From positions 1-60,833 of the forward strand of contig CAMDYG010000012.1 of NCBI GenBank assembly GCA_945910225.1: a stretch of 60,833 bases of DNA, read 5' to 3'. Of the stretch, positions 1-60,833 are shown in pieces. A program made the position numbers and the translations under genes. Numbering within the stretch: position 1 is the first letter of the stretch; each line of letters opens with the position of its first letter. The notes below the pieces were generated by a model that did not search any database, had not been told where the DNA came from, and worked only from the letters and a program-made list of their open reading frames with translations. The stretch is from an uncultured Eubacterium sp. Lineage in GTDB: Bacteria > Bacillota > Clostridia > Lachnospirales > Lachnospiraceae.

Positions 1-377
1 TCTGCACCAAGTCTTTCGGCTTCTTTAGCCTGTTCTACTGTTTTGGCAGTCATTCCAATGATTTTATTATCTCCAAGAATACTTCTTGCAGTCATATAGT
101 CAGTGTCGCTCTGTCCGATATGTACTCCGTCAGCGTCAGCTTCAAGTGCCGCCTGCACATCATCATCAATAACGAATGGAACTCCATATTTTCGTGCAAT
201 TGGCTTAATTGCTTTTGCTTTTGCAACAATTTCATCATGTGATGCATTTTTTTCTCTTAATTGTAAAAATGTAGCTCCATTTTTTAATACATTTTCAACA
301 ACATCAATGAGACTGGCTCCGTTAAGCCAGCTTGTATCTGTGATTGCGTATAGACGCATCTGTTCTTTTCTAATCAT
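1..377 (-). CDS. thiE: Thiamine phosphate synthase ThiE (partial, 3' end outside window)
   Basis: The minus-strand frame from the ATG at 377 to the window edge encodes the N-terminal ~125 residues of ThiE, a cytoplasmic TIM-barrel enzyme. It joins HMP-pyrophosphate and HET-phosphate to give thiamine monophosphate. Visible family signatures are LYAITDT near the start, FLQLREKNA (pyrophosphate/substrate loop region), FVIDDDVQAALEADADGVHIGQSD, and IIGMTAKTVEQAKEAE. An AGGAG lies about 12 nt before the ATG. The C-terminal phosphate-binding loops lie outside the window, so completeness cannot be judged. No TPP riboswitch-like sequence was recognised in the short upstream gap. The family call is firm. 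Confidence 0.92.
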   Translation of the reverse strand, partial: MIRKEQMRLYAITDTSWLNGASLIDVVENVLKNGATFLQLREKNASHDEIVAKAKAIKPIARKYGVPFVIDDDVQAALEADADGVHIGQSDTDYMTARSILGDNKIIGMTAKTVEQAKEAERLGA

Positions 378-495
378 AATCTGTCTTAATTCTCCTGAAT
401 CAAATTCAATATGTATAATAACACATCTGCATGTACCTTTGGCATACATTTTTTGACACATTTTAAAAATTTCTATAAAATATTTTGAAAAATGT

Positions 496-523
496 TGTAA
501 CGAAAATCCATTTTGTGCGTCTA
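496..523 (+). promoter_or_regulatory. ECF-type promoter, probably autoregulatory
   Basis: TGTAAC (496-501) and CGTCTA (518-523) are separated by 16 bp. This matches the AAC / CGTC class of promoters used by extracytoplasmic-function sigma factors. It lies directly upstream of the ECF sigma gene, so autoregulation is the natural inference. Confidence 0.7.
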
Positions 524-554
524 ACCTATGTAAGACGGAAGGAGGTGACCAGTT

Positions 555-1025
555 CTGAATTACGAGAAATTGTACAATTCCTATTATATGCAGGTGTATT
601 CTTATGTGGTTACTATAGTAAAGAATCAGTCTCTTGCTGAAGAAATCACACAAAATACTTTTTACAAGGCCATGACTGCCAAACGTCCGTATGAGGGCAA
701 GGCGGGTGAGCTCACATGGCTTTGCAGTATTGCTAAGAATCTGGCGGTTGATGAGTATCGGAAGAATGGGAAATTTATTGAACTTGATGAAACTTTGCCG
801 CAGCAGACACCAGATTTATCGGATAAAGCTGCAGATACGGACTCAGCTCTTAGGATTCATATGGTTCTTCATGAACTGCCGGAGCCGTATAAAGAAGTAT
901 TTCAGTTGAGAGTTTTTGGAGAACTCACATTTGCACAGATTGGAATGGTATTTGGAAAAACTGAGAACTGGGCCAGAGTAACTTATCATAGGGCCAGATT
1001 GAAAATAAAAGAAAGGATTGATTAG
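555..1025 (+). CDS. RNA polymerase sigma factor, ECF (sigma-70) family
   Basis: Encodes an ECF sigma factor. Region 2 is visible around YSYVVTIVKNQSLAEEITQNTF and the WLCSIAKNLAVDEYRK stretch. Region 4 is LPEPYKEVFQLRVFGELTFAQIG followed by a basic RARLKIKERI tail. The start is unusual. The GGAGGTGA at 541-548 sits at normal distance from an in-frame CTG at 555, giving LNYEKLYNSYYMQ, and family members typically begin MNYEKLY. The TTG at 570 is 21 nt from that ribosome binding site and the ATG at 588 is later still. A CTG start is therefore preferred over TTG 570. The downstream gene begins 2 nt after the stop and is its likely anti-sigma partner. Confidence 0.88.
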   Translation: MNYEKLYNSYYMQVYSYVVTIVKNQSLAEEITQNTFYKAMTAKRPYEGKAGELTWLCSIAKNLAVDEYRKNGKFIELDETLPQQTPDLSDKAADTDSALRIHMVLHELPEPYKEVFQLRVFGELTFAQIGMVFGKTENWARVTYHRARLKIKERID

Positions 1026-1027
1026 AT

Positions 1028-2023
1028 ATGAGTAATAGAGAATGTGATATCGTGCAGGACTTACTGCCGCTTTATTATGACAATGCCTGCAGTGAAGCGA
1101 GCAGCAGCTTTGTTGAAAAGCATCTGGCAGGCTGCAGGGACTGCCTAAAAATATATGATGATTTAAAAGAAAACAGCGTTGATGAAGTACTTGCAAAGGA
1201 ATCTAAGGGAGTACTCGAAAGACATGCAAAAATAGAGCGTAATGCAGCATACAAGGCAGGAGTTGTGATTGCCGCAATACTTCTACTGCCAATTGTCATT
1301 ACATTTATAGTGCAGATTGCTACCGGCATGGGATTAGGCGTATTCTCGGTTGTTACTGCTTCTATGCTGCTTGTCGCAGCACTTACGGTAGTTCCGCTTA
1401 TGTCCACTAATAATCGTCTGTTAAAATGTATTCTTGCAGGAGTTACTTCGCTGATGCTTATACTGTTCTTCGTTGACCGGATGAATGGTGGAGGAAACTT
1501 CCTGTTATGGGCTATACCTACAGTATTTGGTATATCAATAGTATTGTTCCCGATAGTGATATGTCTGGTTAAACTTCCGCCGGTACTTAGTGATAAGAAG
1601 GCACTTATAACAATGACATGGGATACTTTGTGGCTGTTTCTTACAATGTTTATAGTGTATTATCATTCCGGATTTACAGGCATGAGGGACGGATATACAG
1701 TAGCTGTTGTACTTATGACTGGCGTGTGGGCAGTATTCCTTGTAATCAGATACCTTCCGGTTCATGGACTGATGAGAGCCGGAATTAGTACGATAATATC
1801 TGTAATATGGGTTGCTTTTGCTAATGATTTTCTTAAGTTTATTCTTTATAAAGATAAGGCAATTGCTATAAGTAATATGAACCTGTCTGACTGGAGCACA
1901 GATCTTAGTATTAATGGAAATGTATTATTCATTACTTTAGTGTCTGGCTGTGTAATCGGTGTCGTGCTTATAGGTATTGGGGCGTTGCTTATGAGAAAGA
2001 ACAATAAAACAATAATAAGATAA
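1028..2023 (+). CDS. Putative membrane anti-sigma factor with N-terminal zinc-finger motif
   Basis: 331 aa. The N-terminus resembles the putative zinc-finger (zf-HC2) domain of anti-sigma factors: CDIVQDLLPLYYD, then H-L-A-G-C-R-D-C about 30 residues later, giving an H-x3-C-x2-C ligand set. Residues ~75 onward hold a multi-pass membrane region of roughly seven hydrophobic segments. It starts 2 nt after the ECF sigma stop, so the two are co-transcribed and probably translationally coupled. The likely role is to hold the sigma factor at the membrane until an envelope signal arrives. The signal is unknown, and the large polytopic C-terminus differs from classical single-span anti-sigma factors. 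Confidence 0.75.
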   Translation: MSNRECDIVQDLLPLYYDNACSEASSSFVEKHLAGCRDCLKIYDDLKENSVDEVLAKESKGVLERHAKIERNAAYKAGVVIAAILLLPIVITFIVQIATGMGLGVFSVVTASMLLVAALTVVPLMSTNNRLLKCILAGVTSLMLILFFVDRMNGGGNFLLWAIPTVFGISIVLFPIVICLVKLPPVLSDKKALITMTWDTLWLFLTMFIVYYHSGFTGMRDGYTVAVVLMTGVWAVFLVIRYLPVHGLMRAGISTIISVIWVAFANDFLKFILYKDKAIAISNMNLSDWSTDLSINGNVLFITLVSGCVIGVVLIGIGALLMRKNNKTIIR

Positions 2024-2065
2024 AAATACCCACACAGAGCAGATTATGCTTTGTGTGGATTTTTA
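2023..2065. terminator. Bidirectional rho-independent terminator
   Basis: CCACACAgAGC / GCTtTGTGTGG stem with A-rich left flank and TTTTTATT on the right. It lies between the convergent anti-sigma and SseB-like genes and can serve both. Confidence 0.8.
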
Positions 2066-3433
2066 TTATATATCAGTATGTGTTTCAAAAGGTTTAATAT
2101 GTTCAATATAAAAATTCCTGTCAATATAACAACCGGCAAGATTATGTTCTGTTGCATTAATGGCACAATCAAATGAATCAATCATTCCGGATATTGGCTG
2201 AATAAGACCATTCCATCCATCATCTTCTTTATATACCATCCTGAATCTTTTCCAGTCTGTAAACATGCTGACTGCATTGCGTTCTTCTTTACCAGGACGT
2301 ATAGCAATTGCTATCTGGGAATCCTTTTTAAAAACCCCTTTTCCGGTATCATCAGAATCAATATCATCCTGATTGACCTTCATAGGAATAATGAATTTTG
2401 CATGTGCAAGTTCAGTAAATATATGGTTCAAATATATTGAATGAAGCTGCTTTTCATCTTCTGTTTCCGGAGTATCTAATTGTGCAATAAGAAGCAGCCA
2501 TCTTTCAAGATCAGGGTTAGTTACAGGGACCTGAACAGGTGGAATGTTACTGTAATCAGGCTTTTCAACCAATATGCCGGCATCAATAGAATAATCATTA
2601 AAAAGAACAGTTACGCCGCATGCTCCATTAAGGTAAAATGTACTACCAAGGAAATTATATATTCCTTTACAATTCTGTCCATTATCAATTCTTATTATGT
2701 CGAAATTTTCCTCAGGAAACTGGTTTTTCCATAGATTTAAATAAGCTTTAGTAATAAGTATAATATCAGGTGGAGTTGTTATATAGCTGTTATTATCCTG
2801 CTTATATGTGTGTGAAACCATATGAGGTTCACCAGTTTTCTTATTAATTACAGTATATATTTCCTTTGATGACAATATTTTATTGCACATCTGATGACCG
2901 ATAGTATCAAATACAAGTTTGTTATATTCATTACGTTCTTTTGTTTCCTGCTCTTTTTTACTGTCTATAAGCCATTTGTACAGGCGTCTGACTTCAGCAA
3001 GATCAGTAAGGCTCATTTTGTCGTAATCAGACTGCTCAAGTTTCATATGTTTAAAACTGATATAACCATCACCAAGTGCGCTGATATATGCATCATGTAC
3101 ATCTTTGATCATAATATCCCTTGTAAAAAGTACAGAGCCTGTTTTGATATTAAGCTTACTTCCCATCTCAACCCTGACAGCAACCTGCTGATCAGTGGCT
3201 GTATCTACATTTAACTGGTCAATAGCAAGTCCAGCCGCACGGGTAAGAGATGTAGGAGTATCATCATCTCCCAAATTGCTGATATAGAATGTACTTCCCG
3301 TTCTGATTGTTCCATGAACTTTACCTATTACAACAATATCATTACTGTCTGTTAATGCAAATGTATCTTCTACTCCCAAAAAGAAACTGTCATTAGATGA
3401 TGGACCACCAGGTTCACTATTATTAATATTCAT
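2066..3433 (-). CDS. SseB-domain protein with an EF-Tu domain II-like N-terminal barrel
   Basis: 455 aa, no signal peptide. Residues ~15-105 look like the domain-II beta barrel of translation GTPases: VEDTFALTDSNDIVVIGKVHG, then IRTGSTFYI, and VRVEMGSKLNIKTGSVLF at the end, mirroring the EF-Tu pattern. No GTPase domain is attached. Residues ~305-430 resemble the SseB N-terminal domain: RWLLLIAQLDTPETEDEKQ, then AKFIIPMKVN, and the AVSMFTDWKRF block. The middle region is unassigned. The gene lies 28 nt downstream of the MATE exporter on the same strand, so the two probably share a transcript. Function is unknown. The domain calls are pattern-based. Confidence 0.6.
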   Translation of the reverse strand: MNINNSEPGGPSSNDSFFLGVEDTFALTDSNDIVVIGKVHGTIRTGSTFYISNLGDDDTPTSLTRAAGLAIDQLNVDTATDQQVAVRVEMGSKLNIKTGSVLFTRDIMIKDVHDAYISALGDGYISFKHMKLEQSDYDKMSLTDLAEVRRLYKWLIDSKKEQETKERNEYNKLVFDTIGHQMCNKILSSKEIYTVINKKTGEPHMVSHTYKQDNNSYITTPPDIILITKAYLNLWKNQFPEENFDIIRIDNGQNCKGIYNFLGSTFYLNGACGVTVLFNDYSIDAGILVEKPDYSNIPPVQVPVTNPDLERWLLLIAQLDTPETEDEKQLHSIYLNHIFTELAHAKFIIPMKVNQDDIDSDDTGKGVFKKDSQIAIAIRPGKEERNAVSMFTDWKRFRMVYKEDDGWNGLIQPISGMIDSFDCAINATEHNLAGCYIDRNFYIEHIKPFETHTDI

Positions 3434-3461
3434 TGTTATCCCCTTTTATATTATATTGTAT

Positions 3462-4799
3462 TTATGTGCGTGAAGCAGTGTATGCTCTGTAATTCTTAAC
3501 AAGTAAAGGCACTTCAGCAATAAGCATGACAATCCAGCCAGCAAGATAAGAAAAAGGAAGTGCTTCTATTCCCATTCCAAGTGCAAATACAAGTGGAATT
3601 GCCGCAAGAACACGGACTCCCATATTAATAAAGCTTGAAAGAAGTGTAATCTTAAGATCTCCTATTCCGCGGAAATATCCCTGAATACCATTGGTAAGCG
3701 CCGGAAGAATATACATTACGGAAATAAGTTTAAGATAAATTACACCATGCTTAATAACTTCTGTATCAGATGTAAAAAGTTTCATAAGTGGTCTGGCGAA
3801 TACAAAGCATACAAAGAATATAAATATACCATATATAATTTCAAGAATAATACCAACTTTAAAACCTTTTACTACACGATCATCTTTTCCAGCACCTTTA
3901 TTCTGTGCCATCATTGCAGTCATTCCATGTGCAATATTCTGTTCTGGTGTATATGCGTAATCATCAATTCTGTTAACTACTGCAAATGCAGCTGAAACAG
4001 ATACTCCCATTGTATTAATAATAGCCTGTATACCTATTTTACCAAGCTGTACTGTAGCCTGCTGCATAGCAGATGCCCAGCCATAGCTTATAGTTTTCTT
4101 AAGTAGTGAGCGGTCAAATATAAGCCATTTTCTGCCAAGACACAGAATAGGTACCTTAAATTTAATATATATCATACAGAATACACAGCAAAGAGCCTCA
4201 CTTACTACGGTTGCAACTGCACAGCCGTTGCTTCCGGCTTTCAGTACAACAACAAAGAAAAGATCTCCGAACACATTTAAAACAGCACATATTATAAGGA
4301 AATACAGAGGTGTCGCACTATCTCCCAGCGCTCTTAATGTGCTTGAAAAGAAGTTATAAAGGAATGTAAATACAAGTCCTAACATGATTATTCTTAAGTA
4401 CTGGGTTGTAAGTGTCATAATTGACCTGTCAACCTGAACAAGCATAAGAATAGGTCTTGTAAATACTATTGCCAGCAATGTAAGTGTCAGCGAGAATATC
4501 ATGCCTGATATCATTGTTGTGCTTATCTGGTGTGAAAGTGTGTCCATCTTCTTACCACCGAAATAATTACCCATAAGAATACTTGCGCCCATACATAATC
4601 CGTTAAGGAAAAGAATAATAAGTGTTGTTATTGGATTGCATATTCCAACGGCAGCCAGCGCTTCCTTTCCTACGAATCTTCCTACTATAATAGAATCTAC
4701 AGCATTATAAGTAAGCTGAAAAATATTTCCGAGTATAAGTGGAATTGTAAATTTAATTAACATAGGCATAATTCTGCCCTGAGTAAGATCTTTTGCCAT
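3462..4799 (-). CDS. MATE family efflux transporter
   Basis: 445 aa, about twelve hydrophobic segments in two halves, the usual MATE size. The N-terminus is typical of clostridial MATE proteins: LTQGRIMPMLIKFTIPLILGNIFQLTYNAVDSIIVGRFVGKEALAAVG. A repeat of the same half-domain occurs in the C-terminal half, with ANMG-like gating residues near GIGDLKITLLSSFINMGVRV. The protein would export drugs or metabolites using Na+ or H+. It heads a two-gene run with the SseB-like gene. The substrate cannot be predicted. Confidence 0.93.
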   Translation of the reverse strand: MAKDLTQGRIMPMLIKFTIPLILGNIFQLTYNAVDSIIVGRFVGKEALAAVGICNPITTLIILFLNGLCMGASILMGNYFGGKKMDTLSHQISTTMISGMIFSLTLTLLAIVFTRPILMLVQVDRSIMTLTTQYLRIIMLGLVFTFLYNFFSSTLRALGDSATPLYFLIICAVLNVFGDLFFVVVLKAGSNGCAVATVVSEALCCVFCMIYIKFKVPILCLGRKWLIFDRSLLKKTISYGWASAMQQATVQLGKIGIQAIINTMGVSVSAAFAVVNRIDDYAYTPEQNIAHGMTAMMAQNKGAGKDDRVVKGFKVGIILEIIYGIFIFFVCFVFARPLMKLFTSDTEVIKHGVIYLKLISVMYILPALTNGIQGYFRGIGDLKITLLSSFINMGVRVLAAIPLVFALGMGIEALPFSYLAGWIVMLIAEVPLLVKNYRAYTASRT

Positions 4800-4917
4800 A
4801 ATTGATGAAACCTCTTGTGTGAATTTCGTAGATCAGATTATCTTTTAGTGGTTAGATTTTAATATTCTTAAATGTAGATGTCAAGGAACATAAAATACTT
4901 TGATAATCAAATTACTA

Positions 4918-4946
4918 TTGACAGCCATAATAAAGCATGTTACCAT
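4918..4946 (+). promoter_or_regulatory. Probable sigma-A promoter for degV
   Basis: Perfect TTGACA at 4918-4923, 17-bp spacer, weak -10 TACCAT at 4941-4946. It lies about 50 nt upstream of the degV start in the gap divergent to the MATE gene. Confidence 0.5.
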
Positions 4947-4994
4947 TCATATATAGAAACTTTGAATTTCAAAATATATTAAAGGAGAGTTATT

Positions 4995-5888
4995 ATGTTA
5001 AGAATTATTGCTGACAGCACATGTGATATATCTAAAGAAGATGCCAATAAGATGGGAATTCAGATAATTCCTATATCTGTAAGATTCGGAAAAGAGGAAT
5101 TTTTAGATGGTGTGGAGATCACACATGAGGAATTTTATAAGAGACTGGCTGAATGTGAGGAACTTCCAAAGACTTCACAGCCAAGTCCTGATACTTTTAT
5201 GAAAGTATTTGAGGAAGCAGTTGCTGCAGGTGATGATGTTCTTGGAATTTTTATATCTTCTGAGTTATCAGGAACATATCAGAGTGCATGCCTTGCGGCT
5301 TCTGACATTGAAGAAGAAACGGGGAAAAAACTATACATGGTAGATTCAAGAAATGCTTCAATAGGAACAGCTCTTCTTATCAGGGAAGCAGTCAAATTAA
5401 GAGATGCTAGAAAAAATACATCTGATATAGTTGCTGCATGTACTGAAATGTCAAAACATATAAAACTTACTGCTGTTGTAGGTTCACTTAAGTATCTTAA
5501 AATGGGTGGAAGACTTTTAGGAGCTGCTGCATTTGCAGGAACAATGCTTCATATTACGCCGGTTGTAAGCATTGAAGATGGAAAGGTTGTTGTGATAGGT
5601 AAGACAAGAGGTAAAAAGGCAGCTGAAAAACTTATGCATGAAAAACTCCTGGATGACGGATTAAGTCTTAAAAGAGATTTCACGTTCGGTCATATCAACT
5701 GCCATGAATCTTTAGATACATTTATTAATAAGAGCCTTACATATATATCAGATGTTACTGGTAATGTGAATGTAAGCTCAATTGGCTGTTCTGTTGGAAC
5801 ACATGTTGGTCCCGGAACATATGGAATTGCTTATATTGAAGCAGCCGAATCAGGAATGAATTGTGAAAGTATTGTAAAGACAGCCTGA
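4995..5888 (+). CDS. DegV family fatty-acid-binding protein
   Basis: 297 aa, full length for the family. The N-terminal IIADSTCDISKEDANKMGIQIIPISVRF and the EEFLDGVEITHEEFYKRL block are DegV hallmarks. Others are SELSGTYQSACLAA, the KYLKMGGRLLG loop, and the C-terminal CSVGTHVGPGTYGIAY. DegV/FakB-type proteins bind a fatty acid and present it to the kinase FakA for phosphorylation. No FakA is encoded in this window. The last 58 bp overlap the 3' end of the convergent pyrophosphatase-NUDIX gene. AAGGAGAG precedes the ATG. Confidence 0.93.
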   Translation: MLRIIADSTCDISKEDANKMGIQIIPISVRFGKEEFLDGVEITHEEFYKRLAECEELPKTSQPSPDTFMKVFEEAVAAGDDVLGIFISSELSGTYQSACLAASDIEEETGKKLYMVDSRNASIGTALLIREAVKLRDARKNTSDIVAACTEMSKHIKLTAVVGSLKYLKMGGRLLGAAAFAGTMLHITPVVSIEDGKVVVIGKTRGKKAAEKLMHEKLLDDGLSLKRDFTFGHINCHESLDTFINKSLTYISDVTGNVNVSSIGCSVGTHVGPGTYGIAYIEAAESGMNCESIVKTA

Positions 5889-6703
5889 TTCTTGTAACGT
5901 TTCTGCTCTGACGGAACGAATCTGTCAGAATTAACAAGTTCATCAAATTCTTTATAAGGAATATACATGTAGTCCATTGTTTCACCCTCCTGGAGTGTAA
6001 CATGGACTTCTTTTTCTATTATGTTAAGGTAACTGTGATATATTGCATGCTTTGCTTTATCTACATAACTATATATTGGAACAAGCTCATCAGCAGATGC
6101 TTTTATTCCAGTTTCTTCGTATAACTCACGGACTGCTCCCTCGGCTGCTGTTTCGCCTTTTAATATAGAGCCACCTGTAACTTCCCATTTTAGAGGATAA
6201 GTTTTATTACGTGAACGTTCAGTTGTAAGAAGCTTGCCATCTTTAGTCATTGTGTATACATTGACAATGACGTGATATACACCTTCTGGTAATGACTTGG
6301 CCTGACTTCTTTTCAGTTCAAATCCGAGCAGTTTTTCATTCTCATCATATGCATCCCATAATTCTTCATCAACGATTTCAACAAAGCTGTCATAATATTG
6401 TTCTTCAAAATATATCATTTCCTCAATCTGTTGAATTGTGTATGATATATTTTCAGGAGCAATTATCCATACAGTTTCAGGATCGTCACGTCTTCTTGCA
6501 ACAGCGATAAGAACACCAACATATTCGTCAACGGCGACATCAACACCGAGCAGATATACACGCTGTCTGTCTAATTCAGAGAACCCGGCAGTTCTTTCAA
6601 CATCTACATAGCCACAATTAATAGGATAGACCACCGAGGGGTTGTCATCATCAGTGCTTCCTAAAGGATGATCGATTTTCACAGTTACAGTTTCTTCTCT
6701 CAT
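5831..6703 (-). CDS. Inorganic-pyrophosphatase-like domain fused to a NUDIX hydrolase
   Basis: 290 aa in two parts. Residues ~1-110 resemble a soluble inorganic pyrophosphatase-like domain: VTVKIDHPLGS, YPINCGYVDVE, YLLGVDVAVDEYVGVLIAVARRRDD and VWIIAPENISYT. Residues ~113-285 form an IDI-type NUDIX domain beginning ELWDAYDENEKLLG. Its NUDIX box at ~178-200 (G-x5-E-x7-REL-x-EE-x-GI) has all consensus positions. A NUDIX hydrolase that releases pyrophosphate coupled to a pyrophosphatase-like module is chemically sensible, but I do not see the full Asp set of active class I pyrophosphatases. The N-domain may therefore be structural. Its 3' end overlaps convergent degV by 58 bp. AAGGAGATATA precedes the ATG. 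Confidence 0.8.
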   Translation of the reverse strand: MREETVTVKIDHPLGSTDDDNPSVVYPINCGYVDVERTAGFSELDRQRVYLLGVDVAVDEYVGVLIAVARRRDDPETVWIIAPENISYTIQQIEEMIYFEEQYYDSFVEIVDEELWDAYDENEKLLGFELKRSQAKSLPEGVYHVIVNVYTMTKDGKLLTTERSRNKTYPLKWEVTGGSILKGETAAEGAVRELYEETGIKASADELVPIYSYVDKAKHAIYHSYLNIIEKEVHVTLQEGETMDYMYIPYKEFDELVNSDRFVPSEQKRYKNQAVFTILSQFIPDSAASI

Positions 6704-6744
6704 TATATCTCCTTGTTAAATGTTTATTAACTTGATATTTGTTA

Positions 6745-7230
6745 TTGCATGTGTGAATCATTATTGTAGTTATTTTGTCTGTGTCTGACATATGTGTTTG
6801 AAAACGTTATGAATTGCTAATTTATCGGTATTATTTAGGCTCTTTCGATTATTTATATTCATTCGACAGCTGTACACTTTCGCCGTAGCTGTTCGTCTGA
6901 GACACACTCTCGATTTATTTTGAGCTGTGTGGGAGTTAATGCCACTATATACTTAAGAGCGGAGCGGGAAAGCTCGTTCAAGCAAAGCGCGTTTGATTTA
7001 CCGCTCCGTAATAAACTTTGTAGATAGCGGCATTTACTCCCGCTAAGCGCAACACTCATGAGAGAGTGTGTCCCAGACGTACATCTAGGTGAACGTGTTC
7101 ATCTGGCGAATGTACACAAACATATGAGCCGAAAATAATACATGATAAATTAACGCAATTCCAATGAATTATTCAAACATATATGTCAGACACAGACAAA
7201 ATAATTAAAAGCTGAATCCCACACATGCAA
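6745..7230. repeat. Large imperfect inverted repeat (~485 bp), noncoding
   Basis: This fills the 550-bp gap between the NUDIX fusion and cardiolipin synthase. Arms pair from the outside inward: TTGCATGTGTGAATCA with TGAATCCCACACATGCAA; TTATTTTGTCTGTGTCTGAC (from 6770) with GTCAGACACAGACAAAATAA (to 7204). Then come CGTCTGAGACACACTCTC with GAGAGTGTGTCCCAGACG, GGGAGTTAATGCCACTAT with ATAGCGGCATTTACTCCC, and finally GGAGCGG with CCGCTCC around a ~30-nt loop. The arms differ by compensating and single changes. It could be a MITE-like mobile element or a transcribed hairpin. The open frames inside it look accidental. Confidence 0.75.
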
Positions 7231-7253
7231 TGACATGTATGAATATACACCAA

Positions 7254-8828
7254 TTAGAACAAAGGTGCAACCAGTCTTAATATACACTGCCCCATTCTTA
7301 AAATTCTTGGTTTATTAATGTATTTGGCAGTTACTTCTTCACTTCTTCTGAAAATGTTGTAGAAATCATTAAGTATATCGGCAGCAGTTTCTTTGCCATA
7401 TACATATGCAGCATTTTCAAAGTGAAGGTAAAGACTTCTGAAATCCATGTTGATAGTACCAACAACAGATACTTCTCCATCGCTAACCCACTGCTTGGCA
7501 TGAATGAAGCCAGGTGTGTATTCATATATTCTTACACCATACCTTACAAGGTCAGCATAATAAGATCTTGTAAGACTGTAGGTAAGTTTCTTATCTGGAA
7601 TACCTGGTGTTACAATTCTTACATCAACTCCACGCATTGCAGCCATTGCAAGTTCCCTTGACATTTCTTCTGTGATAAGAAGATACGGAGTTGTTATGTA
7701 AAGGTAGTGCTTGGCACTCTTGATAATATTAAGATAAACATTTTCAGCAACCCTGTTGTTATTAAGTGGACTGTCAGCGTAAGGAACAACATACTGGTTG
7801 TTATTGGATGCTTTATAGCCATAGTCGGATGCTTTGATATATTTGACATAATCATCCTGTGGTTCATCTGTTTTCTTAATAGAATTCCACATAGAAAGAA
7901 AAAGCATAGTAAGAGTCTTAACTGCATCACCAGTGAGTTTAAGTCCGGTATCCTTCCATTCGCCATATGGGTGAGTTATATTGAAATACTCATCAGCAAG
8001 ATTGTAGCCTCCGGTGAATCCGACTTTGCCATCAATTACAGTTATCTTTCTGTGGTCGCGGTTATTCATAAACATATTAAAAGCAAGCTTGATAGGATTA
8101 AATACACGACAGTCAATACCATTTGCACGCATTTCCTTGATGAAATCTTTATTAAGGAAGAAGATACTTCCAACATCGTCATAGAATAAACGGACTTCAA
8201 CGCCTGCAGCAGCCTTTCTGATAAGAACATCTTTGATTCTGTCAAAGCTTGAGGCTTCTTCAATAGCGTGATATTCCATAAATATGAACTTTTCAGCCTT
8301 TTCAAGCTCCTTAAGTTGCGCTTCAAGACCGTCTTCACCTATAGAATAAAATTCAATATCTGTGTTCTTATATACAGGATATCCTTCATGTTTACTAAGG
8401 TAATGAAATTGGTTATATATATGTACATCTTTGTCTTTAACTTCATTAAGAATAGCTTCATTTTGTGAAAGAGATCTCTTATAGGATTCTTCTATTGAAT
8501 TAAATCTTTTCTTTACCGCTCTGGTAACTATAGAACGGCCAAAGAGAAGATAAATAAGTATACCAAGGATAGGAAATGCGAGAATTACAATTATCCATGG
8601 CATTTTCATGGCTGAATTAGTAGATGTCCCGTATATTTTAAGTGCAAGAACAACTGCTATAAATGTACTCAATAATGAAATCCATGCGTAGTCCCTGTAA
8701 AAATATAATAAAAGATACGCCAGCCATGCGACCTGAATAAGTACGAAAATACCTGTGGTCAGAAGTCGTCCAAAGCTGTTTTTAACGGCGGTTTTCTTTT
8801 CGGTTCTCATGTGCTTGCGATTATCCAT
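7254..8828 (-). CDS. cls: Cardiolipin synthase (phospholipase D superfamily)
   Basis: 524 aa, the usual bacterial Cls length. Two to three N-terminal hydrophobic segments (residues ~20-95, including MKMPWIIVILAFPILGILIYLLFG) precede two PLD catalytic motifs. HKD1 is HRKITVIDGKVGFTGG and HKD2 is HAKQWVSDGEVSVVGTINMD, both with the H-x-K-x4-D set. The enzyme condenses two phosphatidylglycerols into cardiolipin plus glycerol at the membrane. It lies 55 nt downstream of the ABC exporter genes on the same strand and could be the last gene of the gltX-to-cls run. Confidence 0.94.
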   Translation of the reverse strand: MDNRKHMRTEKKTAVKNSFGRLLTTGIFVLIQVAWLAYLLLYFYRDYAWISLLSTFIAVVLALKIYGTSTNSAMKMPWIIVILAFPILGILIYLLFGRSIVTRAVKKRFNSIEESYKRSLSQNEAILNEVKDKDVHIYNQFHYLSKHEGYPVYKNTDIEFYSIGEDGLEAQLKELEKAEKFIFMEYHAIEEASSFDRIKDVLIRKAAAGVEVRLFYDDVGSIFFLNKDFIKEMRANGIDCRVFNPIKLAFNMFMNNRDHRKITVIDGKVGFTGGYNLADEYFNITHPYGEWKDTGLKLTGDAVKTLTMLFLSMWNSIKKTDEPQDDYVKYIKASDYGYKASNNNQYVVPYADSPLNNNRVAENVYLNIIKSAKHYLYITTPYLLITEEMSRELAMAAMRGVDVRIVTPGIPDKKLTYSLTRSYYADLVRYGVRIYEYTPGFIHAKQWVSDGEVSVVGTINMDFRSLYLHFENAAYVYGKETAADILNDFYNIFRRSEEVTAKYINKPRILRMGQCILRLVAPLF

Positions 8829-8883
8829 AACTTTTCCTCTTCTCCTTGTCTTAATATTGAAATTGACTTAGTAGCAAAAATAT

Positions 8884-10710
8884 TTATATGGCTTTTCCAG
8901 CAAACTGTGTCATGTACAGGTCGTAATATCTACCCTTAGCAGCAAGTAAGGATTCGTGATTGCCTGTTTCAACTACTCTTCCGTTATCCATGACAACTAT
9001 AACGTCAGCATCCTGAATAGTTGACAGCCGGTGTGCAATAATAAGGCTTGTTCTGTTCTTCATAAGATTAGACATTGCGTCCTGAATCCTTTTTTCTGTT
9101 CGTGTATCAACGCTTGAGGTTGCTTCATCAAGTATAAGTATTTTAGGACTTGCAACAAACGCTCTAGCAATCGAAAGTAACTGGCGCTGTCCCTGTGACA
9201 GATTCTGTCCGTCCTTGGCAAGCATGGAATCATACCCGTCAGGAAGATGCATAATCATATTATGACAGTTAGCTTTCTTCGCAGCAGCAATTATTTCGGT
9301 ATCTGTTGCGTCCTGCCTTGAATATAAGAGGTTATTCTTTACTGTATCAGCGAAAAGCACAGTATCCTGTAATACAATGGCGGTATTCTTTCTAAGATTC
9401 TCACAGTCAATATCTTTGATATTAACTCTGTCGATAGTTATACTGCCATTATCAATATCATAGAATCTCATAAGAAGATTGACAACAGTAGTTTTGCCGC
9501 TTCCGGTACTTCCTACAAGTGCAACTTTCTGACCGGCTTTAACCTTAAGGTTGAAATCATACAATACCTGTTTACCTGGTATATAAGAGAAATCAACATG
9601 GTTAAATTCTATGTTGCCAGTAGAATTATCCATTGTATGTTCACCTGATTTGTCCTCGGATGGCTCATCAAGAACAGCAAATACTCTTTCAGCGCCTGCT
9701 ATAGCAGTCTGAATCTGCCCCCATATATTGGCAAGTTCATCAATCGGTCTTCCGAATTGTTTAGCATATACGATAAATGCAGATATAACACCAATTGTCA
9801 CATATCCCTTGAGTGCAAAGAATCCCCCAGCTCCTGCAATAATAACGAAACCAATATTATTAATTACATTCATGACAGGTCCCATAGAACCGCCGAGAAT
9901 CTCAGCTTTAATGCCAACCTTTGTCAGTTCATCTGAAGTTTTATTAAAGTCACTGCATACATTTTCCTGTCTGTCAAATGTTGTAACAGTCTTAATTCCT
10001 GTGACCATTTCCTCAACTATTCCATTAAGCTGTCCAAGAAGAACCTGCCGTCTGGAATAGAATTTCTTCATAGCCTTAGATAAATTCTTGGTAGCAAAGA
10101 TAGTAAGAATTACTGTTACACAGGAACATAGTGCAAGCTGTGGTGATAAAAGTACCATCATGATGACAGTTCCAATAATTGTAAGAACACCTGAAAATAA
10201 TGAACTCATTGACTGAGATATAGTGTTAGAAATATTCTCAACATCATTAGTCATGCGGCTCATAATATCACCATGTGAATGTTGGTCAAGATACTTAACA
10301 GACATACCGACGATCTTATTAAAAAGATCCTGTCTCATATGCTTAACAATACGCTGGCTTAATATAGCACTTAGTCTTGTCTGTATAAATGTACATATGC
10401 TGTATATAATGTATACCACTATCATAAAGATAAGTATATGACTTAAATTATTAAATTTTCTTAAAGAAATATAATCAATAGCCTTACTCTGTAGTTTTGG
10501 AGCATAGACCGAACAAATAACCATTACAACGACGGCAAAAAATAGTGAAATGATTACAGGTATTTCTTTAGCAAAATACTGCATAAGGCGCATAAAGGTT
10601 TCTTTGCCATTTACAGGTTTTTCAATAACAGCACCCCTGTTTCTTGGTCCACCTTTCATGCCGGGGATTCTCATATTGATCTGTGAAGAGTTTTTCTTAT
10701 CCTCAGCCAT
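8884..10710 (-). CDS. ABC exporter half-transporter (catalytically competent subunit)
   Basis: 608 aa from the ATG at 10710. That start has AAGGAGG six nt upstream and is preferred over the in-frame codon at 10731. Six membrane helices are followed by an ATPase domain. The Walker A is GSTGSGKT, and the Walker B, ILILDEATSSVD, has the catalytic Glu. The H-loop is IIAHRLSTIQDAD. Its signature is LSQGQ rather than LSGGQ. A charged N-terminal tail with PGMKGGPRNRG is typical of the second subunit of clostridial heterodimeric exporters. It pairs with the upstream subunit 39 nt away. The substrate (drug, peptide or lipid) is unknown. Confidence 0.92.
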   Translation of the reverse strand: MAEDKKNSSQINMRIPGMKGGPRNRGAVIEKPVNGKETFMRLMQYFAKEIPVIISLFFAVVVMVICSVYAPKLQSKAIDYISLRKFNNLSHILIFMIVVYIIYSICTFIQTRLSAILSQRIVKHMRQDLFNKIVGMSVKYLDQHSHGDIMSRMTNDVENISNTISQSMSSLFSGVLTIIGTVIMMVLLSPQLALCSCVTVILTIFATKNLSKAMKKFYSRRQVLLGQLNGIVEEMVTGIKTVTTFDRQENVCSDFNKTSDELTKVGIKAEILGGSMGPVMNVINNIGFVIIAGAGGFFALKGYVTIGVISAFIVYAKQFGRPIDELANIWGQIQTAIAGAERVFAVLDEPSEDKSGEHTMDNSTGNIEFNHVDFSYIPGKQVLYDFNLKVKAGQKVALVGSTGSGKTTVVNLLMRFYDIDNGSITIDRVNIKDIDCENLRKNTAIVLQDTVLFADTVKNNLLYSRQDATDTEIIAAAKKANCHNMIMHLPDGYDSMLAKDGQNLSQGQRQLLSIARAFVASPKILILDEATSSVDTRTEKRIQDAMSNLMKNRTSLIIAHRLSTIQDADVIVVMDNGRVVETGNHESLLAAKGRYYDLYMTQFAGKAI

Positions 10711-10749
10711 ACATACCTCCTTGTTTTGCAAAGCAAAATGCGACTGCTC

Positions 10750-12477
10750 TTACTTCTTATTCAACTGCGAATTATATATATCCTGATATATGGGGCTGTT
10801 TTCAAGCAGTTCTTCATGTGAGCCTATGGCGCTTATATGTCCGTCATCAAGAATTACAATTCTGTCAGCATCTTTGACAGATGCGATACGTTGGGCAATG
10901 ATAATCTTAGTAGTATCTGGATATGCATTTTTAAGCATTCCATAAAGATCAGCTTCTGTTTTTAAATCAAGTGCACTTGTTGCATCATCAAATATAATAA
11001 TTTCAGACTTTTTAAGAATAGTCCTGCTTATTGCAACACGTTGCTTCTGACCGCCAGAAAGGCTTGTTCCCTGTTGTGTTACGAGAGTATCTAATCCATC
11101 TGGTGCGTTATTAATAAATTCCATAGCCTGAGCTATAGAAGCAGCATTTACAATATCAGTGTCATTGGCATCTTCACGTCCCCATTGGATATTCTCTTTA
11201 ATAGTGCTCTGGAATATTTCACTCTTCTGCAGAGCAACAGATATACGCTCACGCAGATTCTTAAGATTATATTCCCTGACATCAATATCATCAACAAGCA
11301 CGCTTCCTTCAGTTACATCATAGAATCTTGGAATCAGGTTGATAAGGCTTGTTTTACCACAGCCGGTTTCACCAAGAATACCTATAGTTTCACCGGGATT
11401 GATAACAAGATCAATATTATCAAGAATTTTTTTGTCTTTCGTTAATGGATATGCAAATGATACATTTCTAAATTCAATCTTACCTTTCACGGACGTTGAA
11501 CCATTAAATGAACCATCTTTGATAGACGGCTCACAGGCAAGAACTTCATTTATTCGTCTGCCGGAAGCAATACCTCTTGAAGCAGTCTGGAACATATTAG
11601 TCATTCTCATAACTGCATTAAGAGACTGTGTAACATATGTAATTGCTGCCATAACATTACCTGGAGTAACATTACCACTGGCAACCTGAATACCGCCGAC
11701 TTTGATAACTGCAACAACGGACATATTCAGTATAATATTCATAATTGGCTGCATATATGAGAAAATCATCAGCACATGAAGCTGAGTATTCACAAGGTCG
11801 TCATTGGATTTGCCAAATCTTTGTTTTTCATAATCTTCTTTAACATAAGCTTTAACAACGCGGAAACCTGATACATTTTCCTGCATTACATTATTAACAT
11901 TATCAAGCTTTTGCTGTAGTTTTGAAAATAGTGGATTAGCTTTAGATAGAAAGTATATAACACATATGATTACAAGAGGCAGTGCACATGCAATTACAAC
12001 ACCGAAACTTATGCTAAGGGATAACATGCATATTATTCCACCAACAAAAAGCATGATTGTTCTTACAAAACCACGCATACCCATCTGTATGAAATTCTGA
12101 AGCTGTGTTATGTCGTTGGTAACTCTTGTGATAAGAGAACCCGTAGAGAACTTATCAGTCTGTTCAAATGAAAAAGACATAATATTTTTAAATGTATCTT
12201 TTCTTAAATCATTACCGAAATTCTGTGATGCTATATTAGAACATACACCACATAAAACGCCGCTTAATCCTCCAAGAATTACAAATACGATCATCTTAAG
12301 ACCTTCGGTAAGTACGAGATTAAGATTACCTGTTCCGTTATTAGATAAACCTAAAACACCTTCATCCACGATGGTGCTCATTAAACGAGGCTGAACGAGA
12401 TCTGCAAGAACCTCGCCCACCATGAATAAAGGTGCTAGAATGGCAAAAAGCCAGTATTTTTTAAGATATTTCAGCAT
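10750..12477 (-). CDS. ABC exporter half-transporter (degenerate-site subunit)
   Basis: 575 aa, six-helix membrane domain plus ATPase. Walker A is GETGCGKT and the signature is the canonical LSGGQKQRVAISR. Walker B reads IIIFDDATSALD, so the catalytic Glu is Asp, and the switch histidine is replaced (IIIAQRIAS instead of AHR). These two changes are what one sees in the BmrC/TM287-type subunit of asymmetric heterodimeric exporters. The partner supplies the working Glu and His while this subunit supplies the good signature. GGGGAG lies 7 nt before the ATG. It is first of the pair and sits 26 nt after the NUDIX gene. Confidence 0.92.
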   Translation of the reverse strand: MLKYLKKYWLFAILAPLFMVGEVLADLVQPRLMSTIVDEGVLGLSNNGTGNLNLVLTEGLKMIVFVILGGLSGVLCGVCSNIASQNFGNDLRKDTFKNIMSFSFEQTDKFSTGSLITRVTNDITQLQNFIQMGMRGFVRTIMLFVGGIICMLSLSISFGVVIACALPLVIICVIYFLSKANPLFSKLQQKLDNVNNVMQENVSGFRVVKAYVKEDYEKQRFGKSNDDLVNTQLHVLMIFSYMQPIMNIILNMSVVAVIKVGGIQVASGNVTPGNVMAAITYVTQSLNAVMRMTNMFQTASRGIASGRRINEVLACEPSIKDGSFNGSTSVKGKIEFRNVSFAYPLTKDKKILDNIDLVINPGETIGILGETGCGKTSLINLIPRFYDVTEGSVLVDDIDVREYNLKNLRERISVALQKSEIFQSTIKENIQWGREDANDTDIVNAASIAQAMEFINNAPDGLDTLVTQQGTSLSGGQKQRVAISRTILKKSEIIIFDDATSALDLKTEADLYGMLKNAYPDTTKIIIAQRIASVKDADRIVILDDGHISAIGSHEELLENSPIYQDIYNSQLNKK

Positions 12478-12503
12478 GTAAAAACTCCCCGTCTTTAAAT
12501 TAT

Positions 12504-13007
12504 TTATTCAAAAACTTTCTTGATGCTGTTGTAATGAAGAAACTCTCCTTTGTCAGCAATAGCTTTTATTTCATCAGCTGTTGCAAATCTGAAGCCGGCA
12601 GTTTCTTCAGTCTGCAGATGTATATCTGCTTCAGTGATATCCATATTAAACTTATAGATATCTACAAAATAATTATCTTTTTCTTCAGGATTATCCCTTC
12701 TGTAAGAAAATTCAAATCCTCCATCAGCATTAGAAACATCAATACCGGTTTCTTCTAAAACTTCACGGCAGACAGCCTGAAATGAGGTCTCTCCTGCCTG
12801 ACATGCACCGCCTGATACTTCCCAGTGTCCCGGCGCCCATGCTTTAGTCAGGACTCTCTGTGTTATTAAAAATGTATTATCAGGTCTTTTAATTATTCCA
12901 AGAACTGTTAAGTGATAGTCGCCATCTTTCATGTTCCAGTCGTTACGTTTCATTGTGCGTCCAGTAAGCTGTTTATTGACATCATAGATATCCCATATCT
13001 CGCCCAT
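12504..13007 (-). CDS. NUDIX hydrolase (IDI-like)
   Basis: 167 aa. It begins EIWDIYDVNKQLTGRTMKR, the leader typical of isopentenyl-diphosphate-isomerase-like NUDIX proteins of Firmicutes. A complete NUDIX box lies at residues ~67-89 (G-x5-E-x7-REV-x-EE-x-GI). Such proteins hydrolyse nucleoside diphosphates linked to another moiety; the substrate here is unknown. It has the same domain type as the C-terminal half of the fusion at 5831-6703. It lies 21 nt after the thioredoxin-reductase-like gene and 26 nt before the ABC pair, all on the same strand. Confidence 0.87.
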   Translation of the reverse strand: MGEIWDIYDVNKQLTGRTMKRNDWNMKDGDYHLTVLGIIKRPDNTFLITQRVLTKAWAPGHWEVSGGACQAGETSFQAVCREVLEETGIDVSNADGGFEFSYRRDNPEEKDNYFVDIYKFNMDITEADIHLQTEETAGFRFATADEIKAIADKGEFLHYNSIKKVFE

Positions 13008-13028
13008 TATTAAATCTCTCCTGTTAAG

Positions 13029-13886
13029 CTATTTCTCTTTATGTTCTTTCAGATATTCAAGTACACTGTGTACAGCAACATTACCTTCACCGACAGCCTT
13101 AGCATACTGATAAGGCCTTCCAGTGCAGTCGCCAGCTGCATATACACCTGCAATATTAGTCTTTTGTGAACGATCAACAATTATATGTCCACCAGTCATA
13201 TCAAGTCCTGATAATAAGACACCAGGGTTAATAGAATCCTTTAAGAAAAATGCTCCACTTACAGGGAAAGCCTCTCCTTTGAAAGTTACTGAAGCTACTT
13301 TCCTGTCTCCGTCAACGCTTACAGGAAGTCCGTGATAATGTGTAATATTGTCACATTTTAATCCAGTTTCCTTATAAGGTGTGAAAAGGTATATATGATT
13401 GGCAAGTCCTGCTAAAAATGTTACTTCATCCTCAAACTTAGGTGATGTACATATAACAGCAATATCTTTATTTTTATATAATGCTCCATCACATGTTGCA
13501 CAATAGCTTACACCACAACCAAGGAGTCTTGCTTCGCCTTCAATCTCTCTTGTTGTTGTCATGCCAACAGTCATTATGACAGACTTTGCTTCGTATATTT
13601 CATTATTAGCACCGGCTGCGAAATAGCCGCCACAATCATATATGGAATTAACCTGTGCCTCTGTTATGGTAATGCCGCAGTCGTCAATCTGCTTTAAGAA
13701 CACAGACTGCATTTCACTTCCGGTAACAGCAGGAAGTCCTGGATAATTCATGATTTTCTCAGCTTTTTCTATCTTAGTGCTGAGTGTCCTTGATCCGAAC
13801 CATATAAAATTAAGATTTCTTGCTTTAGCTGTGAGTGCAGCAGATATTCCCGCAGGTCCACTTCCAATTATCATAAGGTCATACAT
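13029..13886 (-). CDS. Thioredoxin reductase-like FAD/NAD(P) oxidoreductase
   Basis: 285 aa, slightly shorter than standard TrxB (~310). It has the N-terminal FAD-binding MIIGSGPAGISAALTA, the redox pair C-A-T-C in CATCDGALYKN, and the C-terminal FAD motif GVYAAGDCTGRPYQYAKAVGEG. It would reduce thioredoxin or a related dithiol carrier. The nucleotide-binding GxGxxA region is weak: the segment after CATCD reads KDIAVICTSPKFEDE without a clean glycine motif. It may therefore be a ferredoxin- or flavin-linked variant rather than an NADPH enzyme. AAGGAGG precedes the start. It is cotranscribed with gltX (44 nt gap). Confidence 0.85.
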   Translation of the reverse strand: MYDLMIIGSGPAGISAALTAKARNLNFIWFGSRTLSTKIEKAEKIMNYPGLPAVTGSEMQSVFLKQIDDCGITITEAQVNSIYDCGGYFAAGANNEIYEAKSVIMTVGMTTTREIEGEARLLGCGVSYCATCDGALYKNKDIAVICTSPKFEDEVTFLAGLANHIYLFTPYKETGLKCDNITHYHGLPVSVDGDRKVASVTFKGEAFPVSGAFFLKDSINPGVLLSGLDMTGGHIIVDRSQKTNIAGVYAAGDCTGRPYQYAKAVGEGNVAVHSVLEYLKEHKEK

Positions 13887-13930
13887 ATACTAAAGCCTCC
13901 TTATTATGTTTATTTATAAACTAGTATTAA

Positions 13931-15589
13931 TTAAAGGAAACGACTTATACGCTCTTTCATCTGCTCTTCGCCCATGATATGAACGATAGTCCATAAATCA
14001 GGTGTATTAGCTCTTCCTGTTACAGCAATTCTTACAACCTCTGCAACATCTGATACATTACCCTTGAAGTTCTCTGGGTTAGCCTTGTAAGCCTTCATAT
14101 CAGAAGCATAGCCGTTATTGTCAGCTATTTCCTTAAGCTTGTTAAACCACATGCTGTTATCATCATTATGGTCATAAGCTGCAAGATAATCATTAAGAAT
14201 AGCCTTAACTTCGTCATCAGCTAATCTGAACTCGTCTCTTTCACCAGACTCGCCATCAAAGAAGAATCTGATAAGTTCAAATATCTGCTTAGCATACATG
14301 AAGTCTTTTCTTCTTCTCTTAGCACCAACGCCCATGTAAAGTCTTAATATAGCAAGTAACTTTTCTTTATCAACAAACCATACCTTTTCCATCTCTGGCT
14401 CATTCTCTAATGCCCAGTTGTGAAGGAATTCGTATAAATCATCCTCTGATAACTTAGAAAGCTCATTCTTACAGATATTATGAAGCTTTTCCTTATCAAA
14501 TAACGCACCGGAAACACTCATCTTATCTACAGAGAATGGGAATTCATTGATATCCTTGTCAGGGAACTTCTCATGCCATTCCTCAAAGTTAGAGTTAAGG
14601 AGTGTGAGAAGATAAACCTTCATTGTGTATGGATGATATCCGTCTTTTCTATAGTAATCAAGTGAAAGCTCTGGATCTTTTCTCTTAGAAAGCTTTCTCT
14701 TTCCACCTGTCTCCTCATCAAATTTCATAAGGTGCGCTGTATGTGCGTATTTTGGCATCTTAAAGCCCAATACATGGAATAATTCATAGTGGATAGGAAC
14801 TGAAGCAAGCCATTCACCACCACGGACAACTGTAGTAGTTCTCATAAAGTGGTCATCAATTGCATGTGCAAAATGGTATGTTGGAATACCATCTTTCTTA
14901 AGAAGAACTACATCATGGATATTCTCTGGAAGTTTAATCTCTCCCTTAATGCTGTCTGTAAATGTGATTTCATTCTCAGGACTTCCCTGTGAACGAAGTC
15001 TAAGCACATAAGGTTTTCCTGCTTTAAGATTTTCCTCGATAGTCTCTAAAGAAAGGTCACGGCATACAGCATATTTGCCATAATATCCAGTAAGAACTTT
15101 ATCAGCCTCCTGCTGTAATCTTACAGCCTCAAGCTCTTCCTCTGTGCAGAAACATGGGTAAGCAAGTCCTTTAAGTACAAGTTCCTTTGCAAATGTATGA
15201 TAGATATCAACTCTCTGTGTCTGGTAATATGGTCCGTATGCATTAACTGGATCAGAATCTGGGAATCCTGCACCCTCATCAAACTCAATATCAAAATATC
15301 TTAAAGAATTAATAACAAGGTCAACAGCACCTTCAACAGTTCTCTTGGCATCAGTATCTTCAATTCTTAAGTAGAATACTCCGCCGTTCTTATGTGCAAT
15401 TCTCTCATCAGCTAAAGCACTGTAGAGATTACCAAGATGGATAAATCCTGTAGGGCTTGGACCTAATCTTGTTACTTCTGCCTTGTTAGGAAGTTTTCTA
15501 TATGGGTATTTCTCTTCATAATAATCAGGTGTCTTATCCACATCAGGGAATAAGAGCTCTGCTAATTTCTTACAATCCTGTTCGTTCAT
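13931..15589 (-). CDS. gltX: Glutamate--tRNA ligase
   Basis: 552 aa. Class I catalytic signatures are present: the HIGH-type motif within RLGPSPTGFIHLGN (HLGN) and the KMSKS-type loop KLSKRKDPELS. A cysteine-containing CFCTEEELE segment with downstream Tyr and Cys resembles the GluRS zinc region. At ~550 aa it belongs to the longer clostridial GluRS type rather than the ~480-aa form, with an N-terminal extension of about 40 residues. It charges tRNA-Glu (and possibly tRNA-Gln in non-discriminating systems). A housekeeping synthetase within 20 kb of a plasmid-type origin is noteworthy. AAGGAGATAAACA precedes the ATG. Confidence 0.94.
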   Translation of the reverse strand: MNEQDCKKLAELLFPDVDKTPDYYEEKYPYRKLPNKAEVTRLGPSPTGFIHLGNLYSALADERIAHKNGGVFYLRIEDTDAKRTVEGAVDLVINSLRYFDIEFDEGAGFPDSDPVNAYGPYYQTQRVDIYHTFAKELVLKGLAYPCFCTEEELEAVRLQQEADKVLTGYYGKYAVCRDLSLETIEENLKAGKPYVLRLRSQGSPENEITFTDSIKGEIKLPENIHDVVLLKKDGIPTYHFAHAIDDHFMRTTTVVRGGEWLASVPIHYELFHVLGFKMPKYAHTAHLMKFDEETGGKRKLSKRKDPELSLDYYRKDGYHPYTMKVYLLTLLNSNFEEWHEKFPDKDINEFPFSVDKMSVSGALFDKEKLHNICKNELSKLSEDDLYEFLHNWALENEPEMEKVWFVDKEKLLAILRLYMGVGAKRRRKDFMYAKQIFELIRFFFDGESGERDEFRLADDEVKAILNDYLAAYDHNDDNSMWFNKLKEIADNNGYASDMKAYKANPENFKGNVSDVAEVVRIAVTGRANTPDLWTIVHIMGEEQMKERISRFL

Positions 15590-15728
15590 TGTTTATCTCC
15601 TTAAATATTAATATTCCATAATAAAATCAATATGTATTTTACACATTTTACAGATGCATTTCAACATTGAAATTAATCTATGGTAATTCTAGGCTTTGAT
15701 TGTATTAAAGTAATGACAAAGCCCAGAA

Positions 15729-16565
15729 TTAACATATATTAAGTATATTGTGGAAGGCATATGCAACTCCGTCCTTATCATGGTGTAATGTTACATAGTC
15801 AGCTATTTCTTTCAGGTGTGAAGTCGCATTTTCCATGGCAATACCTACACCGGCATATTCAATCATATCGGTATCGTTATCAGCGTCTCCAAATGCGGCA
15901 ACATTATCTTTTGTAAGTCCAAGGTATTCAGTAAGAAATTGTACACCAGACTTTTTACCTGCATCTTTATATGATATTTCCAGAAGCTGGCTTATAGAGC
16001 TTGTCATGTAAACATCACTTGTTGCAAGTTGAATTTGTTCAATTATATCATTCTTGAGTTTTTGATCGTTAACAACAATATCCATGCTGTCAAGCTCAGA
16101 GGCATGTTCTTTTATAAACGATACAATGTCATCTTTTAAGATCCTTGTTTTCTTAACGTATTCAAGAGAATGAATTGTTGCACCATACTTTTCGGGATAT
16201 CTGATATATTCTGTTGAAGCAAATGCCTGTCCTTTTATAAATGCTTCATATGTCACTGGGTAATCCTGCGTAAGATTAAGTATTGTATGTACAGAATCTT
16301 CTGTAAGAAGGAAAGAGTGCAGACATTCTTTTCCTTTGATCCTGTATATTGCTGCTCCATTGCTAGTTATGGCATATTCTATACCAGGTATATCAAGTAT
16401 GTCATACGGAAGTGTATCAAATGCCCTACCGCTTGCAATGCATACATGTACACCATTATTAATTGCTGAAATTAATGCCTGTCTGTTAGCGTCTGATATC
16501 CGGTTTTGAGAATTGAGTGTTGTACGATCAAGATCAAGAGCTACTAATTTTATTTCTTTATTCAT
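15729..16565 (-). CDS. Cof-type HAD-IIB family phosphatase
   Basis: 278 aa, the full family length. Motif I is VALDLDRTTLNS (D-x-D-x-T), motif II is in IASGRAFDTLP, and motif IV is AFGDADNDTDMIEYAG followed by GIAMENAT. These cytoplasmic enzymes dephosphorylate sugar phosphates, FMN or related small molecules, with broad specificity. It is a single gene on the minus strand with a separate promoter region shared with the divergent GGDEF locus. The substrate is unknown. Confidence 0.92.
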   Translation of the reverse strand: MNKEIKLVALDLDRTTLNSQNRISDANRQALISAINNGVHVCIASGRAFDTLPYDILDIPGIEYAITSNGAAIYRIKGKECLHSFLLTEDSVHTILNLTQDYPVTYEAFIKGQAFASTEYIRYPEKYGATIHSLEYVKKTRILKDDIVSFIKEHASELDSMDIVVNDQKLKNDIIEQIQLATSDVYMTSSISQLLEISYKDAGKKSGVQFLTEYLGLTKDNVAAFGDADNDTDMIEYAGVGIAMENATSHLKEIADYVTLHHDKDGVAYAFHNILNIC

Positions 16566-16701
16566 ATTGTCAAGTCCTCGTATGATATTATTACATTCTT
16601 TAAATTGGTTTAATCCAGGAAATATTATAAATTAAATATGGCTAAATGAACAGACTCATGATACAATAATATTAATTTTTATTAGGACGGAGATAGATAC
16701 T

Positions 16702-18477
16702 ATGATTATTTCGGAGAATCATTTTGGAAAAGATAATTGTGTTGCATATGGAGATGTATTAATCAGAAGGAATTATGAAGTAATTAATGCGGACGAGCAT
16801 TTTTATCATTTTGTAGAGAAACTGGTGGGAATTAATTTTCTTGATATTGTTCATCCTGATTATTTGTCAGATTTTAAGATGACTTTTCAATCTTTAAGAC
16901 CGGGAGAAGAAACAAGAATTATTCTTTTGTTAAGGAATGGAATAGGTGAATATTACTGGTCAGATATGTATCTTTATAACAGAGGCAAGAAACTTTCTGG
17001 AGAGAATGTTCTTGAAGCCAGATGTTATTTTCTTTCAGCGGTTGAGGGCAGATATCTTATGGCGCTTGATAATGTTAACAAGTACAGGACTATGCTTTCA
17101 TTGTACAGAAATTATCTGTTTGATTATAATTCAGCTAATGATATGTTTACTATATACATTTATCGTGGTAATCAGTGCAGTGCACCAATTAAGTGCCCAT
17201 TAGAACAATTCAGGGAAAGAATGTCAGGTCTTCTCAGAAATGATTCTGAAAAGAAAGAATTTGGAATATTCTATAATTATCTTAAAAATGGGGCTAATAC
17301 ATTTAATTGTATGGTATATCTCCCAATGGATTCTGATAATGATGAATTGTACAAGTTCAAGGTAACAGGAGACAGGCTGTTTACTACTGATAAGGATGTT
17401 ATTGTAGCTGGTTTCCTTGAAACAGTTGATGGAGCTGTTTAGGACTTTATTCCGTATTATGCTACAAGTGAAGCTATAGATTCAGCAACAGGTCTTCTTA
17501 ATAAAAGAGCGTGTATGGAATATACTAAGGCAGTTATAGCTTCTAAGGATGATAAGATTCATTATATGATAATGTTTGATGTTGATAATTTTAAAAGTAT
17601 TAATGATACATATGGACATTTATTTGGAGATGAAGTTTTAAGTAAGATTGCTAACATAATTAATGCTAATCTTAACGGAAGAGGAATTGCCGGAAGATTT
17701 GGTGGAGATGAATTCTACATATTCACTAATAATGTTAAGGATGAGGAGGATTTAAGAATTCTGCTTACGACTATGCGTAAGGAATTACAATATGCCTTTG
17801 ATTCACGTATTGATGATTTTGGAGTTACACTTTCTGTTGGAGTGAGTCTTTTCCCTAAAGATGGATCTGATTATGAGGAACTTTTCCGTAAGGCAGATAA
17901 ATGCCTTTATCTTGCGAAAGAAAAAGGACGTAACAGATTTATTATATATGATGAGAAAAAACATGGGGGAATTCAGGATAACGAAAGACACATTCATAAA
18001 GTTCTTGATTTGTCGGAACATTCTGAATATATGTCTAATTTCATATCAGATCTTATTCTTGATGTTTTTTCAAGAAAGAAAGATGCTGTTGATGATGTTA
18101 TAAAAAGTATTCTTGATCAGTTTGAGATTGATGGTGTAAGGATATATGATGATAATAACACGCTTATCTTTACTTCCGGTGATTATAAGAAGATTCCTGA
18201 TATGAAAGATGTTATTAATGATGAGGCATTCCTGTCACGTTATGGAAAGAATAACTCAATGACTATTGGTCTTGTTCCATCAGTAGAAGCATGGCATAAG
18301 GGACTTTTTAATGAATTATCAAAGTGTAATATAATGGCATTTATAAGTGCCTGGTATGAATTTAATTACAGAAAGTATTATTTCTTTTATGATGTGTTTA
18401 ATCATAAGAGAAGATGGAGTGATTCTGACAGGAATCTGCTTTTAATAATAAGTAAGATAATTGCCAGTGTTCTATAA
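16702..18477 (+). pseudogene. PAS-GGDEF diguanylate cyclase interrupted by an in-frame TAG
   Basis: Two stretches in the same frame (16702-17442 and on to 18477) make one 591-codon gene split only by TAG at 17440-17442. Upstream is a PAS-like sensor (RNYEVINADEHFYHFVEKLVG, IVHPDYLSDF). Downstream, DFIPYYATSEAIDSATGLLNKRA leads into a full GGDEF domain with MIMFDVDNFKSINDTYGH and GRFGGDEFYIF. After it comes a ~150-residue GAF-like tail. No RxxD inhibitory site is seen (RGIA at that place). The first ATG after the stop (17515) falls inside the GGDEF domain's start and has no ribosome binding site. It could be a recent nonsense mutation (for example CAG or GAG to TAG), suppressed readthrough, or a sequence error. 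Confidence 0.82.
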
Positions 18478-18501
18478 CCTCCAGTGCTCTCAATAATATA
18501 A

Positions 18502-19245
18502 TTATACAGTTATTATGTTAGGCAGCTTTAACAGGTTGCCTTTTTTTGTGGAATCAGTAATAATAGTTGCTTCCCCAATGTTTCCAAAAGTTACTGCGCT
18601 TGTTTTGCCAAACTTAGAACTGTCAGCAAGAACATATTTAAAATGACAATGGTTAAATGCCGTTTCTTTTACAAGTGCTTCGTTGATATCAGGTGTAGTA
18701 AATCCGGATTTCTCTGTTATTCCGTTACTGCCAAAGAAACCCTTATTAAAGTTCATCCTATCTATAGTAAGGATTGCCTGATTACCGACAACAGCTTCGG
18801 TTATACCTTTTAATTCTCCACCTATAAGTATAACTTTAAAACCTGCAACAGCAAGCTTTCGGGCATGTGTTACAGCATTAGTTACATATGTAGCATTCTT
18901 TTCTTCAAGATAATCAATCATATGCTCGGTAGTTGTTCCAGCATCAATATATACAAAATCATCTGACATTATAAGCTTTGCAGCATACATGGCAATTTGT
19001 TTTTTTTCTTCAATATTAACCTCAGATTTCTGTGAAACAGATAATTCTGTAGTGAATACGGAAGTCTCTTTTTCAACAGCACCGCCAAATACTTTAGTCA
19101 GCTTTCCCTGTTCATCAAGAGTATTAAGATCCCTTCTGATGGTTGATTCAGATGTATTAAGTATTTCCTTTAATTCAGTTACTGTAACACTTCTTCTTTC
19201 TGATATAAGATTTAATATTATTTCATGTCTCTGTTCTGTAAGCAT
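18502..19245 (-). CDS. DeoR family transcriptional regulator
   Basis: 247 aa from the ATG at 19245 (AGGAG 11 nt upstream). The longer in-frame start at 19281 adds an atypical 12-residue tail. The N-terminal helix-turn-helix LTEQRHEIILNLISERRSVTVTELKEILNTSESTIRRDLN is the DeoR signature. It is followed by the DeoRC sugar-phosphate-type sensor domain with YIDAGTTTEHMIDYL and GFFGSNGITEKSGFTTPD. The start overlaps the end of asparaginase by 23 nt, so it belongs to the symporter-asparaginase operon and probably regulates it. That pairing is unusual because DeoR regulators mostly serve sugar or nucleoside pathways. Confidence 0.9.
   Translation of the reverse strand: MLTEQRHEIILNLISERRSVTVTELKEILNTSESTIRRDLNTLDEQGKLTKVFGGAVEKETSVFTTELSVSQKSEVNIEEKKQIAMYAAKLIMSDDFVYIDAGTTTEHMIDYLEEKNATYVTNAVTHARKLAVAGFKVILIGGELKGITEAVVGNQAILTIDRMNFNKGFFGSNGITEKSGFTTPDINEALVKETAFNHCHFKYVLADSSKFGKTSAVTFGNIGEATIITDSTKKGNLLKLPNIITV
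18521..18547 (+). terminator. Terminator for the GGDEF locus
   Basis: GGCAGC / GTTGCC stem with 8-nt loop followed by seven T. It lies just past the plus-strand GGDEF gene, inside the 3' end of the convergent deoR-type gene. Confidence 0.55.
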
Positions 19246-20290
19246 AATTAATATTACTCCTGTCATATGATATTGTTTCAAGCATATATTTTACTATTTC
19301 GTCATGAGAATGGCAATGTGCCAGTGCCCACATAAGTTTCATTGTGATACTTTCACTGGTCATATCACCTGCATTGATAACATTCTCGTTAGAAAGCATT
19401 TTCCCAACTTCATACACATCAAGAGATACCCCTTCGTATAGGCATTGTGTTGTTATAACAACGATTATACCAGCAACTGTCAGCTCATGTATTTTGGTTA
19501 GAATATTATTATACTGTGTTGGAATTCCACCAATGCCAAAACATTCAATAATTACGGCTTTATAATTATTTTTTGCAAAATCAAATATTTCAGACCTGAT
19601 TCCTGGAAATAATTTTATTGTTAATATATCAGGACATAATCCGGTGACAGCACGGAATTTATTACCTGATCCGTAACTGAATATCGCTTGAAATTCAGAG
19701 TCGTAAGATACATTATATTGTATTGAACCAGCCTTGATTGTGGCTATTACTGGAGCATTGACACTTTCAAAGGCATCAAAACTTTTAGTACTTAACTTAG
19801 AAGCTCTTGTTCCACATATAAGTTTTCCGTTAAATACAACAAATACGCCATTAATATCTTCACATGCATAATATATTGCATTTTTAAGATTTGTAACAGC
19901 ATCTGTTCCATCGGCGTTAATAGGAAGCTGGGAACCTGTTATTATAATGGGTTTTGCAGGATTAACCAGCATATAAGATAAAGCAGCTGCTGTATATGCG
20001 CAAGTGTCAGTGCCATGTGTTATTACGAAACCATCATAGCTGTCGTAATATTCAGCTACAGTATCCGCTATCATACACATATGATCAGGTGTCATATTGG
20101 AACTGTCTATATTCATTAAAGATATATGATTAATATTACATTTGAAATCTGCATCTGTAATATATGACAATAATCCATCTGCATTCATGGACGGGGTTAA
20201 ACCATTTCCCATATCTGATGATGCAATTGTTCCACCAGTTGTTATTAATAGTATTTTTTTTGTATTATTTTTTACTCTTTCCTTCGCCAT
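19223..20290 (-). CDS. ansA: L-asparaginase (type I)
   Basis: 355 aa with the first catalytic Thr in KILLITTGGTIASSDMGNG and the second in VITHGTDTCAYTAAALSYML. It lacks a signal peptide, so it is the cytoplasmic type, hydrolysing L-asparagine to aspartate and ammonia. It starts 26 nt inside the end of the AGCS symporter gene, and the DeoR gene begins within its own 3' end. The three genes thus overlap serially and are translationally coupled. The neighbour suggests the symporter may bring in the amino acid substrate, although AGCS proteins are best known for alanine and glycine. Confidence 0.92.
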   Translation of the reverse strand: MAKERVKNNTKKILLITTGGTIASSDMGNGLTPSMNADGLLSYITDADFKCNINHISLMNIDSSNMTPDHMCMIADTVAEYYDSYDGFVITHGTDTCAYTAAALSYMLVNPAKPIIITGSQLPINADGTDAVTNLKNAIYYACEDINGVFVVFNGKLICGTRASKLSTKSFDAFESVNAPVIATIKAGSIQYNVSYDSEFQAIFSYGSGNKFRAVTGLCPDILTIKLFPGIRSEIFDFAKNNYKAVIIECFGIGGIPTQYNNILTKIHELTVAGIIVVITTQCLYEGVSLDVYEVGKMLSNENVINAGDMTSESITMKLMWALAHCHSHDEIVKYMLETISYDRSNINYAYRTET

Positions 20291-21665
20291 TAAAATAATC
20301 CTTTACCAGTTGAACTACAACACCAGAAAGCAGGAACACAGCAATCAGGTTAGGGATAACCATTAATCCGTTAAAGGTTTCGGCAATGCTCCACATCAAT
20401 CCAAGATTCATTGTTGCACCTACTACAGCAACAAGTGCATATATAATCATGAAAGGTTTTGTTGCTTTAGGACCAATTAAGAATTCGATACATCTCTGGC
20501 CATATAATCCCCATCCAATTACAGTTGAGAAAGCAAAACAACACATGGCAATTGCAGTGAAAATTGATACCCATCCGCCATAGGTTGCAGTGAATCCGGA
20601 AATCGTCAGTTCTGCTCCGGCAGCCTGTCCATATCCTATATTAACGCCGCTGCACAAAATTACAAGTGCTGTAAGAGTACATATTACTATTGTGTCAACA
20701 AATACCTCAAATATACCGAAGAAGCCCTGTTTAACGGGTTTTCTTGTATCGGCACATGCATGGGCAATAGAGCCTGTTCCAAGACCAGCTTCGTTAGAGA
20801 ATATTCCACGGGATACACCTTTTTTCATACTCATGAAGAAGCTGCCAACAACCCCTCCAGTTACAGAAGCCGGTGAAAAAGCACCAACAAATATTGATCT
20901 GAATACCGCTGGAACATGTGATGCATTAACGATAATTACGCCAATTGCAAGAACTATATATAATAATGCCATAAATGGAATTAATTTCTCAGTTACCTTT
21001 CCAATTCTTTTGATACCACCTATCATAATAAGTGCTATAAGTATCATTATGATAATACCAATTATAAGATTAATTATATAAATTGAATCTTCTGGTATAA
21101 TCTTATAATTAAGAAGGGCAGAGTCAATAGCCGCTGTTATTGTATTAACCTGTGTAGCATTTCCTGTTCCAAATACTGTAAGAACACCAAGCGCAGAAAA
21201 GAGGTAAGCTAGCCAGTGCCAATGTTTTTTCAGACCATTCTTAATATAGTACATTGGTCCTCCGACAAGTTCGCCTTTTGAATTGTTTTCTCTGAAATGA
21301 ACGGCGAGTACAACTTCAGAAAACTTGGTACACATGCCAAGTAGCGCTGATATCCACATCCAGAATACAGCTCCTGGACCACCTATTGCGATTGCTCCAG
21401 CAACACCAGCTATATTACCTGTTCCAACTGTAGCAGCCAACGCAGTGCATACAGCCTGAAACGGAGTTAATGCGCCATCGGAAGCATTACGCTTTTTAAG
21501 TATTCGTCCGATGGTTATTTTCATTGCATATGGGAATTTGCGAATCTGAATAAATCTTGTTCTGATACTTAAGATTATTCCTACACCGATGATACATATC
21601 ATGGCAGGAATACCCCAGATAAAGTTATTGATAACACTGTTAATTGATTCTATTGTATAAAGCAT
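20265..21665 (-). CDS. AGCS family amino acid:cation symporter
   Basis: 466 aa, about eleven membrane spans. It matches the alanine/glycine:cation symporter family: FRENNSKGELVGGPMYYIKNGL, GTGNIAGVAGAIAIGGPGAVFWMW, and GIFSNEAGLGTGSIAHA. The family uses Na+ or H+ to import small neutral amino acids. Being first in the operon with asparaginase suggests asparagine, alanine or glycine uptake; specificity cannot be fixed from sequence. Confidence 0.93.
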   Translation of the reverse strand: MLYTIESINSVINNFIWGIPAMICIIGVGIILSIRTRFIQIRKFPYAMKITIGRILKKRNASDGALTPFQAVCTALAATVGTGNIAGVAGAIAIGGPGAVFWMWISALLGMCTKFSEVVLAVHFRENNSKGELVGGPMYYIKNGLKKHWHWLAYLFSALGVLTVFGTGNATQVNTITAAIDSALLNYKIIPEDSIYIINLIIGIIIMILIALIMIGGIKRIGKVTEKLIPFMALLYIVLAIGVIIVNASHVPAVFRSIFVGAFSPASVTGGVVGSFFMSMKKGVSRGIFSNEAGLGTGSIAHACADTRKPVKQGFFGIFEVFVDTIVICTLTALVILCSGVNIGYGQAAGAELTISGFTATYGGWVSIFTAIAMCCFAFSTVIGWGLYGQRCIEFLIGPKATKPFMIIYALVAVVGATMNLGLMWSIAETFNGLMVIPNLIAVFLLSGVVVQLVKDYFNGEGKSKK

Positions 21666-21687
21666 AAAATGACCATCCTGTGTATTA

Positions 21688-22110
21688 TTACAAATATGTG
21701 TTATATGCTATGGATGAGCATATAGCAAGAAGGTTATCCATATCTTCGTATTTTACAGGATACGCTTTAGAACGATATATATGTCCATCATCCATTCTAT
21801 ATGTGAACTGGGATGTTAATTCATTAGCTTTTTTTATTGTAAAATAATAATCATGATTATTACATTTTACATGTACACTTACATAATCATCGTTTATCTT
21901 GGATAAACCATATTCTTTAATATATTTTTCAAAATAAATCTTTACAGGAGCACTATTGAAGTCAAGATTATAATTCTGTGTAAGCAATATTGCTTTATCT
22001 GATCCATATATCCTTATCTTGACACACTGATCAAACTCCTGCATAGATTCTTCTGCAATTCCATTATCAAATACAATAGTATGTTTAACGGATTTGATTG
22101 TATGTAACAT
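21688..22110 (-). CDS. Hypothetical protein (140 aa)
   Basis: I do not recognise a family. It is a soluble, beta-rich-looking protein without signal peptide, containing CVKIRIYGSDKAILLTQNYN and VSVHVKCNNHDYYFTIKKANELTSQF. It starts 48 nt after the giant coiled-coil gene on the same strand, with an AGGAGG ribosome binding site, so the two may form a functional pair. It ends 22 nt before the AGCS symporter start. Confidence 0.65.
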   Translation of the reverse strand: MLHTIKSVKHTIVFDNGIAEESMQEFDQCVKIRIYGSDKAILLTQNYNLDFNSAPVKIYFEKYIKEYGLSKINDDYVSVHVKCNNHDYYFTIKKANELTSQFTYRMDDGHIYRSKAYPVKYEDMDNLLAICSSIAYNTYL

Positions 22111-22158
22111 ATATTCTGCCTCCTGTGTAATTATTAATAATTAACACAGATAATGTGA

Positions 22159-24486
22159 TTATTTCTTTTTACCAAAGAACTTAGTGAACAGACCCTTATC
22201 TTTAGATAAATCAGAAGACTTGTCTGAATCTGACTCGTCAGTGCTGCTTTCATCTGTGAAATTAAATGTCACACCGGTAAGATTAGTAAATTCCATAAGA
22301 GTATCATCATATGTTTTTTTTGCAGCATTATAATCATTCTGATTAAAATCACTGCGGGTTGTTTCGTAATTAAGCTTGTAATAAGTTTTGGAAAGAGCAT
22401 TACATATTGAATTACTCTGGCTGTATACAAAGTCTGCTTTTTCATACTCAGCTTTTGCAATATCATATGCAAGTTTTAATGAATCCTTTGTCCTTCCACT
22501 GGCGTCCGAACTAGCTTGTGCTTTGGTAAGCTTATCATTAGCTTCATTAAGCCTGAAACGTATTTTGTTAATTTCTTCTTTGGTCTGCTTAAGCTTTTTC
22601 TGAAGATTCATTTCGTTAGCAAGGGAATCTTCAACAGCTTTTTTCTTAATCTCTTCCTGAGCAATCGCTTCGTCAAGCTGTGCCTTAATCTGAGGAAGAT
22701 TCTTGGCAGCATTAGCCTGCTCAGTCTGAACTGCTTCATAGTTTCTTAAAACTTCTTCGTACTTATCTTTGGCTTTGTTAAGAACAGAAACAGAATCAGA
22801 ACCAAATTCATCAAGTTTCTTAATATTGCTTTTAACATGATCGATATCGTTGAGAATTTTCTCTGATTTTTTCTTGGCATTTTCATAGTTAATATTAAAA
22901 GATGATGTTGATTCTGTAAGCCTGTTATATTCAGCAAGATAAGAATCAGCCTTTTCCTTGTATTCGTTAAATATGTTATATGCTTCAGCTGTTATCTGAG
23001 CTTTTTCATCATATTCAGCTTTGGCTTTATTAACCATTGCTCTTGAAGTATTGTAATTCATTTTGATTGACTCTGAATTTTTGACAGCTTTCTCATAAGC
23101 TGTTTTAAGCTCAGGGATAACTTTTTTACTTTCTTCAAGGTGAATTGCGGCATGATCGGTTGTGATCTTGGCATTATTATAATTAATCTCTGCTCTGTTA
23201 ATGTCGTCCTGTAATGATTTTAAACTAAGCTGATATACATCATTACCATTATTAATATCCTGTTCAGATATAAAAGGTATTCGGGTAATATTAGACATAT
23301 CAGAAAGATCACATTCACTGATTATTACCCTGTTGTCACCTTCTTTTTTACATTCACAGGAGAAATTATTCCTTACTGGAAGTCCATTAATACTATAGTT
23401 AACAGGAATATAAGATAAACCACCCATACCTCTGAAATTAATGATCCAGTCCCCAAATGTGATGTCTGTATTACCACAAACATTAAGATTGTAGAGAATT
23501 AAATCTTTACAATAGTCTTGTACATCAGGGTTATTAATTGTAAAATCCTTGGTTGATTCTAATAACTTCTGCTGATTACGAAGGTTATCAAGAATAGTAT
23601 CAAATTCATAATTATGCGAATCTCTTCCAGAATCTACCTGATTATTATAATTCTTTTCTTTAGCTGCCTCATCATTAATAGCATCTTCATAGTCCTTTTT
23701 AGCCTTGTCCAGCTCACTGACAGCATTGTCATATGCTTCTTTCGCAGCATTTTCAGCAGATACAGCTTCTTCATAAGCTGGTTTAAGCCTGTTCTGTGAT
23801 TCAATAATCTTATCATAAGCTACTTTTTTGATCGTTTCTTCTGAACGTTTCTGTTCATAATCAGCTTTCTTTTCAGCTTCTTCAGCTTCAGCCTTTTCAA
23901 GCATGCTTTTTCTTCCAGAAATAAGTGACATATTCTTGTCATATTCTTCCTGTAATTCCTGAATTGCAGCTACTGAATCAGAATATTGTTTCTGTAATTC
24001 TGCAAGAGCCGCTTTTTGTTCATCAATTTTGCCCTGCGAATTATCAGCAGCACCAAGATACTGGTCATAAGAAGCCTTTGCTTCATTTAATTCAGAAGTG
24101 GCTTTATTTATATTATCTTTAAAAGAATCAGCTTTCTTTTTCTCATCATAGAAATCATTACCAAGCTTTATAGTAACTTCCTTAGCCTGGGAATATACTT
24201 CAGATGCCTCTTTTGAAGTATTCTTGGCTGAAATGATATCTTCATTAATCTGCTCGAGAGAAGCATTTGCTTTATTTAATTCTACTTTTATAAGATCAAC
24301 AGACAATATAAGTTCATGAAGTCCGGAATGATCATCAGATGTTGTTACTACACAAGAATCATAAGCAGCCTTAGCTTCTTCAAGCTTTTTCTTACTGTCA
24401 GTTATATTCTGCCTGAGAACAGATAAATGATTTTTTGCTTTAGCAACATCTTTTTCTGCTTTTGTTATAATAGCGAAATTGTTCAT
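22159..24486 (-). CDS. Large coiled-coil protein with embedded globular segment
   Basis: 775 aa from the ATG at 24486, which has GAGGGTG upstream; the longer reading needs a TTG at 24507. Almost the whole chain is charged heptad-like sequence rich in Ala, Glu, Lys and Asp (for example AKSEVYSQAKEV-type repeats). Two coiled-coil arms of ~290 and ~330 residues flank a ~110-residue non-coil domain containing GDWIINFRGMGGLSYIPVNYS and a Cys pair (CECKKEG). The C-terminus is an acidic Ser/Asp linker followed by GLFTKFFGKKK, a short amphipathic basic tail that could touch membrane. No Walker motifs, so it is not an SMC ATPase. Function is unknown. Confidence 0.75.
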   Translation of the reverse strand: MNNFAIITKAEKDVAKAKNHLSVLRQNITDSKKKLEEAKAAYDSCVVTTSDDHSGLHELILSVDLIKVELNKANASLEQINEDIISAKNTSKEASEVYSQAKEVTIKLGNDFYDEKKKADSFKDNINKATSELNEAKASYDQYLGAADNSQGKIDEQKAALAELQKQYSDSVAAIQELQEEYDKNMSLISGRKSMLEKAEAEEAEKKADYEQKRSEETIKKVAYDKIIESQNRLKPAYEEAVSAENAAKEAYDNAVSELDKAKKDYEDAINDEAAKEKNYNNQVDSGRDSHNYEFDTILDNLRNQQKLLESTKDFTINNPDVQDYCKDLILYNLNVCGNTDITFGDWIINFRGMGGLSYIPVNYSINGLPVRNNFSCECKKEGDNRVIISECDLSDMSNITRIPFISEQDINNGNDVYQLSLKSLQDDINRAEINYNNAKITTDHAAIHLEESKKVIPELKTAYEKAVKNSESIKMNYNTSRAMVNKAKAEYDEKAQITAEAYNIFNEYKEKADSYLAEYNRLTESTSSFNINYENAKKKSEKILNDIDHVKSNIKKLDEFGSDSVSVLNKAKDKYEEVLRNYEAVQTEQANAAKNLPQIKAQLDEAIAQEEIKKKAVEDSLANEMNLQKKLKQTKEEINKIRFRLNEANDKLTKAQASSDASGRTKDSLKLAYDIAKAEYEKADFVYSQSNSICNALSKTYYKLNYETTRSDFNQNDYNAAKKTYDDTLMEFTNLTGVTFNFTDESSTDESDSDKSSDLSKDKGLFTKFFGKKK

Positions 24487-24523
24487 AGAAAACACCCTCT
24501 TTAACAATTATTTTCAGGTAATA

Positions 24524-25699
24524 TTATCGTGCTGATATAAGTGTATCAGCTAAATCCTCTAATTGAGGAATATCTTTTTCTTTTAAAGTTGATTTGATAG
24601 TTACAACAGGCTCTATTACAGTTATATTCTTCATGCTGTCAAGTATTCCACGCATTGTTTTAGCAGCAGTCGGAGCCCATGATCCATTCTCAATGAGTGC
24701 TACCTTTCTATTCTGGTAAGCTTTTGACTGGAGATGATGAAGGAAATCCTGCATAACAGGGAATACACCTGCATCATAACTTGCAGCAGCAAGCACCATT
24801 CTGTCATATCTGAATGCATCTTCTACCGCTTCAGCGATATCACATCTTGAAAGATCTGTTACAACAACTTTTTCTTCACCTTTGTCACGAAGAATCTGTG
24901 CAAACTGTTCAGCAGCCTTAGCTGTATTACCATGTATAGATGCATATGCTACAAATACACCTGTTGATTCTGGCTTATAACTGCTCCATGTATTGTATAA
25001 ATCAATATAATATCCAAGATTATCAGACAAAACAGGTCCATGTAAAGGACATATTGTTCTGATATCAAGAGCTGCAGCTTTCTTAAGAAGAGTCTGAACA
25101 GGAGCACCATATTTACCTACTATATTAAAATAATATCTGCGTGCTTCGCAAGCCCAGTCAGTTTCACCAGAGGTAAGAGACAAAGCACCGAATTTACCAA
25201 AACCATCTGCTGAGAAGAGGATTTTTTCAGTGCTTTCATAGGTAACCATAACTTCAGGCCAGTGAACCATAGGTGCCATTACAAAGTTAAGATTATGTGA
25301 TCCGGTTGAAAGTGAATCACCTTCTTTTACAATAAGTGTATTCTTAATTGTAATACTGTCAAAGAACTGCTCTATCATTACAAATGTTTTGGAATTACCA
25401 ACAACTGTAACTTCAGGATATAATTCCAGTAATCTTGCAAGGCTTCCTGCGTGATCAGGTTCCATATGCTGGACAACTACATAATCAAGATCCCTTCCAT
25501 TAAGTTCACTGACAAGATTGTCTTCCCATGCTTTCATTCCCCTTTTATCAACAGTATCCATTAATACTGTCTTTTCATCAAGAATCAGATATGAATTGTA
25601 AGATACACCTTCTGGAACCGGATACTGGCTTTCAAATAAATCTATTGTTGTATCATCAACACCAATATATCTTACAGAGTCTGAAATAGCAAATTTCAT
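24524..25699 (-). CDS. Flavodiiron protein (FprA family A-type flavoprotein)
   Basis: 391 aa with an N-terminal metallo-beta-lactamase-like diiron domain and a C-terminal flavodoxin domain. Diiron ligands are visible in VVQHMEPDHAGSL, FSADGFGKFGAL and TICPLHGPVLSD. The flavodoxin FMN loop is VFVAYASIHGNTAKAAEQFA. These enzymes reduce O2 to water or NO to N2O and protect anaerobes from oxygen or nitrosative stress. Electrons come from rubredoxin or a similar carrier not encoded here. AGAGAGGATAA precedes the ATG. It is divergent from the iron alcohol dehydrogenase. Confidence 0.94.
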   Translation of the reverse strand: MKFAISDSVRYIGVDDTTIDLFESQYPVPEGVSYNSYLILDEKTVLMDTVDKRGMKAWEDNLVSELNGRDLDYVVVQHMEPDHAGSLARLLELYPEVTVVGNSKTFVMIEQFFDSITIKNTLIVKEGDSLSTGSHNLNFVMAPMVHWPEVMVTYESTEKILFSADGFGKFGALSLTSGETDWACEARRYYFNIVGKYGAPVQTLLKKAAALDIRTICPLHGPVLSDNLGYYIDLYNTWSSYKPESTGVFVAYASIHGNTAKAAEQFAQILRDKGEEKVVVTDLSRCDIAEAVEDAFRYDRMVLAAASYDAGVFPVMQDFLHHLQSKAYQNRKVALIENGSWAPTAAKTMRGILDSMKNITVIEPVVTIKSTLKEKDIPQLEDLADTLISAR

Positions 25700-25961
25700 A
25701 AATTATCCTCTCTTTCTATTCCTAAATATATATAAAACTGTTAATCACTTTTATATTACAATTTGTTATGATTATAACATTTATTTCAAAGATAAAAAAG
25801 GGGCAGATATACTATTATTTTGTTTGATTTTTTGTTGAACATGTCCGAATTAATAATTTATTGTTTTTTTATTAATCAGATACTTGTAATAAAATATCAA
25901 GAGTGTTAAAATATAGACAACTTTTAAAAGTGAACAATTTTATATTATGGAGGCGTTTTTT

Positions 25962-27110
25962 ATGGCACAGAGATTTATTTTGAACGGAACTTCTTATCAT
26001 GGAGCAGGTGCGATTAAAGAAATCGCAACAGAAGTCAAGTCTAGAGGATTTAAGAAAGCGTTTGTGTGTTCAGATCCTGACCTTGTAAAATTTGGCGTAA
26101 CAGATAAGGTGCTTTCAATACTCAAAGATAATGGCCTTGATTATGAATTGTATTCTAACATCAAGCCTAATCCAACGATTGAGAATGTTCAGACTGGTGT
26201 AGAAAGCTTTAAAAAGGCTGGAACAGATTACCTTATTGCAATTGGTGGCGGTTCATCAATGGATACAGCCAAGGCAATCGGTATTATAATTAATAATCCT
26301 GAATTCGCAGATGTCAGAAGCCTTGAAGGTGTTGCTGATACTAAGAAGCCGGCAGTTCCAATTATTGCAGTTCCTACTACAGCAGGTACAGCCGCTGAGG
26401 TTACTATTAACTATGTAATCACAGATGCAGAGAAGAATCGTAAGATGGTATGTGTAGATCCACATGATATTCCTGTAGTTGCTGTTGTTGATCCTGATAT
26501 GATGTCAAGCATGCCTAAGGGACTTACCGCTGCAACAGGTATGGATGCACTTACACATGCGATTGAAGGTTATATTACAGCAGGTGCCTGGGAGTTATCT
26601 GATATGTTCCATCTTAAGGCTATTGAGATTATTTCTAAGAGTCTTAGAGGTGCAGTTGACAATACACCTGAAGGAAGAGAAGGAATGGCTTTAGGCCAGT
26701 ATATAGCTGGTATGGGATTCTCTAATGTTGGTCTTGGAATAGTTCATTCAATGGCTCATCCACTTGGAGCACTTTATGATACACCACATGGTGTTGCTAA
26801 TGCTATCATTCTTCCAACAGGTATGGAATATAATGCTCCAGCAACAGGAGAAAAGTATCGTGATATAGCTAAAGCTATGGGTGTTGAAGGAACAGAAAAG
26901 ATGACACAGGATGAATACAGAAAGGCTGCTATTGATGCAGTTAAGAAGCTTGCTTCTGATGTAGGAATTCCAGCTAATCTTAAGGATATTGTTAAACCAG
27001 AGGATATTCCATTCCTTGCACAGTCTGCATATGATGATGCATGCCGTCCTGGTAATCCAAGAGAAACAAGTGTTGAAGAGATTACAGAACTTTATAAGAG
27101 TCTCCTTTAA
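25962..27110 (+). CDS. Iron-containing alcohol dehydrogenase
   Basis: 382 aa from the ATG at 25962, which has GGAGG 8 nt upstream; an earlier ATG at 25947 overlaps that ribosome binding site. NAD-binding GGGSSMDTAKAIG and the metal ligands in DALTHAIEGY, VHSMAHPLGALYDTPHGVANA mark the group III (FucO/1,3-propanediol dehydrogenase-like) family. It reduces short aldehydes such as lactaldehyde, or butyraldehyde, with NAD(P)H. The substrate is not deducible; a fermentative role is likely in this anaerobe. A strong terminator follows. Confidence 0.93.
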   Translation: MAQRFILNGTSYHGAGAIKEIATEVKSRGFKKAFVCSDPDLVKFGVTDKVLSILKDNGLDYELYSNIKPNPTIENVQTGVESFKKAGTDYLIAIGGGSSMDTAKAIGIIINNPEFADVRSLEGVADTKKPAVPIIAVPTTAGTAAEVTINYVITDAEKNRKMVCVDPHDIPVVAVVDPDMMSSMPKGLTAATGMDALTHAIEGYITAGAWELSDMFHLKAIEIISKSLRGAVDNTPEGREGMALGQYIAGMGFSNVGLGIVHSMAHPLGALYDTPHGVANAIILPTGMEYNAPATGEKYRDIAKAMGVEGTEKMTQDEYRKAAIDAVKKLASDVGIPANLKDIVKPEDIPFLAQSAYDDACRPGNPRETSVEEITELYKSLL

Positions 27111-27141
27111 TATTTAATTACTTTTTAATTACATTTGACGA

Positions 27142-27187
27142 AAGCCGTTACATTAACCATTTATGTGATTAGTGTAACGGCTTTATT
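27142..27187. terminator. Bidirectional terminator
   Basis: AAGCCGTTACA / TGTAACGGCTT perfect 11-bp stem with a ~20-nt loop and T-rich flanks, between the convergent alcohol dehydrogenase and thioesterase genes. Confidence 0.85.
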
Positions 27188-27196
27188 ATATGAATA

Positions 27197-27619
27197 TTAT
27201 TTATTATCAGTCATTTCAATAAACATTTGATTTAATTCTGGCAGTTCTCTTTTTATTGAAATTGGATGCCCATTAGAATCGAGAAAACAATGCTGGCTTT
27301 CTCCAGTACACCTTATTTCTCCTGTTTTTTCATCTTTTACAGTATATTCAATTGTTATTTTGATCCCATTGTATTTGATTATATTTACTTCAATTAATAC
27401 TGTATCGTAATAATGTGTCATTGATTTGTATTGTGCCTGAACGCTAAGGACTGGACTTATTATCCCACATTCTTCCATTTTCTTATATCCAAAACCATTC
27501 GCTTCCAACATATAAGATCTTGCTTCTTCAAACCATCTTATGTAATTAGAATGGTGGACAATTCCCATCTGATCTGTTTCATAGTATTGTACAAGATGTC
27601 TATATGGTTTGTTAATCAT
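27197..27619 (-). CDS. Acyl-CoA thioesterase, 4-hydroxybenzoyl-CoA thioesterase (hotdog) family
   Basis: 140 aa, standard hotdog size. The YbgC/FadM signature QYYETDQMGIVHHSNYIRWFEEAR contains the catalytic Asp region, and GYKKMEECGIISPVLSVQAQYKS follows. It hydrolyses acyl-CoA (or acyl-ACP) thioesters in the cytoplasm. It stands alone between a terminator and the recombinase-like gene, 51 nt downstream of the latter. GAAGGAATAAT serves as ribosome binding site. Confidence 0.9.
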   Translation of the reverse strand: MINKPYRHLVQYYETDQMGIVHHSNYIRWFEEARSYMLEANGFGYKKMEECGIISPVLSVQAQYKSMTHYYDTVLIEVNIIKYNGIKITIEYTVKDEKTGEIRCTGESQHCFLDSNGHPISIKRELPELNQMFIEMTDNK

Positions 27620-27670
27620 TATTATTCCTTCTTTCCTATCTTTCCAGATTATTGTTTGTTAATTATAGGT

Positions 27671-28603
27671 CTATTGATTATCTGTTGTCAAATTATGCAT
27701 ATTAATGGATATTACATTGTAATCTGCCGCAATATTGATAATATCTTTTGCAACTATTTTATCATAGCGGTTCATCCATTTACCTGTTACACCTGTATAG
27801 GCAGCTACATCTTCTTTTTTTGCTCCACCAATAAGCATGTAACTTATGGCGGCATGTCTTAAGGTCTGCATGGTGTAATGCTTTCTTAGTTTGTTATTTT
27901 TAATAAGAATATCAGAGTACGATTCCAGAAGTCTTTCTATATCTCTCATTTTAATTCTGTTTTTTCTTACATTAAGAAATATTGCACCGGATGAGATATT
28001 GTTGGCTGTAATATATTTATCAAGTAACTCAGCAATATCATCAGGGATAATTATAAATCTTGATATATGATTTTTAGGTGGCATGTTGAAGCATAATCTG
28101 CCTTCATTATCACTGCATATGAATTCTTTATTAAGACTGCATATTTCCTGATTAGTCAATCCCATCTTTATAACAAGTGAAAATATTAAAAATGCTTTAA
28201 AATCGTTTCTGTTTAATGCTTCTGATAACAGATTATCAATTTCTTTAGCTGTTGGGATTGCATCTTTTGATAAAATCTTATCCTGTTCAGGAAGTGACAT
28301 CCCATCAAAATAATTTTTATATTTATTTCCGTGGTTAACTGTGTATGTTTCAACAAATGTACAGACAGATCTCATGACAGACAATCTCATAACAGCTGTG
28401 TTGTAAGATAAGCGATTATTATTAACTAGTTCTATGAGGTTGGAGTAGTAGCTGACAGCCTCTTTTCTTGTAAGTTTCATGGGATCATGGCCTGTAAATT
28501 TATCAAAATTCTTTACTACATTCCAATATTCTTTTCTTGTTCTTGCAGAAAGGTTCGTCTGAAAATAGATCCATATTTCATCTTGAAATTTATTAGATAT
28601 CAT
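27671..28603 (-). CDS. Tyrosine recombinase/integrase-like protein, catalytic set incomplete
   Basis: 310 aa from the ATG at 28603 (AAGGAG 7 nt upstream). A SAM-like N-terminal core-binding domain (ARTRKEYWNVVKNFDKFTG) precedes a catalytic domain. A likely beta2-3 Lys (~K178), the second Arg with its His (TLRHAAISYML, R249/H250) and a nucleophile Tyr (RYDKI, Y280) are present. The first catalytic Arg, normally G-L-R-x-x-E, reads MGLTNQEIC with Thr. The His two before the LR motif is Gln (MQTLRH). It may be a specialised plasmid resolvase-like recombinase or a DNA-binding relic. It is divergent from rep, suggesting a role in replicon dimer resolution or copy control. Confidence 0.78.
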   Translation of the reverse strand: MISNKFQDEIWIYFQTNLSARTRKEYWNVVKNFDKFTGHDPMKLTRKEAVSYYSNLIELVNNNRLSYNTAVMRLSVMRSVCTFVETYTVNHGNKYKNYFDGMSLPEQDKILSKDAIPTAKEIDNLLSEALNRNDFKAFLIFSLVIKMGLTNQEICSLNKEFICSDNEGRLCFNMPPKNHISRFIIIPDDIAELLDKYITANNISSGAIFLNVRKNRIKMRDIERLLESYSDILIKNNKLRKHYTMQTLRHAAISYMLIGGAKKEDVAAYTGVTGKWMNRYDKIVAKDIINIAADYNVISINMHNLTTDNQ

Positions 28604-28650
28604 ATGTTTTCTCCTTAAATCTGAAGTCTTTTCTTGCATTCTACAACAGA

Positions 28651-28870
28651 TGACGCCATATGTCTATACATAATCCTAAAAAACTTCCTCCACATACATA
28701 AAACATTCAATAAATAGTTAAGGAAATACAGAACACAAGCGGCTTTTACTTACTATGACGACATATGTATAAACAAACCAAACAAACCCACTCTCCACAT
28801 ACAAACAAAATAAACAAAAAATAATTAAGAAAGACTTCCTGGCTGACGCCATATTTTTGAACTCAGTTCT
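28651..28870. repeat. Imperfect direct repeats plus one 11-bp palindrome between recombinase and rep
   Basis: TGACGCCATATGT (28651-28663), TGACGACATATGT (28756-28768) and TGACGCCATATTT (28844-28856) recur about every 100 bp. The first two are each followed by TCCACATACA (near 28689 and 28794) and an AATARTTAAGR stretch. The unit is therefore a ~105-bp degenerate direct repeat with a third partial copy. GAACTCAGTTC at 28860-28870 matches the palindrome array upstream of parA. These are candidate recombinase binding sites, Rep operators or partition sites. Confidence 0.65.
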
Positions 28871-28930
28871 TATTTGATTTTTATGTCGATAAAAAGTATA
28901 ATGGAATAAAATTTTTTTGAAGGAGATATC

Positions 28931-30328
28931 ATGGAACAGTATTCTAGACGATTTATAGAAGAACTGGCAAAACATATCAATTCAGATATTCTTGATTTCT
29001 TTAATAAAAAGAAGTCGCTCATGAACTTCCCTACTGACAATGTAGCTGAACTTATTGATGAAACACTCATGGAATATCTTGAAGGCAAAACCAGCCGTGA
29101 AGATTTAATGCCAATTATTAATAAGATAAAAAAATCACGCCTGCAAAAACGTGCAAGATGGTTTAAAGCATATAATAATGATATTGATAACATGAGCATT
29201 GATGATCCAAAACATCCATTAGCAAGTTTTATAGCAATGGCAAGATCATTAAGGCCTGATGAATATGCTAAACTCTATGGTGATAAAGAACTTGATGATA
29301 TTATACTCGATAAGAAAAATGCAGTTAATGAGTGGAAGAATAATTCCCAGAGTCTGCTTATTGATTTTCCTGGCTTGTACTCTTTCACTAATAATTCAAT
29401 ATATAATTCTCTGAAGAATGACCTGATTATTAGTGCCTGGAAATATATTGAAACAGAACTTGCAGGAAACATAGATTCCTATTTGAGAATGTATCCCGTT
29501 GATCTCGTAGATAAGCCACTATTCAGTCCATCTTCTTTTACTCTTATGATGGAGACAGCTTCCAACAATCTTTTAAAAGAAATTATTACTGATGAAGATG
29601 GTGATGAATTATTGGAGGTAACTGTTGACAATGGTAAACTTACCCCTCCTAAGTCGATGGATACAGATGATCTCAAACTTGTTAATGCATTTATCTCTAA
29701 TATTAATATGCAGGAGTTTTCTAAAGAAAAATCTGTAATTGTTGATCTTAATACGCTTGGTAAAGAAGTTGTTAATTATCATGTTGGAAAGAATGTTCTT
29801 AATAAGATAAGTAATTCCTGTCGTAAGCTGGTTGAATACAATTTTTCTTACGAAGCTGAAGGCAGCAAAATATATTTCAATTTGTTTGATAATATTGTAA
29901 TTAAAGAAGATGCTGAAAGACCTTATGCAATTGCTCAGTTTGGTGAAATATTAAGTAATGCCATTATCCAGAAAAAGCTTATATCTATTACTTCTGCTTC
30001 ATATGATGTTCTGGATAATAATCTCTCCAAGATAATATGCTATGCTATTAAGCGTGAGCAGATTGCCAACCAGGAAACAAGAGTTAATGAATATAGTTAT
30101 ACGTATTTTCAGAAGATTGTCAGGTTTAAGCTGAAGAATAAGAAGAAGAACCTGCAGCTGATTCAGGAAAGTCTTCAGGAGTTTGTTGACAATCATATAG
30201 CAATTGAGAAGTTTGAATTAAAGAATGGTGTTTTTATCATCACATTTCTTCCACTGTCAGATGCCGAGATTGAAGATCTTAATTCTGATAATGATAAATC
30301 ACTGTTAGTTGATAATCTTGATATTTAA
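28931..30328 (+). CDS. Putative plasmid replication initiator protein (Rep)
   Basis: 465 aa, soluble. I assign Rep by context and by fold impression rather than by a clean signature. The C-terminal half reads like tandem winged-helix DNA-binding domains: FSKEKSVIVDLNTLGKEVVNYH then KLVEYNFSYEAEGSKIYFNLFDNI, and later YFQKIVRFKLKNKKK with LQEFVDNHIAIEKFEL. It is immediately followed by an iteron array, the normal arrangement for theta-type initiators. The N-terminal ~200 residues are helical and unassigned. AAGGAGATATC precedes the ATG. Expression is probably tied to the direct repeats upstream. Confidence 0.65.
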   Translation: MEQYSRRFIEELAKHINSDILDFFNKKKSLMNFPTDNVAELIDETLMEYLEGKTSREDLMPIINKIKKSRLQKRARWFKAYNNDIDNMSIDDPKHPLASFIAMARSLRPDEYAKLYGDKELDDIILDKKNAVNEWKNNSQSLLIDFPGLYSFTNNSIYNSLKNDLIISAWKYIETELAGNIDSYLRMYPVDLVDKPLFSPSSFTLMMETASNNLLKEIITDEDGDELLEVTVDNGKLTPPKSMDTDDLKLVNAFISNINMQEFSKEKSVIVDLNTLGKEVVNYHVGKNVLNKISNSCRKLVEYNFSYEAEGSKIYFNLFDNIVIKEDAERPYAIAQFGEILSNAIIQKKLISITSASYDVLDNNLSKIICYAIKREQIANQETRVNEYSYTYFQKIVRFKLKNKKKNLQLIQESLQEFVDNHIAIEKFELKNGVFIITFLPLSDAEIEDLNSDNDKSLLVDNLDI

Positions 30329-30567
30329 TTGAACATAATCACTATAGTCTACATTTTTGTTGTTTAAATTTTAATGTAGATTATTTAAGGATAATCATAT
30401 TATTTTGATTATCCTTTTTTTGTATGTTGAATTTACTGTATTTATAGACATTTTGTCGTTTTTTTTTACATTTTAATATAAAAAGTGATTGCTACTGCCC
30501 TATTTGTGCAACTTTTCATATTTTTATCTGTTTTCTATCATCATTTTCAACCCTTCTCCAAAAAAAA

Positions 30568-31019
30568 TGTAGATATTTTTGGAGTAAATCTCTTATTAAC
30601 CAGCATTAAAGTGTAGATATTTTTAGAGTAAATTAATTAAATGTAGACAATTTTGGAGTAAATTTAATCATTTTCCGTTATTTTCTGCCTCAATTTTGTG
30701 CTTTATAATATATTTATATTTTGTTAAGTATATATTTTCTACATTTTTTCTGCTTAAAAATTCGTTCCATGTCTACATTTTGGGCTTAAATACTAGATTT
30801 CTTTAAATTATGTGTCTTCTTATAAGATATTAATATCCTAAATGTAGATAATTTCGGAGTAAATTACACAATATATGCTTTTCTACGTCTACAAAAAAAA
30901 ATTACATAAAATTTCGTAGATAAATTTAGAGTAAATTAATCCATTTTCAAAAAAAGGTAGATATTTTTAGAGTAAAATTGCGATATTTTATAGTGTTTGA
31001 AGACAAATTCAGAGTAAAT
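30568..31019 (+). repeat. Iteron array, candidate replication origin (oriV)
   Basis: Seven direct copies of a 22-bp unit starting TGTAGATA and ending GGAGTAAAT lie at 30568, 30612, 30642, 30843, 30915, 30956 and 30998. The TTTT core and GAGTAAA tail are the best conserved parts. All have the same orientation. Spacing is 30-44 bp within two clusters, with a 201-bp gap between them that is very AT-rich and contains further TGTAGA/TCTACA half-matches on both strands. The 752-bp gap from 30329 to 31080 holds no gene. Position between Rep-like and Cys-cluster proteins, and AT-richness, fit an iteron-controlled origin. Confidence 0.85.
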
Positions 31020-31080
31020 GTGTCAATTTGATTTACAGCGAAAATACTGTTAAATTATGGACTAAAAGGGGGTGAAATGC

Positions 31081-32256
31081 ATGGATAATTTTGCAAATAT
31101 TGGCAAGTCTGTTCTAATCCAGTCAATAGGTATTCAAAAAAATTATACTGAAGTTATTGAATCAACTGTTGAATCTGTTGATTATGATAATACTGCTTGT
31201 TCAGGTTGTAAATATAAAACTATAATCAATACATTTGAGGCTGAATCTAAGCCATATTCGGATGCCTGTCTTGCCTGCAGCAATTGTCCACATAAGACAC
31301 TGACCCAGAAGAACGTGTATAAAAAAATATATCATAATGAAAAGAATCGTTATGGTTACAGACCTATGTTAAAAGGGTATGCAATAAAGCTCTTATTACT
31401 TTTACATTTTTATCACCCTGATAAGCATGGTATATTGCATGATCTTGATTCGTCTGAGCTGGCTGATATATTAGGCTGCAATATACGTACAATTAAGAAT
31501 AACCTTGAATTGTTACAGAATTATACATATATTTCTTACTCTAAGAATAAGTATGGTCTTATTGATGTTGTATTAAATGATTATGAGAATTACTACCTCC
31601 CTGCTAATAAAGGTGGAAGAGGTTTTCTTGTTGTGTCAAAAGATCTCCTTGATAAGATTATTTCTGTTAATTCACTGATCGCACTCCGTATATGTTTAAG
31701 AGAACTTATTTCTTTAGATGCTCCGGAATTAAAAGGTCAGGCTAGTGTTGATTATAAAAGAATGAAGGACCTTCGCAGTATGCTTCCTTCGTACTGTAAA
31801 CCTTCAGTAGTAAAAGCTAATATAACGGCATGCCCGGATATATTTACAATAAGTATTGATAAAGATCTTATCCGTTTTGAAATCAACCAGTCATTTATTC
31901 CTAAGAATCAGAAAGCGTATGCCCATGAAGAATATATTGTAAGATTAAATGATTTTATATGGGAGTTTAATCAAAATGTTGCTTATATCAATTCAGGTGG
32001 ATTTATTCCTAATCGGCTTTGCTCATTCTTTAATTCTGATAAACCTGATAGCGGATATAAACCGATATTAATTACAGATATTGAAAAGGATGATCTTGCA
32101 TCACTGATAATTCACTATTCTTATGATTCTGTTATTAGCGCATTAGCGCAGGTGTACCAGCAATATTATATGCGTAATAAAACTATTAATAATCTTGCTG
32201 GTCTGATATCAACGATTATAAGAAGTCAATTAAATATTTCTAAAAAGGCTGCGTAA
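31081..32256 (+). CDS. Cys-cluster, winged-helix DNA-binding protein of the replicon module
   Basis: 391 aa from the ATG at 31081 (AAAGGGGG about 9 nt upstream; the GTG at 31072 is a weaker alternative). Residues 40-69 hold C-x2-C, then C-x2-C-x2-C, plus His71: a likely zinc or Fe-S site. Residues ~115-145 form a helix-turn-helix (LADILGCNIRTIKNNLELLQNYTYIS). The rest is unassigned, with a helical C-terminus. It directly abuts the iteron array, so it may be a second initiator, a helicase loader or a repressor of replication. I do not recognise a named family. Confidence 0.6.
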   Translation: MDNFANIGKSVLIQSIGIQKNYTEVIESTVESVDYDNTACSGCKYKTIINTFEAESKPYSDACLACSNCPHKTLTQKNVYKKIYHNEKNRYGYRPMLKGYAIKLLLLLHFYHPDKHGILHDLDSSELADILGCNIRTIKNNLELLQNYTYISYSKNKYGLIDVVLNDYENYYLPANKGGRGFLVVSKDLLDKIISVNSLIALRICLRELISLDAPELKGQASVDYKRMKDLRSMLPSYCKPSVVKANITACPDIFTISIDKDLIRFEINQSFIPKNQKAYAHEEYIVRLNDFIWEFNQNVAYINSGGFIPNRLCSFFNSDKPDSGYKPILITDIEKDDLASLIIHYSYDSVISALAQVYQQYYMRNKTINNLAGLISTIIRSQLNISKKAA

Positions 32257-32268
32257 TACAGCCTTTTT
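32245..32268 (+). terminator. Rho-independent terminator
   Basis: AAGGCTG / CAGCCTT stem with 7-nt loop and T5. It overlaps the stop codon of the Cys-cluster gene. Confidence 0.75.
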
Positions 32269-32840
32269 CTTGTACCCTCTTTTTATCGTTTTCCTGTTTT
32301 ATCTAACGAATAACTCTATGATTTAATTGTTGTATTTATTTTTATTAAATATATTATGCATTATAAATTTTATTAGTTTTAAAAATATATATATTATATA
32401 TAATGTTACCTTTCTTTTGTCTAGCTTTTTAATATTACATGGAAAGATTTGTTCCTAAAATTGAAAAAAATATTTTTTTTTTGAAAATAAAATTCCTTTT
32501 AAGTAAAAAAAAAATTGTTTATTAAAAAAAAGATACATTTTAAAAAAAATATATACTTGTTTTGAATTCTATTAGACCTGATATTTGAAAATAAGTTACG
32601 CTTGTAATATTAAGCAGTATAGATAAATACTGGGTTTCTTATTATCTTGTTTAGCAATATATGTATATTGTTTTATATTATTTATATTTAAATAGAGAAA
32701 TATATATTACAAAGGATTTTATAAATTAATATATAATAATAGATATGAAATAGAACTACTAATTTATGATATGTACTTACAGCGCTGCTCATAAGATTAA
32801 AATGCACCTGTTATATTCTAATAAAAATGTATATATAAAA
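32269..32840. other. Extremely AT-rich noncoding block
   Basis: About 570 bp with long A and T tracts (for example around 32460-32560) and almost no G or C, between the replicon gene and the parAB terminator. No gene, iteron or palindrome of the parA type was found in it. Phased A-tracts suggest bent or easily melted DNA, so it could be part of the origin's unwinding region. Confidence 0.5.
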
Positions 32841-32887
32841 TGACGGATAACAATTCATACATGGGCTCTTATGAATATTATCCGTCA
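32841..32887 (-). terminator. Inverted repeat, probable parB terminator
   Basis: TGACGGATAA and ATTCATA arms pair with TATGAAT and TTATCCGTCA around a CATGGGCTCT loop. Read on the minus strand the stem is followed by TTTTATATATA, placing a U-rich tail ~90 nt after the parB stop. Confidence 0.6.
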
Positions 32888-32979
32888 AATATTAAACTTG
32901 TATATTGCTCATATATCGCTTTTTATTTAATAAAGATATTAATATGTATGTTTATCCAAAAATGTCGTATATGGGCGAA

Positions 32980-34173
32980 TTACAGACTCTCAATCAGATC
33001 GACTAATCGGTCTTTTAATATTTCTACTCTGATTTTTAATTCAGTATCATTCTTAATAATGTTTTTGTTATTTTTAAGTACATCAAAATTATTTTCTAAT
33101 AAGTTCAAAGACTGTTCTAATTTTGCAATTGAATTGATACGTTTTAATTCAGAATCAGATATAGCTGTCTGACGTTGTTCTTTTTCTTTCTGCTGCTGTT
33201 TAAGTTTTTCAACTTGGGCTTCCATCTTTGCCTTTTCTTTTTCAGCTTTTTCCTTTGCCTGAATAGCATACTTAACCATATCATCTTTATTCTGTTCAGG
33301 AGTTTCTGTACTATTTTTCTGAATTGAATTAATCTTTTGTTCAAGCAGACGTATAGTCTGTTCCTTATCTTCTATTTCTTTATTGGCATTGTCTAGCTTT
33401 TCCTTATATTGCTTGGCTTCCGTTGCTCTTTCCTCAGATAACTTTTTAATAGACTGGAATTCTGCATTCTCTATAGTTCCATTCTTCTGGATAATTGATA
33501 ATATTGTCTTCTGTGCATCTTCATCAAGCTTTCCAAATTTATCTGCCTGATTAAGATCTATTCCATTGGAGTTAAGAAGTTCACTTAATTCTGGAATGAG
33601 CTTTTCTGCTGTTGTGTACTTTCTTGCCTGTCTTTCAGATATATTAAGCTGATTAGCGATTTCGGCATGTATATTCTTAATTTCGCCTTTTAATTTTTTG
33701 GCTTCATACAGCTCAAGCAGCCGGCTTACTTCCCAGCGCTTAACTTCCATGCTTGATTCTCTTACATCATGGTTAGCAGATATAAGCATGATTTCTTCAT
33801 CAATTGCATTAACATCTGATTTCTCAATCTTACAAGGTATTCCTGCTGGGAAATTGTCGCGATATTCTTTATCTGACATCTGACAGATAGCATGATATCT
33901 ACGTTCACCAGAAATAAGCCGGTATAAATCTGTCTCTGCATCATATAAGACTGAAAGATTATGTCTTAAGCCATTAACAAGAATACTTTCCTTAAGAGCT
34001 TCTATTCCATCCTGAGTATATTGTTCATTCTTAGGATTTGGAATAATCTTTTCTTTTGGAATATACTTGAAATTGTACTGTGCTTTTGCTTGCATTTCAC
34101 GGAGCTTCTCACCACCATCGTTATTAAGAACGCCTGATTTAGTTGTACCAGCGCTAAATGATTTCTTTGCCAT
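32980..34173 (-). CDS. parB: ParB/RepB/Spo0J family partition protein
   Basis: 397 aa. The ParB N-terminal CTPase-type domain shows YIPKEKIIPNPKNEQYTQDGIEALKESILVNGL and the ISGERRYHAI box (GERR). A central helix-turn-helix follows (IANQLNISERQARKYTTAEKLIPEL). A long charged coiled coil then occupies residues ~230-330 and replaces the compact dimer domain of chromosomal Spo0J. It loads onto centromere sites and links the replicon to ParA. It starts 2 nt after the parA stop, an obligate operon. Candidate sites are the 11-bp palindromes upstream of parA. Confidence 0.93.
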   Translation of the reverse strand: MAKKSFSAGTTKSGVLNNDGGEKLREMQAKAQYNFKYIPKEKIIPNPKNEQYTQDGIEALKESILVNGLRHNLSVLYDAETDLYRLISGERRYHAICQMSDKEYRDNFPAGIPCKIEKSDVNAIDEEIMLISANHDVRESSMEVKRWEVSRLLELYEAKKLKGEIKNIHAEIANQLNISERQARKYTTAEKLIPELSELLNSNGIDLNQADKFGKLDEDAQKTILSIIQKNGTIENAEFQSIKKLSEERATEAKQYKEKLDNANKEIEDKEQTIRLLEQKINSIQKNSTETPEQNKDDMVKYAIQAKEKAEKEKAKMEAQVEKLKQQQKEKEQRQTAISDSELKRINSIAKLEQSLNLLENNFDVLKNNKNIIKNDTELKIRVEILKDRLVDLIESL

Positions 34174-34175
34174 TA

Positions 34176-35003
34176 CTACTTCTCTCCTTTCAGATATTTA
34201 GCTAATTCTCTGAAGTGCTTGTTATCCATAAGACCAAGATAATTAACAAGTTCGATGTAATCCAGAGATGCAGGGCATCTCTTATCGTAAGTTAACAGAG
34301 GTTCAAATGTAGTATTAGATTCATTGACTGCAATACAGTTTCTTATTGAAACAGGCAGGAATCTGTCACCGAACATATTTTCATAACTCTCATACATTTG
34401 TTTAAATAGTGTAGTTCTTCCGGCAACTCTTGTCATAAATATACCAGCAAATTCGATACTTAAAGCATATTTATCATTGAGTTCTTCAATTGTGTCAAAA
34501 AGGGACATAAGACCATCATAAGAGAAATTATCTACGCATATTGGAGTTATTATCTTATCACTTGCACACATTGCGCAGGATGTAAGATATGACTTGAAAG
34601 GAGAATTATCTATTATTATATAATCAAATTCATCTTTTATAAGATTAAGATTGTATCTTAAGTATAATTCCACATTCGTTTCTTTCATTTTATCATATAT
34701 TTTATAGATAAGACTATTTAATTCACGGGATGCTGTTAATAAAGAAATATTGTGATAACCTGTTTCTGTTATGTAATTCATAACTGCATCTTTGCTCTTC
34801 TGCTTAACACAGAACAAGTGTTCATAGTCGATATCTGGATTAGCTTCTGCCTGTCCGTACATTTTAGTTGTATTCATCTGAGGATCAAGATCAATTATAA
34901 GTACTTTATATCCTGATATAGACAGAATCTGTGCTATTGTTATGGCAGATGTTGATTTTCCAACGCCGCCCTTTTCATTTATTAAGCTTATTACTTCTGA
35001 CAT
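34176..35003 (-). CDS. parA: ParA family partition ATPase
   Basis: 275 aa. The deviant Walker A is EKGGVGKSTSAITIA near the N-terminus. The A' motif is KVLIIDLDPQMNTTKMYG and Walker B is FDYIIIDNSP. It has no N-terminal helix-turn-helix extension, so it is a short ParA (Ib/Soj-like). It would form ATP-dependent gradients on the nucleoid that segregate ParB-bound DNA. It is first gene of the parAB operon, with palindromes filling the 720-bp region upstream that may also be operator sites. AAGGGGTACTC precedes the ATG. Confidence 0.94.
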   Translation of the reverse strand: MSEVISLINEKGGVGKSTSAITIAQILSISGYKVLIIDLDPQMNTTKMYGQAEANPDIDYEHLFCVKQKSKDAVMNYITETGYHNISLLTASRELNSLIYKIYDKMKETNVELYLRYNLNLIKDEFDYIIIDNSPFKSYLTSCAMCASDKIITPICVDNFSYDGLMSLFDTIEELNDKYALSIEFAGIFMTRVAGRTTLFKQMYESYENMFGDRFLPVSIRNCIAVNESNTTFEPLLTYDKRCPASLDYIELVNYLGLMDNKHFRELAKYLKGEK

Positions 35004-35080
35004 GAGTACCCCTTCCTATGTGTATTTGCTTTTATTATACATTATTTAAATATCATTTCAATGATTTTTTAAAATATTTT

Positions 35081-35548
35081 GAACTGAGTTCACAAATTTT
35101 CATTATGTGCTATAAATCGACAAAGATTGGGACTTTAAGTTTTGGTTAACATAAGATGTGTAATTATGAACTCAGTTCAAAGTTTTATATAAATTCTAAT
35201 TAGCATACAATTGATATGTGAAGAAAAATATGAAAGATTAATTATATTGGTTTCATTTAAATTATGGAGCAATTAGATGAAAAGAATTGAACTGAGTTCA
35301 TTTTTTAAAGATTATATACAATTTTGTTAACAAAATTATTATGTGAAACAAATTGTGGGAATAAAAGAGTTGCATAGTGGAAATTATATTGAAGACACAT
35401 TTAATATTAAACTTACAAATTGTGACCATATAGAATGGTTGCATATAAATATCAACCTAACCATATTGATTAACTATAATATTAACTGAACTCAGTTCAA
35501 ATTATACCATATTACATAATATTAAAAATAAATAATTGAACTGGGTTC
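35081..35548. promoter_or_regulatory. Array of five 11-bp palindromes GAACTSAGTTC, candidate plasmid parS/operator
   Basis: GAACTGAGTTC at 35081-35091 and 35290-35300, GAACTCAGTTC at 35168-35178 and 35488-35498, and variant GAACTGGGTTC at 35538-35548. All lie in the gene-free 723 bp between parA and the acyl-ACP thioesterase. A further perfect copy is at 28860-28870 upstream of rep. Clustering next to parAB, and a flank on the far side of the replicon core, fit ParB binding sites or a shared ParA/ParB operator. Confidence 0.75.
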
Positions 35549-35580
35549 ATAAAAGAACTATGATAAAGAACATATGTTTA

Positions 35581-35596
35581 TGTTTCATGTGAAACA
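35581..35596. promoter_or_regulatory. Near-canonical Spo0J-type parS
   Basis: TGTTTCATGTGAAACA differs by one base from the canonical chromosomal parS TGTTTCACGTGAAACA. A GTGAAACA half-site lies at 35343-35350. Either this parB, or a chromosomal Spo0J encoded elsewhere, could use it. Confidence 0.7.
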
Positions 35597-35726
35597 TTTT
35601 CACAAGATATTGTGCCATTTTTATAGGCGAACCACAATTACTAAGCATATATTTCCCGCTTGAGTTATTGAATATAAAAATGTATAATTTGCAATAATTA
35701 CAATATATAAACATAAGAGGTACATT

Positions 35727-36449
35727 ATGGTTTTTAGTGAGAAATATAGGATAAGATTGGAGGATTGTGGAACGGATTGCCTTGCAACAAATAAGGCAGT
35801 TCTTACAATAATAGAAGATATTGCTGGATTACATTCTGCTTCAGTTGGATTAGGTTTGGGAGAATTCAGCAAGAGTAAATGTGCATGGGTAGTTCTCAAC
35901 TGGAATGTAAAGATTATTAACAGACCACATTATAATCAGGTAGTAAATGTATATACATGGTCAACTAATGTTGATAAGCTCTTTGTCGACAGGGATTTTG
36001 AAATAAGAGATAATTCTGGCGAAATAATGGTAATTGCGACATCAAGATGGATATATATGGATATATTCAGAAGAAGACCAGTGAGAATAACGCCAGATTT
36101 AATGGAAAAGTATCAGTCAGAGCCGCAAAAACATGTGTTTGAAGATAATATTACCAAATCAGTAATCCCGGAAACGGACTATATTGAAACACATTATATG
36201 GTATTAAGAAGAGATGTAGATCATCTAGGACACATGCATAATATTAGTTATCTTGATGCAGCATATGATGTAATGCCAGATGATATATATGAAAACGCTG
36301 ATTATAACTGTTTTTCAATAGAATACAAAAAAGAATTACTGAAATCAGACAAAGTTATGGCACATTTTTACAAACTTGATAAAGGGTGTATAATAACATT
36401 TAATACGGACAAGATAAATGCAGTAATAACATTAAAAAAACAAATTTAG
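35727..36449 (+). CDS. Acyl-ACP thioesterase (FatA/FatB family)
   Basis: 240 aa, double-hotdog size. The N-terminal YRIRLEDCGTDCLATNKAVLTIIEDIAG and CAWVVLNWNVKIINRPHYNQVVNVYTW are typical of bacterial acyl-ACP thioesterases. The second half carries VLRRDVDHLGHMHNISYLDAAYDVMP, with the D-x-x-x-H-x-N catalytic-type pattern. It releases free fatty acids from acyl-ACP. It is the first plus-strand gene to the right of the replicon core, with AAGAGG upstream. Confidence 0.9.
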   Translation: MVFSEKYRIRLEDCGTDCLATNKAVLTIIEDIAGLHSASVGLGLGEFSKSKCAWVVLNWNVKIINRPHYNQVVNVYTWSTNVDKLFVDRDFEIRDNSGEIMVIATSRWIYMDIFRRRPVRITPDLMEKYQSEPQKHVFEDNITKSVIPETDYIETHYMVLRRDVDHLGHMHNISYLDAAYDVMPDDIYENADYNCFSIEYKKELLKSDKVMAHFYKLDKGCIITFNTDKINAVITLKKQI

Positions 36450-36512
36450 AAGTTATTCTGCATATTATTTATTACTCATTATATGACAAAATATGTCAAA
36501 AGGAGGTACATT

Positions 36513-36812
36513 ATGTCATTAATCAATAAGGAAAAGTTTTTAAATGGAGTAGGAAAGGCTGTTGATGTAACCAACAAAGCAGCAGATAAGGTTGGAACAT
36601 TTGTTAAGGACAACGAACTTGATAAAAAAGCTAAGAATGTTGCTAAAAAGGCGGAAAAAGGAATAAAAAAGGTTGGAAATAAGGTAGGAGAAGTTGCCGG
36701 CGAGGTGGTTGCAGGATATAAGAGCAAGACATCAGAAACATCAGCATCAGAAACATCAGCGTCTGGAATCACATGTGATAACCAGGCATGTTCTAAAGAA
36801 GATGATAATTAA
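36513..36812 (+). CDS. Small lysine-rich amphipathic protein
   Basis: 99 aa from the ATG at 36513, which has AAAGGAGG 7 nt upstream; the in-frame ATG at 36483 precedes that ribosome binding site and is unlikely. The sequence is a run of short Ala/Lys/Val/Gly helical repeats (VTNKAADKVGTFVKDNE, KKAKNVAKKAEKGIKKVG). A Ser/Thr/Glu stretch with SETSASETSASG follows, and the C-terminus is acidic with two cysteines. No signal peptide or membrane span. It is reminiscent of LEA-like or stress-associated small proteins, but I do not assign a family. Confidence 0.7.
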   Translation: MSLINKEKFLNGVGKAVDVTNKAADKVGTFVKDNELDKKAKNVAKKAEKGIKKVGNKVGEVAGEVVAGYKSKTSETSASETSASGITCDNQACSKEDDN

Positions 36813-36849
36813 TCTCTGAAGATTTATGAGGTATACAAGAGGATAATTA

Positions 36850-38190
36850 ATGCAAAGTGATTTTTCAAAGGGCAGAATATGGAAGAATATTATTAATCAG
36901 GCAATACCTCTGATGATAGCCCAGCTTATACAGATATTATATAACGTGGTTGACAGGATATATATTGGTCATCTGCCGGTTATTGGAGGAAATGCGCTGA
37001 CAGGCATAGGTCTGGTGTTTCCAATAACAACGTTAATAGCGGCATTTACTAATCTTTTTTCTACTGGCGGAGTTCCGCTATTCTCTATGGCAAGAGGTGC
37101 TAAAGATGAGAAAAAGGCTGAAAATATACTGGGACAGGTTGTTTCACTGCTTCTCATAACATCAGTAATAATAATGGTGTTGTGTTATGTGTTTAAGAAA
37201 CCAGTGCTTTTCCTGTTTGGAGCAAGTAATGAAACGTATGTATATGCCAATGAATATCTGAAAATATACCTGTTAGGAACAGTATTTTCAATGATATCAA
37301 CTGGGTTAAATGGATTTATCAATGCACAGGGCTATCCAAGAAAAGGAATGCTTACAGTGCTTCTGGGTGCTATAATAAATCTGATTCTTGATCCAATATT
37401 TATATATGGATTCCATATGGGAGTACAGGGAGCAGCAATAGCTACAGTTATTAGCCAGGCATGCTCATTTATATGGGTCATTAATTTCTTTTATGGAAAA
37501 GATACATTATACCGCATAAAACATGACAATCTCAGGCTTAATGTTAAAAGTGTATTATCGATTACTTCGCTTGGCATCTCAGGGTTTGTTATGCAGGGAA
37601 CAAACTGTCTGGTACAGATTGTCTGCAACAAAATGCTGTTCATGTATGGTGGAGATATGTATGTTGGAATCATGACAGTTATTAATTCCATCAGGGAGAT
37701 TTTGTCAGTTCCGGGAAGTACGCTTGGAAGCGGAGCACAGCCGGTTCTTGGATATAATTATGGAGCAAAAGAATATGAAAGAGTTCGGAAAGCAATAAGA
37801 TTTACAGCTGCAATAGCGTTTGTGTATATGCTGATTGCATGGTTGGCAGTAATTATTTTTCCGAAACAGATCTTGTCAATATTTACAACAGATTCGTCAA
37901 TGATAAAGGCTGGAGAAAATGCATTGAAAATATACTTCTTCGGATTCTTTTTCATGGCATTTCAGTTTGTTGGACAGTCAACATTTACAGCCTTGGGATG
38001 CGCCAAGAGAGCAGTATTCTTTTCAATATTCCGAAAAGTGATTATTGTTGTTCCGTTAACAATACTTCTGCCAATGGCAGGATTAGGAGTGGAAGGCGTA
38101 TTTATAGCAGAACCGATATCTAACGCAGTGGGCGGATTAGCAAGCTTTACCACGATGTATTTTACGCTTTACAAAAAGCTTCCAGAATAG
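36850..38190 (+). CDS. MATE family efflux transporter
   Basis: 446 aa, about twelve hydrophobic segments. The N-terminus FSKGRIWKNIINQAIPLMIAQLIQILYNVVDRIYIGHLP matches the multidrug MATE group. The second copy of this protein class in the window, at 3462-4799, belongs to a different subgroup. It lies 37 nt after the small lysine-rich gene, so the two may be cotranscribed. It exports cationic compounds in exchange for Na+ or H+; the substrate is unknown. Confidence 0.93.
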   Translation: MQSDFSKGRIWKNIINQAIPLMIAQLIQILYNVVDRIYIGHLPVIGGNALTGIGLVFPITTLIAAFTNLFSTGGVPLFSMARGAKDEKKAENILGQVVSLLLITSVIIMVLCYVFKKPVLFLFGASNETYVYANEYLKIYLLGTVFSMISTGLNGFINAQGYPRKGMLTVLLGAIINLILDPIFIYGFHMGVQGAAIATVISQACSFIWVINFFYGKDTLYRIKHDNLRLNVKSVLSITSLGISGFVMQGTNCLVQIVCNKMLFMYGGDMYVGIMTVINSIREILSVPGSTLGSGAQPVLGYNYGAKEYERVRKAIRFTAAIAFVYMLIAWLAVIIFPKQILSIFTTDSSMIKAGENALKIYFFGFFFMAFQFVGQSTFTALGCAKRAVFFSIFRKVIIVVPLTILLPMAGLGVEGVFIAEPISNAVGGLASFTTMYFTLYKKLPE

Positions 38191-38215
38191 TATTCTAAAG
38201 AAAATGATAGCAAAG

Positions 38216-38250
38216 AAGCCATCGTTCCATGAATTGGAGCGGTGGCTTTA
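38216..38250 (+). terminator. Possible terminator between MATE and serine dehydratase
   Basis: AAGCCAtCG / CGgTGGCTT stem with an inner TCCAT/ATTGGA helix, followed by a short TTTACTT tail. The tail is weak, so partial read-through to sdaAB is possible. Confidence 0.5.
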
Positions 38251-38284
38251 CTTGATTACAGGGTGATTGAAGGAGGAATCAGAC

Positions 38285-38944
38285 ATGGATATATTCGATA
38301 TTGTTGGACCAGTTATGGTTGGTCCGTCAAGCTCCCATACAGCAGGGGCTGCAAGAATAGGATATATAGCTGGAAAGCTTATCGGAGAACCTATTGCGAA
38401 AGTAAAAATATTGCTTTATGGCTCATTTCTGGCAACAGGAAAAGGACATGGAACAAGAAAAGCGCTTGTTGCCGGACTGCTTGGAATGAAACCTGACGAT
38501 ATGAGGATACCAGACAGTATAGAGATTGCCAGAAAAAGTGGAATGGAAGTAGAATTTGGGGAATCAGTGTTAAGGGATGCACATCCTAATACAGCACAGA
38601 TACAGATAGAATCAGTAAATGGAAATAAACTTGAAGTTGTTGGAGAATCACTTGGCGGTTCAAGAATAAATATAGCGCAGATAGATGGAATAGCGACTAA
38701 TTTCTCCGGAGATTATCCTACATTAGTTGTGCATAATATGGATCAGCCCGGACATGTAGCAGAAGTAACATCTATGCTTGCACATAAATCAGTAAATATA
38801 GCTACAATGCAGTTGTACAGAGCCAGCAGGGGAGGCAATTCTGTTATGGTAATAGAATGTGATCAGGAAATTCCTGATGAGGGAATTAAGTGGCTTAAGA
38901 ATGTTGAAGGCGTTATAAAGGTAACTTATCTTGGCATGGAATAA
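38285..38944 (+). CDS. sdaAB: L-serine dehydratase, iron-sulfur-dependent, beta subunit
   Basis: 219 aa from the ATG at 38285 (GAAGGAGGAA upstream). It begins MDIFDIVGPVMVGPSSSHTAGAARIGYIA, the conserved serine-binding SSHT motif of the beta chain. It ends with an ACT regulatory domain (LVVHNMDQPGHVAEVTSMLAHKSVNIA). Together with the alpha chain it deaminates L-serine to pyruvate and ammonia using a labile [4Fe-4S] cluster. The two-subunit form is typical of Firmicutes. The alpha gene follows 22 nt later. Confidence 0.95.
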   Translation: MDIFDIVGPVMVGPSSSHTAGAARIGYIAGKLIGEPIAKVKILLYGSFLATGKGHGTRKALVAGLLGMKPDDMRIPDSIEIARKSGMEVEFGESVLRDAHPNTAQIQIESVNGNKLEVVGESLGGSRINIAQIDGIATNFSGDYPTLVVHNMDQPGHVAEVTSMLAHKSVNIATMQLYRASRGGNSVMVIECDQEIPDEGIKWLKNVEGVIKVTYLGME

Positions 38945-38966
38945 CGAGGAAACTATTGGAGGGACG

Positions 38967-39848
38967 ATGATGATATATAATTCTATAAATGATCTGGTGT
39001 GTTTGAGCAAAGAAAACAAACAGGAAATCTGGCAGATAATTCTTACCTGTCAGGCACAGGAAAAACTTATATCAGAAAAAGAAGTGTTTTCCCAAATGAG
39101 AGAAATGTATTTTGCAATGAAGAATGCTGATGAACAATACGATAAAACACTTACATCCCCAAGCAGGATGGCAGGTGGCGATGGACAGAAAATGCATGAA
39201 TATAATGAAGCAGGGAAGAATATATGTGGGGATTTTATTGGAATGGTTATGGAAAAGGCCATTAAGATGGGAGAATCTAATGCATGTATGAAAAGAATAG
39301 TGGCAGCTCCTACAGCTGGCTCATGTGGTGTTATACCGGCAGTTTATCTGTCGTATCAGAAATGCTTCAATATAGTAGAAGATGAAATTGTAAAAGCATT
39401 GCTTATATCGGCAGGAGTTGGAGCAGTTATTGCTGCTAATGCGAGTATAGCCGGGGCGGCAGGAGGATGTCAGGCAGAGATTGGGTCAGCAAGTGCAATG
39501 GCTGCAGCAGGGCTTGCATATCTTCAGGGAGCTGCAGCAGAAGGTATATCTAATTCAGTGGCACTTGCATTAAAAAGTGTCCTTGGACTTACTTGCGATC
39601 CGGTATGTGGATTAGTTGAAGTTCCATGTATAAAAAGAAATGTTATGGGAGCAGTAAATGCGGTAACAGCGGCACAGATGACAATGGCAGGGATAAAAAG
39701 TGCAATTCCAGCAGATGAGGTAATAGATTCGATGAGACGAATTGGAAATGATATGCCAGTATGCCTTAAGGAAACAGGTGAAGGAGGATTGGCAGTTACT
39801 CCTACAGCAATAGAGTACAGAGAAAAATTAAATAATATTGACAATTAA
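38967..39848 (+). CDS. sdaAA: L-serine dehydratase, iron-sulfur-dependent, alpha subunit
   Basis: 293 aa from the ATG at 38967 (GGAGGG close upstream; the adjacent ATG at 38970 is equally possible). The catalytic chain shows RMAGGDGQKMHEY and AAPTAGSCGVIPAVYL. The cluster-binding cysteines are in LTCDPVCGLVEVPCIKRN. It completes the enzyme encoded with sdaAB and acts in the cytoplasm on L-serine. Free intermediate pyruvate would feed fermentation. A reading frame starting earlier at 38931 overlaps sdaAB without its own ribosome binding site and is rejected. Confidence 0.95.
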   Translation: MMIYNSINDLVCLSKENKQEIWQIILTCQAQEKLISEKEVFSQMREMYFAMKNADEQYDKTLTSPSRMAGGDGQKMHEYNEAGKNICGDFIGMVMEKAIKMGESNACMKRIVAAPTAGSCGVIPAVYLSYQKCFNIVEDEIVKALLISAGVGAVIAANASIAGAAGGCQAEIGSASAMAAAGLAYLQGAAAEGISNSVALALKSVLGLTCDPVCGLVEVPCIKRNVMGAVNAVTAAQMTMAGIKSAIPADEVIDSMRRIGNDMPVCLKETGEGGLAVTPTAIEYREKLNNIDN

Positions 39849-39915
39849 TGTCACAAAAAATGACAAAAATTCGACAAAAAATACTGATTTTTTTGCAAAT
39901 TTGGCAAAAAATCTG

Positions 39916-39943
39916 TTGATTGGAGAAAATATTGTGATATAAT
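39916..39943 (+). promoter_or_regulatory. Strong promoter of a putative small RNA
   Basis: TTGATT (39916-39921), 16-bp spacer, extended -10 TGATATAAT with TATAAT at 39938-39943. Predicted start near 39950 in a gene-free gap. Confidence 0.6.
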
Positions 39944-39949
39944 ATAAAC

Positions 39950-40107
39950 AATTGCAAGGGAAGTTGAATTTTTTTGAATGAATTTGATTGAGATTGCAAG
40001 TTAATACACACACAGATATAAGGATAACTCCATAATTCCTTATATTTGACTATATTTCTATCCCCTCTACTCATCCCCGGTTCCCCCAGAGCCGGGGAAG
40101 TTTTTTT
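39950..40107 (+). ncRNA. Candidate ~155-nt small RNA
   Basis: In the 358-bp gap after sdaAA, a good extended -10 promoter is followed, with no open frame, by a GC-rich terminator at 40075-40107. An internal hairpin ATAAGGA / TCCTTAT lies around 40018-40043. A separate promoter-like TATGATATAAT near 40137-40147 precedes the DUF4317 gene, so the terminated transcript need not be its leader. No named RNA family is recognised. Confidence 0.45.
40075..40107 (+). terminator. Rho-independent terminator
   Basis: CCCCGG / CCGGGG stem, 11-nt loop, AAG and then seven T. Confidence 0.85.
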
Positions 40108-40206
40108 ATACTTTTCTTAACATTTAATCTGTTATCTATGATATAATCACAAAATAATTCTTAATAAAATAATGGATGTTTATCCATATCAGGAGTAGAA
40201 AGCATT

Positions 40207-41364
40207 ATGACAAGAAAAGAACTTAACGAAATAAAATCACAATATACGATCGAGGATTGCGGAATATTAAGATTGTGCGGATGTTATGTTGACGGAGAAC
40301 GCAACAAAATAACACAGTTTAATGAGAATTTCCTGAATCTTCCAGAAGAGGAAAAACACAAGTATTTTGAAATATTTAAAAAGACATTATCAGGAACGCC
40401 TGGCAAGAATCTTGTAGATATGAAATTTAATGTTGATGCATATGCAGATGAGGGAGCCAGAACATTTTTGATGAATCTTAGAGACAGTGGTCTTAAAGAT
40501 GACAGGATGCTTGACGAATTTTATGACAGAATTATTAATAATTACAGCTATGTAGGCAATTATCTTATTCTTCTTATTAATCAGGTGTATGATATACCTG
40601 CTGTTACAACAGATAATATTGAAATGGAAGATGCATCAGATGAGGTGTATAGTTATATTTTGTGCAGCATATGTCATGTTAATCTTTCAAAGCCGGGACT
40701 TGGCTATGATGAGGAAGATAACAATTTCCATGATAAGAAGCAGAATCATATGGTTGACGTACCAGATGTTGGATTTTTATTTCCAGTATTTAATAGAAGA
40801 AGTGCAGATGAGGACATGGCATTATTCTACACGAAGGATGTAAGTGAATTTGAGGATGGACTTATTGACTGCCTGCTTGATTGCGCTGTGCCGCTTCCGG
40901 CAAAGCAGCAGAAAGAAACATTTACATCACTTGTAAGTGAAGCGCTTGGAGAAGAGGCTGATCTGGAGGTTGTTAAAAATATACATGAGAATCTGGAACA
41001 GATAATAGAAGAAAAGAAGCAGGAAAGCCCTGCACCGGTAATGCTTGATAAGACAGAAATGAAAGATTTGCTGGAAAAGAGCGGAGTCAGAGAAGAAAGA
41101 CTTGAGAACTTTGAAGAGCATTTTGAGATGGCTGCAGGGGAGCAGGGAAAACTTGTTGCATCAAATGTTTCATCTGGAAAGAAATTTGAAGTAAAAACGC
41201 CAGATGTTGTTATAAAGATTAATTCTGATAAAACGGACATTGTAAGTACACAGGTGATTGACGGAAGGCAGTGCCTTGTAATTCAGATAGATGAAAGACT
41301 TGAGGTTAATGGAATTTCGGTTAATCCGGATACTGGAGAGGTTATAGACAGAACAGAGAGGTAG
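40207..41364 (+). CDS. DUF4317 family protein
   Basis: 385 aa. The opening MTRKELNEIKSQYTIEDCGILRLCGCYVDGERNK is the hallmark of DUF4317, a family widespread in Lachnospiraceae and of unknown function. Two cysteines in the LCGCYVDG box and an IINNYSYVGNYLILLINQVYD segment are also characteristic. The C-terminal ~130 residues are charged and helical. No signal peptide or membrane span, so it is cytoplasmic. It lies 7 nt before the DUF5662 gene, forming a two-gene operon. Confidence 0.85.
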   Translation: MTRKELNEIKSQYTIEDCGILRLCGCYVDGERNKITQFNENFLNLPEEEKHKYFEIFKKTLSGTPGKNLVDMKFNVDAYADEGARTFLMNLRDSGLKDDRMLDEFYDRIINNYSYVGNYLILLINQVYDIPAVTTDNIEMEDASDEVYSYILCSICHVNLSKPGLGYDEEDNNFHDKKQNHMVDVPDVGFLFPVFNRRSADEDMALFYTKDVSEFEDGLIDCLLDCAVPLPAKQQKETFTSLVSEALGEEADLEVVKNIHENLEQIIEEKKQESPAPVMLDKTEMKDLLEKSGVREERLENFEEHFEMAAGEQGKLVASNVSSGKKFEVKTPDVVIKINSDKTDIVSTQVIDGRQCLVIQIDERLEVNGISVNPDTGEVIDRTER

Positions 41365-41371
41365 AATCTTT

Positions 41372-41935
41372 ATGACATTTGCGAAATTAATGCATAACTT
41401 TAACGGACATCTTCATACAGTTAATTCACACAGAAGACTTGTGAGAAAATATTGTTTTAAATTAGGGTTGTACAGACAAGGAATTATGCATGACTGGTCC
41501 AAATATTCACCATCAGAATTCATACCAGGAGTAAAATATTATCAGGACGGACACAGGAGTCCTAATAATGCGCAACGAGAGGATGAGGGAGTTTCAAAAG
41601 CCTGGCTTCATCATAAAGGACGTAATAAACATCATTTTGAATACTGGATTGATTATGATGTGGATGGAGAAAATGCGGTTCTTGCAGGAATGAAGATGCC
41701 TGTAAAATATGTTGCAGAGATGTTTTGTGACAGAATTGCAGCAAGCAGAATATATAATAAGGAAAAATATAGGGATTCCGATCCGCTGGACTATTATCTC
41801 AAAGGACTGGGACATTATATTATGCATCCACAGACGGATGAACTGCTTCACAAGCTTTTACAGATGCTGGCAGATAAAGGGGGAGATTATACATTTGAAT
41901 ATATCAGGAAAAATGTATTAAAGAAATCTTACTAA
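41372..41935 (+). CDS. DUF5662 family protein
   Basis: 187 aa. Conserved His/Asp-rich blocks of this family are visible: HLHTVNSHRRLVRKYCFKLGLYRQGIMHDWSKYSPSEF and WLHHKGRNKHHFEYWIDY, then MPVKYVAEMFCDRIAAS. The arrangement of histidines and aspartates (MHDWSK, HHKGRNKHH) suggests a metal-dependent, possibly HD-like hydrolase. That is inference. It is cotranscribed with the DUF4317 gene 7 nt upstream. Confidence 0.82.
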   Translation: MTFAKLMHNFNGHLHTVNSHRRLVRKYCFKLGLYRQGIMHDWSKYSPSEFIPGVKYYQDGHRSPNNAQREDEGVSKAWLHHKGRNKHHFEYWIDYDVDGENAVLAGMKMPVKYVAEMFCDRIAASRIYNKEKYRDSDPLDYYLKGLGHYIMHPQTDELLHKLLQMLADKGGDYTFEYIRKNVLKKSY

Positions 41936-42083
41936 AGAACCATGGCAAGATTTAGGTAGTATTTCGGTATTTTGGAAAAAAATAGGTTTTTTTAGTAATT
42001 AATATGTTGTATAATGATAAAAGCAATATAGGGATATCCCTTTTGGTGAATAATTTTATAAGAGGAAAAGGAGGTCTTACAAT

Positions 42084-43937
42084 ATGGGTAAGTTGCATAC
42101 TAAGGCCGAGAGAGATGAAAAGGTTAAAGAGATTAAGGCCGATAAAGACAAGAAAGTAAAAGAAGTTAAGGCTAAGAAGAAAGAAATCGATGCCGAGGTT
42201 AAGAAAAAGGCAAAGAAGGCTGTTGATGATGGAAAGAAGAGACGGGCCGGAATTACATCTAGGCTTGTGACACTTGCAATAGTTCCTGCAGTAGTGATGG
42301 TTCTTGGATTAATAACAACAACAGTGTTCAGTCTTAAGTCAGGACTGGAAGAAGAGGCTATGGATGGTCTTGAACTGTTAGGTGGAGCAGTCCAGAGTTC
42401 TTATGAGGATATTAAAGGTAATTTTGAATATAAGAATGGAAAGCTTTTCAAAGGAGATGAGGAGCTTACAATTAAACCAGCGGCATTGGATATATATGTT
42501 AAGGATTCTAAGAATAATGCCCAGGTTACATTAACATATGGAACAACAAGAGTACTTACGACACTTACAGATGATAAGGGAGTAAGACTTACAGGAACAG
42601 AGATATCTGATGAAGTGTGGGATGTAGTCAAGACGGGGAAGACATACAGAGGTACCAGCATTAAGATTGATGGAAAGAGATACTGCGCAGTATATGTACC
42701 ACTTAAGGACAAGAATCAGGTTGTTGGATGTGTTTTTGCAGGAGAACCAACATCAGAGATAGCATCATACATAATGCAGAAAGTAGTCAATATGCTTATT
42801 GTTGCAGCTGGAATACTTGTTATTGTTGCAGTTGGTGCATTTTTAATAGCAAGGAGCATATCACAGTCTATTAAGAAAGCTAGTGTATCAGTTACACGAG
42901 TTGCAGGAGGAGACCTTACGACAGAGGTTAATGCAACAGTTCTTAAGAGAAAAGATGAAATTGGTGATATGGGCAGAGATCTTGCGACTCTTATTAACAA
43001 GCTGAGAGAGATTGTAGGAAGCCTTTCACAGTCAGCAACAGATCTTAGTGAATCAGGTAACAATATTGATTCAATGGCATCAAAGTCAAGTATAGCGGCG
43101 GGAGAGATAAGTACCGCAGTTGAAGAGATTTCTAAGGGTGCAGTATCACAGGCAGAAGAGATTGAGACAGCAACTAATGAGATTATGAATATGGGTGAAC
43201 AGATAACACAAATTGTTAACAACATTTCAGATCTTACAGATGCATCAAAGTCAATGGAGGAAGCTGGTAATGCATCACAGGAGACAATGGAAGAGTTAAG
43301 TGAGGCAGTTCAGAGAACAACAGATGCAGTTGCAAGAATTGCAAAGCAGATAGAGCTTACTAATGAATCAGTTGATAAGATAGGTAATGCAGCAACATTG
43401 ATTGCTGATATTGCCAGCCAGACAAGTCTCTTATCGCTTAATGCTTCTATCGAGTCTGCAAGAGCAGGAGAGGCAGGAAAGGGATTTGCAGTTGTTGCAT
43501 CAGAGATTCAGAAGCTTTCTTCACAGTCAGACAGTACAGCTAATAAGATTCAGGAGATAATTACTGATCTTCAGAATGATTCAAGAGAGACACTTGAAGT
43601 AATGAAGAAGACAGAAATACTTGTTAAAGAACAGTATGAGAAACTGACAGCTACAGAAGAGAAATTCAGACAGGTTGATGATGGTATTAATGTTTCAAAG
43701 AATGGAACAGCTGTTATTAAGGGAAATGCGCAGGAATGTGATAGTTCAAGAGTAACTGTAGTAGATGTTATATCTAATCTGTCTGCAATATCAGAAGAGA
43801 ATGCCGCTTCAACACAGCAGACAACTTCTTCAATGCAGGAGCTTAATGCAACAATTAACCTTCTTGCAGAGACAGCAGCCAAGGTTAAGGATGTATCAGA
43901 TAAGCTTAATGAAGATATGAAGTATTTTACAATATAA
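42084..43937 (+). CDS. Methyl-accepting chemotaxis protein
   Basis: 617 aa. An unusual ~60-residue Lys/Glu-rich cytoplasmic head ([21 protein letters not shown]) precedes TM1 (~residues 62-90). A Cache-like extracellular domain of ~145 residues follows, then TM2 (~235-258), a HAMP domain, and a signalling domain. The hairpin tip reads [32 protein letters not shown]. It would report ligands to CheA. No che or flagellar genes are in the window. An exact TATAAT lies at 42010-42015 with only a T-tract as -35; no sigma-28 promoter is seen. AAAGGAGG precedes the ATG. Confidence 0.94.
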
Positions 43938-43953
43938 TATATGTCAACATAAT

Positions 43954-44022
43954 AAAAAGAGTTAATACTGCATTAATATGCGAGGGGCTAGGCACCTCCG
44001 TTACAGTATTAACTCTTTTTTT
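43954..44022. terminator. Long bidirectional terminator
   Basis: A 17-bp perfect stem (left arm AAAAAGAGTTAATACTG, right arm CAGTATTAACTCTTTTT) encloses a 33-nt loop containing a small GAGGGG/CACCTC helix. A-rich and T-rich flanks serve the chemoreceptor and the convergent HTH gene. Confidence 0.88.
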
Positions 44023-44024
44023 AT

Positions 44025-45527
44025 TTAAATTTTTTCAAGAGAATTAATAAGTTCCTTTAGTTGGGAACGGATTTTTTTGCGGTTAATATCCGTATAACCA
44101 ACTTTATTTGCAATACGATAAAGGTATTCCTGAAAGTTCTGAATAAGCTGCGGATGATTAAAATCCAAAACCATGCTTGGAACGGCAGTACGGATAAGTA
44201 GCGCTCCAGAGCCTTCGTTAACAATAACACACACATTATCATCCGGATCATAATCGATGGGAACAAAGAAATAATTAGGATGAGCATCCATTATATCTAC
44301 TATATTCTTAAGATGTGCAGCGTAAGTCTTTGGCGTGTAATAGACTGGCACATTTTGTTTTACAACTGGAAATATTACAGGAACATGACCATCGATTATT
44401 TGCTCGACAGTTGCCAGCGGACATATATCAACATTTCGCATTTCATCAAATACTGGATTAAGCTGGTAAGAGGTACGAAGGCTTACACCAAGGCTGTCCG
44501 GGTTGTTGGTCAGGAACTGGAGCATAAGTTCATCTGGCATTGCTGCTGGAGGAAGGCTGAGTCCCTTCTGTATGTGACCTACAGGCATGCTCAGGTACTT
44601 ATGAAAACATTTTGAAACATCTTCAGCTGATTCATATATATTCATTGCTGGACGGCAGTAAGATAAAAATGTATTGAATTCGTTCTCCTTAACAGTGACA
44701 ACTGCAGATTCTGTGGTTAATACAGTAAATGAATTCTCTGTAATAGTTGACAGGCAGTCGGAATATACAGCTACATGTCCAGGATATATTATGCTGATTT
44801 TTGAAAAAAGGTTATCTCTCATACGTGGATAATAATATGACTTTACCCGTCCTGTAAGATACGCAGGAATCCAGTAAAAGAATTCCTCAAAAAACTGTGT
44901 TGTATTAACAGGAGATGGAGATATCTGGCATATTTCATATCCAGTATCTAATAATTTCAGAATAAGCTCCTGCAGAGAATTGAGAATATCCTTATTGTCA
45001 AATATGCTGTATACGTCATCATCAATCCACACATATATAGTTCCTGTTTCATCTAAAGACAGAAGATAATTAATGAAACTAAAGATTGCCTGGCGTTTAC
45101 CTTTCTGCTTGTATAAAATACTTGTTGAATCAGGTGAAATATCTATAGTATTGATTCCATGAATATTGCTGTTACCTGGAGCAGTAACATTTTCATTGAG
45201 AATAGTATCAACAATTGTATCTGGCATTGGTAAAGTGTCTGTAAGCCATTGATATAGCATATCAGAGTATTCAGATAATGGACGCTGGTGATTGAAGCGT
45301 GAGTAATCTGATGCAAGTGCAAGTGCCTTTCTCTGATAATTCAGCTTTATTGCATTGGCAAAATACTTAGCCATTCTTTTTACAACATCCTTGTCACGTG
45401 GACATTTTCTTTTTCCATTGCGATACAGGCTCACAGCAGAATTATCAATGTTTATGGCACTGGCAAGAGTGGTGTTATTAGTGTTGGTAATATCCATTAG
45501 GAATTTGAATTTATCATTAAAAGTCAT
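44025..45527 (-). CDS. XRE-type helix-turn-helix protein with large unknown C-terminal domain
   Basis: 500 aa. Residues ~1-60 form an XRE-like HTH (FNDKFKFLMDITNTNNTTLASAINIDNSAVSLYRNGKRKCP). The remaining ~440 residues contain no recognised domain: an alpha/beta segment (GTIYVWIDDDVYSIFD), FFYWIPAYLTGRVKSYYYPRMRD, and repeated Tyr/Val-rich strands. No membrane spans. I recognise this only as a large HTH sensor-like protein of the kind common in Lachnospiraceae. It follows the TetR gene by 9 nt, so the two regulators form an operon divergent from the acyl-lipid genes. Confidence 0.7.
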   Translation of the reverse strand: MTFNDKFKFLMDITNTNNTTLASAINIDNSAVSLYRNGKRKCPRDKDVVKRMAKYFANAIKLNYQRKALALASDYSRFNHQRPLSEYSDMLYQWLTDTLPMPDTIVDTILNENVTAPGNSNIHGINTIDISPDSTSILYKQKGKRQAIFSFINYLLSLDETGTIYVWIDDDVYSIFDNKDILNSLQELILKLLDTGYEICQISPSPVNTTQFFEEFFYWIPAYLTGRVKSYYYPRMRDNLFSKISIIYPGHVAVYSDCLSTITENSFTVLTTESAVVTVKENEFNTFLSYCRPAMNIYESAEDVSKCFHKYLSMPVGHIQKGLSLPPAAMPDELMLQFLTNNPDSLGVSLRTSYQLNPVFDEMRNVDICPLATVEQIIDGHVPVIFPVVKQNVPVYYTPKTYAAHLKNIVDIMDAHPNYFFVPIDYDPDDNVCVIVNEGSGALLIRTAVPSMVLDFNHPQLIQNFQEYLYRIANKVGYTDINRKKIRSQLKELINSLEKI

Positions 45528-45536
45528 GGCGTCTCC

Positions 45537-46127
45537 TTAAGCAAATGCATGCACACCTGAAATAATAAGTGTTGTCAGTGTGCGTGCCATTTCATCAAGT
45601 GTTGTTTCATTAGGATTGCATATCCATTGATAATATACAGAAATAATTCCACCAGCAACGAAGCTTGAAATAAAAAGATAATGAGATTTGGGAACGTTCA
45701 TTTTGATATCTTTATCTTCAAGCTCTTTCAGGATAGTTTCCTGAAGAGTGGTCTGGAGCTTGTTAAAAAGCATACTGCCATTATCAGATGCAAACAAATC
45801 CCTTACAATATCCGAATTGGACATTATTGTATTAAGAAATGCAAATAATGTCTGTGGAGAAAGCATATTGTAATCTTCTGACATGTCATAGATAAGATCC
45901 TTAAGAGATGTGATGAGTTCACTGATTCCCTCATCAAGAACATCATTAACAGTAGAATAGTAAGTGTAAAATGTCTTCCTATTAATGTTGGCTGCGGCTG
46001 AAAGTTCAGTGACAGTAATGGAATTAAGCTTTTTCTTCTGCATAAGTTCAATCAAAGCTTCGTATATTGCTTTTTTAGTTTTGACAATTCGTCTGTCAGT
46101 TGATTTTGAAGAAGTAGATGTGTCCAT
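45537..46127 (-). CDS. TetR family transcriptional regulator
   Basis: 196 aa. The N-terminal HTH is KTKKAIYEALIELMQKKKLNSITVTELSAAANINRKTFYTYYSTVNDVLDE, a textbook TetR DNA-binding region, followed by a helical ligand domain. The C-terminal part is of the TetR_C type seen in Firmicutes (YYQWICNPNETTLDEMARTLTTLIISG). It is divergent from the acyl-lipid operon, whose promoter carries a matching palindrome. An acyl-CoA or fatty-acid-like ligand would be logical but is unproved. AAGGAGGATAAT precedes the ATG. Confidence 0.92.
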   Translation of the reverse strand: MDTSTSSKSTDRRIVKTKKAIYEALIELMQKKKLNSITVTELSAAANINRKTFYTYYSTVNDVLDEGISELITSLKDLIYDMSEDYNMLSPQTLFAFLNTIMSNSDIVRDLFASDNGSMLFNKLQTTLQETILKELEDKDIKMNVPKSHYLFISSFVAGGIISVYYQWICNPNETTLDEMARTLTTLIISGVHAFA

Positions 46128-46330
46128 AATTATCCTCCTTATCAGACTTTATAATATACTCGTAAAAATAGTGTTAATAAATAATAAACTAAAGAAATTG
46201 CAAAGTATTTTCTTACAAAATAATTTTACAACAATATATGACAACAGTAAACAAGATATGACAAAATGTTTCTTAAGTGCCAAAAAGGTAATATTTGACC
46301 TTTGAAAAATATTGTTAAAAAACATACAAT

Positions 46331-46385
46331 TTGAAATGGAAACATAATGTGTGATAATGGAACATATGTGTATTAAGTATACACA
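46331..46385 (+). promoter_or_regulatory. Promoter and TetR operator candidate of the acyl-lipid operon
   Basis: TTGAAA (46331-46336), 16-bp spacer, GATAAT (46353-46358) with upstream TG. At 46367-46385 lies TGTGTAT-TAAGT-ATACACA, a 7-bp arm palindrome covering the predicted start site and just before the ribosome binding site. That placement would let the divergent TetR block transcription. Confidence 0.6.
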
Positions 46386-46399
46386 AGAGGTGGATCATA

Positions 46400-47020
46400 A
46401 TGAAAAAGAAAAATACATTTATTAATGCAACAGCCCAATTGGGCAAGGGTCTTTTATATGCATATATGTATATTATGTTCAGACCTAAGATTTGTTATCA
46501 GAGCAGGAAGGCAAAAGAAGAAATCGAAAAAGGCGGAGTTATATTTATTGGAAACCATGTGGGACATAATGATGGACAGATGTTTTATATGCTTTTTAAG
46601 AACAGTGTTCTTATTATAGCTAAAGACTGGGCTGATAAGAAAATATTAAAGTGGCTTACAAGTGGTGGAAAGTTCATATCAGTTGACAGGTTTGGAACGG
46701 ACATAACATGGATAAGAGGAGCATCAGAACATCTCCGTTCAGGAGACAATATGATCATATTTCCAGAGGGACATACATCAAAGACTGGTGTAATGGATGA
46801 GTTTAAACCAGGTTTTGCAATGCTGGCTGTTATGTCAGGTGCAAAGATTGTACCGGTATATAATAACGGAGAGTATCATAAGCTGTTTGGAAAGAGATTA
46901 AGATTATATGTAGGTGAACCAATGGAACTTACAAAAGAGGGTAAGGGACTTAATGCAGAGTATATTGCCAGTGAATGTGGACGTTTCCGCGAGGCAGTGG
47001 AGAAACTCAGCAGGCAATAG
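46400..47020 (+). CDS. PlsC-like 1-acyl-glycerol-3-phosphate acyltransferase (first copy)
   Basis: 206 aa, short for the family. The acyltransferase motif I is GNHVGHNDGQ (H53-x4-D58), the glycerophosphate block is SVDRFGTD, and motif III is FPEGHTSKTG. An N-terminal hydrophobic stretch (GKGLLYAYMYIMF) may associate with membrane. It would acylate lysophosphatidate or another hydroxyl acceptor. It heads an operon with an acyl ligase, an acyl carrier protein and hydrolases, so its donor may be the operon's own acyl-ACP. The stop is followed at once by hairpin element 1. Confidence 0.9.
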   Translation: MKKKNTFINATAQLGKGLLYAYMYIMFRPKICYQSRKAKEEIEKGGVIFIGNHVGHNDGQMFYMLFKNSVLIIAKDWADKKILKWLTSGGKFISVDRFGTDITWIRGASEHLRSGDNMIIFPEGHTSKTGVMDEFKPGFAMLAVMSGAKIVPVYNNGEYHKLFGKRLRLYVGEPMELTKEGKGLNAEYIASECGRFREAVEKLSRQ

Positions 47021-47027
47021 TGGCAGA

Positions 47028-47318
47028 GGACGGGGCTGCGGCAGGCTGTGACGCGGGCGGTGTGTAGGTGTGCAGCATTTTGAAACACGCTTCCTCTAGT
47101 ATCCAGACGCAGCGGTACTAGGTTCATTCTCGCTTGTGTGAGGAATGTTGGGAGCAAGCTCCCCATCCCACGCACAAGTGTGAATTCACCAAGTGCCAGT
47201 GTCTTCCAACGGTTTCAAAATGCTGCACACCTACACACCACCTATGTCCCACCTAGCTCGCAGCCCCTGTGTGTCACTGCCTTTGGAGGGCTGCCTCCTG
47301 CGGAGGGGCGCCTTTTTT
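47028..47318 (+). repeat. Hairpin element, copy 1, with attached terminator-like stem
   Basis: Starts 7 nt after the acyltransferase stop with GGACGGGGCTGCG and pairs with CGCAGCCCC near 47260. An inner 25-bp perfect stem runs 47062-47086 / 47212-47236 (GGTGTGCAGCATTTTGAAAC and complement). Inside it are conserved single-stranded-looking motifs: ACGCTTCC, CAGACGCAGCGGTACTAGGTTC-type sequence and CACCAAGTGCCAGTGTC. It fills the 332-bp gap before the acyl ligase gene. The same sequence recurs at 48851-49113 and, inverted, at 49201-49447. Confidence 0.85.
47289..47318 (+). terminator. Terminator-like hairpin inside the operon
   Basis: GGCtGCCTCC / GGAGGGGCGCC stem followed by six T, 35 nt before the acyl ligase start. 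Likely a partial terminator or attenuator because genes on both sides are co-directional. Confidence 0.65.
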
Positions 47319-47352
47319 CTGATGTGGAATAATTAAATACAAGGAGGAGATT

Positions 47353-48837
47353 ATGGATCATTATTTTTATAACATGGTAACCCCTGATGAAATGGCTACT
47401 TTGGAATATATTCCAACTATTCCGGAGTTCCTGGATTTTATTAAGAAGCAATATTCTGATTATCCAGCCATAAGTGACAAGATTACTACATATACATATG
47501 AAGAACTTGTTTCAAGGGTTGCTAAGAGAGTTACATTTATTAATTCGTTAGGACTTGAAAAGGGTTCAAATATTGCTGTACTGGCTAAGAATGATCTGGA
47601 TGCAATGGAACTTTTTCTTGCAATTCCAGCAGCTGGACATGTGCTGTTGATGCTTCCTAATGCACTTAATGAGAAAGCACTTGCGGGAATCAGCATGAAG
47701 TTTGATCTTGCAGGTATGTTTGTGGGAAAGGAATTTACAGAGGTTACAGCTAATGTGCCTTGCAAGACATGGGCAAGTAGTTCAATAGGTGATACAGAGA
47801 GCGCATTTGCAGATGTTGAAAAAGATACTACAGCAGCGATATTCTTTACAGGAGGAACTACAGGAGCGCCTAAGGGAGCGGTTCATAGTCATGGTTCTAT
47901 TATGAGAGGTTCATTTAATGGTGTATTTGGACCAGGAAATATACTTCATAAAAGATATATAGCCATGCTTCCGCTTTCACATATTTTCGGCGCTATCATG
48001 GGTTACATGGCTAAGTTGTATACAGGCTCACTTACATATACATGTACTGATATGAGAGCGGGCATTGGTGATATTCCGGTTGTCAGACCAACAACGCTTG
48101 TGCTTGTTCCAGGACTTGTTGAGATTATTATTAATATTGCCAAGGCAAAGGGAAAAGCTTTTCTTGGAGATCTTGAGAATATTATGTGTGGAGCTGCACC
48201 AGTTCCACCAAGACAGATGGCTGAATGCCGTGAACTGGGAATTACATTATGTGCAGGATATGGACTGACTGAGTGTGCTAACCTGACAGCAGGTAACTGC
48301 GATACAGATAAGAAGCCAGAGTCTATGGGACATATATATCCGGAGCAGGAAGTTAAGGTTGTTAATGGAGAACTTTGGATTAAAGGCGACAATGTAATGA
48401 AGGAGTATTACAAGGATCCAGAGCATACAGCAGAGGTATTTGAAGATGGATGGTTTAAGACTGGAGATCTTGTAGAATTCGATAATGAAGACTGGATATA
48501 CATAACAGGCCGTATTAAGAACCTTATAATTCTTCCTAATGGTGAAAATGTATCACCTGAAGAGATTGAAGAATTATTCTATAAACAGCCATTAGTAAAG
48601 GATTGTCTTGTGCAGGAAATGGAAATGAATGGAAACACTGTTATAGGCGTTGAGATTATTCCATATATGCCTGAATTACAGGGAGCATCTGAAGATGAAA
48701 TCCAGAAGAGATTACAGGATGCTGTTAATGAGGTTAATAAGGAGCTTCCTCCATATAAGAGGGTGCTTAAGCTTAAGGTGCGTACAGAGGATTTCAAGAG
48801 ATCTGGCGCAATGAAGATATTGAGGAACCAGGCGTAA
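47353..48837 (+). CDS. AMP-dependent acyl-CoA/acyl-ACP synthetase
   Basis: 494 aa ANL-family enzyme. The ATP-binding A3 motif is IFFTGGTTGAPKGAVHSHG (~residues 160-178), A5-type CAGYGLTECAN, A7-type WFKTGDL, and the C-terminal catalytic Lys in RSGAMKILRNQ. It activates a carboxylic acid as acyl-AMP and transfers it to CoA or to a phosphopantetheine. A stand-alone acyl carrier protein two positions on, separated only by noncoding elements, suggests acyl-ACP is the product. That is inference. GGAGGAGA precedes the ATG. Confidence 0.93.
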   Translation: MDHYFYNMVTPDEMATLEYIPTIPEFLDFIKKQYSDYPAISDKITTYTYEELVSRVAKRVTFINSLGLEKGSNIAVLAKNDLDAMELFLAIPAAGHVLLMLPNALNEKALAGISMKFDLAGMFVGKEFTEVTANVPCKTWASSSIGDTESAFADVEKDTTAAIFFTGGTTGAPKGAVHSHGSIMRGSFNGVFGPGNILHKRYIAMLPLSHIFGAIMGYMAKLYTGSLTYTCTDMRAGIGDIPVVRPTTLVLVPGLVEIIINIAKAKGKAFLGDLENIMCGAAPVPPRQMAECRELGITLCAGYGLTECANLTAGNCDTDKKPESMGHIYPEQEVKVVNGELWIKGDNVMKEYYKDPEHTAEVFEDGWFKTGDLVEFDNEDWIYITGRIKNLIILPNGENVSPEEIEELFYKQPLVKDCLVQEMEMNGNTVIGVEIIPYMPELQGASEDEIQKRLQDAVNEVNKELPPYKRVLKLKVRTEDFKRSGAMKILRNQA

Positions 48838-48850
48838 GACAGTGACATAA

Positions 48851-49113
48851 GGACGGGGCTGCGTAAGGCAGTGACATGGGCTTGTGAGGGTGTGTAGCAT
48901 TTTGAAACACGCTCCCGCTCGTATCCGGACGCAGCGGTACTAGGTTCGCTGGAGTTTGTTGGCACTGTGTGCCAACTGCTCCAGCTTACCAAGTGCCGGC
49001 GTCCTCCCACGGTTTCAAAATGCTACACACCCACACCGCCTATGTCCCACCCAGCTCGCAGCCCCTGCGTATGTCAACTGCTTTACGGGCTGCCTCCTTT
49101 GGAGGTTCGCCCG
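48851..49113 (+). repeat. Hairpin element, copy 2
   Basis: Begins 14 nt after the acyl ligase stop with GGACGGGGCTGCG. The inner stem is GGTGTGTAGCATTTTGAAAC (48889-48908) paired with GTTTCAAAATGCTACACACC (49012-49031). Inner motifs ACGCTCCC, GACGCAGCGGTACTAGGTTC and ACCAAGTGCCGGCGTC match copy 1, and the attached GCCTCC / GGAGG stem is present but lacks the T-run. Differences between copies often preserve pairing (for example GTGCAG/CTGCAC versus GTGTAG/CTACAC). Confidence 0.85.
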
Positions 49114-49128
49114 GTGGGGAGAAAGTGT

Positions 49129-49195
49129 AGAGGGCGGAAGGTTGCAGACCGCCGGGTGCGTAGCCAGCCTACGGCTGGCGCATCGCACTTTAGTT
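49129..49195 (+). other. GC-rich branched palindromic segment
   Basis: AAAGTG ... CACTTT closes a ~55-nt segment containing GGCGG / CCGCC and GCCAGCCTACGGCTGGC hairpins, a three-way-junction-like layout. It lies between hairpin copies 2 and 3 and has much higher GC than the neighbouring genes. Confidence 0.5.
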
Positions 49196-49200
49196 GATTA

Positions 49201-49447
49201 AAATCCGGGAATGTGTCAGTCGCAGGTATGTGGTTTTGAAAAGGATTGCGGAAAAAACCATTGGAAGACGCCGGCACTTAGGGAATTCGTGGTTAGTGTG
49301 GGATGCGGGAGTTTGCTCCCGGCATCCCACAACAAAACACGAATGAGCTTAGTGTCCGTTGCGTCTGGATATGAGCGGAAGCGTGTTTTTGGAGCAATTT
49401 TTTTCAAAACCACATACCGGACGATTGCCAACACACTCACCGGATTT
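49201..49447 (-). repeat. Hairpin element, copy 3 (inverted orientation)
   Basis: The outer arms AAATCCGG (49201-49208) and CCGGATTT (49440-49447) enclose GGTATGTGGTTTTGAAAA (49225-49242) / TTTTCAAAACCACATACC (49401-49418). Read on the minus strand the interior has AACACGCTTCCGCTCATATC, then CAGACGCAACGGACACTAAG, a GGGAGCAAACTCCC apical stem and TAAGTGCCGGCGTCTTCCAA. These are the motifs of copies 1 and 2 in the same order. It ends 27 nt before the acyl carrier protein start. Confidence 0.8.
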
Positions 49448-49474
49448 CAATAAAGTAAAGAAGGAGATTTTATT

Positions 49475-49702
49475 ATGGTATTCGAGAAGTTAAAGGGAAT
49501 TTTTGGAAGGGTTATGCCACAGTGCGACCCATCAACTATTACTATGGATAGTGTTCTTACAACTGATTTAGGAGTTGATTCTCTTAATATGATGTTACTT
49601 GCTATCACTGTAGAAGATGAATTCAAGATCAGATTCAGTTCTGATGCAAAGCTTGAAACTGTTAAGGATATTGTTGACTATGTAGAAGCTAATGCTAAAT
49701 AG
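49475..49702 (+). CDS. Acyl carrier protein
   Basis: 75 aa, four-helix ACP with the phosphopantetheine attachment Ser36 in DLGVDSLNMM. Residues KIRFSSDAKLETVKDIVDYVEAN complete helices III and IV. It is a stand-alone ACP outside a fatty-acid synthase cluster, flanked by an acyl ligase upstream and a patatin-like hydrolase 9 nt downstream. It therefore likely carries a specialised acyl chain for this operon rather than serving bulk fatty-acid synthesis. AAGAAGGAGATTT precedes the ATG. Confidence 0.93.
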   Translation: MVFEKLKGIFGRVMPQCDPSTITMDSVLTTDLGVDSLNMMLLAITVEDEFKIRFSSDAKLETVKDIVDYVEANAK

Positions 49703-49711
49703 AGGTCTTTT

Positions 49712-50566
49712 ATGAGTGAGTTAAAGACAGGTCTTGTTCTGGAAGGTGGGGCAATGAGAGGTATATTCTCTGCCGGAGTTCTTGATTACATGCTTAAGGA
49801 AGACATTTATTATGATTATGTTATAGGTGTGTCAGCAGGTGCAGGTAATGCTGTGAATTATGTTTCCAGACAGGAAGGAAGAACCAAAAAGATAATTACG
49901 CATGAGAATGCTGAGAGGTATTATGGCGTAGGGCAGCTGTTTGAGAATAAGAAGATTCTTAATCTTGAAATGCTGGTTGCAGAGTATGCCCTGAAAGATA
50001 TCCCTTATGATTTTGATACATTTTTTGCATCTAAAACTGAATGCGAAAGTGTAGTTGTTAATTGCGAAACAGGAAAAGCAGAGTATAAGGGGAATTTTAA
50101 GACAAAAGAGGAATTCCTTAAGTGTCAGATGGCAAGCTGCTCAGTTCCATTTATATGTAATCCGGTTGAGATAGATGGATATCACTATCTGGATGGAAGC
50201 ATTATTGATTCAATTCCAATTGCGAGAGCAGTAGAGAAGGGATGCGATAAGATAGTTGTTGTCCTTACCAAACCAGAGGGGTCTAAGCCTACAGATTATT
50301 CTAAGGTTAAGAAGCTTATTGACTGGAGCTATAAGAAGTATCCGCAGTTATGTGAGGCTATGGCACACAGAAGACAGGCTTATGACAAGCAGGATAAATA
50401 TATGAAAAAGCTACAGGAAGAGGGCAAAGTATTTGTTATTCGTCCACAGGAACAGATGATAAGACATTTTGAGAATAACAATGAAAAACTCCTGCAGTGC
50501 TATCAGTATGGATATGACACAATGAGAAGACAATTCAAGGCATTTGAGAAATTTATGGAAAGTTAG
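49712..50566 (+). CDS. Patatin-like phospholipase
   Basis: 284 aa. The oxyanion loop is LEGGAMRGIFSAGVLDYM, the nucleophile Ser41 is in GVSAGA (GxSxG), and the catalytic Asp161 is in YLDGSIIDSIP (DGS rather than DGG/DGA). A complete Ser-Asp dyad is present, so it should be an active acyl hydrolase or transacylase acting on lipids. No signal peptide. It begins 9 nt after the acyl carrier protein stop and belongs to the acyl-lipid operon. Some patatins act as transacylases, which would fit an acyl-ACP donor. Confidence 0.92.
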   Translation: MSELKTGLVLEGGAMRGIFSAGVLDYMLKEDIYYDYVIGVSAGAGNAVNYVSRQEGRTKKIITHENAERYYGVGQLFENKKILNLEMLVAEYALKDIPYDFDTFFASKTECESVVVNCETGKAEYKGNFKTKEEFLKCQMASCSVPFICNPVEIDGYHYLDGSIIDSIPIARAVEKGCDKIVVVLTKPEGSKPTDYSKVKKLIDWSYKKYPQLCEAMAHRRQAYDKQDKYMKKLQEEGKVFVIRPQEQMIRHFENNNEKLLQCYQYGYDTMRRQFKAFEKFMES

Positions 50567-50620
50567 AGTTGTCAGAGTTGTAGTTATGAGTTGATTATTA
50601 GTTTAAAATGGAGATATGAT

Positions 50621-51367
50621 ATGAAGGTTTTAGTAGTAAACGGAAGCCCTAAAGGACCAAAGAGTAATACTATGCAGATGACAAATGCGGTTCTTAAGGG
50701 ACTTAAGGAGACAAATCCGGATGCTGAAATAGAGCTTCTTACAGTTAAGGATATGGATATTAAACCATGTATGGGGTGTATGAGCTGTTGGGGAAAAACA
50801 GCAGGACAGTGTGTTATTAATGATGTAATGCAGGATGTACATGTTAAATTCATGAATGCAGATGTTATTATATACAGCTTCCCACTGTATTTCTTTGGAA
50901 TGCCAGGTCCGATGAAAACATTTGTTGACAGAATTATGCCACTTATGGAGACATATAAGGGTAAGGTAAGAGATATCGGAGATAATGCTTTCCATGAATT
51001 CCGTTATGATGTAAGTGGAAAGAAATTCTATGTTATATCATCATGTGGATATGGAAGAACACAGGAGATATATGATGCTCTTATCAAGGAATTTAATTTC
51101 ATATACGGAAAGGGCAGATATCAGGCATTCCTATGTCCACAGAGTGAGATGTTTGCAATTCCACCAATGGTAAATCAGATTAATGAGTATCTTAAGAGAT
51201 ATACAGAGATTGGTAAGGTTATGGGAAGAGGTGAAGATGTACCTCAGGAGATGATTGACTATGCGTCACAGCCAATGATTCCACAGCGTGCATTAGAGAA
51301 GCTGATGAATAATTATTGGGATGCAGTTACCCCGGAAAATCCGCTTCCAGCACCTAACCTTAGATAA
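50621..51367 (+). CDS. NADPH-dependent FMN reductase / flavodoxin-like oxidoreductase
   Basis: 248 aa from the ATG at 50621 (GGAGATATG upstream; an earlier in-frame start at 50591 lacks a ribosome binding site). The FMN phosphate loop is VVNGSPKGPKSNTMQM. A Cys-rich C-M-G-C-M-S-C-W motif follows at residues ~46-53, typical of the clostridial iron-sulfur-free flavodoxin-like reductases, then SFPLYFFGMPGPMKTFVDRI. It would supply reducing power, perhaps to desaturate or reduce an acyl chain or a quinone; its role in the operon is not obvious. Confidence 0.85.
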   Translation: MKVLVVNGSPKGPKSNTMQMTNAVLKGLKETNPDAEIELLTVKDMDIKPCMGCMSCWGKTAGQCVINDVMQDVHVKFMNADVIIYSFPLYFFGMPGPMKTFVDRIMPLMETYKGKVRDIGDNAFHEFRYDVSGKKFYVISSCGYGRTQEIYDALIKEFNFIYGKGRYQAFLCPQSEMFAIPPMVNQINEYLKRYTEIGKVMGRGEDVPQEMIDYASQPMIPQRALEKLMNNYWDAVTPENPLPAPNLR

Positions 51368-51377
51368 GAGGCAGAAT

Positions 51378-52061
51378 ATGAAGACATATTATATGTTTGG
51401 TGATTCGCTTATGAGAGGTGTTATGCCAGATGAATCATGGAATTATCACAGTTCTGATGCAATCGGATTTGAAAAAATGCAGACACATTATAATATGAAG
51501 TTTGTCAATTATGCCATGCCTACATTTACATCCGAAAGAGTTAAAATGTGGATGATACAGACGATGGGAAGACAGGAAAAGCCAGATGCTGCATTTATTG
51601 AGTGTGGTGGTAATGACTGTGATTATGATTGGAAATCAATCTGTGAAGGCAAATGTGACTATGAACACAGACACAGGGTTGCGCCGGATCAATTTAAGAA
51701 AAATTATGAAGATATGATACACATTTTACAAAAGCAGAGAGTTGAAGCGGTAGCGGTTATAGCACCTCCAATTCCTGTTGAAGTGTATCTTTCACATTTG
51801 CTTGAAAGTGGAGTTGACAGAAATATTATGTCAGAATATGTGAACTCAGTTCAGCAGATGTATGATGAATTTGCTGAATATGGAGAAATTATGCGGCTGA
51901 CAGCAAAGGAAAATGGTTGTAGTGTATTAAGTCTTAGAGAAAGTTTTCTTGCTGTTGACGACATGTTGGCATATTATAGTAAAGATGGTATGCATCCAAA
52001 TAAGAAAGGATACATGCTTATTCATGATGAATTTGCGAAATATTTTGCTTCGCATATGTAG
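51378..52061 (+). CDS. SGNH/GDSL-family hydrolase
   Basis: 227 aa from the ATG at 51378 (AGAGG upstream). Catalytic blocks are FGDSLMRGV (Ser), ECGGNDCDYDW (Gly/Asn oxyanion) and KDGMHPNKKGYML (Asp-x-x-His). No signal peptide is visible, so it acts in the cytoplasm or at the inner membrane face. It may be an esterase, thioesterase or O-acyl transferase. It lies 10 nt after the flavin reductase and 19 nt before the second PlsC-like gene. It contains an exact GAACTCAGTTC at 51842-51852 within the coding frame. Confidence 0.88.
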   Translation: MKTYYMFGDSLMRGVMPDESWNYHSSDAIGFEKMQTHYNMKFVNYAMPTFTSERVKMWMIQTMGRQEKPDAAFIECGGNDCDYDWKSICEGKCDYEHRHRVAPDQFKKNYEDMIHILQKQRVEAVAVIAPPIPVEVYLSHLLESGVDRNIMSEYVNSVQQMYDEFAEYGEIMRLTAKENGCSVLSLRESFLAVDDMLAYYSKDGMHPNKKGYMLIHDEFAKYFASHM

Positions 52062-52080
52062 AAAGAATGAGGGTTTAAGA

Positions 52081-52833
52081 ATGTTTAATCTGCGTTTTAA
52101 ATGCACTGTTATATCGAGCTGGCGTATGGTACTTCGTGCTGTGCCTAAAGCTAACAAGATGATTGCCAATAAGAGCAGTCATTCTGCAGAGGAGAGATTC
52201 GCATATGCACAGTGGATTATTGATTATATGAGGAGACGCGCCAGAACAAGAACTAAGGTATTTGGAAGAGAGAATATCCCTAAGGACAGTAATTACATAA
52301 TGTATCCTAATCATCAGGGAAAGTATGATGCTCTTGGAATTATTCTTGCACAGGAAAAACCATGCGGTGTACTGTGGGGAAAGAAGCAGGCTGAGAGGCT
52401 TATGAGCCGTCAGGTATGCGGTCTTATTGATGCAGTTGTTATTGATCTTGATAACAACAGAGATAAGGTCAGGGCAATCATGGATGTTACCAAGCAGGTA
52501 AAGTCAGGCAGAAATTTTCTTATATTTCCTGAAGGCGGATATACTGATAACAAGAATGAGCTTCAGGAATTTCAGGCAGGATGCTTCTCATGCAGTCTTC
52601 ATACAAGGACACCTATAGTACCGGTGGCATTGTATGATTCATATAAGTCTATGAACAGTAACACATTTGAAAAGGTTGATACCCAGGTGCATTTTCTTAA
52701 GCCCATTCTTTATTCTGAATATGGAAATCTTAAGAAAAAAGAAATCGCAGAGCTTGTAAAAAGCAGGATTGATGAGCGTTTGAAAGAGATAAAGGCGGGA
52801 ACCTTCAACGAAAGTTATGAGCTTATTGGGTAA
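52081..52833 (+). CDS. PlsC-like acyltransferase (second copy)
   Basis: 250 aa from the ATG at 52081; the long upstream extension read from 51949 lies inside the SGNH gene and is rejected. Motif I is PNHQGKYDALG (H78-x4-D83), motif III is IFPEGGYTDNKNE (E151), and motif IV is PIVPVALYDSY. It resembles bacterial 1-acyl-sn-glycerol-3-phosphate acyltransferases and is clearly different in sequence from the first copy at 46400. Two different acyltransferases in one operon could acylate two positions of the same acceptor. A strong terminator follows 30 nt later and ends the operon. Confidence 0.9.
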   Translation: MFNLRFKCTVISSWRMVLRAVPKANKMIANKSSHSAEERFAYAQWIIDYMRRRARTRTKVFGRENIPKDSNYIMYPNHQGKYDALGIILAQEKPCGVLWGKKQAERLMSRQVCGLIDAVVIDLDNNRDKVRAIMDVTKQVKSGRNFLIFPEGGYTDNKNELQEFQAGCFSCSLHTRTPIVPVALYDSYKSMNSNTFEKVDTQVHFLKPILYSEYGNLKKKEIAELVKSRIDERLKEIKAGTFNESYELIG

Positions 52834-52863
52834 GTTGAATAATAGTAAAAATACAGATTAATG

Positions 52864-52908
52864 AGTAGGTCAGATACACCTTAATGAGGCATCTGACCTA
52901 CTTTTTTT
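52864..52908 (+). terminator. Terminator of the acyl-lipid operon
   Basis: AGTAGGTCAGAT / ATCTGACCTACT 12-bp stem with a short loop and T7. Confidence 0.88.
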
Positions 52909-53031
52909 GTTCGTCCCCCCTAAATGGGGTAAAAAGTCAAGGTTTGTTAATAATTACAGTAGCTGTAAAACTGATGTGTGTGATGCGAATGCTGAAAACG
53001 CAGTATTTAAGCGCATTTAAAGCAAAATAGA

Positions 53032-53059
53032 TTGATAATTACAGAAGATTTGATATACT
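53032..53059 (+). promoter_or_regulatory. Promoter of the pectate lyase
   Basis: TTGATA (53032-53037), 16-bp spacer, extended -10 TGATATACT with TATACT at 53054-53059. The predicted transcript begins near 53066, leaving a ~190-nt leader. Confidence 0.6.
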
Positions 53060-53065
53060 AAGCAC

Positions 53066-53258
53066 CTTAATTTATTGTTAAAACTGCACAAAAATATGTG
53101 GCGAAAATCCATCGGGAAACGACATATTTACCAATGGTGTAGATTGACTTGGGGGTGGTATTGTGTTAATCTTAAGACAATTTCGGTGGATGTCCGGATT
53201 TTCAAAACAACTGACACTTTAAAGGGAAATAAGTGTCTGGCAACAAGGAGGCAATTTT
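53066..53258 (+). promoter_or_regulatory. Long structured 5' leader of the pectate lyase
   Basis: About 190 nt without an open frame. An AAATATGT (53092-53099) / ACATATTT (53122-53129) stem encloses ATCCATCGGGAAACG, whose CCAT could pair with ATGG at 53134-53137. A GACACTT / AAGTGTC hairpin (53213-53237) sits 7 nt before the AAGGAGG. The structure could regulate translation. It does not match the riboswitch classes I know. Confidence 0.4.
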
Positions 53259-56200
53259 ATGAAAAAGAATAAGAAGAGGATTCTTGCAGCAGTCATGACT
53301 GTGCTTATGGCGTTGACATTAATCCCAACATGGCTGTTAGGTGGTGTATTTGCTACTACAGCGAAGGCTGAGAATCAGGGGAGTTTTGACTCAACTGGGT
53401 TTGACGTTGTTAAGTTAGGTACCCAGACTGATAGTACAAGTGTAACAGCAGAATATAAAGATGATAAGGTGATTTTAAATACGGCTGATAAAGGAAAGAT
53501 GGCTAATACTGGACAGTCTGGTTTTGTCAGCTATTGTAAGAAGGTTGATGTTGACAAAGCTGCTACTATAAGAGGTAGCTTTAAAGTAACTAAGCTCGAG
53601 AAATCAGATAATCAGTCTTCTTTTGGTTTAATAGCATTTGATACAAAGGGAAATGCAGATGCCACAACTGATTATGTGAATCAGATAGATATTGCAGCAG
53701 CTACAAAATGTGAAGCTGTTGGATTGAAGAATGCAAATATTCCTATGGCGAGAACATATTTGTACAATACTGATTCAACAGGAAAAACATCTGCAGAAGA
53801 TAGCAAATGTGATGTGACAAGAGCACTTAATGTAGATGCAGATAATTTTTCAAAAACTAATTATAATATAACATATAATTTTGAGTTAGAGAAAAATGTT
53901 AATGGTATTACAGTTACTTGGTACGACGACAGCTGGAATACAGTTTTAGGAACATATACAATGTATAATCCTTCAAAGCTTCTTACACAGGATGATACAG
54001 GTGTATATATAGGATTCTATGCATCAAGAATCGGAACAGTAGAAGTAACTAATTTAAGTTACGAAGAACATACTTTTACAGAAGAAGAGAAACAGGCAAT
54101 CAATAAAGTTAAATGGGTTGATTATGATGAAGTAAGCTTTAAGACATTTAATGGCACAACAACATCTGATAGTGATTACAGATATAGATATTATGGTAAT
54201 ATAGCAGGAACAATTACTGTTAAAGATGATAAGGGTAATACATATATTAACGATAAATCCATTGCCATGAATGATACAATTGAATTTAATTTATCAGATT
54301 ATGGAAAAGAACTTGCAGAGGGAACAACAACATTTACAACAGAGATTAAACCATATGTTAATTCGGTTAATTCTGCAACTTTAAAGAAAGAATATTCTGA
54401 TAGATTATTACTTGAAGATTATAGTACAAGAGTTATCACAGATACTGTAGAAAGAAAAACAATAGCTAATGGTAATTCGGTTGTATATGTATCACCATCA
54501 GGAGATGCAGGAAATGCTGGTACACAGGAAGCTCCTTTAGATCTTCAGACAGCACTTTCATATGCTAATCCAGGAATGACAATTAAGATGATGGATGGAA
54601 CATATATTCCATCAGCACCATATACAATTCCATATAGTGTAAGCGGTACAACAGATAAGCATATAACACTTGAACCGGTTAATGCTGGTAAAGTTACAAT
54701 TGAAGGAACAAAACTTAATGGTGGAGATTCTGCACTTTTTGTACAGGGAGATTATTGGGATATCAAGAATATCGAAGTAACAAAAGCTGGTCATTATACA
54801 GATCCTAAAAAAGGACTTTCAGTAAAAGCAGTAAAGGGAATTCATGTATCTGGTAGTTATAACACAATAGAAAGGTGTGATATCCACCATAATGGAACTA
54901 CAGGTCTTCAGATAAGTTACTCAGGTGGAGAGCCTAAAGTGTGGTGGCCATCATACAATACAATATTAAATTGTGATTCATATTTTAATGTGGACGCAAA
55001 ACAGAATGATGCAGATGGATTTGCAGCTAAATTATCTGTTGGTGAAGGCAATGTATTTGATGGATGTGCGTCATATAATAATGCAGATGATGGATATGAT
55101 TTATATGCAAAGGCTACAGCCAAATATGGTCCAATAGGAGCAGTTACAATTAAAAACTGTGTTGCATATAATAATGGAATTCTTGAAGATGGAACATATT
55201 CTAAGGCATCAGGTAATGGATTTAAGCTTGGTGGAGAAGGTTTGACAGGAAAGCATAAACTTATAGATTCTGTATCATGGAATAATGGCGGAAGCGGAAT
55301 TATGAGTAATAATGGTCCTGATTGTCAGGTATATAATTGTATAGCTGTTGATAATGGTGTGTTCTCAAGAAATGGTGGAAACGCAGACAGAAATAACTAT
55401 CAGTTATCACCAAAGAATGGTGCTAAGTATAATGGAACAACAGGCTATGTTTTAAAGAACAGCATCAGCTTTTACACAGATAAAATAAAAGAAACTGGAA
55501 CAATGGCATGTGATAAATTTGTATTATTGGGACAGGAAGAGTCTGTAATATATAATAAGTCTAATTATCTTTGCAAAGATATCAGTACAAAGATATCAGC
55601 AAACAGCAGTAATACTCAGGTTGCAGCGGACTGGTTTGAGACAGTTGATTATACTAATGTTTCACCAGTACGTAAAGAAGATGGATCATTAGATATGAAA
55701 GGACTTTTTGTTCTTACTGAAAAAGCTAAAGCTATTATGGCTGAGCAGAATAAGACAGAAGATAATAATAAGCCAGGTAATGGTGGAGATGTTAATAAAG
55801 AAACATACGATATGGGTGATACTACAGTAATTACTAAGGAAATGCTGGAAGAGATTAAGGGTAAAGATATTGAAGTTACATTTGATATGGGTGATTACTC
55901 ATGGACAATTAATGGAAAAGATATCCCTGATGTTGAATTAGAAGATATTGATTTAAAGGTTACTAAAGACACTAACAATATTTCTGGTGATATCGTTAAA
56001 ACTCTTTCAGGAGAAAATGATGTTATGCAGATTAATATCTCACATAACGGAGAGTTCAAGCTTACAGCAAAGTTAAATCTTAATGTAGGAACTAAACATT
56101 CAGGTGAGTATGCTAATCTATTCTGGTATAAAGATGATGGAACATTTGAGTATATTGATTCATCATTGATTGATGCAGACGGAAATATCTCATTAACATT

Positions 56201-56432
56201 TACTCATGCATCTGATTATGTACTTGTATTTGGTGCAGAAATGAATCAGACAAATGCAGAATCTGCTAACAAATTGGTAAAAGAAAAAGCAGGAACAGAA
56301 GAGACAAGTAGTGAGCCAGCATCAGGCACAGGTGATTCATCAAATATGGCTGCACCAATCGCTATGATGATTGCTTGTATTATGGTAATGGGAACTGTTG
56401 TATTCTTTGAAAAGAAAAAGACAGTAAAATAA
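53259..56432 (+). CDS. Secreted, membrane-anchored pectate lyase, PL9 family
   Basis: 1057 aa. A signal peptide (~1-37, ending TTAKAE) is followed by an N-terminal beta-sandwich-like carbohydrate-binding region (~40-275) and a linker. A parallel beta-helix occupies ~405-800, starting VVYVSPSGDAGNAGTQEAP. In the helix DGFAAKL (~585) and N-A-D-D-G-Y-D (~609-615) reproduce the D-D-x-x-D calcium cluster of PL9 enzymes, and the Lys in GNGFKLGG is the expected catalytic base. A C-terminal domain precedes SGTGDSSNMAAPIAMMIACI and KKKTVK, a membrane anchor without an LPxTG motif. It cleaves polygalacturonate by beta-elimination at the cell surface. Confidence 0.9.
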   Translation: MKKNKKRILAAVMTVLMALTLIPTWLLGGVFATTAKAENQGSFDSTGFDVVKLGTQTDSTSVTAEYKDDKVILNTADKGKMANTGQSGFVSYCKKVDVDKAATIRGSFKVTKLEKSDNQSSFGLIAFDTKGNADATTDYVNQIDIAAATKCEAVGLKNANIPMARTYLYNTDSTGKTSAEDSKCDVTRALNVDADNFSKTNYNITYNFELEKNVNGITVTWYDDSWNTVLGTYTMYNPSKLLTQDDTGVYIGFYASRIGTVEVTNLSYEEHTFTEEEKQAINKVKWVDYDEVSFKTFNGTTTSDSDYRYRYYGNIAGTITVKDDKGNTYINDKSIAMNDTIEFNLSDYGKELAEGTTTFTTEIKPYVNSVNSATLKKEYSDRLLLEDYSTRVITDTVERKTIANGNSVVYVSPSGDAGNAGTQEAPLDLQTALSYANPGMTIKMMDGTYIPSAPYTIPYSVSGTTDKHITLEPVNAGKVTIEGTKLNGGDSALFVQGDYWDIKNIEVTKAGHYTDPKKGLSVKAVKGIHVSGSYNTIERCDIHHNGTTGLQISYSGGEPKVWWPSYNTILNCDSYFNVDAKQNDADGFAAKLSVGEGNVFDGCASYNNADDGYDLYAKATAKYGPIGAVTIKNCVAYNNGILEDGTYSKASGNGFKLGGEGLTGKHKLIDSVSWNNGGSGIMSNNGPDCQVYNCIAVDNGVFSRNGGNADRNNYQLSPKNGAKYNGTTGYVLKNSISFYTDKIKETGTMACDKFVLLGQEESVIYNKSNYLCKDISTKISANSSNTQVAADWFETVDYTNVSPVRKEDGSLDMKGLFVLTEKAKAIMAEQNKTEDNNKPGNGGDVNKETYDMGDTTVITKEMLEEIKGKDIEVTFDMGDYSWTINGKDIPDVELEDIDLKVTKDTNNISGDIVKTLSGENDVMQINISHNGEFKLTAKLNLNVGTKHSGEYANLFWYKDDGTFEYIDSSLIDADGNISLTFTHASDYVLVFGAEMNQTNAESANKLVKEKAGTEETSSEPASGTGDSSNMAAPIAMMIACIMVMGTVVFFEKKKTVK

Positions 56433-56466
56433 ACAATATAATAAAAGAAGGTATTAGTAATAAATT

Positions 56467-56506
56467 AAGACCTCGGAAGTATGTATAAGTACTTCTGAGG
56501 TCTTTT
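56467..56506 (+). terminator. Terminator of the pectate lyase
   Basis: AAGACCTCGGAAGTA / TACTTCTGAGGTCTT stem (one G-T wobble) with 8-nt loop and T4. Confidence 0.88.
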
Positions 56507-56608
56507 GCTGATATATCACGAATAAATGTTTGCAAGGCATAGAAACATATGGTACTATGGAGAAATCTGTTAATGATAAAGAATATAAGATAGAAAAGGA
56601 TAACACAT

Positions 56609-58162
56609 ATGAGTTTACTTACAGTAACCGGACTTACACACGGATTTGGAGACAGAGCTATATTTAATAATGTGTCTTTCCAGCTTAACAGGCTTGATAA
56701 GATTGGTTTAGTGGGAGCTAACGGCGAGGGTAAATCCACATTTATGAATATAATAACAGGCAAGCTTATGCCTGATGAGGGAAAGGTTGAGTGGGCCAAG
56801 AATATCAGAGTCGGATACCTCGACCAGCATGCTGTGTTGGAGAAAGGAATGACAATTCAGACTGTGCTTGCTTCTGCATTTGACTTTCTGTATGACATGG
56901 AAAATCAGATGAATGATATATATGCCAGCCTTGGTGATGCGTTGCCAGAGGAGATGGATAAGCTGATGGCAGAAGCAGGAACGATTCAGGATCTTCTTAC
57001 AATGCATGATTTCTATATGATAGATGCAAAGGTTGAGGAAGTTGCAAGGGCATTGGGACTTACTGATCTTGGACTTGATAAAGATGTAACGGAGCTTTCA
57101 GGCGGACAGAGAACCAAGGTACTGCTTGGAAAGCTTCTTCTTGAGAAGCCGGACATTCTGCTTCTTGACGAACCTACTAATTATCTTGATAAGGAACATA
57201 TTGAGTGGCTTAAAAGATATCTTCAGGATTACGAGAACGCATTTATACTTATATCACATGATATTCCATTCCTTAACAGCGTAATAAATGTTATATATCA
57301 TATGGACAATCAGGAGTTGAATCGTTATACAGGTGATTATGATAATTTCCAGAAGGTGTATGCAGTGAAGAAGGCACAGCTTGAGGCAGCTTACAATAAG
57401 CAGCAGCAGGAGATAGCGGAGCTTAAGGATTTCGTTGCAAGAAATAAGGCACGGGTTGCCACAAGAAATATGGCGATGTCTAGACAGAAAAAGCTTGATA
57501 ATATGGATATTATTGAGCTTGCGGCAGAAAAGCCAAAGCCAGAGTTTAATTTTAAGACAGCGAGAACACCGGGAAGATATATTTTCCAGACACACGATCT
57601 TGTTATTGGATATGATGAGCCACTTTCAAGCCCACTTAACTTAGAGATGGAGCGAGGACAGAAGATTGTTCTTACTGGTGCTAATGGAATTGGTAAATCT
57701 ACATTGTTAAAAAGTATATTGGGACTTATTAAGCCACTATCAGGTGATGTTGAGCAGGGAGATTATCTTGAGATAGGATATTTCGAGCAGGAGACTCCGG
57801 CTGGAATTGAAACTACATGTCTTGAGGAGATATGGCAGGAATTTCCGGGATATACACAGTATGAGGTTCGTTCAGCCCTTGCCAAATGTGGCCTTACAAC
57901 CAAGCATATTGAGAGTAAGGTTAAGGTTCTTTCTGGTGGAGAGCAGGCTAAGGTGCGTCTGTGCAAGCTGATTAACCGTGAGAGTAATATTCTTGTACTT
58001 GATGAGCCTACTAACCACCTTGATGTGGATGCCAAGGACGAATTAAAAAGATCCCTTATGGCATATAAGGGCAGTATACTTATGGTCTGCCACGAACCAG
58101 AGTTCTACGATGGTCTTGCGACTGATGTGTGGGACTGTGGAAAGTGGACAACGCGTATTTAA
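56609..58162 (+). CDS. ABC-F family ATPase
   Basis: 517 aa with two ABC domains and no membrane segments. Domain 1 has Walker A GANGEGKST, signature LSGGQRTKV and Walker B LLLLDEPTNYLD. Domain 2 has GANGIGKST, LSGGEQAKV and ILVLDEPTNHLD. The linker between them (~residues 225-310) is basic and helical (KKAQLEAAYNKQQQEIAELKDF), as in ribosome-binding ABC-F factors that act on the exit site or protect against antibiotics. Which subtype (housekeeping or resistance) cannot be decided. AAAAGGATAA precedes the ATG. Confidence 0.93.
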   Translation: MSLLTVTGLTHGFGDRAIFNNVSFQLNRLDKIGLVGANGEGKSTFMNIITGKLMPDEGKVEWAKNIRVGYLDQHAVLEKGMTIQTVLASAFDFLYDMENQMNDIYASLGDALPEEMDKLMAEAGTIQDLLTMHDFYMIDAKVEEVARALGLTDLGLDKDVTELSGGQRTKVLLGKLLLEKPDILLLDEPTNYLDKEHIEWLKRYLQDYENAFILISHDIPFLNSVINVIYHMDNQELNRYTGDYDNFQKVYAVKKAQLEAAYNKQQQEIAELKDFVARNKARVATRNMAMSRQKKLDNMDIIELAAEKPKPEFNFKTARTPGRYIFQTHDLVIGYDEPLSSPLNLEMERGQKIVLTGANGIGKSTLLKSILGLIKPLSGDVEQGDYLEIGYFEQETPAGIETTCLEEIWQEFPGYTQYEVRSALAKCGLTTKHIESKVKVLSGGEQAKVRLCKLINRESNILVLDEPTNHLDVDAKDELKRSLMAYKGSILMVCHEPEFYDGLATDVWDCGKWTTRI

Positions 58163-58186
58163 TTGTATAATATGCGCTTGGCGCAA

Positions 58187-58867
58187 TTAATCATTAAAAT
58201 ACTCAGGGAACATTTTCCTGATTGCATCTATATTTTCAGAATATCTGCTCATATGTCTCTGTGATATATGGGCAGCTTTTTCTTTGTCTTTTTTTTCGAT
58301 GGCGGCTACAAGTTCTCCATGGTCTTTCAGGATTCTACCTGTTTCTTTACACCTGAAACTTAATATTGTAGTTCTGTCAAAATGTGGTGCCATGCTTTCT
58401 ACAAGGTTGTACCATACAGTTTTACCACACATTTTATACAGACTTCCGTGAAATTCTTTATCAAGTGTGAAAATTTTTTCTTCATCACCGCGCTTGATAT
58501 ACATTTCCCATAAAGCTACATTTTCATATAAGGAATCAAGCTGGCTCTTTGTCAGTATATCGCAGGCTTCAACTGCAAGCTGTGTCTCAAGTACGCAGCG
58601 CAAGTCGCGGAGCTGTTCTACTATATCTGTATTGACATATGATACAAATGCTCCAATCTTAGGCTTTATCTCTATAAGCTTTGACTGGGCAAGCTCTAAT
58701 TCTGCCTCACGAAGAGGATTATTGCTGACATTCATAAGTGAGCAGAGTTCAGGTGCTTCAAGCTTCTGGCCTGGCAGCAGATTGGTGTGGACAATGTTGT
58801 CAATAAGCTGGCGTAAAACATAATCTTTTGCAGCTTCACCATCTTTTTTTTCTGTGATATTTAACAT
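58187..58867 (-). CDS. GntR family (FadR/FCD) transcriptional regulator
   Basis: 226 aa from the ATG at 58867 (GGGGGT 5 nt upstream); an in-frame start at 58918 adds an unlikely hydrophobic tail. The winged helix reads LEAPELCSLMNVSNNPLREAELELAQSKLIEIKPKIGAFVSY, followed by an all-helical FCD sensor domain (TLDKEFHGSLYKMCGKTVWYNLV). FCD regulators often respond to acidic sugars or carboxylates. It is divergent from the decayed sugar symporter, its probable former target. The TATCAAA-N10-TTTGATA palindrome at 58913-58936 is an operator candidate. Confidence 0.9.
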   Translation of the reverse strand: MLNITEKKDGEAAKDYVLRQLIDNIVHTNLLPGQKLEAPELCSLMNVSNNPLREAELELAQSKLIEIKPKIGAFVSYVNTDIVEQLRDLRCVLETQLAVEACDILTKSQLDSLYENVALWEMYIKRGDEEKIFTLDKEFHGSLYKMCGKTVWYNLVESMAPHFDRTTILSFRCKETGRILKDHGELVAAIEKKDKEKAAHISQRHMSRYSENIDAIRKMFPEYFND

Positions 58868-58912
58868 AATTACCCCCAAAATGTTAATGATATATATTTT
58901 GTAGCATATTTT

Positions 58913-58966
58913 TATCAAATTGTCTATTTTTTGATACTTGACATTTTATTAACAGATATATATTAT
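58913..58966 (+). promoter_or_regulatory. Promoter with possible GntR operator
   Basis: TTGACA (58938-58943), exactly 17-bp spacer, TATTAT (58961-58966) drive the symporter remnant. TATCAAA-N10-TTTGATA at 58913-58936 abuts the -35. Confidence 0.65.
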
Positions 58967-59019
58967 ATAGCGTGAAATATATAACACATAGAGTAATATA
59001 AAAGATACGGAGGTTAATG

Positions 59020-59642
59020 ATGAGTGGCATAGAAACAAAGAACAAAAAGATAACTCTCATTCACAAGCTGGCATATGGAAGCGGTAAGTAATATGCTGGG
59101 AAGCGGAGCTTTGGCGATAAGCGGGGCATGGCTTTTATATTTTTACACGACATTTTGTAATATGTCGGTAGTTAAGGTTACACTTATATTTTCAATTGCA
59201 ACATATCTTGATGGAATTCTTAATCCTTTAATGGGATTTATTACAGACAGTTTCTACAGAACTAAGTTGGGAAGGAAGTTTGGAAGAAGAAGATTTTTTA
59301 TTCTGACAGGTATTACGCTTATGCTTCTTTATCTTAGGTCAGGTTCTTGCTGCATTTGGCTTTGTCTCAGGTGCATCAACACAGCCACAGAGTACAGTCA
59401 ATGCGATAGCGGGTGTACTTCTTATTGGTGTTGGCGGACTTGCAATAATCAGAATTGTCTTCTCATGCAGAATGAAGTTAAACCATAAGACACATAAGAT
59501 TGTTATTGACGAGCTTGACAGAATTCACGCAGGCGGCAGAAAAGAGGATGTTTCTGAGGAAACAAGAAACGTAATTGAGAAATTAACAGGTATCTCTTAT
59601 GACAAATGTTTTGGAAACAATAATATTGGCTATAAGGAATAA
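59020..59642 (+). pseudogene. GPH-family sugar:cation symporter, frameshifted and internally deleted
   Basis: GGAGG precedes ATG at 59020, and the first ~22 codons (MSGIETKNKKITLIHKLAYGSG) end at a TAA. The protein resumes in another frame (EAVSNMLGSGALAISGAWLLYFYTTF, then GFITDSFYRTKLGRKFGRRRFFILTG). Near 59335 it shifts again into the C-terminus (LGQVLAAFGFVSGASTQPQST through KIVIDELDRIHAGGRKEDVSE). The N-terminal ~110 and C-terminal ~100 residues remain of a normal ~450-500, so ~250 central residues are deleted. The family imports sugars or uronates with Na+ or H+. Its strong promoter and GntR neighbour survive, suggesting recent decay. Confidence 0.85.
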
Positions 59643-59651
59643 CATTCTATA

Positions 59652-59697
59652 AAAGACAGCTATCTGAGCCGTAAGGGCAAGGATAGCTGTCTTTTAA
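59652..59697 (+). terminator. Terminator of the symporter remnant
   Basis: AAAGACAGCTATC / GATAGCTGTCTTT 13-bp stem with ~17-nt loop and T4. Confidence 0.85.
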
Positions 59698-59964
59698 TTG
59701 TATTATAATTATTCTATTAACATATAAAACTATATGTGATATTAATATATTAAAAGAATTCATCTGATTCTTTTGTCTAAAGTGATTTTTATAATTACTT
59801 ATCAGGCTGGATGTTCATTTTATGAATAGTCTCCAGCAATAACCCTATTACTTAATAGAATAAAGCAGGCTTGTATTCATTATCTATAGATGTTAATATA
59901 ATGTTAATTAGACACAATATTAGTATACATGTGCAAGGATATCAGCCTGGTAAGGAGGATATCT
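59698..59964. other. AT-rich intergenic gap
   Basis: About 270 bp without an open frame; the full gene-free gap from 59643 is 322 bp including the terminator. A TATAAT-like box occurs near 59897-59902 that could serve the Rpn gene. No other structure seen. Confidence 0.4.
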
Positions 59965-60833
59965 ATGGCAGAGAAAAAAGACAATGTAGCATCCAGATTT
60001 AAGGATAATGTATTCTGTATGTTATACAGGGATAAGAGAAATCTTTTAGAACTGTACAATGCACTTAATAATTCAGCTTACACCAATGTGGATGATCTGC
60101 AGGTAACGACATTAAATGGTGGATCATATATGAAGTATAAGAATGATGCATCATTTTTACTATGCATGAGTCTGTATATGTTTGAACAGCAGTCGAGCAA
60201 GAATCCTAATATGCCGTTGAGGTTTTTACACTATGTGTCGGATGTGTTTAAGGAATTGTTTAGTAATGATATGCTTCATAGACGAAGCATGATAAAGATT
60301 CCTGTTCCGCATTTTGTGACGTTTTATAATGGCTTGGAAAAATGGATTGATGAAGAGGACGAAATTAAGCTGTCAGGTATGTATGAAATTCCAACAGACA
60401 ATCCAGAGCTTGAACTTAGAGTGCGTGTTATCAACATTAACAAGGATGCAGAACTCCTTGAAAAATGTAAAACGCTTCGAGATTATATGACATTTGTCAA
60501 GAAGGTGCGCTATAAAATGGGCATTGAAGGCGAAGATGTTAGATTTGCAGTGACAGAGGCAATGGACGAATGCATAGAGGAGGATATACTTGCCGATTTC
60601 TTTGGGCAGCACAGGGAGGAGGTCGTCGAAGTGAGTATATATGATTATGATGAGGAGAAAGTAAGAAAGACATTATTTGAAGAGGCAAAAGAATTAGCAA
60701 AAGAAGAACTCAGAGAAAAGGTAGAGGAAGAAGTAAGAGAAGAACTTAGGGATAAGATAGAGGAGGAAGTAAGAGAAGAACTCAGGAATAAGATAGAGGA
60801 GGAAGTAAAAGAAGAACTCAGGAATAAGATAGA
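59965..60833 (+). CDS. Rpn family recombination-promoting nuclease / PD-(D/E)XK transposase-like protein (partial)
   Basis: The frame starts at ATG 59965 (AAGGAGGATA upstream) and runs off the window after 289 residues. Family blocks are FKDNVFCMLYRDKRNLLELYNAL, SFLLCMSLYMFEQQSSKNPNMPLRFLHYVSDVF, KIPVPHFVTFYNG and LELRVRVININK. The E-Q-Q-S and P-x-R segments match the catalytic and following region of Rpn-like PD-(D/E)XK nucleases. From residue ~241 the chain becomes tandem 12-residue charged repeats (VEEEVREELRDK, IEEEVREELRNK, IEEEVKEELRNK) encoded by 36-bp DNA repeats. Whether it is active, and how many repeats follow, cannot be seen. Confidence 0.85.
   Translation, partial: MAEKKDNVASRFKDNVFCMLYRDKRNLLELYNALNNSAYTNVDDLQVTTLNGGSYMKYKNDASFLLCMSLYMFEQQSSKNPNMPLRFLHYVSDVFKELFSNDMLHRRSMIKIPVPHFVTFYNGLEKWIDEEDEIKLSGMYEIPTDNPELELRVRVININKDAELLEKCKTLRDYMTFVKKVRYKMGIEGEDVRFAVTEAMDECIEEDILADFFGQHREEVVEVSIYDYDEEKVRKTLFEEAKELAKEELREKVEEEVREELRDKIEEEVREELRNKIEEEVKEELRNKI
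60685..60833 (+). repeat. 36-bp tandem repeats inside the Rpn gene
   Basis: Units at 60721-60756, 60757-60792 and 60793-60828 are nearly identical, with the next unit starting at 60829 at the window edge. A degenerate unit precedes at 60685-60720. The last two full units differ by one base, so expansion is recent. Confidence 0.9.

Follow-up and report, generated by a model that had tools for sequence, protein, structure and literature searches.

A TetR-associated operon from a relative of Lachnospira eligens as a candidate loading-and-attachment module of a two-locus, megaplasmid-borne acyl-lipid pathway

We analysed a 60,833-nucleotide stretch of DNA (the window) from a gut-dwelling relative of Lachnospira eligens, in which a predicted operon of seven intact genes lies on the + strand. 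This operon may be the loading-and-attachment module (locus B) of an acyl-lipid pathway carried at two loci of a megaplasmid, with locus A building the chain, and we put the probability of this reading at roughly 0.5. Together, the two loci probably make an unusual fatty chain and fix it to a membrane lipid. The second locus, with a fused ketosynthase and chain-length factor (KS-CLF), is new here as a companion of the operon. The sequence-only reading had the operon activate an acid and place it on a head group; given that a second locus accompanies the operon, and that most genes of both form one cluster in two genomes of another genus, this is probably half of the story, the chain-building KS-CLF locus having been unforeseen. 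The operon as a complete pathway was rejected, because the chain-building set is located elsewhere.

The operon begins with PlsC1 (46400..47020), of the lysophospholipid acyltransferase family, followed by an adenylate-forming acyl ligase of the ANL family with a full C-terminal domain (47353..48837; PF00501, 1.5e-53), a stand-alone acyl carrier protein (ACP; 49475..49702; PF00550, 1.4e-8), a patatin-like hydrolase with DUF6363 (49712..50566; PF01734, 1.5e-21), an Fe-S-type flavodoxin reductase of the Flavodoxin_2/FMN_red families (50621..51367; PF02525/PF03358), an SGNH/GDSL hydrolase (51378..52061; PF13472, 3.6e-16) and PlsC2 (52081..52833), a second lysophospholipid acyltransferase family protein. 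The two PlsC proteins match PF01553 at 2e-18 and 8e-17 in Pfam. All seven genes had been read from the letters alone as one co-directional set, and each was found in its place, with Pfam in agreement for every one. Their catalytic motifs are intact: HX4D and FPEG in both PlsC proteins, the ANL motifs in the ligase, the DSL serine in the ACP, GVSAG/DG in the patatin and GDS/GGND/DGMH in the SGNH protein. All eight genes, including that of the regulator, are under purifying selection, with dN/dS of 0.015–0.14 relative to the related sequence L036. By sequence, the closest PDB relatives of the ligase include feruloyl-CoA synthetase (8wev) and MenE (5x8f), at a low similarity that says nothing on the substrate; the best PDB matches of the SGNH protein (E 0.018) and the flavoprotein (7d38, 3e-9) carry no functional clue. 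A role in anti-phage defence was considered and rejected: PADLOC returned a weak patatin match only (2.5e-4, 18.5 bits), and the gene set is lipid biosynthetic.

A TetR-family regulator gene (45537..46127, − strand; TetR_C_8, 3.5e-14) diverges from the operon and is conserved at 78–80% in L034–L036 and L. eligens. The TetR-type palindrome suggested earlier corresponds to the inverted repeat CATACAAT-N15-ATTGTATG (46323..46353), a putative operator that is weak in the window, with 2 mismatches, but perfect in three of the four aligned relatives (L035, L036 and L120) and with 1 mismatch in L034. An operator shared with locus A was discounted: its single match, in L112, has 2 mismatches and was not taken as evidence, because the 60-kb window alone has 12 such sites when as many as 3 mismatches are allowed. 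The predicted promoter corresponds to a promoter-like TTGAAA-16-GATAAT (46331..46358, + strand), a consensus match only, and such matches are common (43 observed in a 10-kb stretch against 35.5 expected). The strong terminator proposed for the operon end was borne out by a Rho-independent structure at 52863..52908 (+ strand) that folds at -24.5 kcal/mol (z -6.9); the list of a simple terminator scan does not contain it despite this strong fold. Two GC-rich repeat inserts (53–55% GC), outside the pathway and previously unmentioned, interrupt the predicted operon on either side of the ligase gene: a palindromic one of 332 bp before it (47021..47352), missing from the corresponding site in L035 and L036 by coordinates, and one of 637 bp after it (48838..49474), with copies in both orientations.

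Conservation of the genes together had been set beforehand as a check, and the operon was found in five of 22 genus genomes, with identical gene order in all five Lachnospira genomes. The ACP, earlier described as private, is additional to those encoded in the FAS cluster and in plsX-acp-rnc-smc, and the ligase gene adjoins an ACP gene in 12 of the 12 genomes with a visible neighbourhood, a count that leaves out a thirteenth (G187) in which a contig end cuts the locus. Aas and AasC systems, to our knowledge, have no private ACP. The window shows synteny with the L. eligens megaplasmid of 627 kb and carries homologues of its ParA/ParB. In L. eligens ATCC 27750, the operon and the KS-CLF locus both lie on this megaplasmid (NC_012780.1), on the same strand, with about 40 kb from the operon to locus A and 46 kb from the ligase to the KS-CLF; the KS-CLF gene there is EUBELI_RS11640, the ligase gene RS11850 and the gene of the operon ACP RS11845. 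In the source genome, locus A is on a separate contig (G000:C46). The KS-CLF (98–100%) occurs in four of the 22 genus genomes, all four among the five operon carriers (p = 7e-4, uncorrected for kinship).

Locus A comprises the KS-CLF, KR, DH, a malonyltransferase, AccA/D, PlsX and a flavoprotein paralogous to that of the operon. KS and CLF are one fused gene, whose first half carries Cys/His/His in each of the 19 sequences aligned; in the second half, all 14 members of the clade, the source genome's own copy among them, have Gln at the position of the active Cys. This replacement is the mark of a chain-length factor, and we know of none in ordinary fatty-acid synthesis. A Cys-His-His KS and a partner with Cys replaced by Gln, the combination regarded as type II PKS-like, are both present in the fused protein. 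These sequences make up a clade in which KS and CLF are fused and the CLF half is of the Gln type, and a flavoprotein family recurs alongside them. We also considered that locus A and the operon form a second dedicated fatty-acid synthase. It would supply a membrane or surface lipid with saturated chains, ordinary or long, and its enoyl reduction would fall to the flavoprotein or to the enzyme of the housekeeping FAS. The KS-CLF passes the FabF-type cut-off of PRK07314, the DH a FabZ cut-off and PlsX the plsX cut-off, and in G505, G617 and G478 the KS-CLF, KR and flavoprotein genes are directly followed by a conventional FAS set that includes a FabK-like gene, so that the chain may end saturated. 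The Gln in all 14 sequences argues against such a synthase, as does the lack of a recognised enoyl reductase gene in locus A and the Lachnospira loci, owing to which double bonds would stay in the chain; we regard this explanation as improbable.

The two loci come together in G017 and G341, two genomes of one genus other than Lachnospira, in which most genes of the operon and locus A form a single locus in the order PlsC1, ACP, patatin (in G017 only), flavoprotein, PlsC2, ligase, ACP2, KS-CLF, KR, DH, malonyltransferase and carboxyltransferase. These merged loci stand behind a TetR_C_8 gene and an MntP-like gene; SGNH and PlsX are absent from them in the stretch seen. The gene families were verified on G341, where part of the genes were searched; KS-CLF and KR are separated there by a 200-aa ORF of no assigned family. 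Partial arrangements are found elsewhere: the KS-CLF synthase is adjoined by a PlsC1-like gene in G042, G358, G023, G120 and G106, by a patatin in the first three of these and by a TetR homologue in the same three and G106. Among the best three candidates per genome, none of these five genomes has a ligase orthologue at E<=1e-80. G224 and G261 have, of the operon genes, the ligase and ACP only. These gaps count against the two-locus reading, as do the missing SGNH and PlsX of the merged loci.

The flavoprotein ties the loci together further. The compact CX2CX2CX(4-7)C motif beside the FMN site is the sign of Isf-type flavodoxins, and the operon protein, with the CX2CX2CX7C motif CMGCMSCWGKTAGQC at residue 50 and its four Cys kept in seven of seven aligned sequences, fits this iron-sulfur flavoprotein type by motif, with a predicted cluster. 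Its AlphaFold model shows the alternating helices and strands expected of a flavodoxin-like fold, at a moderate mean pLDDT of 71.7 and below 50 in residues 49–66, which hold the Cys motif. At E<=1e-45, the family occurs in 19 of 397 family genomes and in seven of the eight KS-CLF genomes, against 0.38 expected (p = 1e-9; by genus five of six, p = 8e-7). Counting against the link, twelve of the 19 lack the KS-CLF at E<=1e-100, and the flavoprotein there is mostly a fusion protein; two of the larger fusions hold a lipid-binding SCP2 domain, and in three related MAGs (L037–L039) the flavoprotein is fused to an SGNH domain. In the tree, the operon clade (8 rows) is separate from the Lachnospira-type locus-A clade (7 rows). 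A recent duplication giving rise to the two is unsupported, the deep forks being unresolved.

An unlikely but possible alternative is that the operon is a stand-alone cassette for deacylation and reacylation or fatty-acid scavenging (a split Aas), in which patatin and SGNH would cut lipids, ligase and ACP reactivate the freed acid and PlsC1 and PlsC2 restore it to the lipid, the KS-CLF locus being an independent plasmid passenger. A complete acyl ligase and a PlsC-like enzyme with HX4D/FPEG do stand together here, and PlsC1 matches best, among the NCBIfam models, the acyltransferase portion of PRK08633, an acyl-[ACP]-phospholipid O-acyltransferase (1.3e-19, far under the cut-off). The available part of the literature on Aas, or AasC with a lysophospholipid acyltransferase, likewise pairs an ANL-type acyl-ACP synthase with a PlsC-like enzyme, the Chlamydia pair of the lysophospholipid acyltransferase CT775 and AasC/CT776 being a known split arrangement, and presents these systems without the synthase, flavoprotein and SGNH found here (PMC5693948). 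Such a role keeps some probability because no KS-CLF is seen in four MAGs that have the operon, whole or reduced, namely G411 (L035, 96% complete) and those of L037, L038 and L039. Against it, most operon genes share one locus with KS-CLF, KR and DH in G017 and G341, the only other flavoprotein homologue found in the operon's own genome (94% complete) sits in locus A, and a lysolipid cycle needs no flavoprotein.

The surroundings of the operon raise another possibility, acylation of a capsule or surface glycan or of its lipid carrier. Some SGNH proteins act as O-acyltransferases, and what comes after the operon in L. eligens is a set of capsule genes (CpsB, Wzz, CpsD and a sugar transferase), with the same families in L034–L036. 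In the window, however, a beta-helix protein follows and no match to CpsB was found; moreover, there is no glycosyltransferase among the merged-locus genes whose families were searched, and two PlsC-type enzymes point to glycerolipids, which makes glycan acylation very improbable.

In the preferred two-locus pathway, AccA/D and the malonyltransferase of locus A would supply malonyl-ACP, and the fused KS-CLF with KR and DH would elongate the chain fed by it, with double bonds retained. The ligase of locus B would adenylate a free carboxylic acid, either a starter unit or a recovered chain, and load it on the operon ACP. The Fe-S flavodoxin-type flavoprotein could oxidise or reduce the chain, which the SGNH enzyme would release or transfer; esterification to glycerophosphate or a lysolipid would fall to the two PlsC-type enzymes together with PlsX of locus A, the patatin may open an acyl position or edit, and TetR would control the operon. 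Gene content, intact motifs, conserved gene order, the pairing of ligase and ACP, the co-localisation of the loci and the flavoprotein family common to them are established from sequence; from these we infer every reaction, the product and its polyene character, the ligase substrate and the lipid acceptor. A PPTase, an exporter, a methyltransferase and a starter-forming gene were not recognised in the L. eligens loci, for which annotation is incomplete. A possible distant accessory is an acyl-ACP thioesterase family gene in the window (35727..36449, + strand), 66% identical to an L. eligens gene annotated as acyl-ACP thioesterase and 19–25% to the thioesterases beside the KS-CLF clusters of G358 and G042; a third locus of the pathway is here a lead only.

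More specifically, and tentatively, with the odds against it, the product could be an undescribed polyene, perhaps aryl-polyene, glycerophospholipid of L. eligens and close relatives, split over two megaplasmid loci, built by the fused KS-CLF and trimmed and mounted by the flavoprotein/SGNH pair, the private ACP and ligase and the two PlsC enzymes. If so, L. eligens, a common commensal of the human gut, would have an anaerobic, Gram-positive equivalent of the aryl-polyene lipids. Even without this detail, should the two loci make one lipid, they would offer a concrete set of deletable genes by which a host-associated anaerobe makes an unusual membrane lipid. The functions of the L. eligens megaplasmid seem little described, and we found no literature pairing 'Lachnospira eligens' with 'polyketide'.

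Among known systems, the granadaene (cyl) family shares KR, DH, ACP, a malonyltransferase, a polyene formed without enoyl reduction and the character of a Gram-positive lipid pigment (the last two putative here), as far as the available part of the source describes it (PMC6985545). In L. plantarum and P. megaterium, cyl-like clusters on plasmids likewise encode the ketosynthase in one gene as long as a KS-CLF (753 and 809 aa); the present KS-CLF is 32–38% identical to these ketosynthases in the KS half and 17–31% in the CLF half. The present loci have instead a ligase, patatin and PlsC, as well as Gln in the CLF half, which the cyl-type sequences compared lack. With tblastn at 1e-3, the CylF-like protein and cyl permease of L127 and a GcvT-like protein of P. 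megaterium had no match in the window, L112, L124, L125, L048 or L049, and all three matched the cyl-like locus L144 used as a control. The cyl ATPase gave just ABC matches of 22–27%, in the window and L125; the L127 protein taken for CylE from gene order, which has no Pfam family, matched nowhere, L144 included, so that its absence carries little weight. Membership of the cyl family was rejected on the ketosynthase type and the missing CylF-like and permease matches in these loci. The fun cluster of Lactobacillus reuteri, also from a Gram-positive gut symbiont and listed under plasmids, combines a TetR regulator with a 798-aa ketosynthase and its own acetyl-CoA carboxylase, and its product is predicted to be a polyene. 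The pks cluster of this species bears on a host receptor; the gene sets differ from ours, and the available portion of that report describes no ANL/PlsC/patatin module (PMC6498181).

A close parallel is the aryl-polyene (APE) cluster apeA-R of E. coli CFT073, with the acyl-ACP synthetase ApeH, the ACPs ApeE/F, the lysophospholipid acyltransferase ApeD, KS-CLF, KR and DH, whose finished chain is proposed to be attached to a membrane lipid; related polyene products bear on oxidative-stress survival and biofilms, according to the part of the source available (PMC8253772). The earlier statement that no named pathway has exactly this gene set literally holds, but the ligase, ACP and PlsC genes of the operon combined with KS-CLF, KR and DH make the aryl-polyene combination given there (PMC8253772). 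This core set, with a putative lipid attachment, is present at one locus in G017 and G341 and at two in Lachnospira, with the ligase as the putative acyl-ACP synthetase and the loci as a putative single pathway. Unlike APE, the present pathway would be spread over two loci of a megaplasmid from a Gram-positive bacterium, with KS and CLF fused in one gene. No RND, LolA or LolB genes or methyltransferase were recognised in the present loci, and in the incomplete annotation of the two L. eligens stretches (216000–292000) no RND exporter with LolA/LolB-like partners (ApeL, ApeM, ApeN) is listed; AccA/D, the malonyltransferase, PlsX, patatin, SGNH and the Fe-S-type flavoprotein are features of the present loci. 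The best reading, by analogy, is that the operon works like the loading and attachment genes of APE clusters, without being itself an APE or a granadaene cluster.

The seven genes that a sequence-only reading had placed on one strand (PlsC1, ANL ligase, ACP, patatin, flavoprotein, SGNH and PlsC2; window 46400-52833, +) were all recovered by translation and Pfam searches, complete and in the same orientation, with the catalytic motifs intact, behind a divergent TetR_C_8 regulator (45537-46127, -). At their end, the strong terminator called earlier (52863-52908) has a folding energy of -24.5 kcal/mol (z -6.9). Relative to S34M_St_44 (L036), dN is far below dS for all eight genes including TetR (dN/dS: ACP 0.006/0.39, flavoprotein 0.014/0.70, ligase 0.034/0.71, SGNH 0.123/0.86). 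To the description of the fifth gene as a flavin reductase we add a CX2CX2CX7C motif, kept in 7/7 aligned sequences, which we take to be the Isf motif. Adjoining TetR lies a 500-aa protein (44025-45527, -) whose N-terminus looks helix-turn-helix-like by eye; it is 70-79% conserved beside the operon in 4/4 relatives checked and had no match in Pfam, NCBIfam or PADLOC searches. Downstream, where relatives have capsule genes, the window encodes a right-handed beta-helix protein of 1057 aa (53259-56432) that shows a Pel9A-like match.

Ligase orthologues (86-100% identity) were detected in 5 of 22 Lachnospira genomes, including the source genome, and a sixth match in the genus (G403) is partial, at 38%. 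The proposed grouping holds in all five carriers, where the order TetR/PlsC1-ANL-ACP-patatin-flavoprotein-SGNH-PlsC2 is identical, the ACP of L. eligens being taken from the genome annotation. Given that the operon is missing from the other 17 genomes (some incomplete), PlsC1 and PlsC2 are both likely to be something other than the housekeeping enzyme. Across the family, with up to three candidates scored per genome, the ligase was found at E<=1e-80 in 6 of 397 genomes (G000, the source genome, and G017, G341, G187, G224 and G261). A reduced form is present in three MAG contigs (L037-L039), where a two-component system lies upstream and PlsC1-ANL-ACP is followed by a single flavodoxin-type reductase-SGNH fusion gene (L037:5511-6908, L038:4471-5859, L039:9710-11098; Pfam on L039); in the window these are two genes 10 bp apart. 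Neither patatin nor PlsC2 had a match in these contigs, L037 stopping after the fusion gene.

An ACP gene lies beside the ligase in all 12 genomes with visible context (window, L034-L036, L. eligens, L037-L039, G261, G224, G017 and G341; in G187 a contig end cuts the locus, and it was left out), although an insert separates the pair in the window, L034 and L. eligens. This adjacency supports the earlier view that the ligase may serve an ACP. The main rival to the two-locus reading developed below takes the ligase and acyltransferases as a split version of Aas, the acyl-ACP synthetase/acyltransferase of reacylation.

The TetR-type palindrome of the sequence-only reading corresponds to an inverted repeat, CATACAAT-N15-ATTGTATG, between TetR and PlsC1 (46323-46353), overlapping a promoter-like site. 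L035, L036 and L. eligens have it without mismatch and L034 with one, whereas the window copy has two; the palindrome is thus supported mainly by the relatives, as a candidate site. Two GC-rich repeat inserts, before (47021-47352) and after (48838-49474) the ligase, have 53-55% G+C compared with 34-40% for the genes of the region, and share a unit of ~250 bp with inverted arms, present in three copies and two orientations. In the source genome, this DNA gives five matches, forward and reverse, all within 47030-49388, while pieces, often a core of ~115 bp, are scattered in relatives (13 matches in the L. eligens genome G397, 10 in G402, 8 in G408 and 4 in G411, operon-internal ones counted). 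The operons of L035 and L036 lack both inserts. The inserts look like dispersed palindromic repeats rather than pathway genes, a mobile or REP-like element being a candidate.

Window 1-21689 aligns to NC_012780.1, the 626,744-bp megaplasmid of [Eubacterium] eligens ATCC 27750 (G397 contig C2; 75% of a 24-kb query), as do parts of 36848-49119, and homologues of its ParA (91%) and ParB (98%, first 203 residues) lie at 33565-35003. These matches indicate that the window most likely belongs to a homologous megaplasmid. The syntenic L. eligens stretches also hold gltX, cardiolipin synthase and serine ammonia-lyase genes. On NC_012780.1, the operon (272705-279273) lies on the same strand as a putative chain-building locus, here locus A (221557-232834), with ~40 kb between them.

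The two are physically united in G017 and G341, of one genus, where the operon genes, lacking SGNH, run on into genes for ACP2, a double-ketosynthase protein of ~805 aa, KR, DH, malonyltransferase and carboxyltransferase (families verified on G341, which has a 200-aa ORF without a family between the double ketosynthase and KR). This KS-CLF fusion carries the KS triad in its first half. In its second half, Gln replaces the active-site Cys in 14/14 sequences of the clade, a feature of chain-length factors; five less closely related single-gene KS-CLFs (P. megaterium, L. plantarum, G618, G658 and G020) lack this Gln. In the family, KS-CLF was detected at E<=1e-190 in 8/397 genomes (G341, G017, G042, G358, G023, G120, G000 and G106); G020 matches more weakly, and the other matches listed have about 36-43% identity, nearly all over a single FabF-like domain. 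The source genome encodes it at G000:C46:12221-14605, in its own locus A (L112) with TetR, an alpha/beta hydrolase-like frame (100 aa, versus 296 in L. eligens), ACP2, KS-CLF, KR, DH, malonyltransferase, AccD, AccA and flavoprotein before the contig end, with families assigned from L. eligens orthologues and its own proteins; the L. eligens locus extends with PlsX and an arginase-family gene.

Besides this union, further findings link the two loci. KS-CLF occurs in 4 of the 22 Lachnospira genomes (G000, G397, G402 and G408), all carrying the operon (hypergeometric p 7e-4, uncorrected for kinship), and the only other homologue of the operon flavoprotein in the source genome at E<=1e-3 is the locus A copy (39%, 9e-56). 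Flavoprotein matches at E<=1e-45 were found in 19/397 family genomes, including 7 of the 8 that encode KS-CLF (p 1.3e-9; at genus level 5/6, with 16/334 overall, p 7.6e-7); in the remaining one, G120, the KS-CLF locus itself contains a copy at 33% identity. In G042 and G106, flavoprotein and KS-CLF are on separate contigs, the flavoprotein adjoining an AccA-like frame (by eye) with a thioesterase in G042 and with DH and KR in G106. KS-CLF loci of G042, G358, G023, G120 and G106 have PlsC1-like genes (32-37%), three also a patatin (46-53%) and four TetR homologues (24-32%).

Other observations count against the link. Fused KS-CLF was not found in G411 (L035) or the genomes of L037-L039, despite the operon or its reduced form; G224 and G261 have only ligase-ACP of the operon genes; no ligase orthologue was found in those five KS-CLF genomes at the cut-off used; and SGNH is missing from the merged loci. 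In the flavoprotein tree, the clades of operon and locus A proteins are not joined, and 12 of the 19 flavoprotein genomes lack KS-CLF. Ten of these 12 have it in open frames of 538-573 aa (nine read), the others in frames of 369 (G131) and 232 aa (G092). An SCP2 domain was detected in both long frames searched by Pfam (L151 and L162), and a PadR-like gene (by eye) adjoins the flavoprotein in 9/11 loci read. The tree labels all 11 of these loci SCP2, more widely than the two Pfam results support. The large proteins of L151, L153, L154, L156, L157, L160, L161, L162 and L164 (537-563 aa) look hydrophobic at the C-terminus, judged by eye, and all but that of L161 have a PadR-like neighbour (by eye). 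A flavodoxin reductase with an SCP2 lipid-binding domain thus appears to be a recurring Lachnospiraceae architecture.

We give roughly even odds to the reading in which locus A makes a chain that the operon loads, processes and mounts on a glycerolipid. Locus A would assemble the chain on ACP2, the ligase would charge the operon's private ACP with a starter or recovered acid, flavoprotein and SGNH would process the chain, PlsX and the PlsC enzymes would mount it, and the patatin may ready or edit the acceptor. The product could be a polyene, because no enoyl reductase gene was recognised in the locus; KS, KR and DH without this enzyme are taken to yield polyenes in the cyl (granadaene; PMC6985545) and Lactobacillus reuteri fun (PMC6498181) pathways. 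A FabK-like gene next to the KS-CLF set in three Clostridia genomes weighs against this idea. Among 391 genomes of the class, with up to two candidates scored per genome, five besides the source genome have fused KS-CLF at E<=1e-90: in three of them KS-CLF-KR-flavoprotein adjoins a FAS set, and the other two have cyl-like clusters containing two flavoproteins. In the former (L141-L143, another Clostridia family), the three genes are directly upstream of FabH, FabK-like, FabD, FabG, FabF and FabZ types; in the latter (L144 and L145, another Clostridia family), the cluster has KS-CLF, CylF-like, ABC, KR and DH genes (BLAST-verified in L144) and each has two flavodoxin reductases.

Neither locus is described in the titles or abstract openings of the open-licence literature searched, and membership in the cyl or aryl-polyene (APE) clusters was rejected for both. 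The APE pathway is nevertheless the closest worked example for the proposed mechanism. There, ApeH is predicted to load 4-hydroxybenzoate onto an ACP, as shown in vitro for a relative, and linking the chain to a membrane lipid is the role proposed for ApeJ and for the lysophospholipid acyltransferase ApeD (PMC8253772). By analogy, it is plausible that the operon functions like the loading and attachment part of APE.
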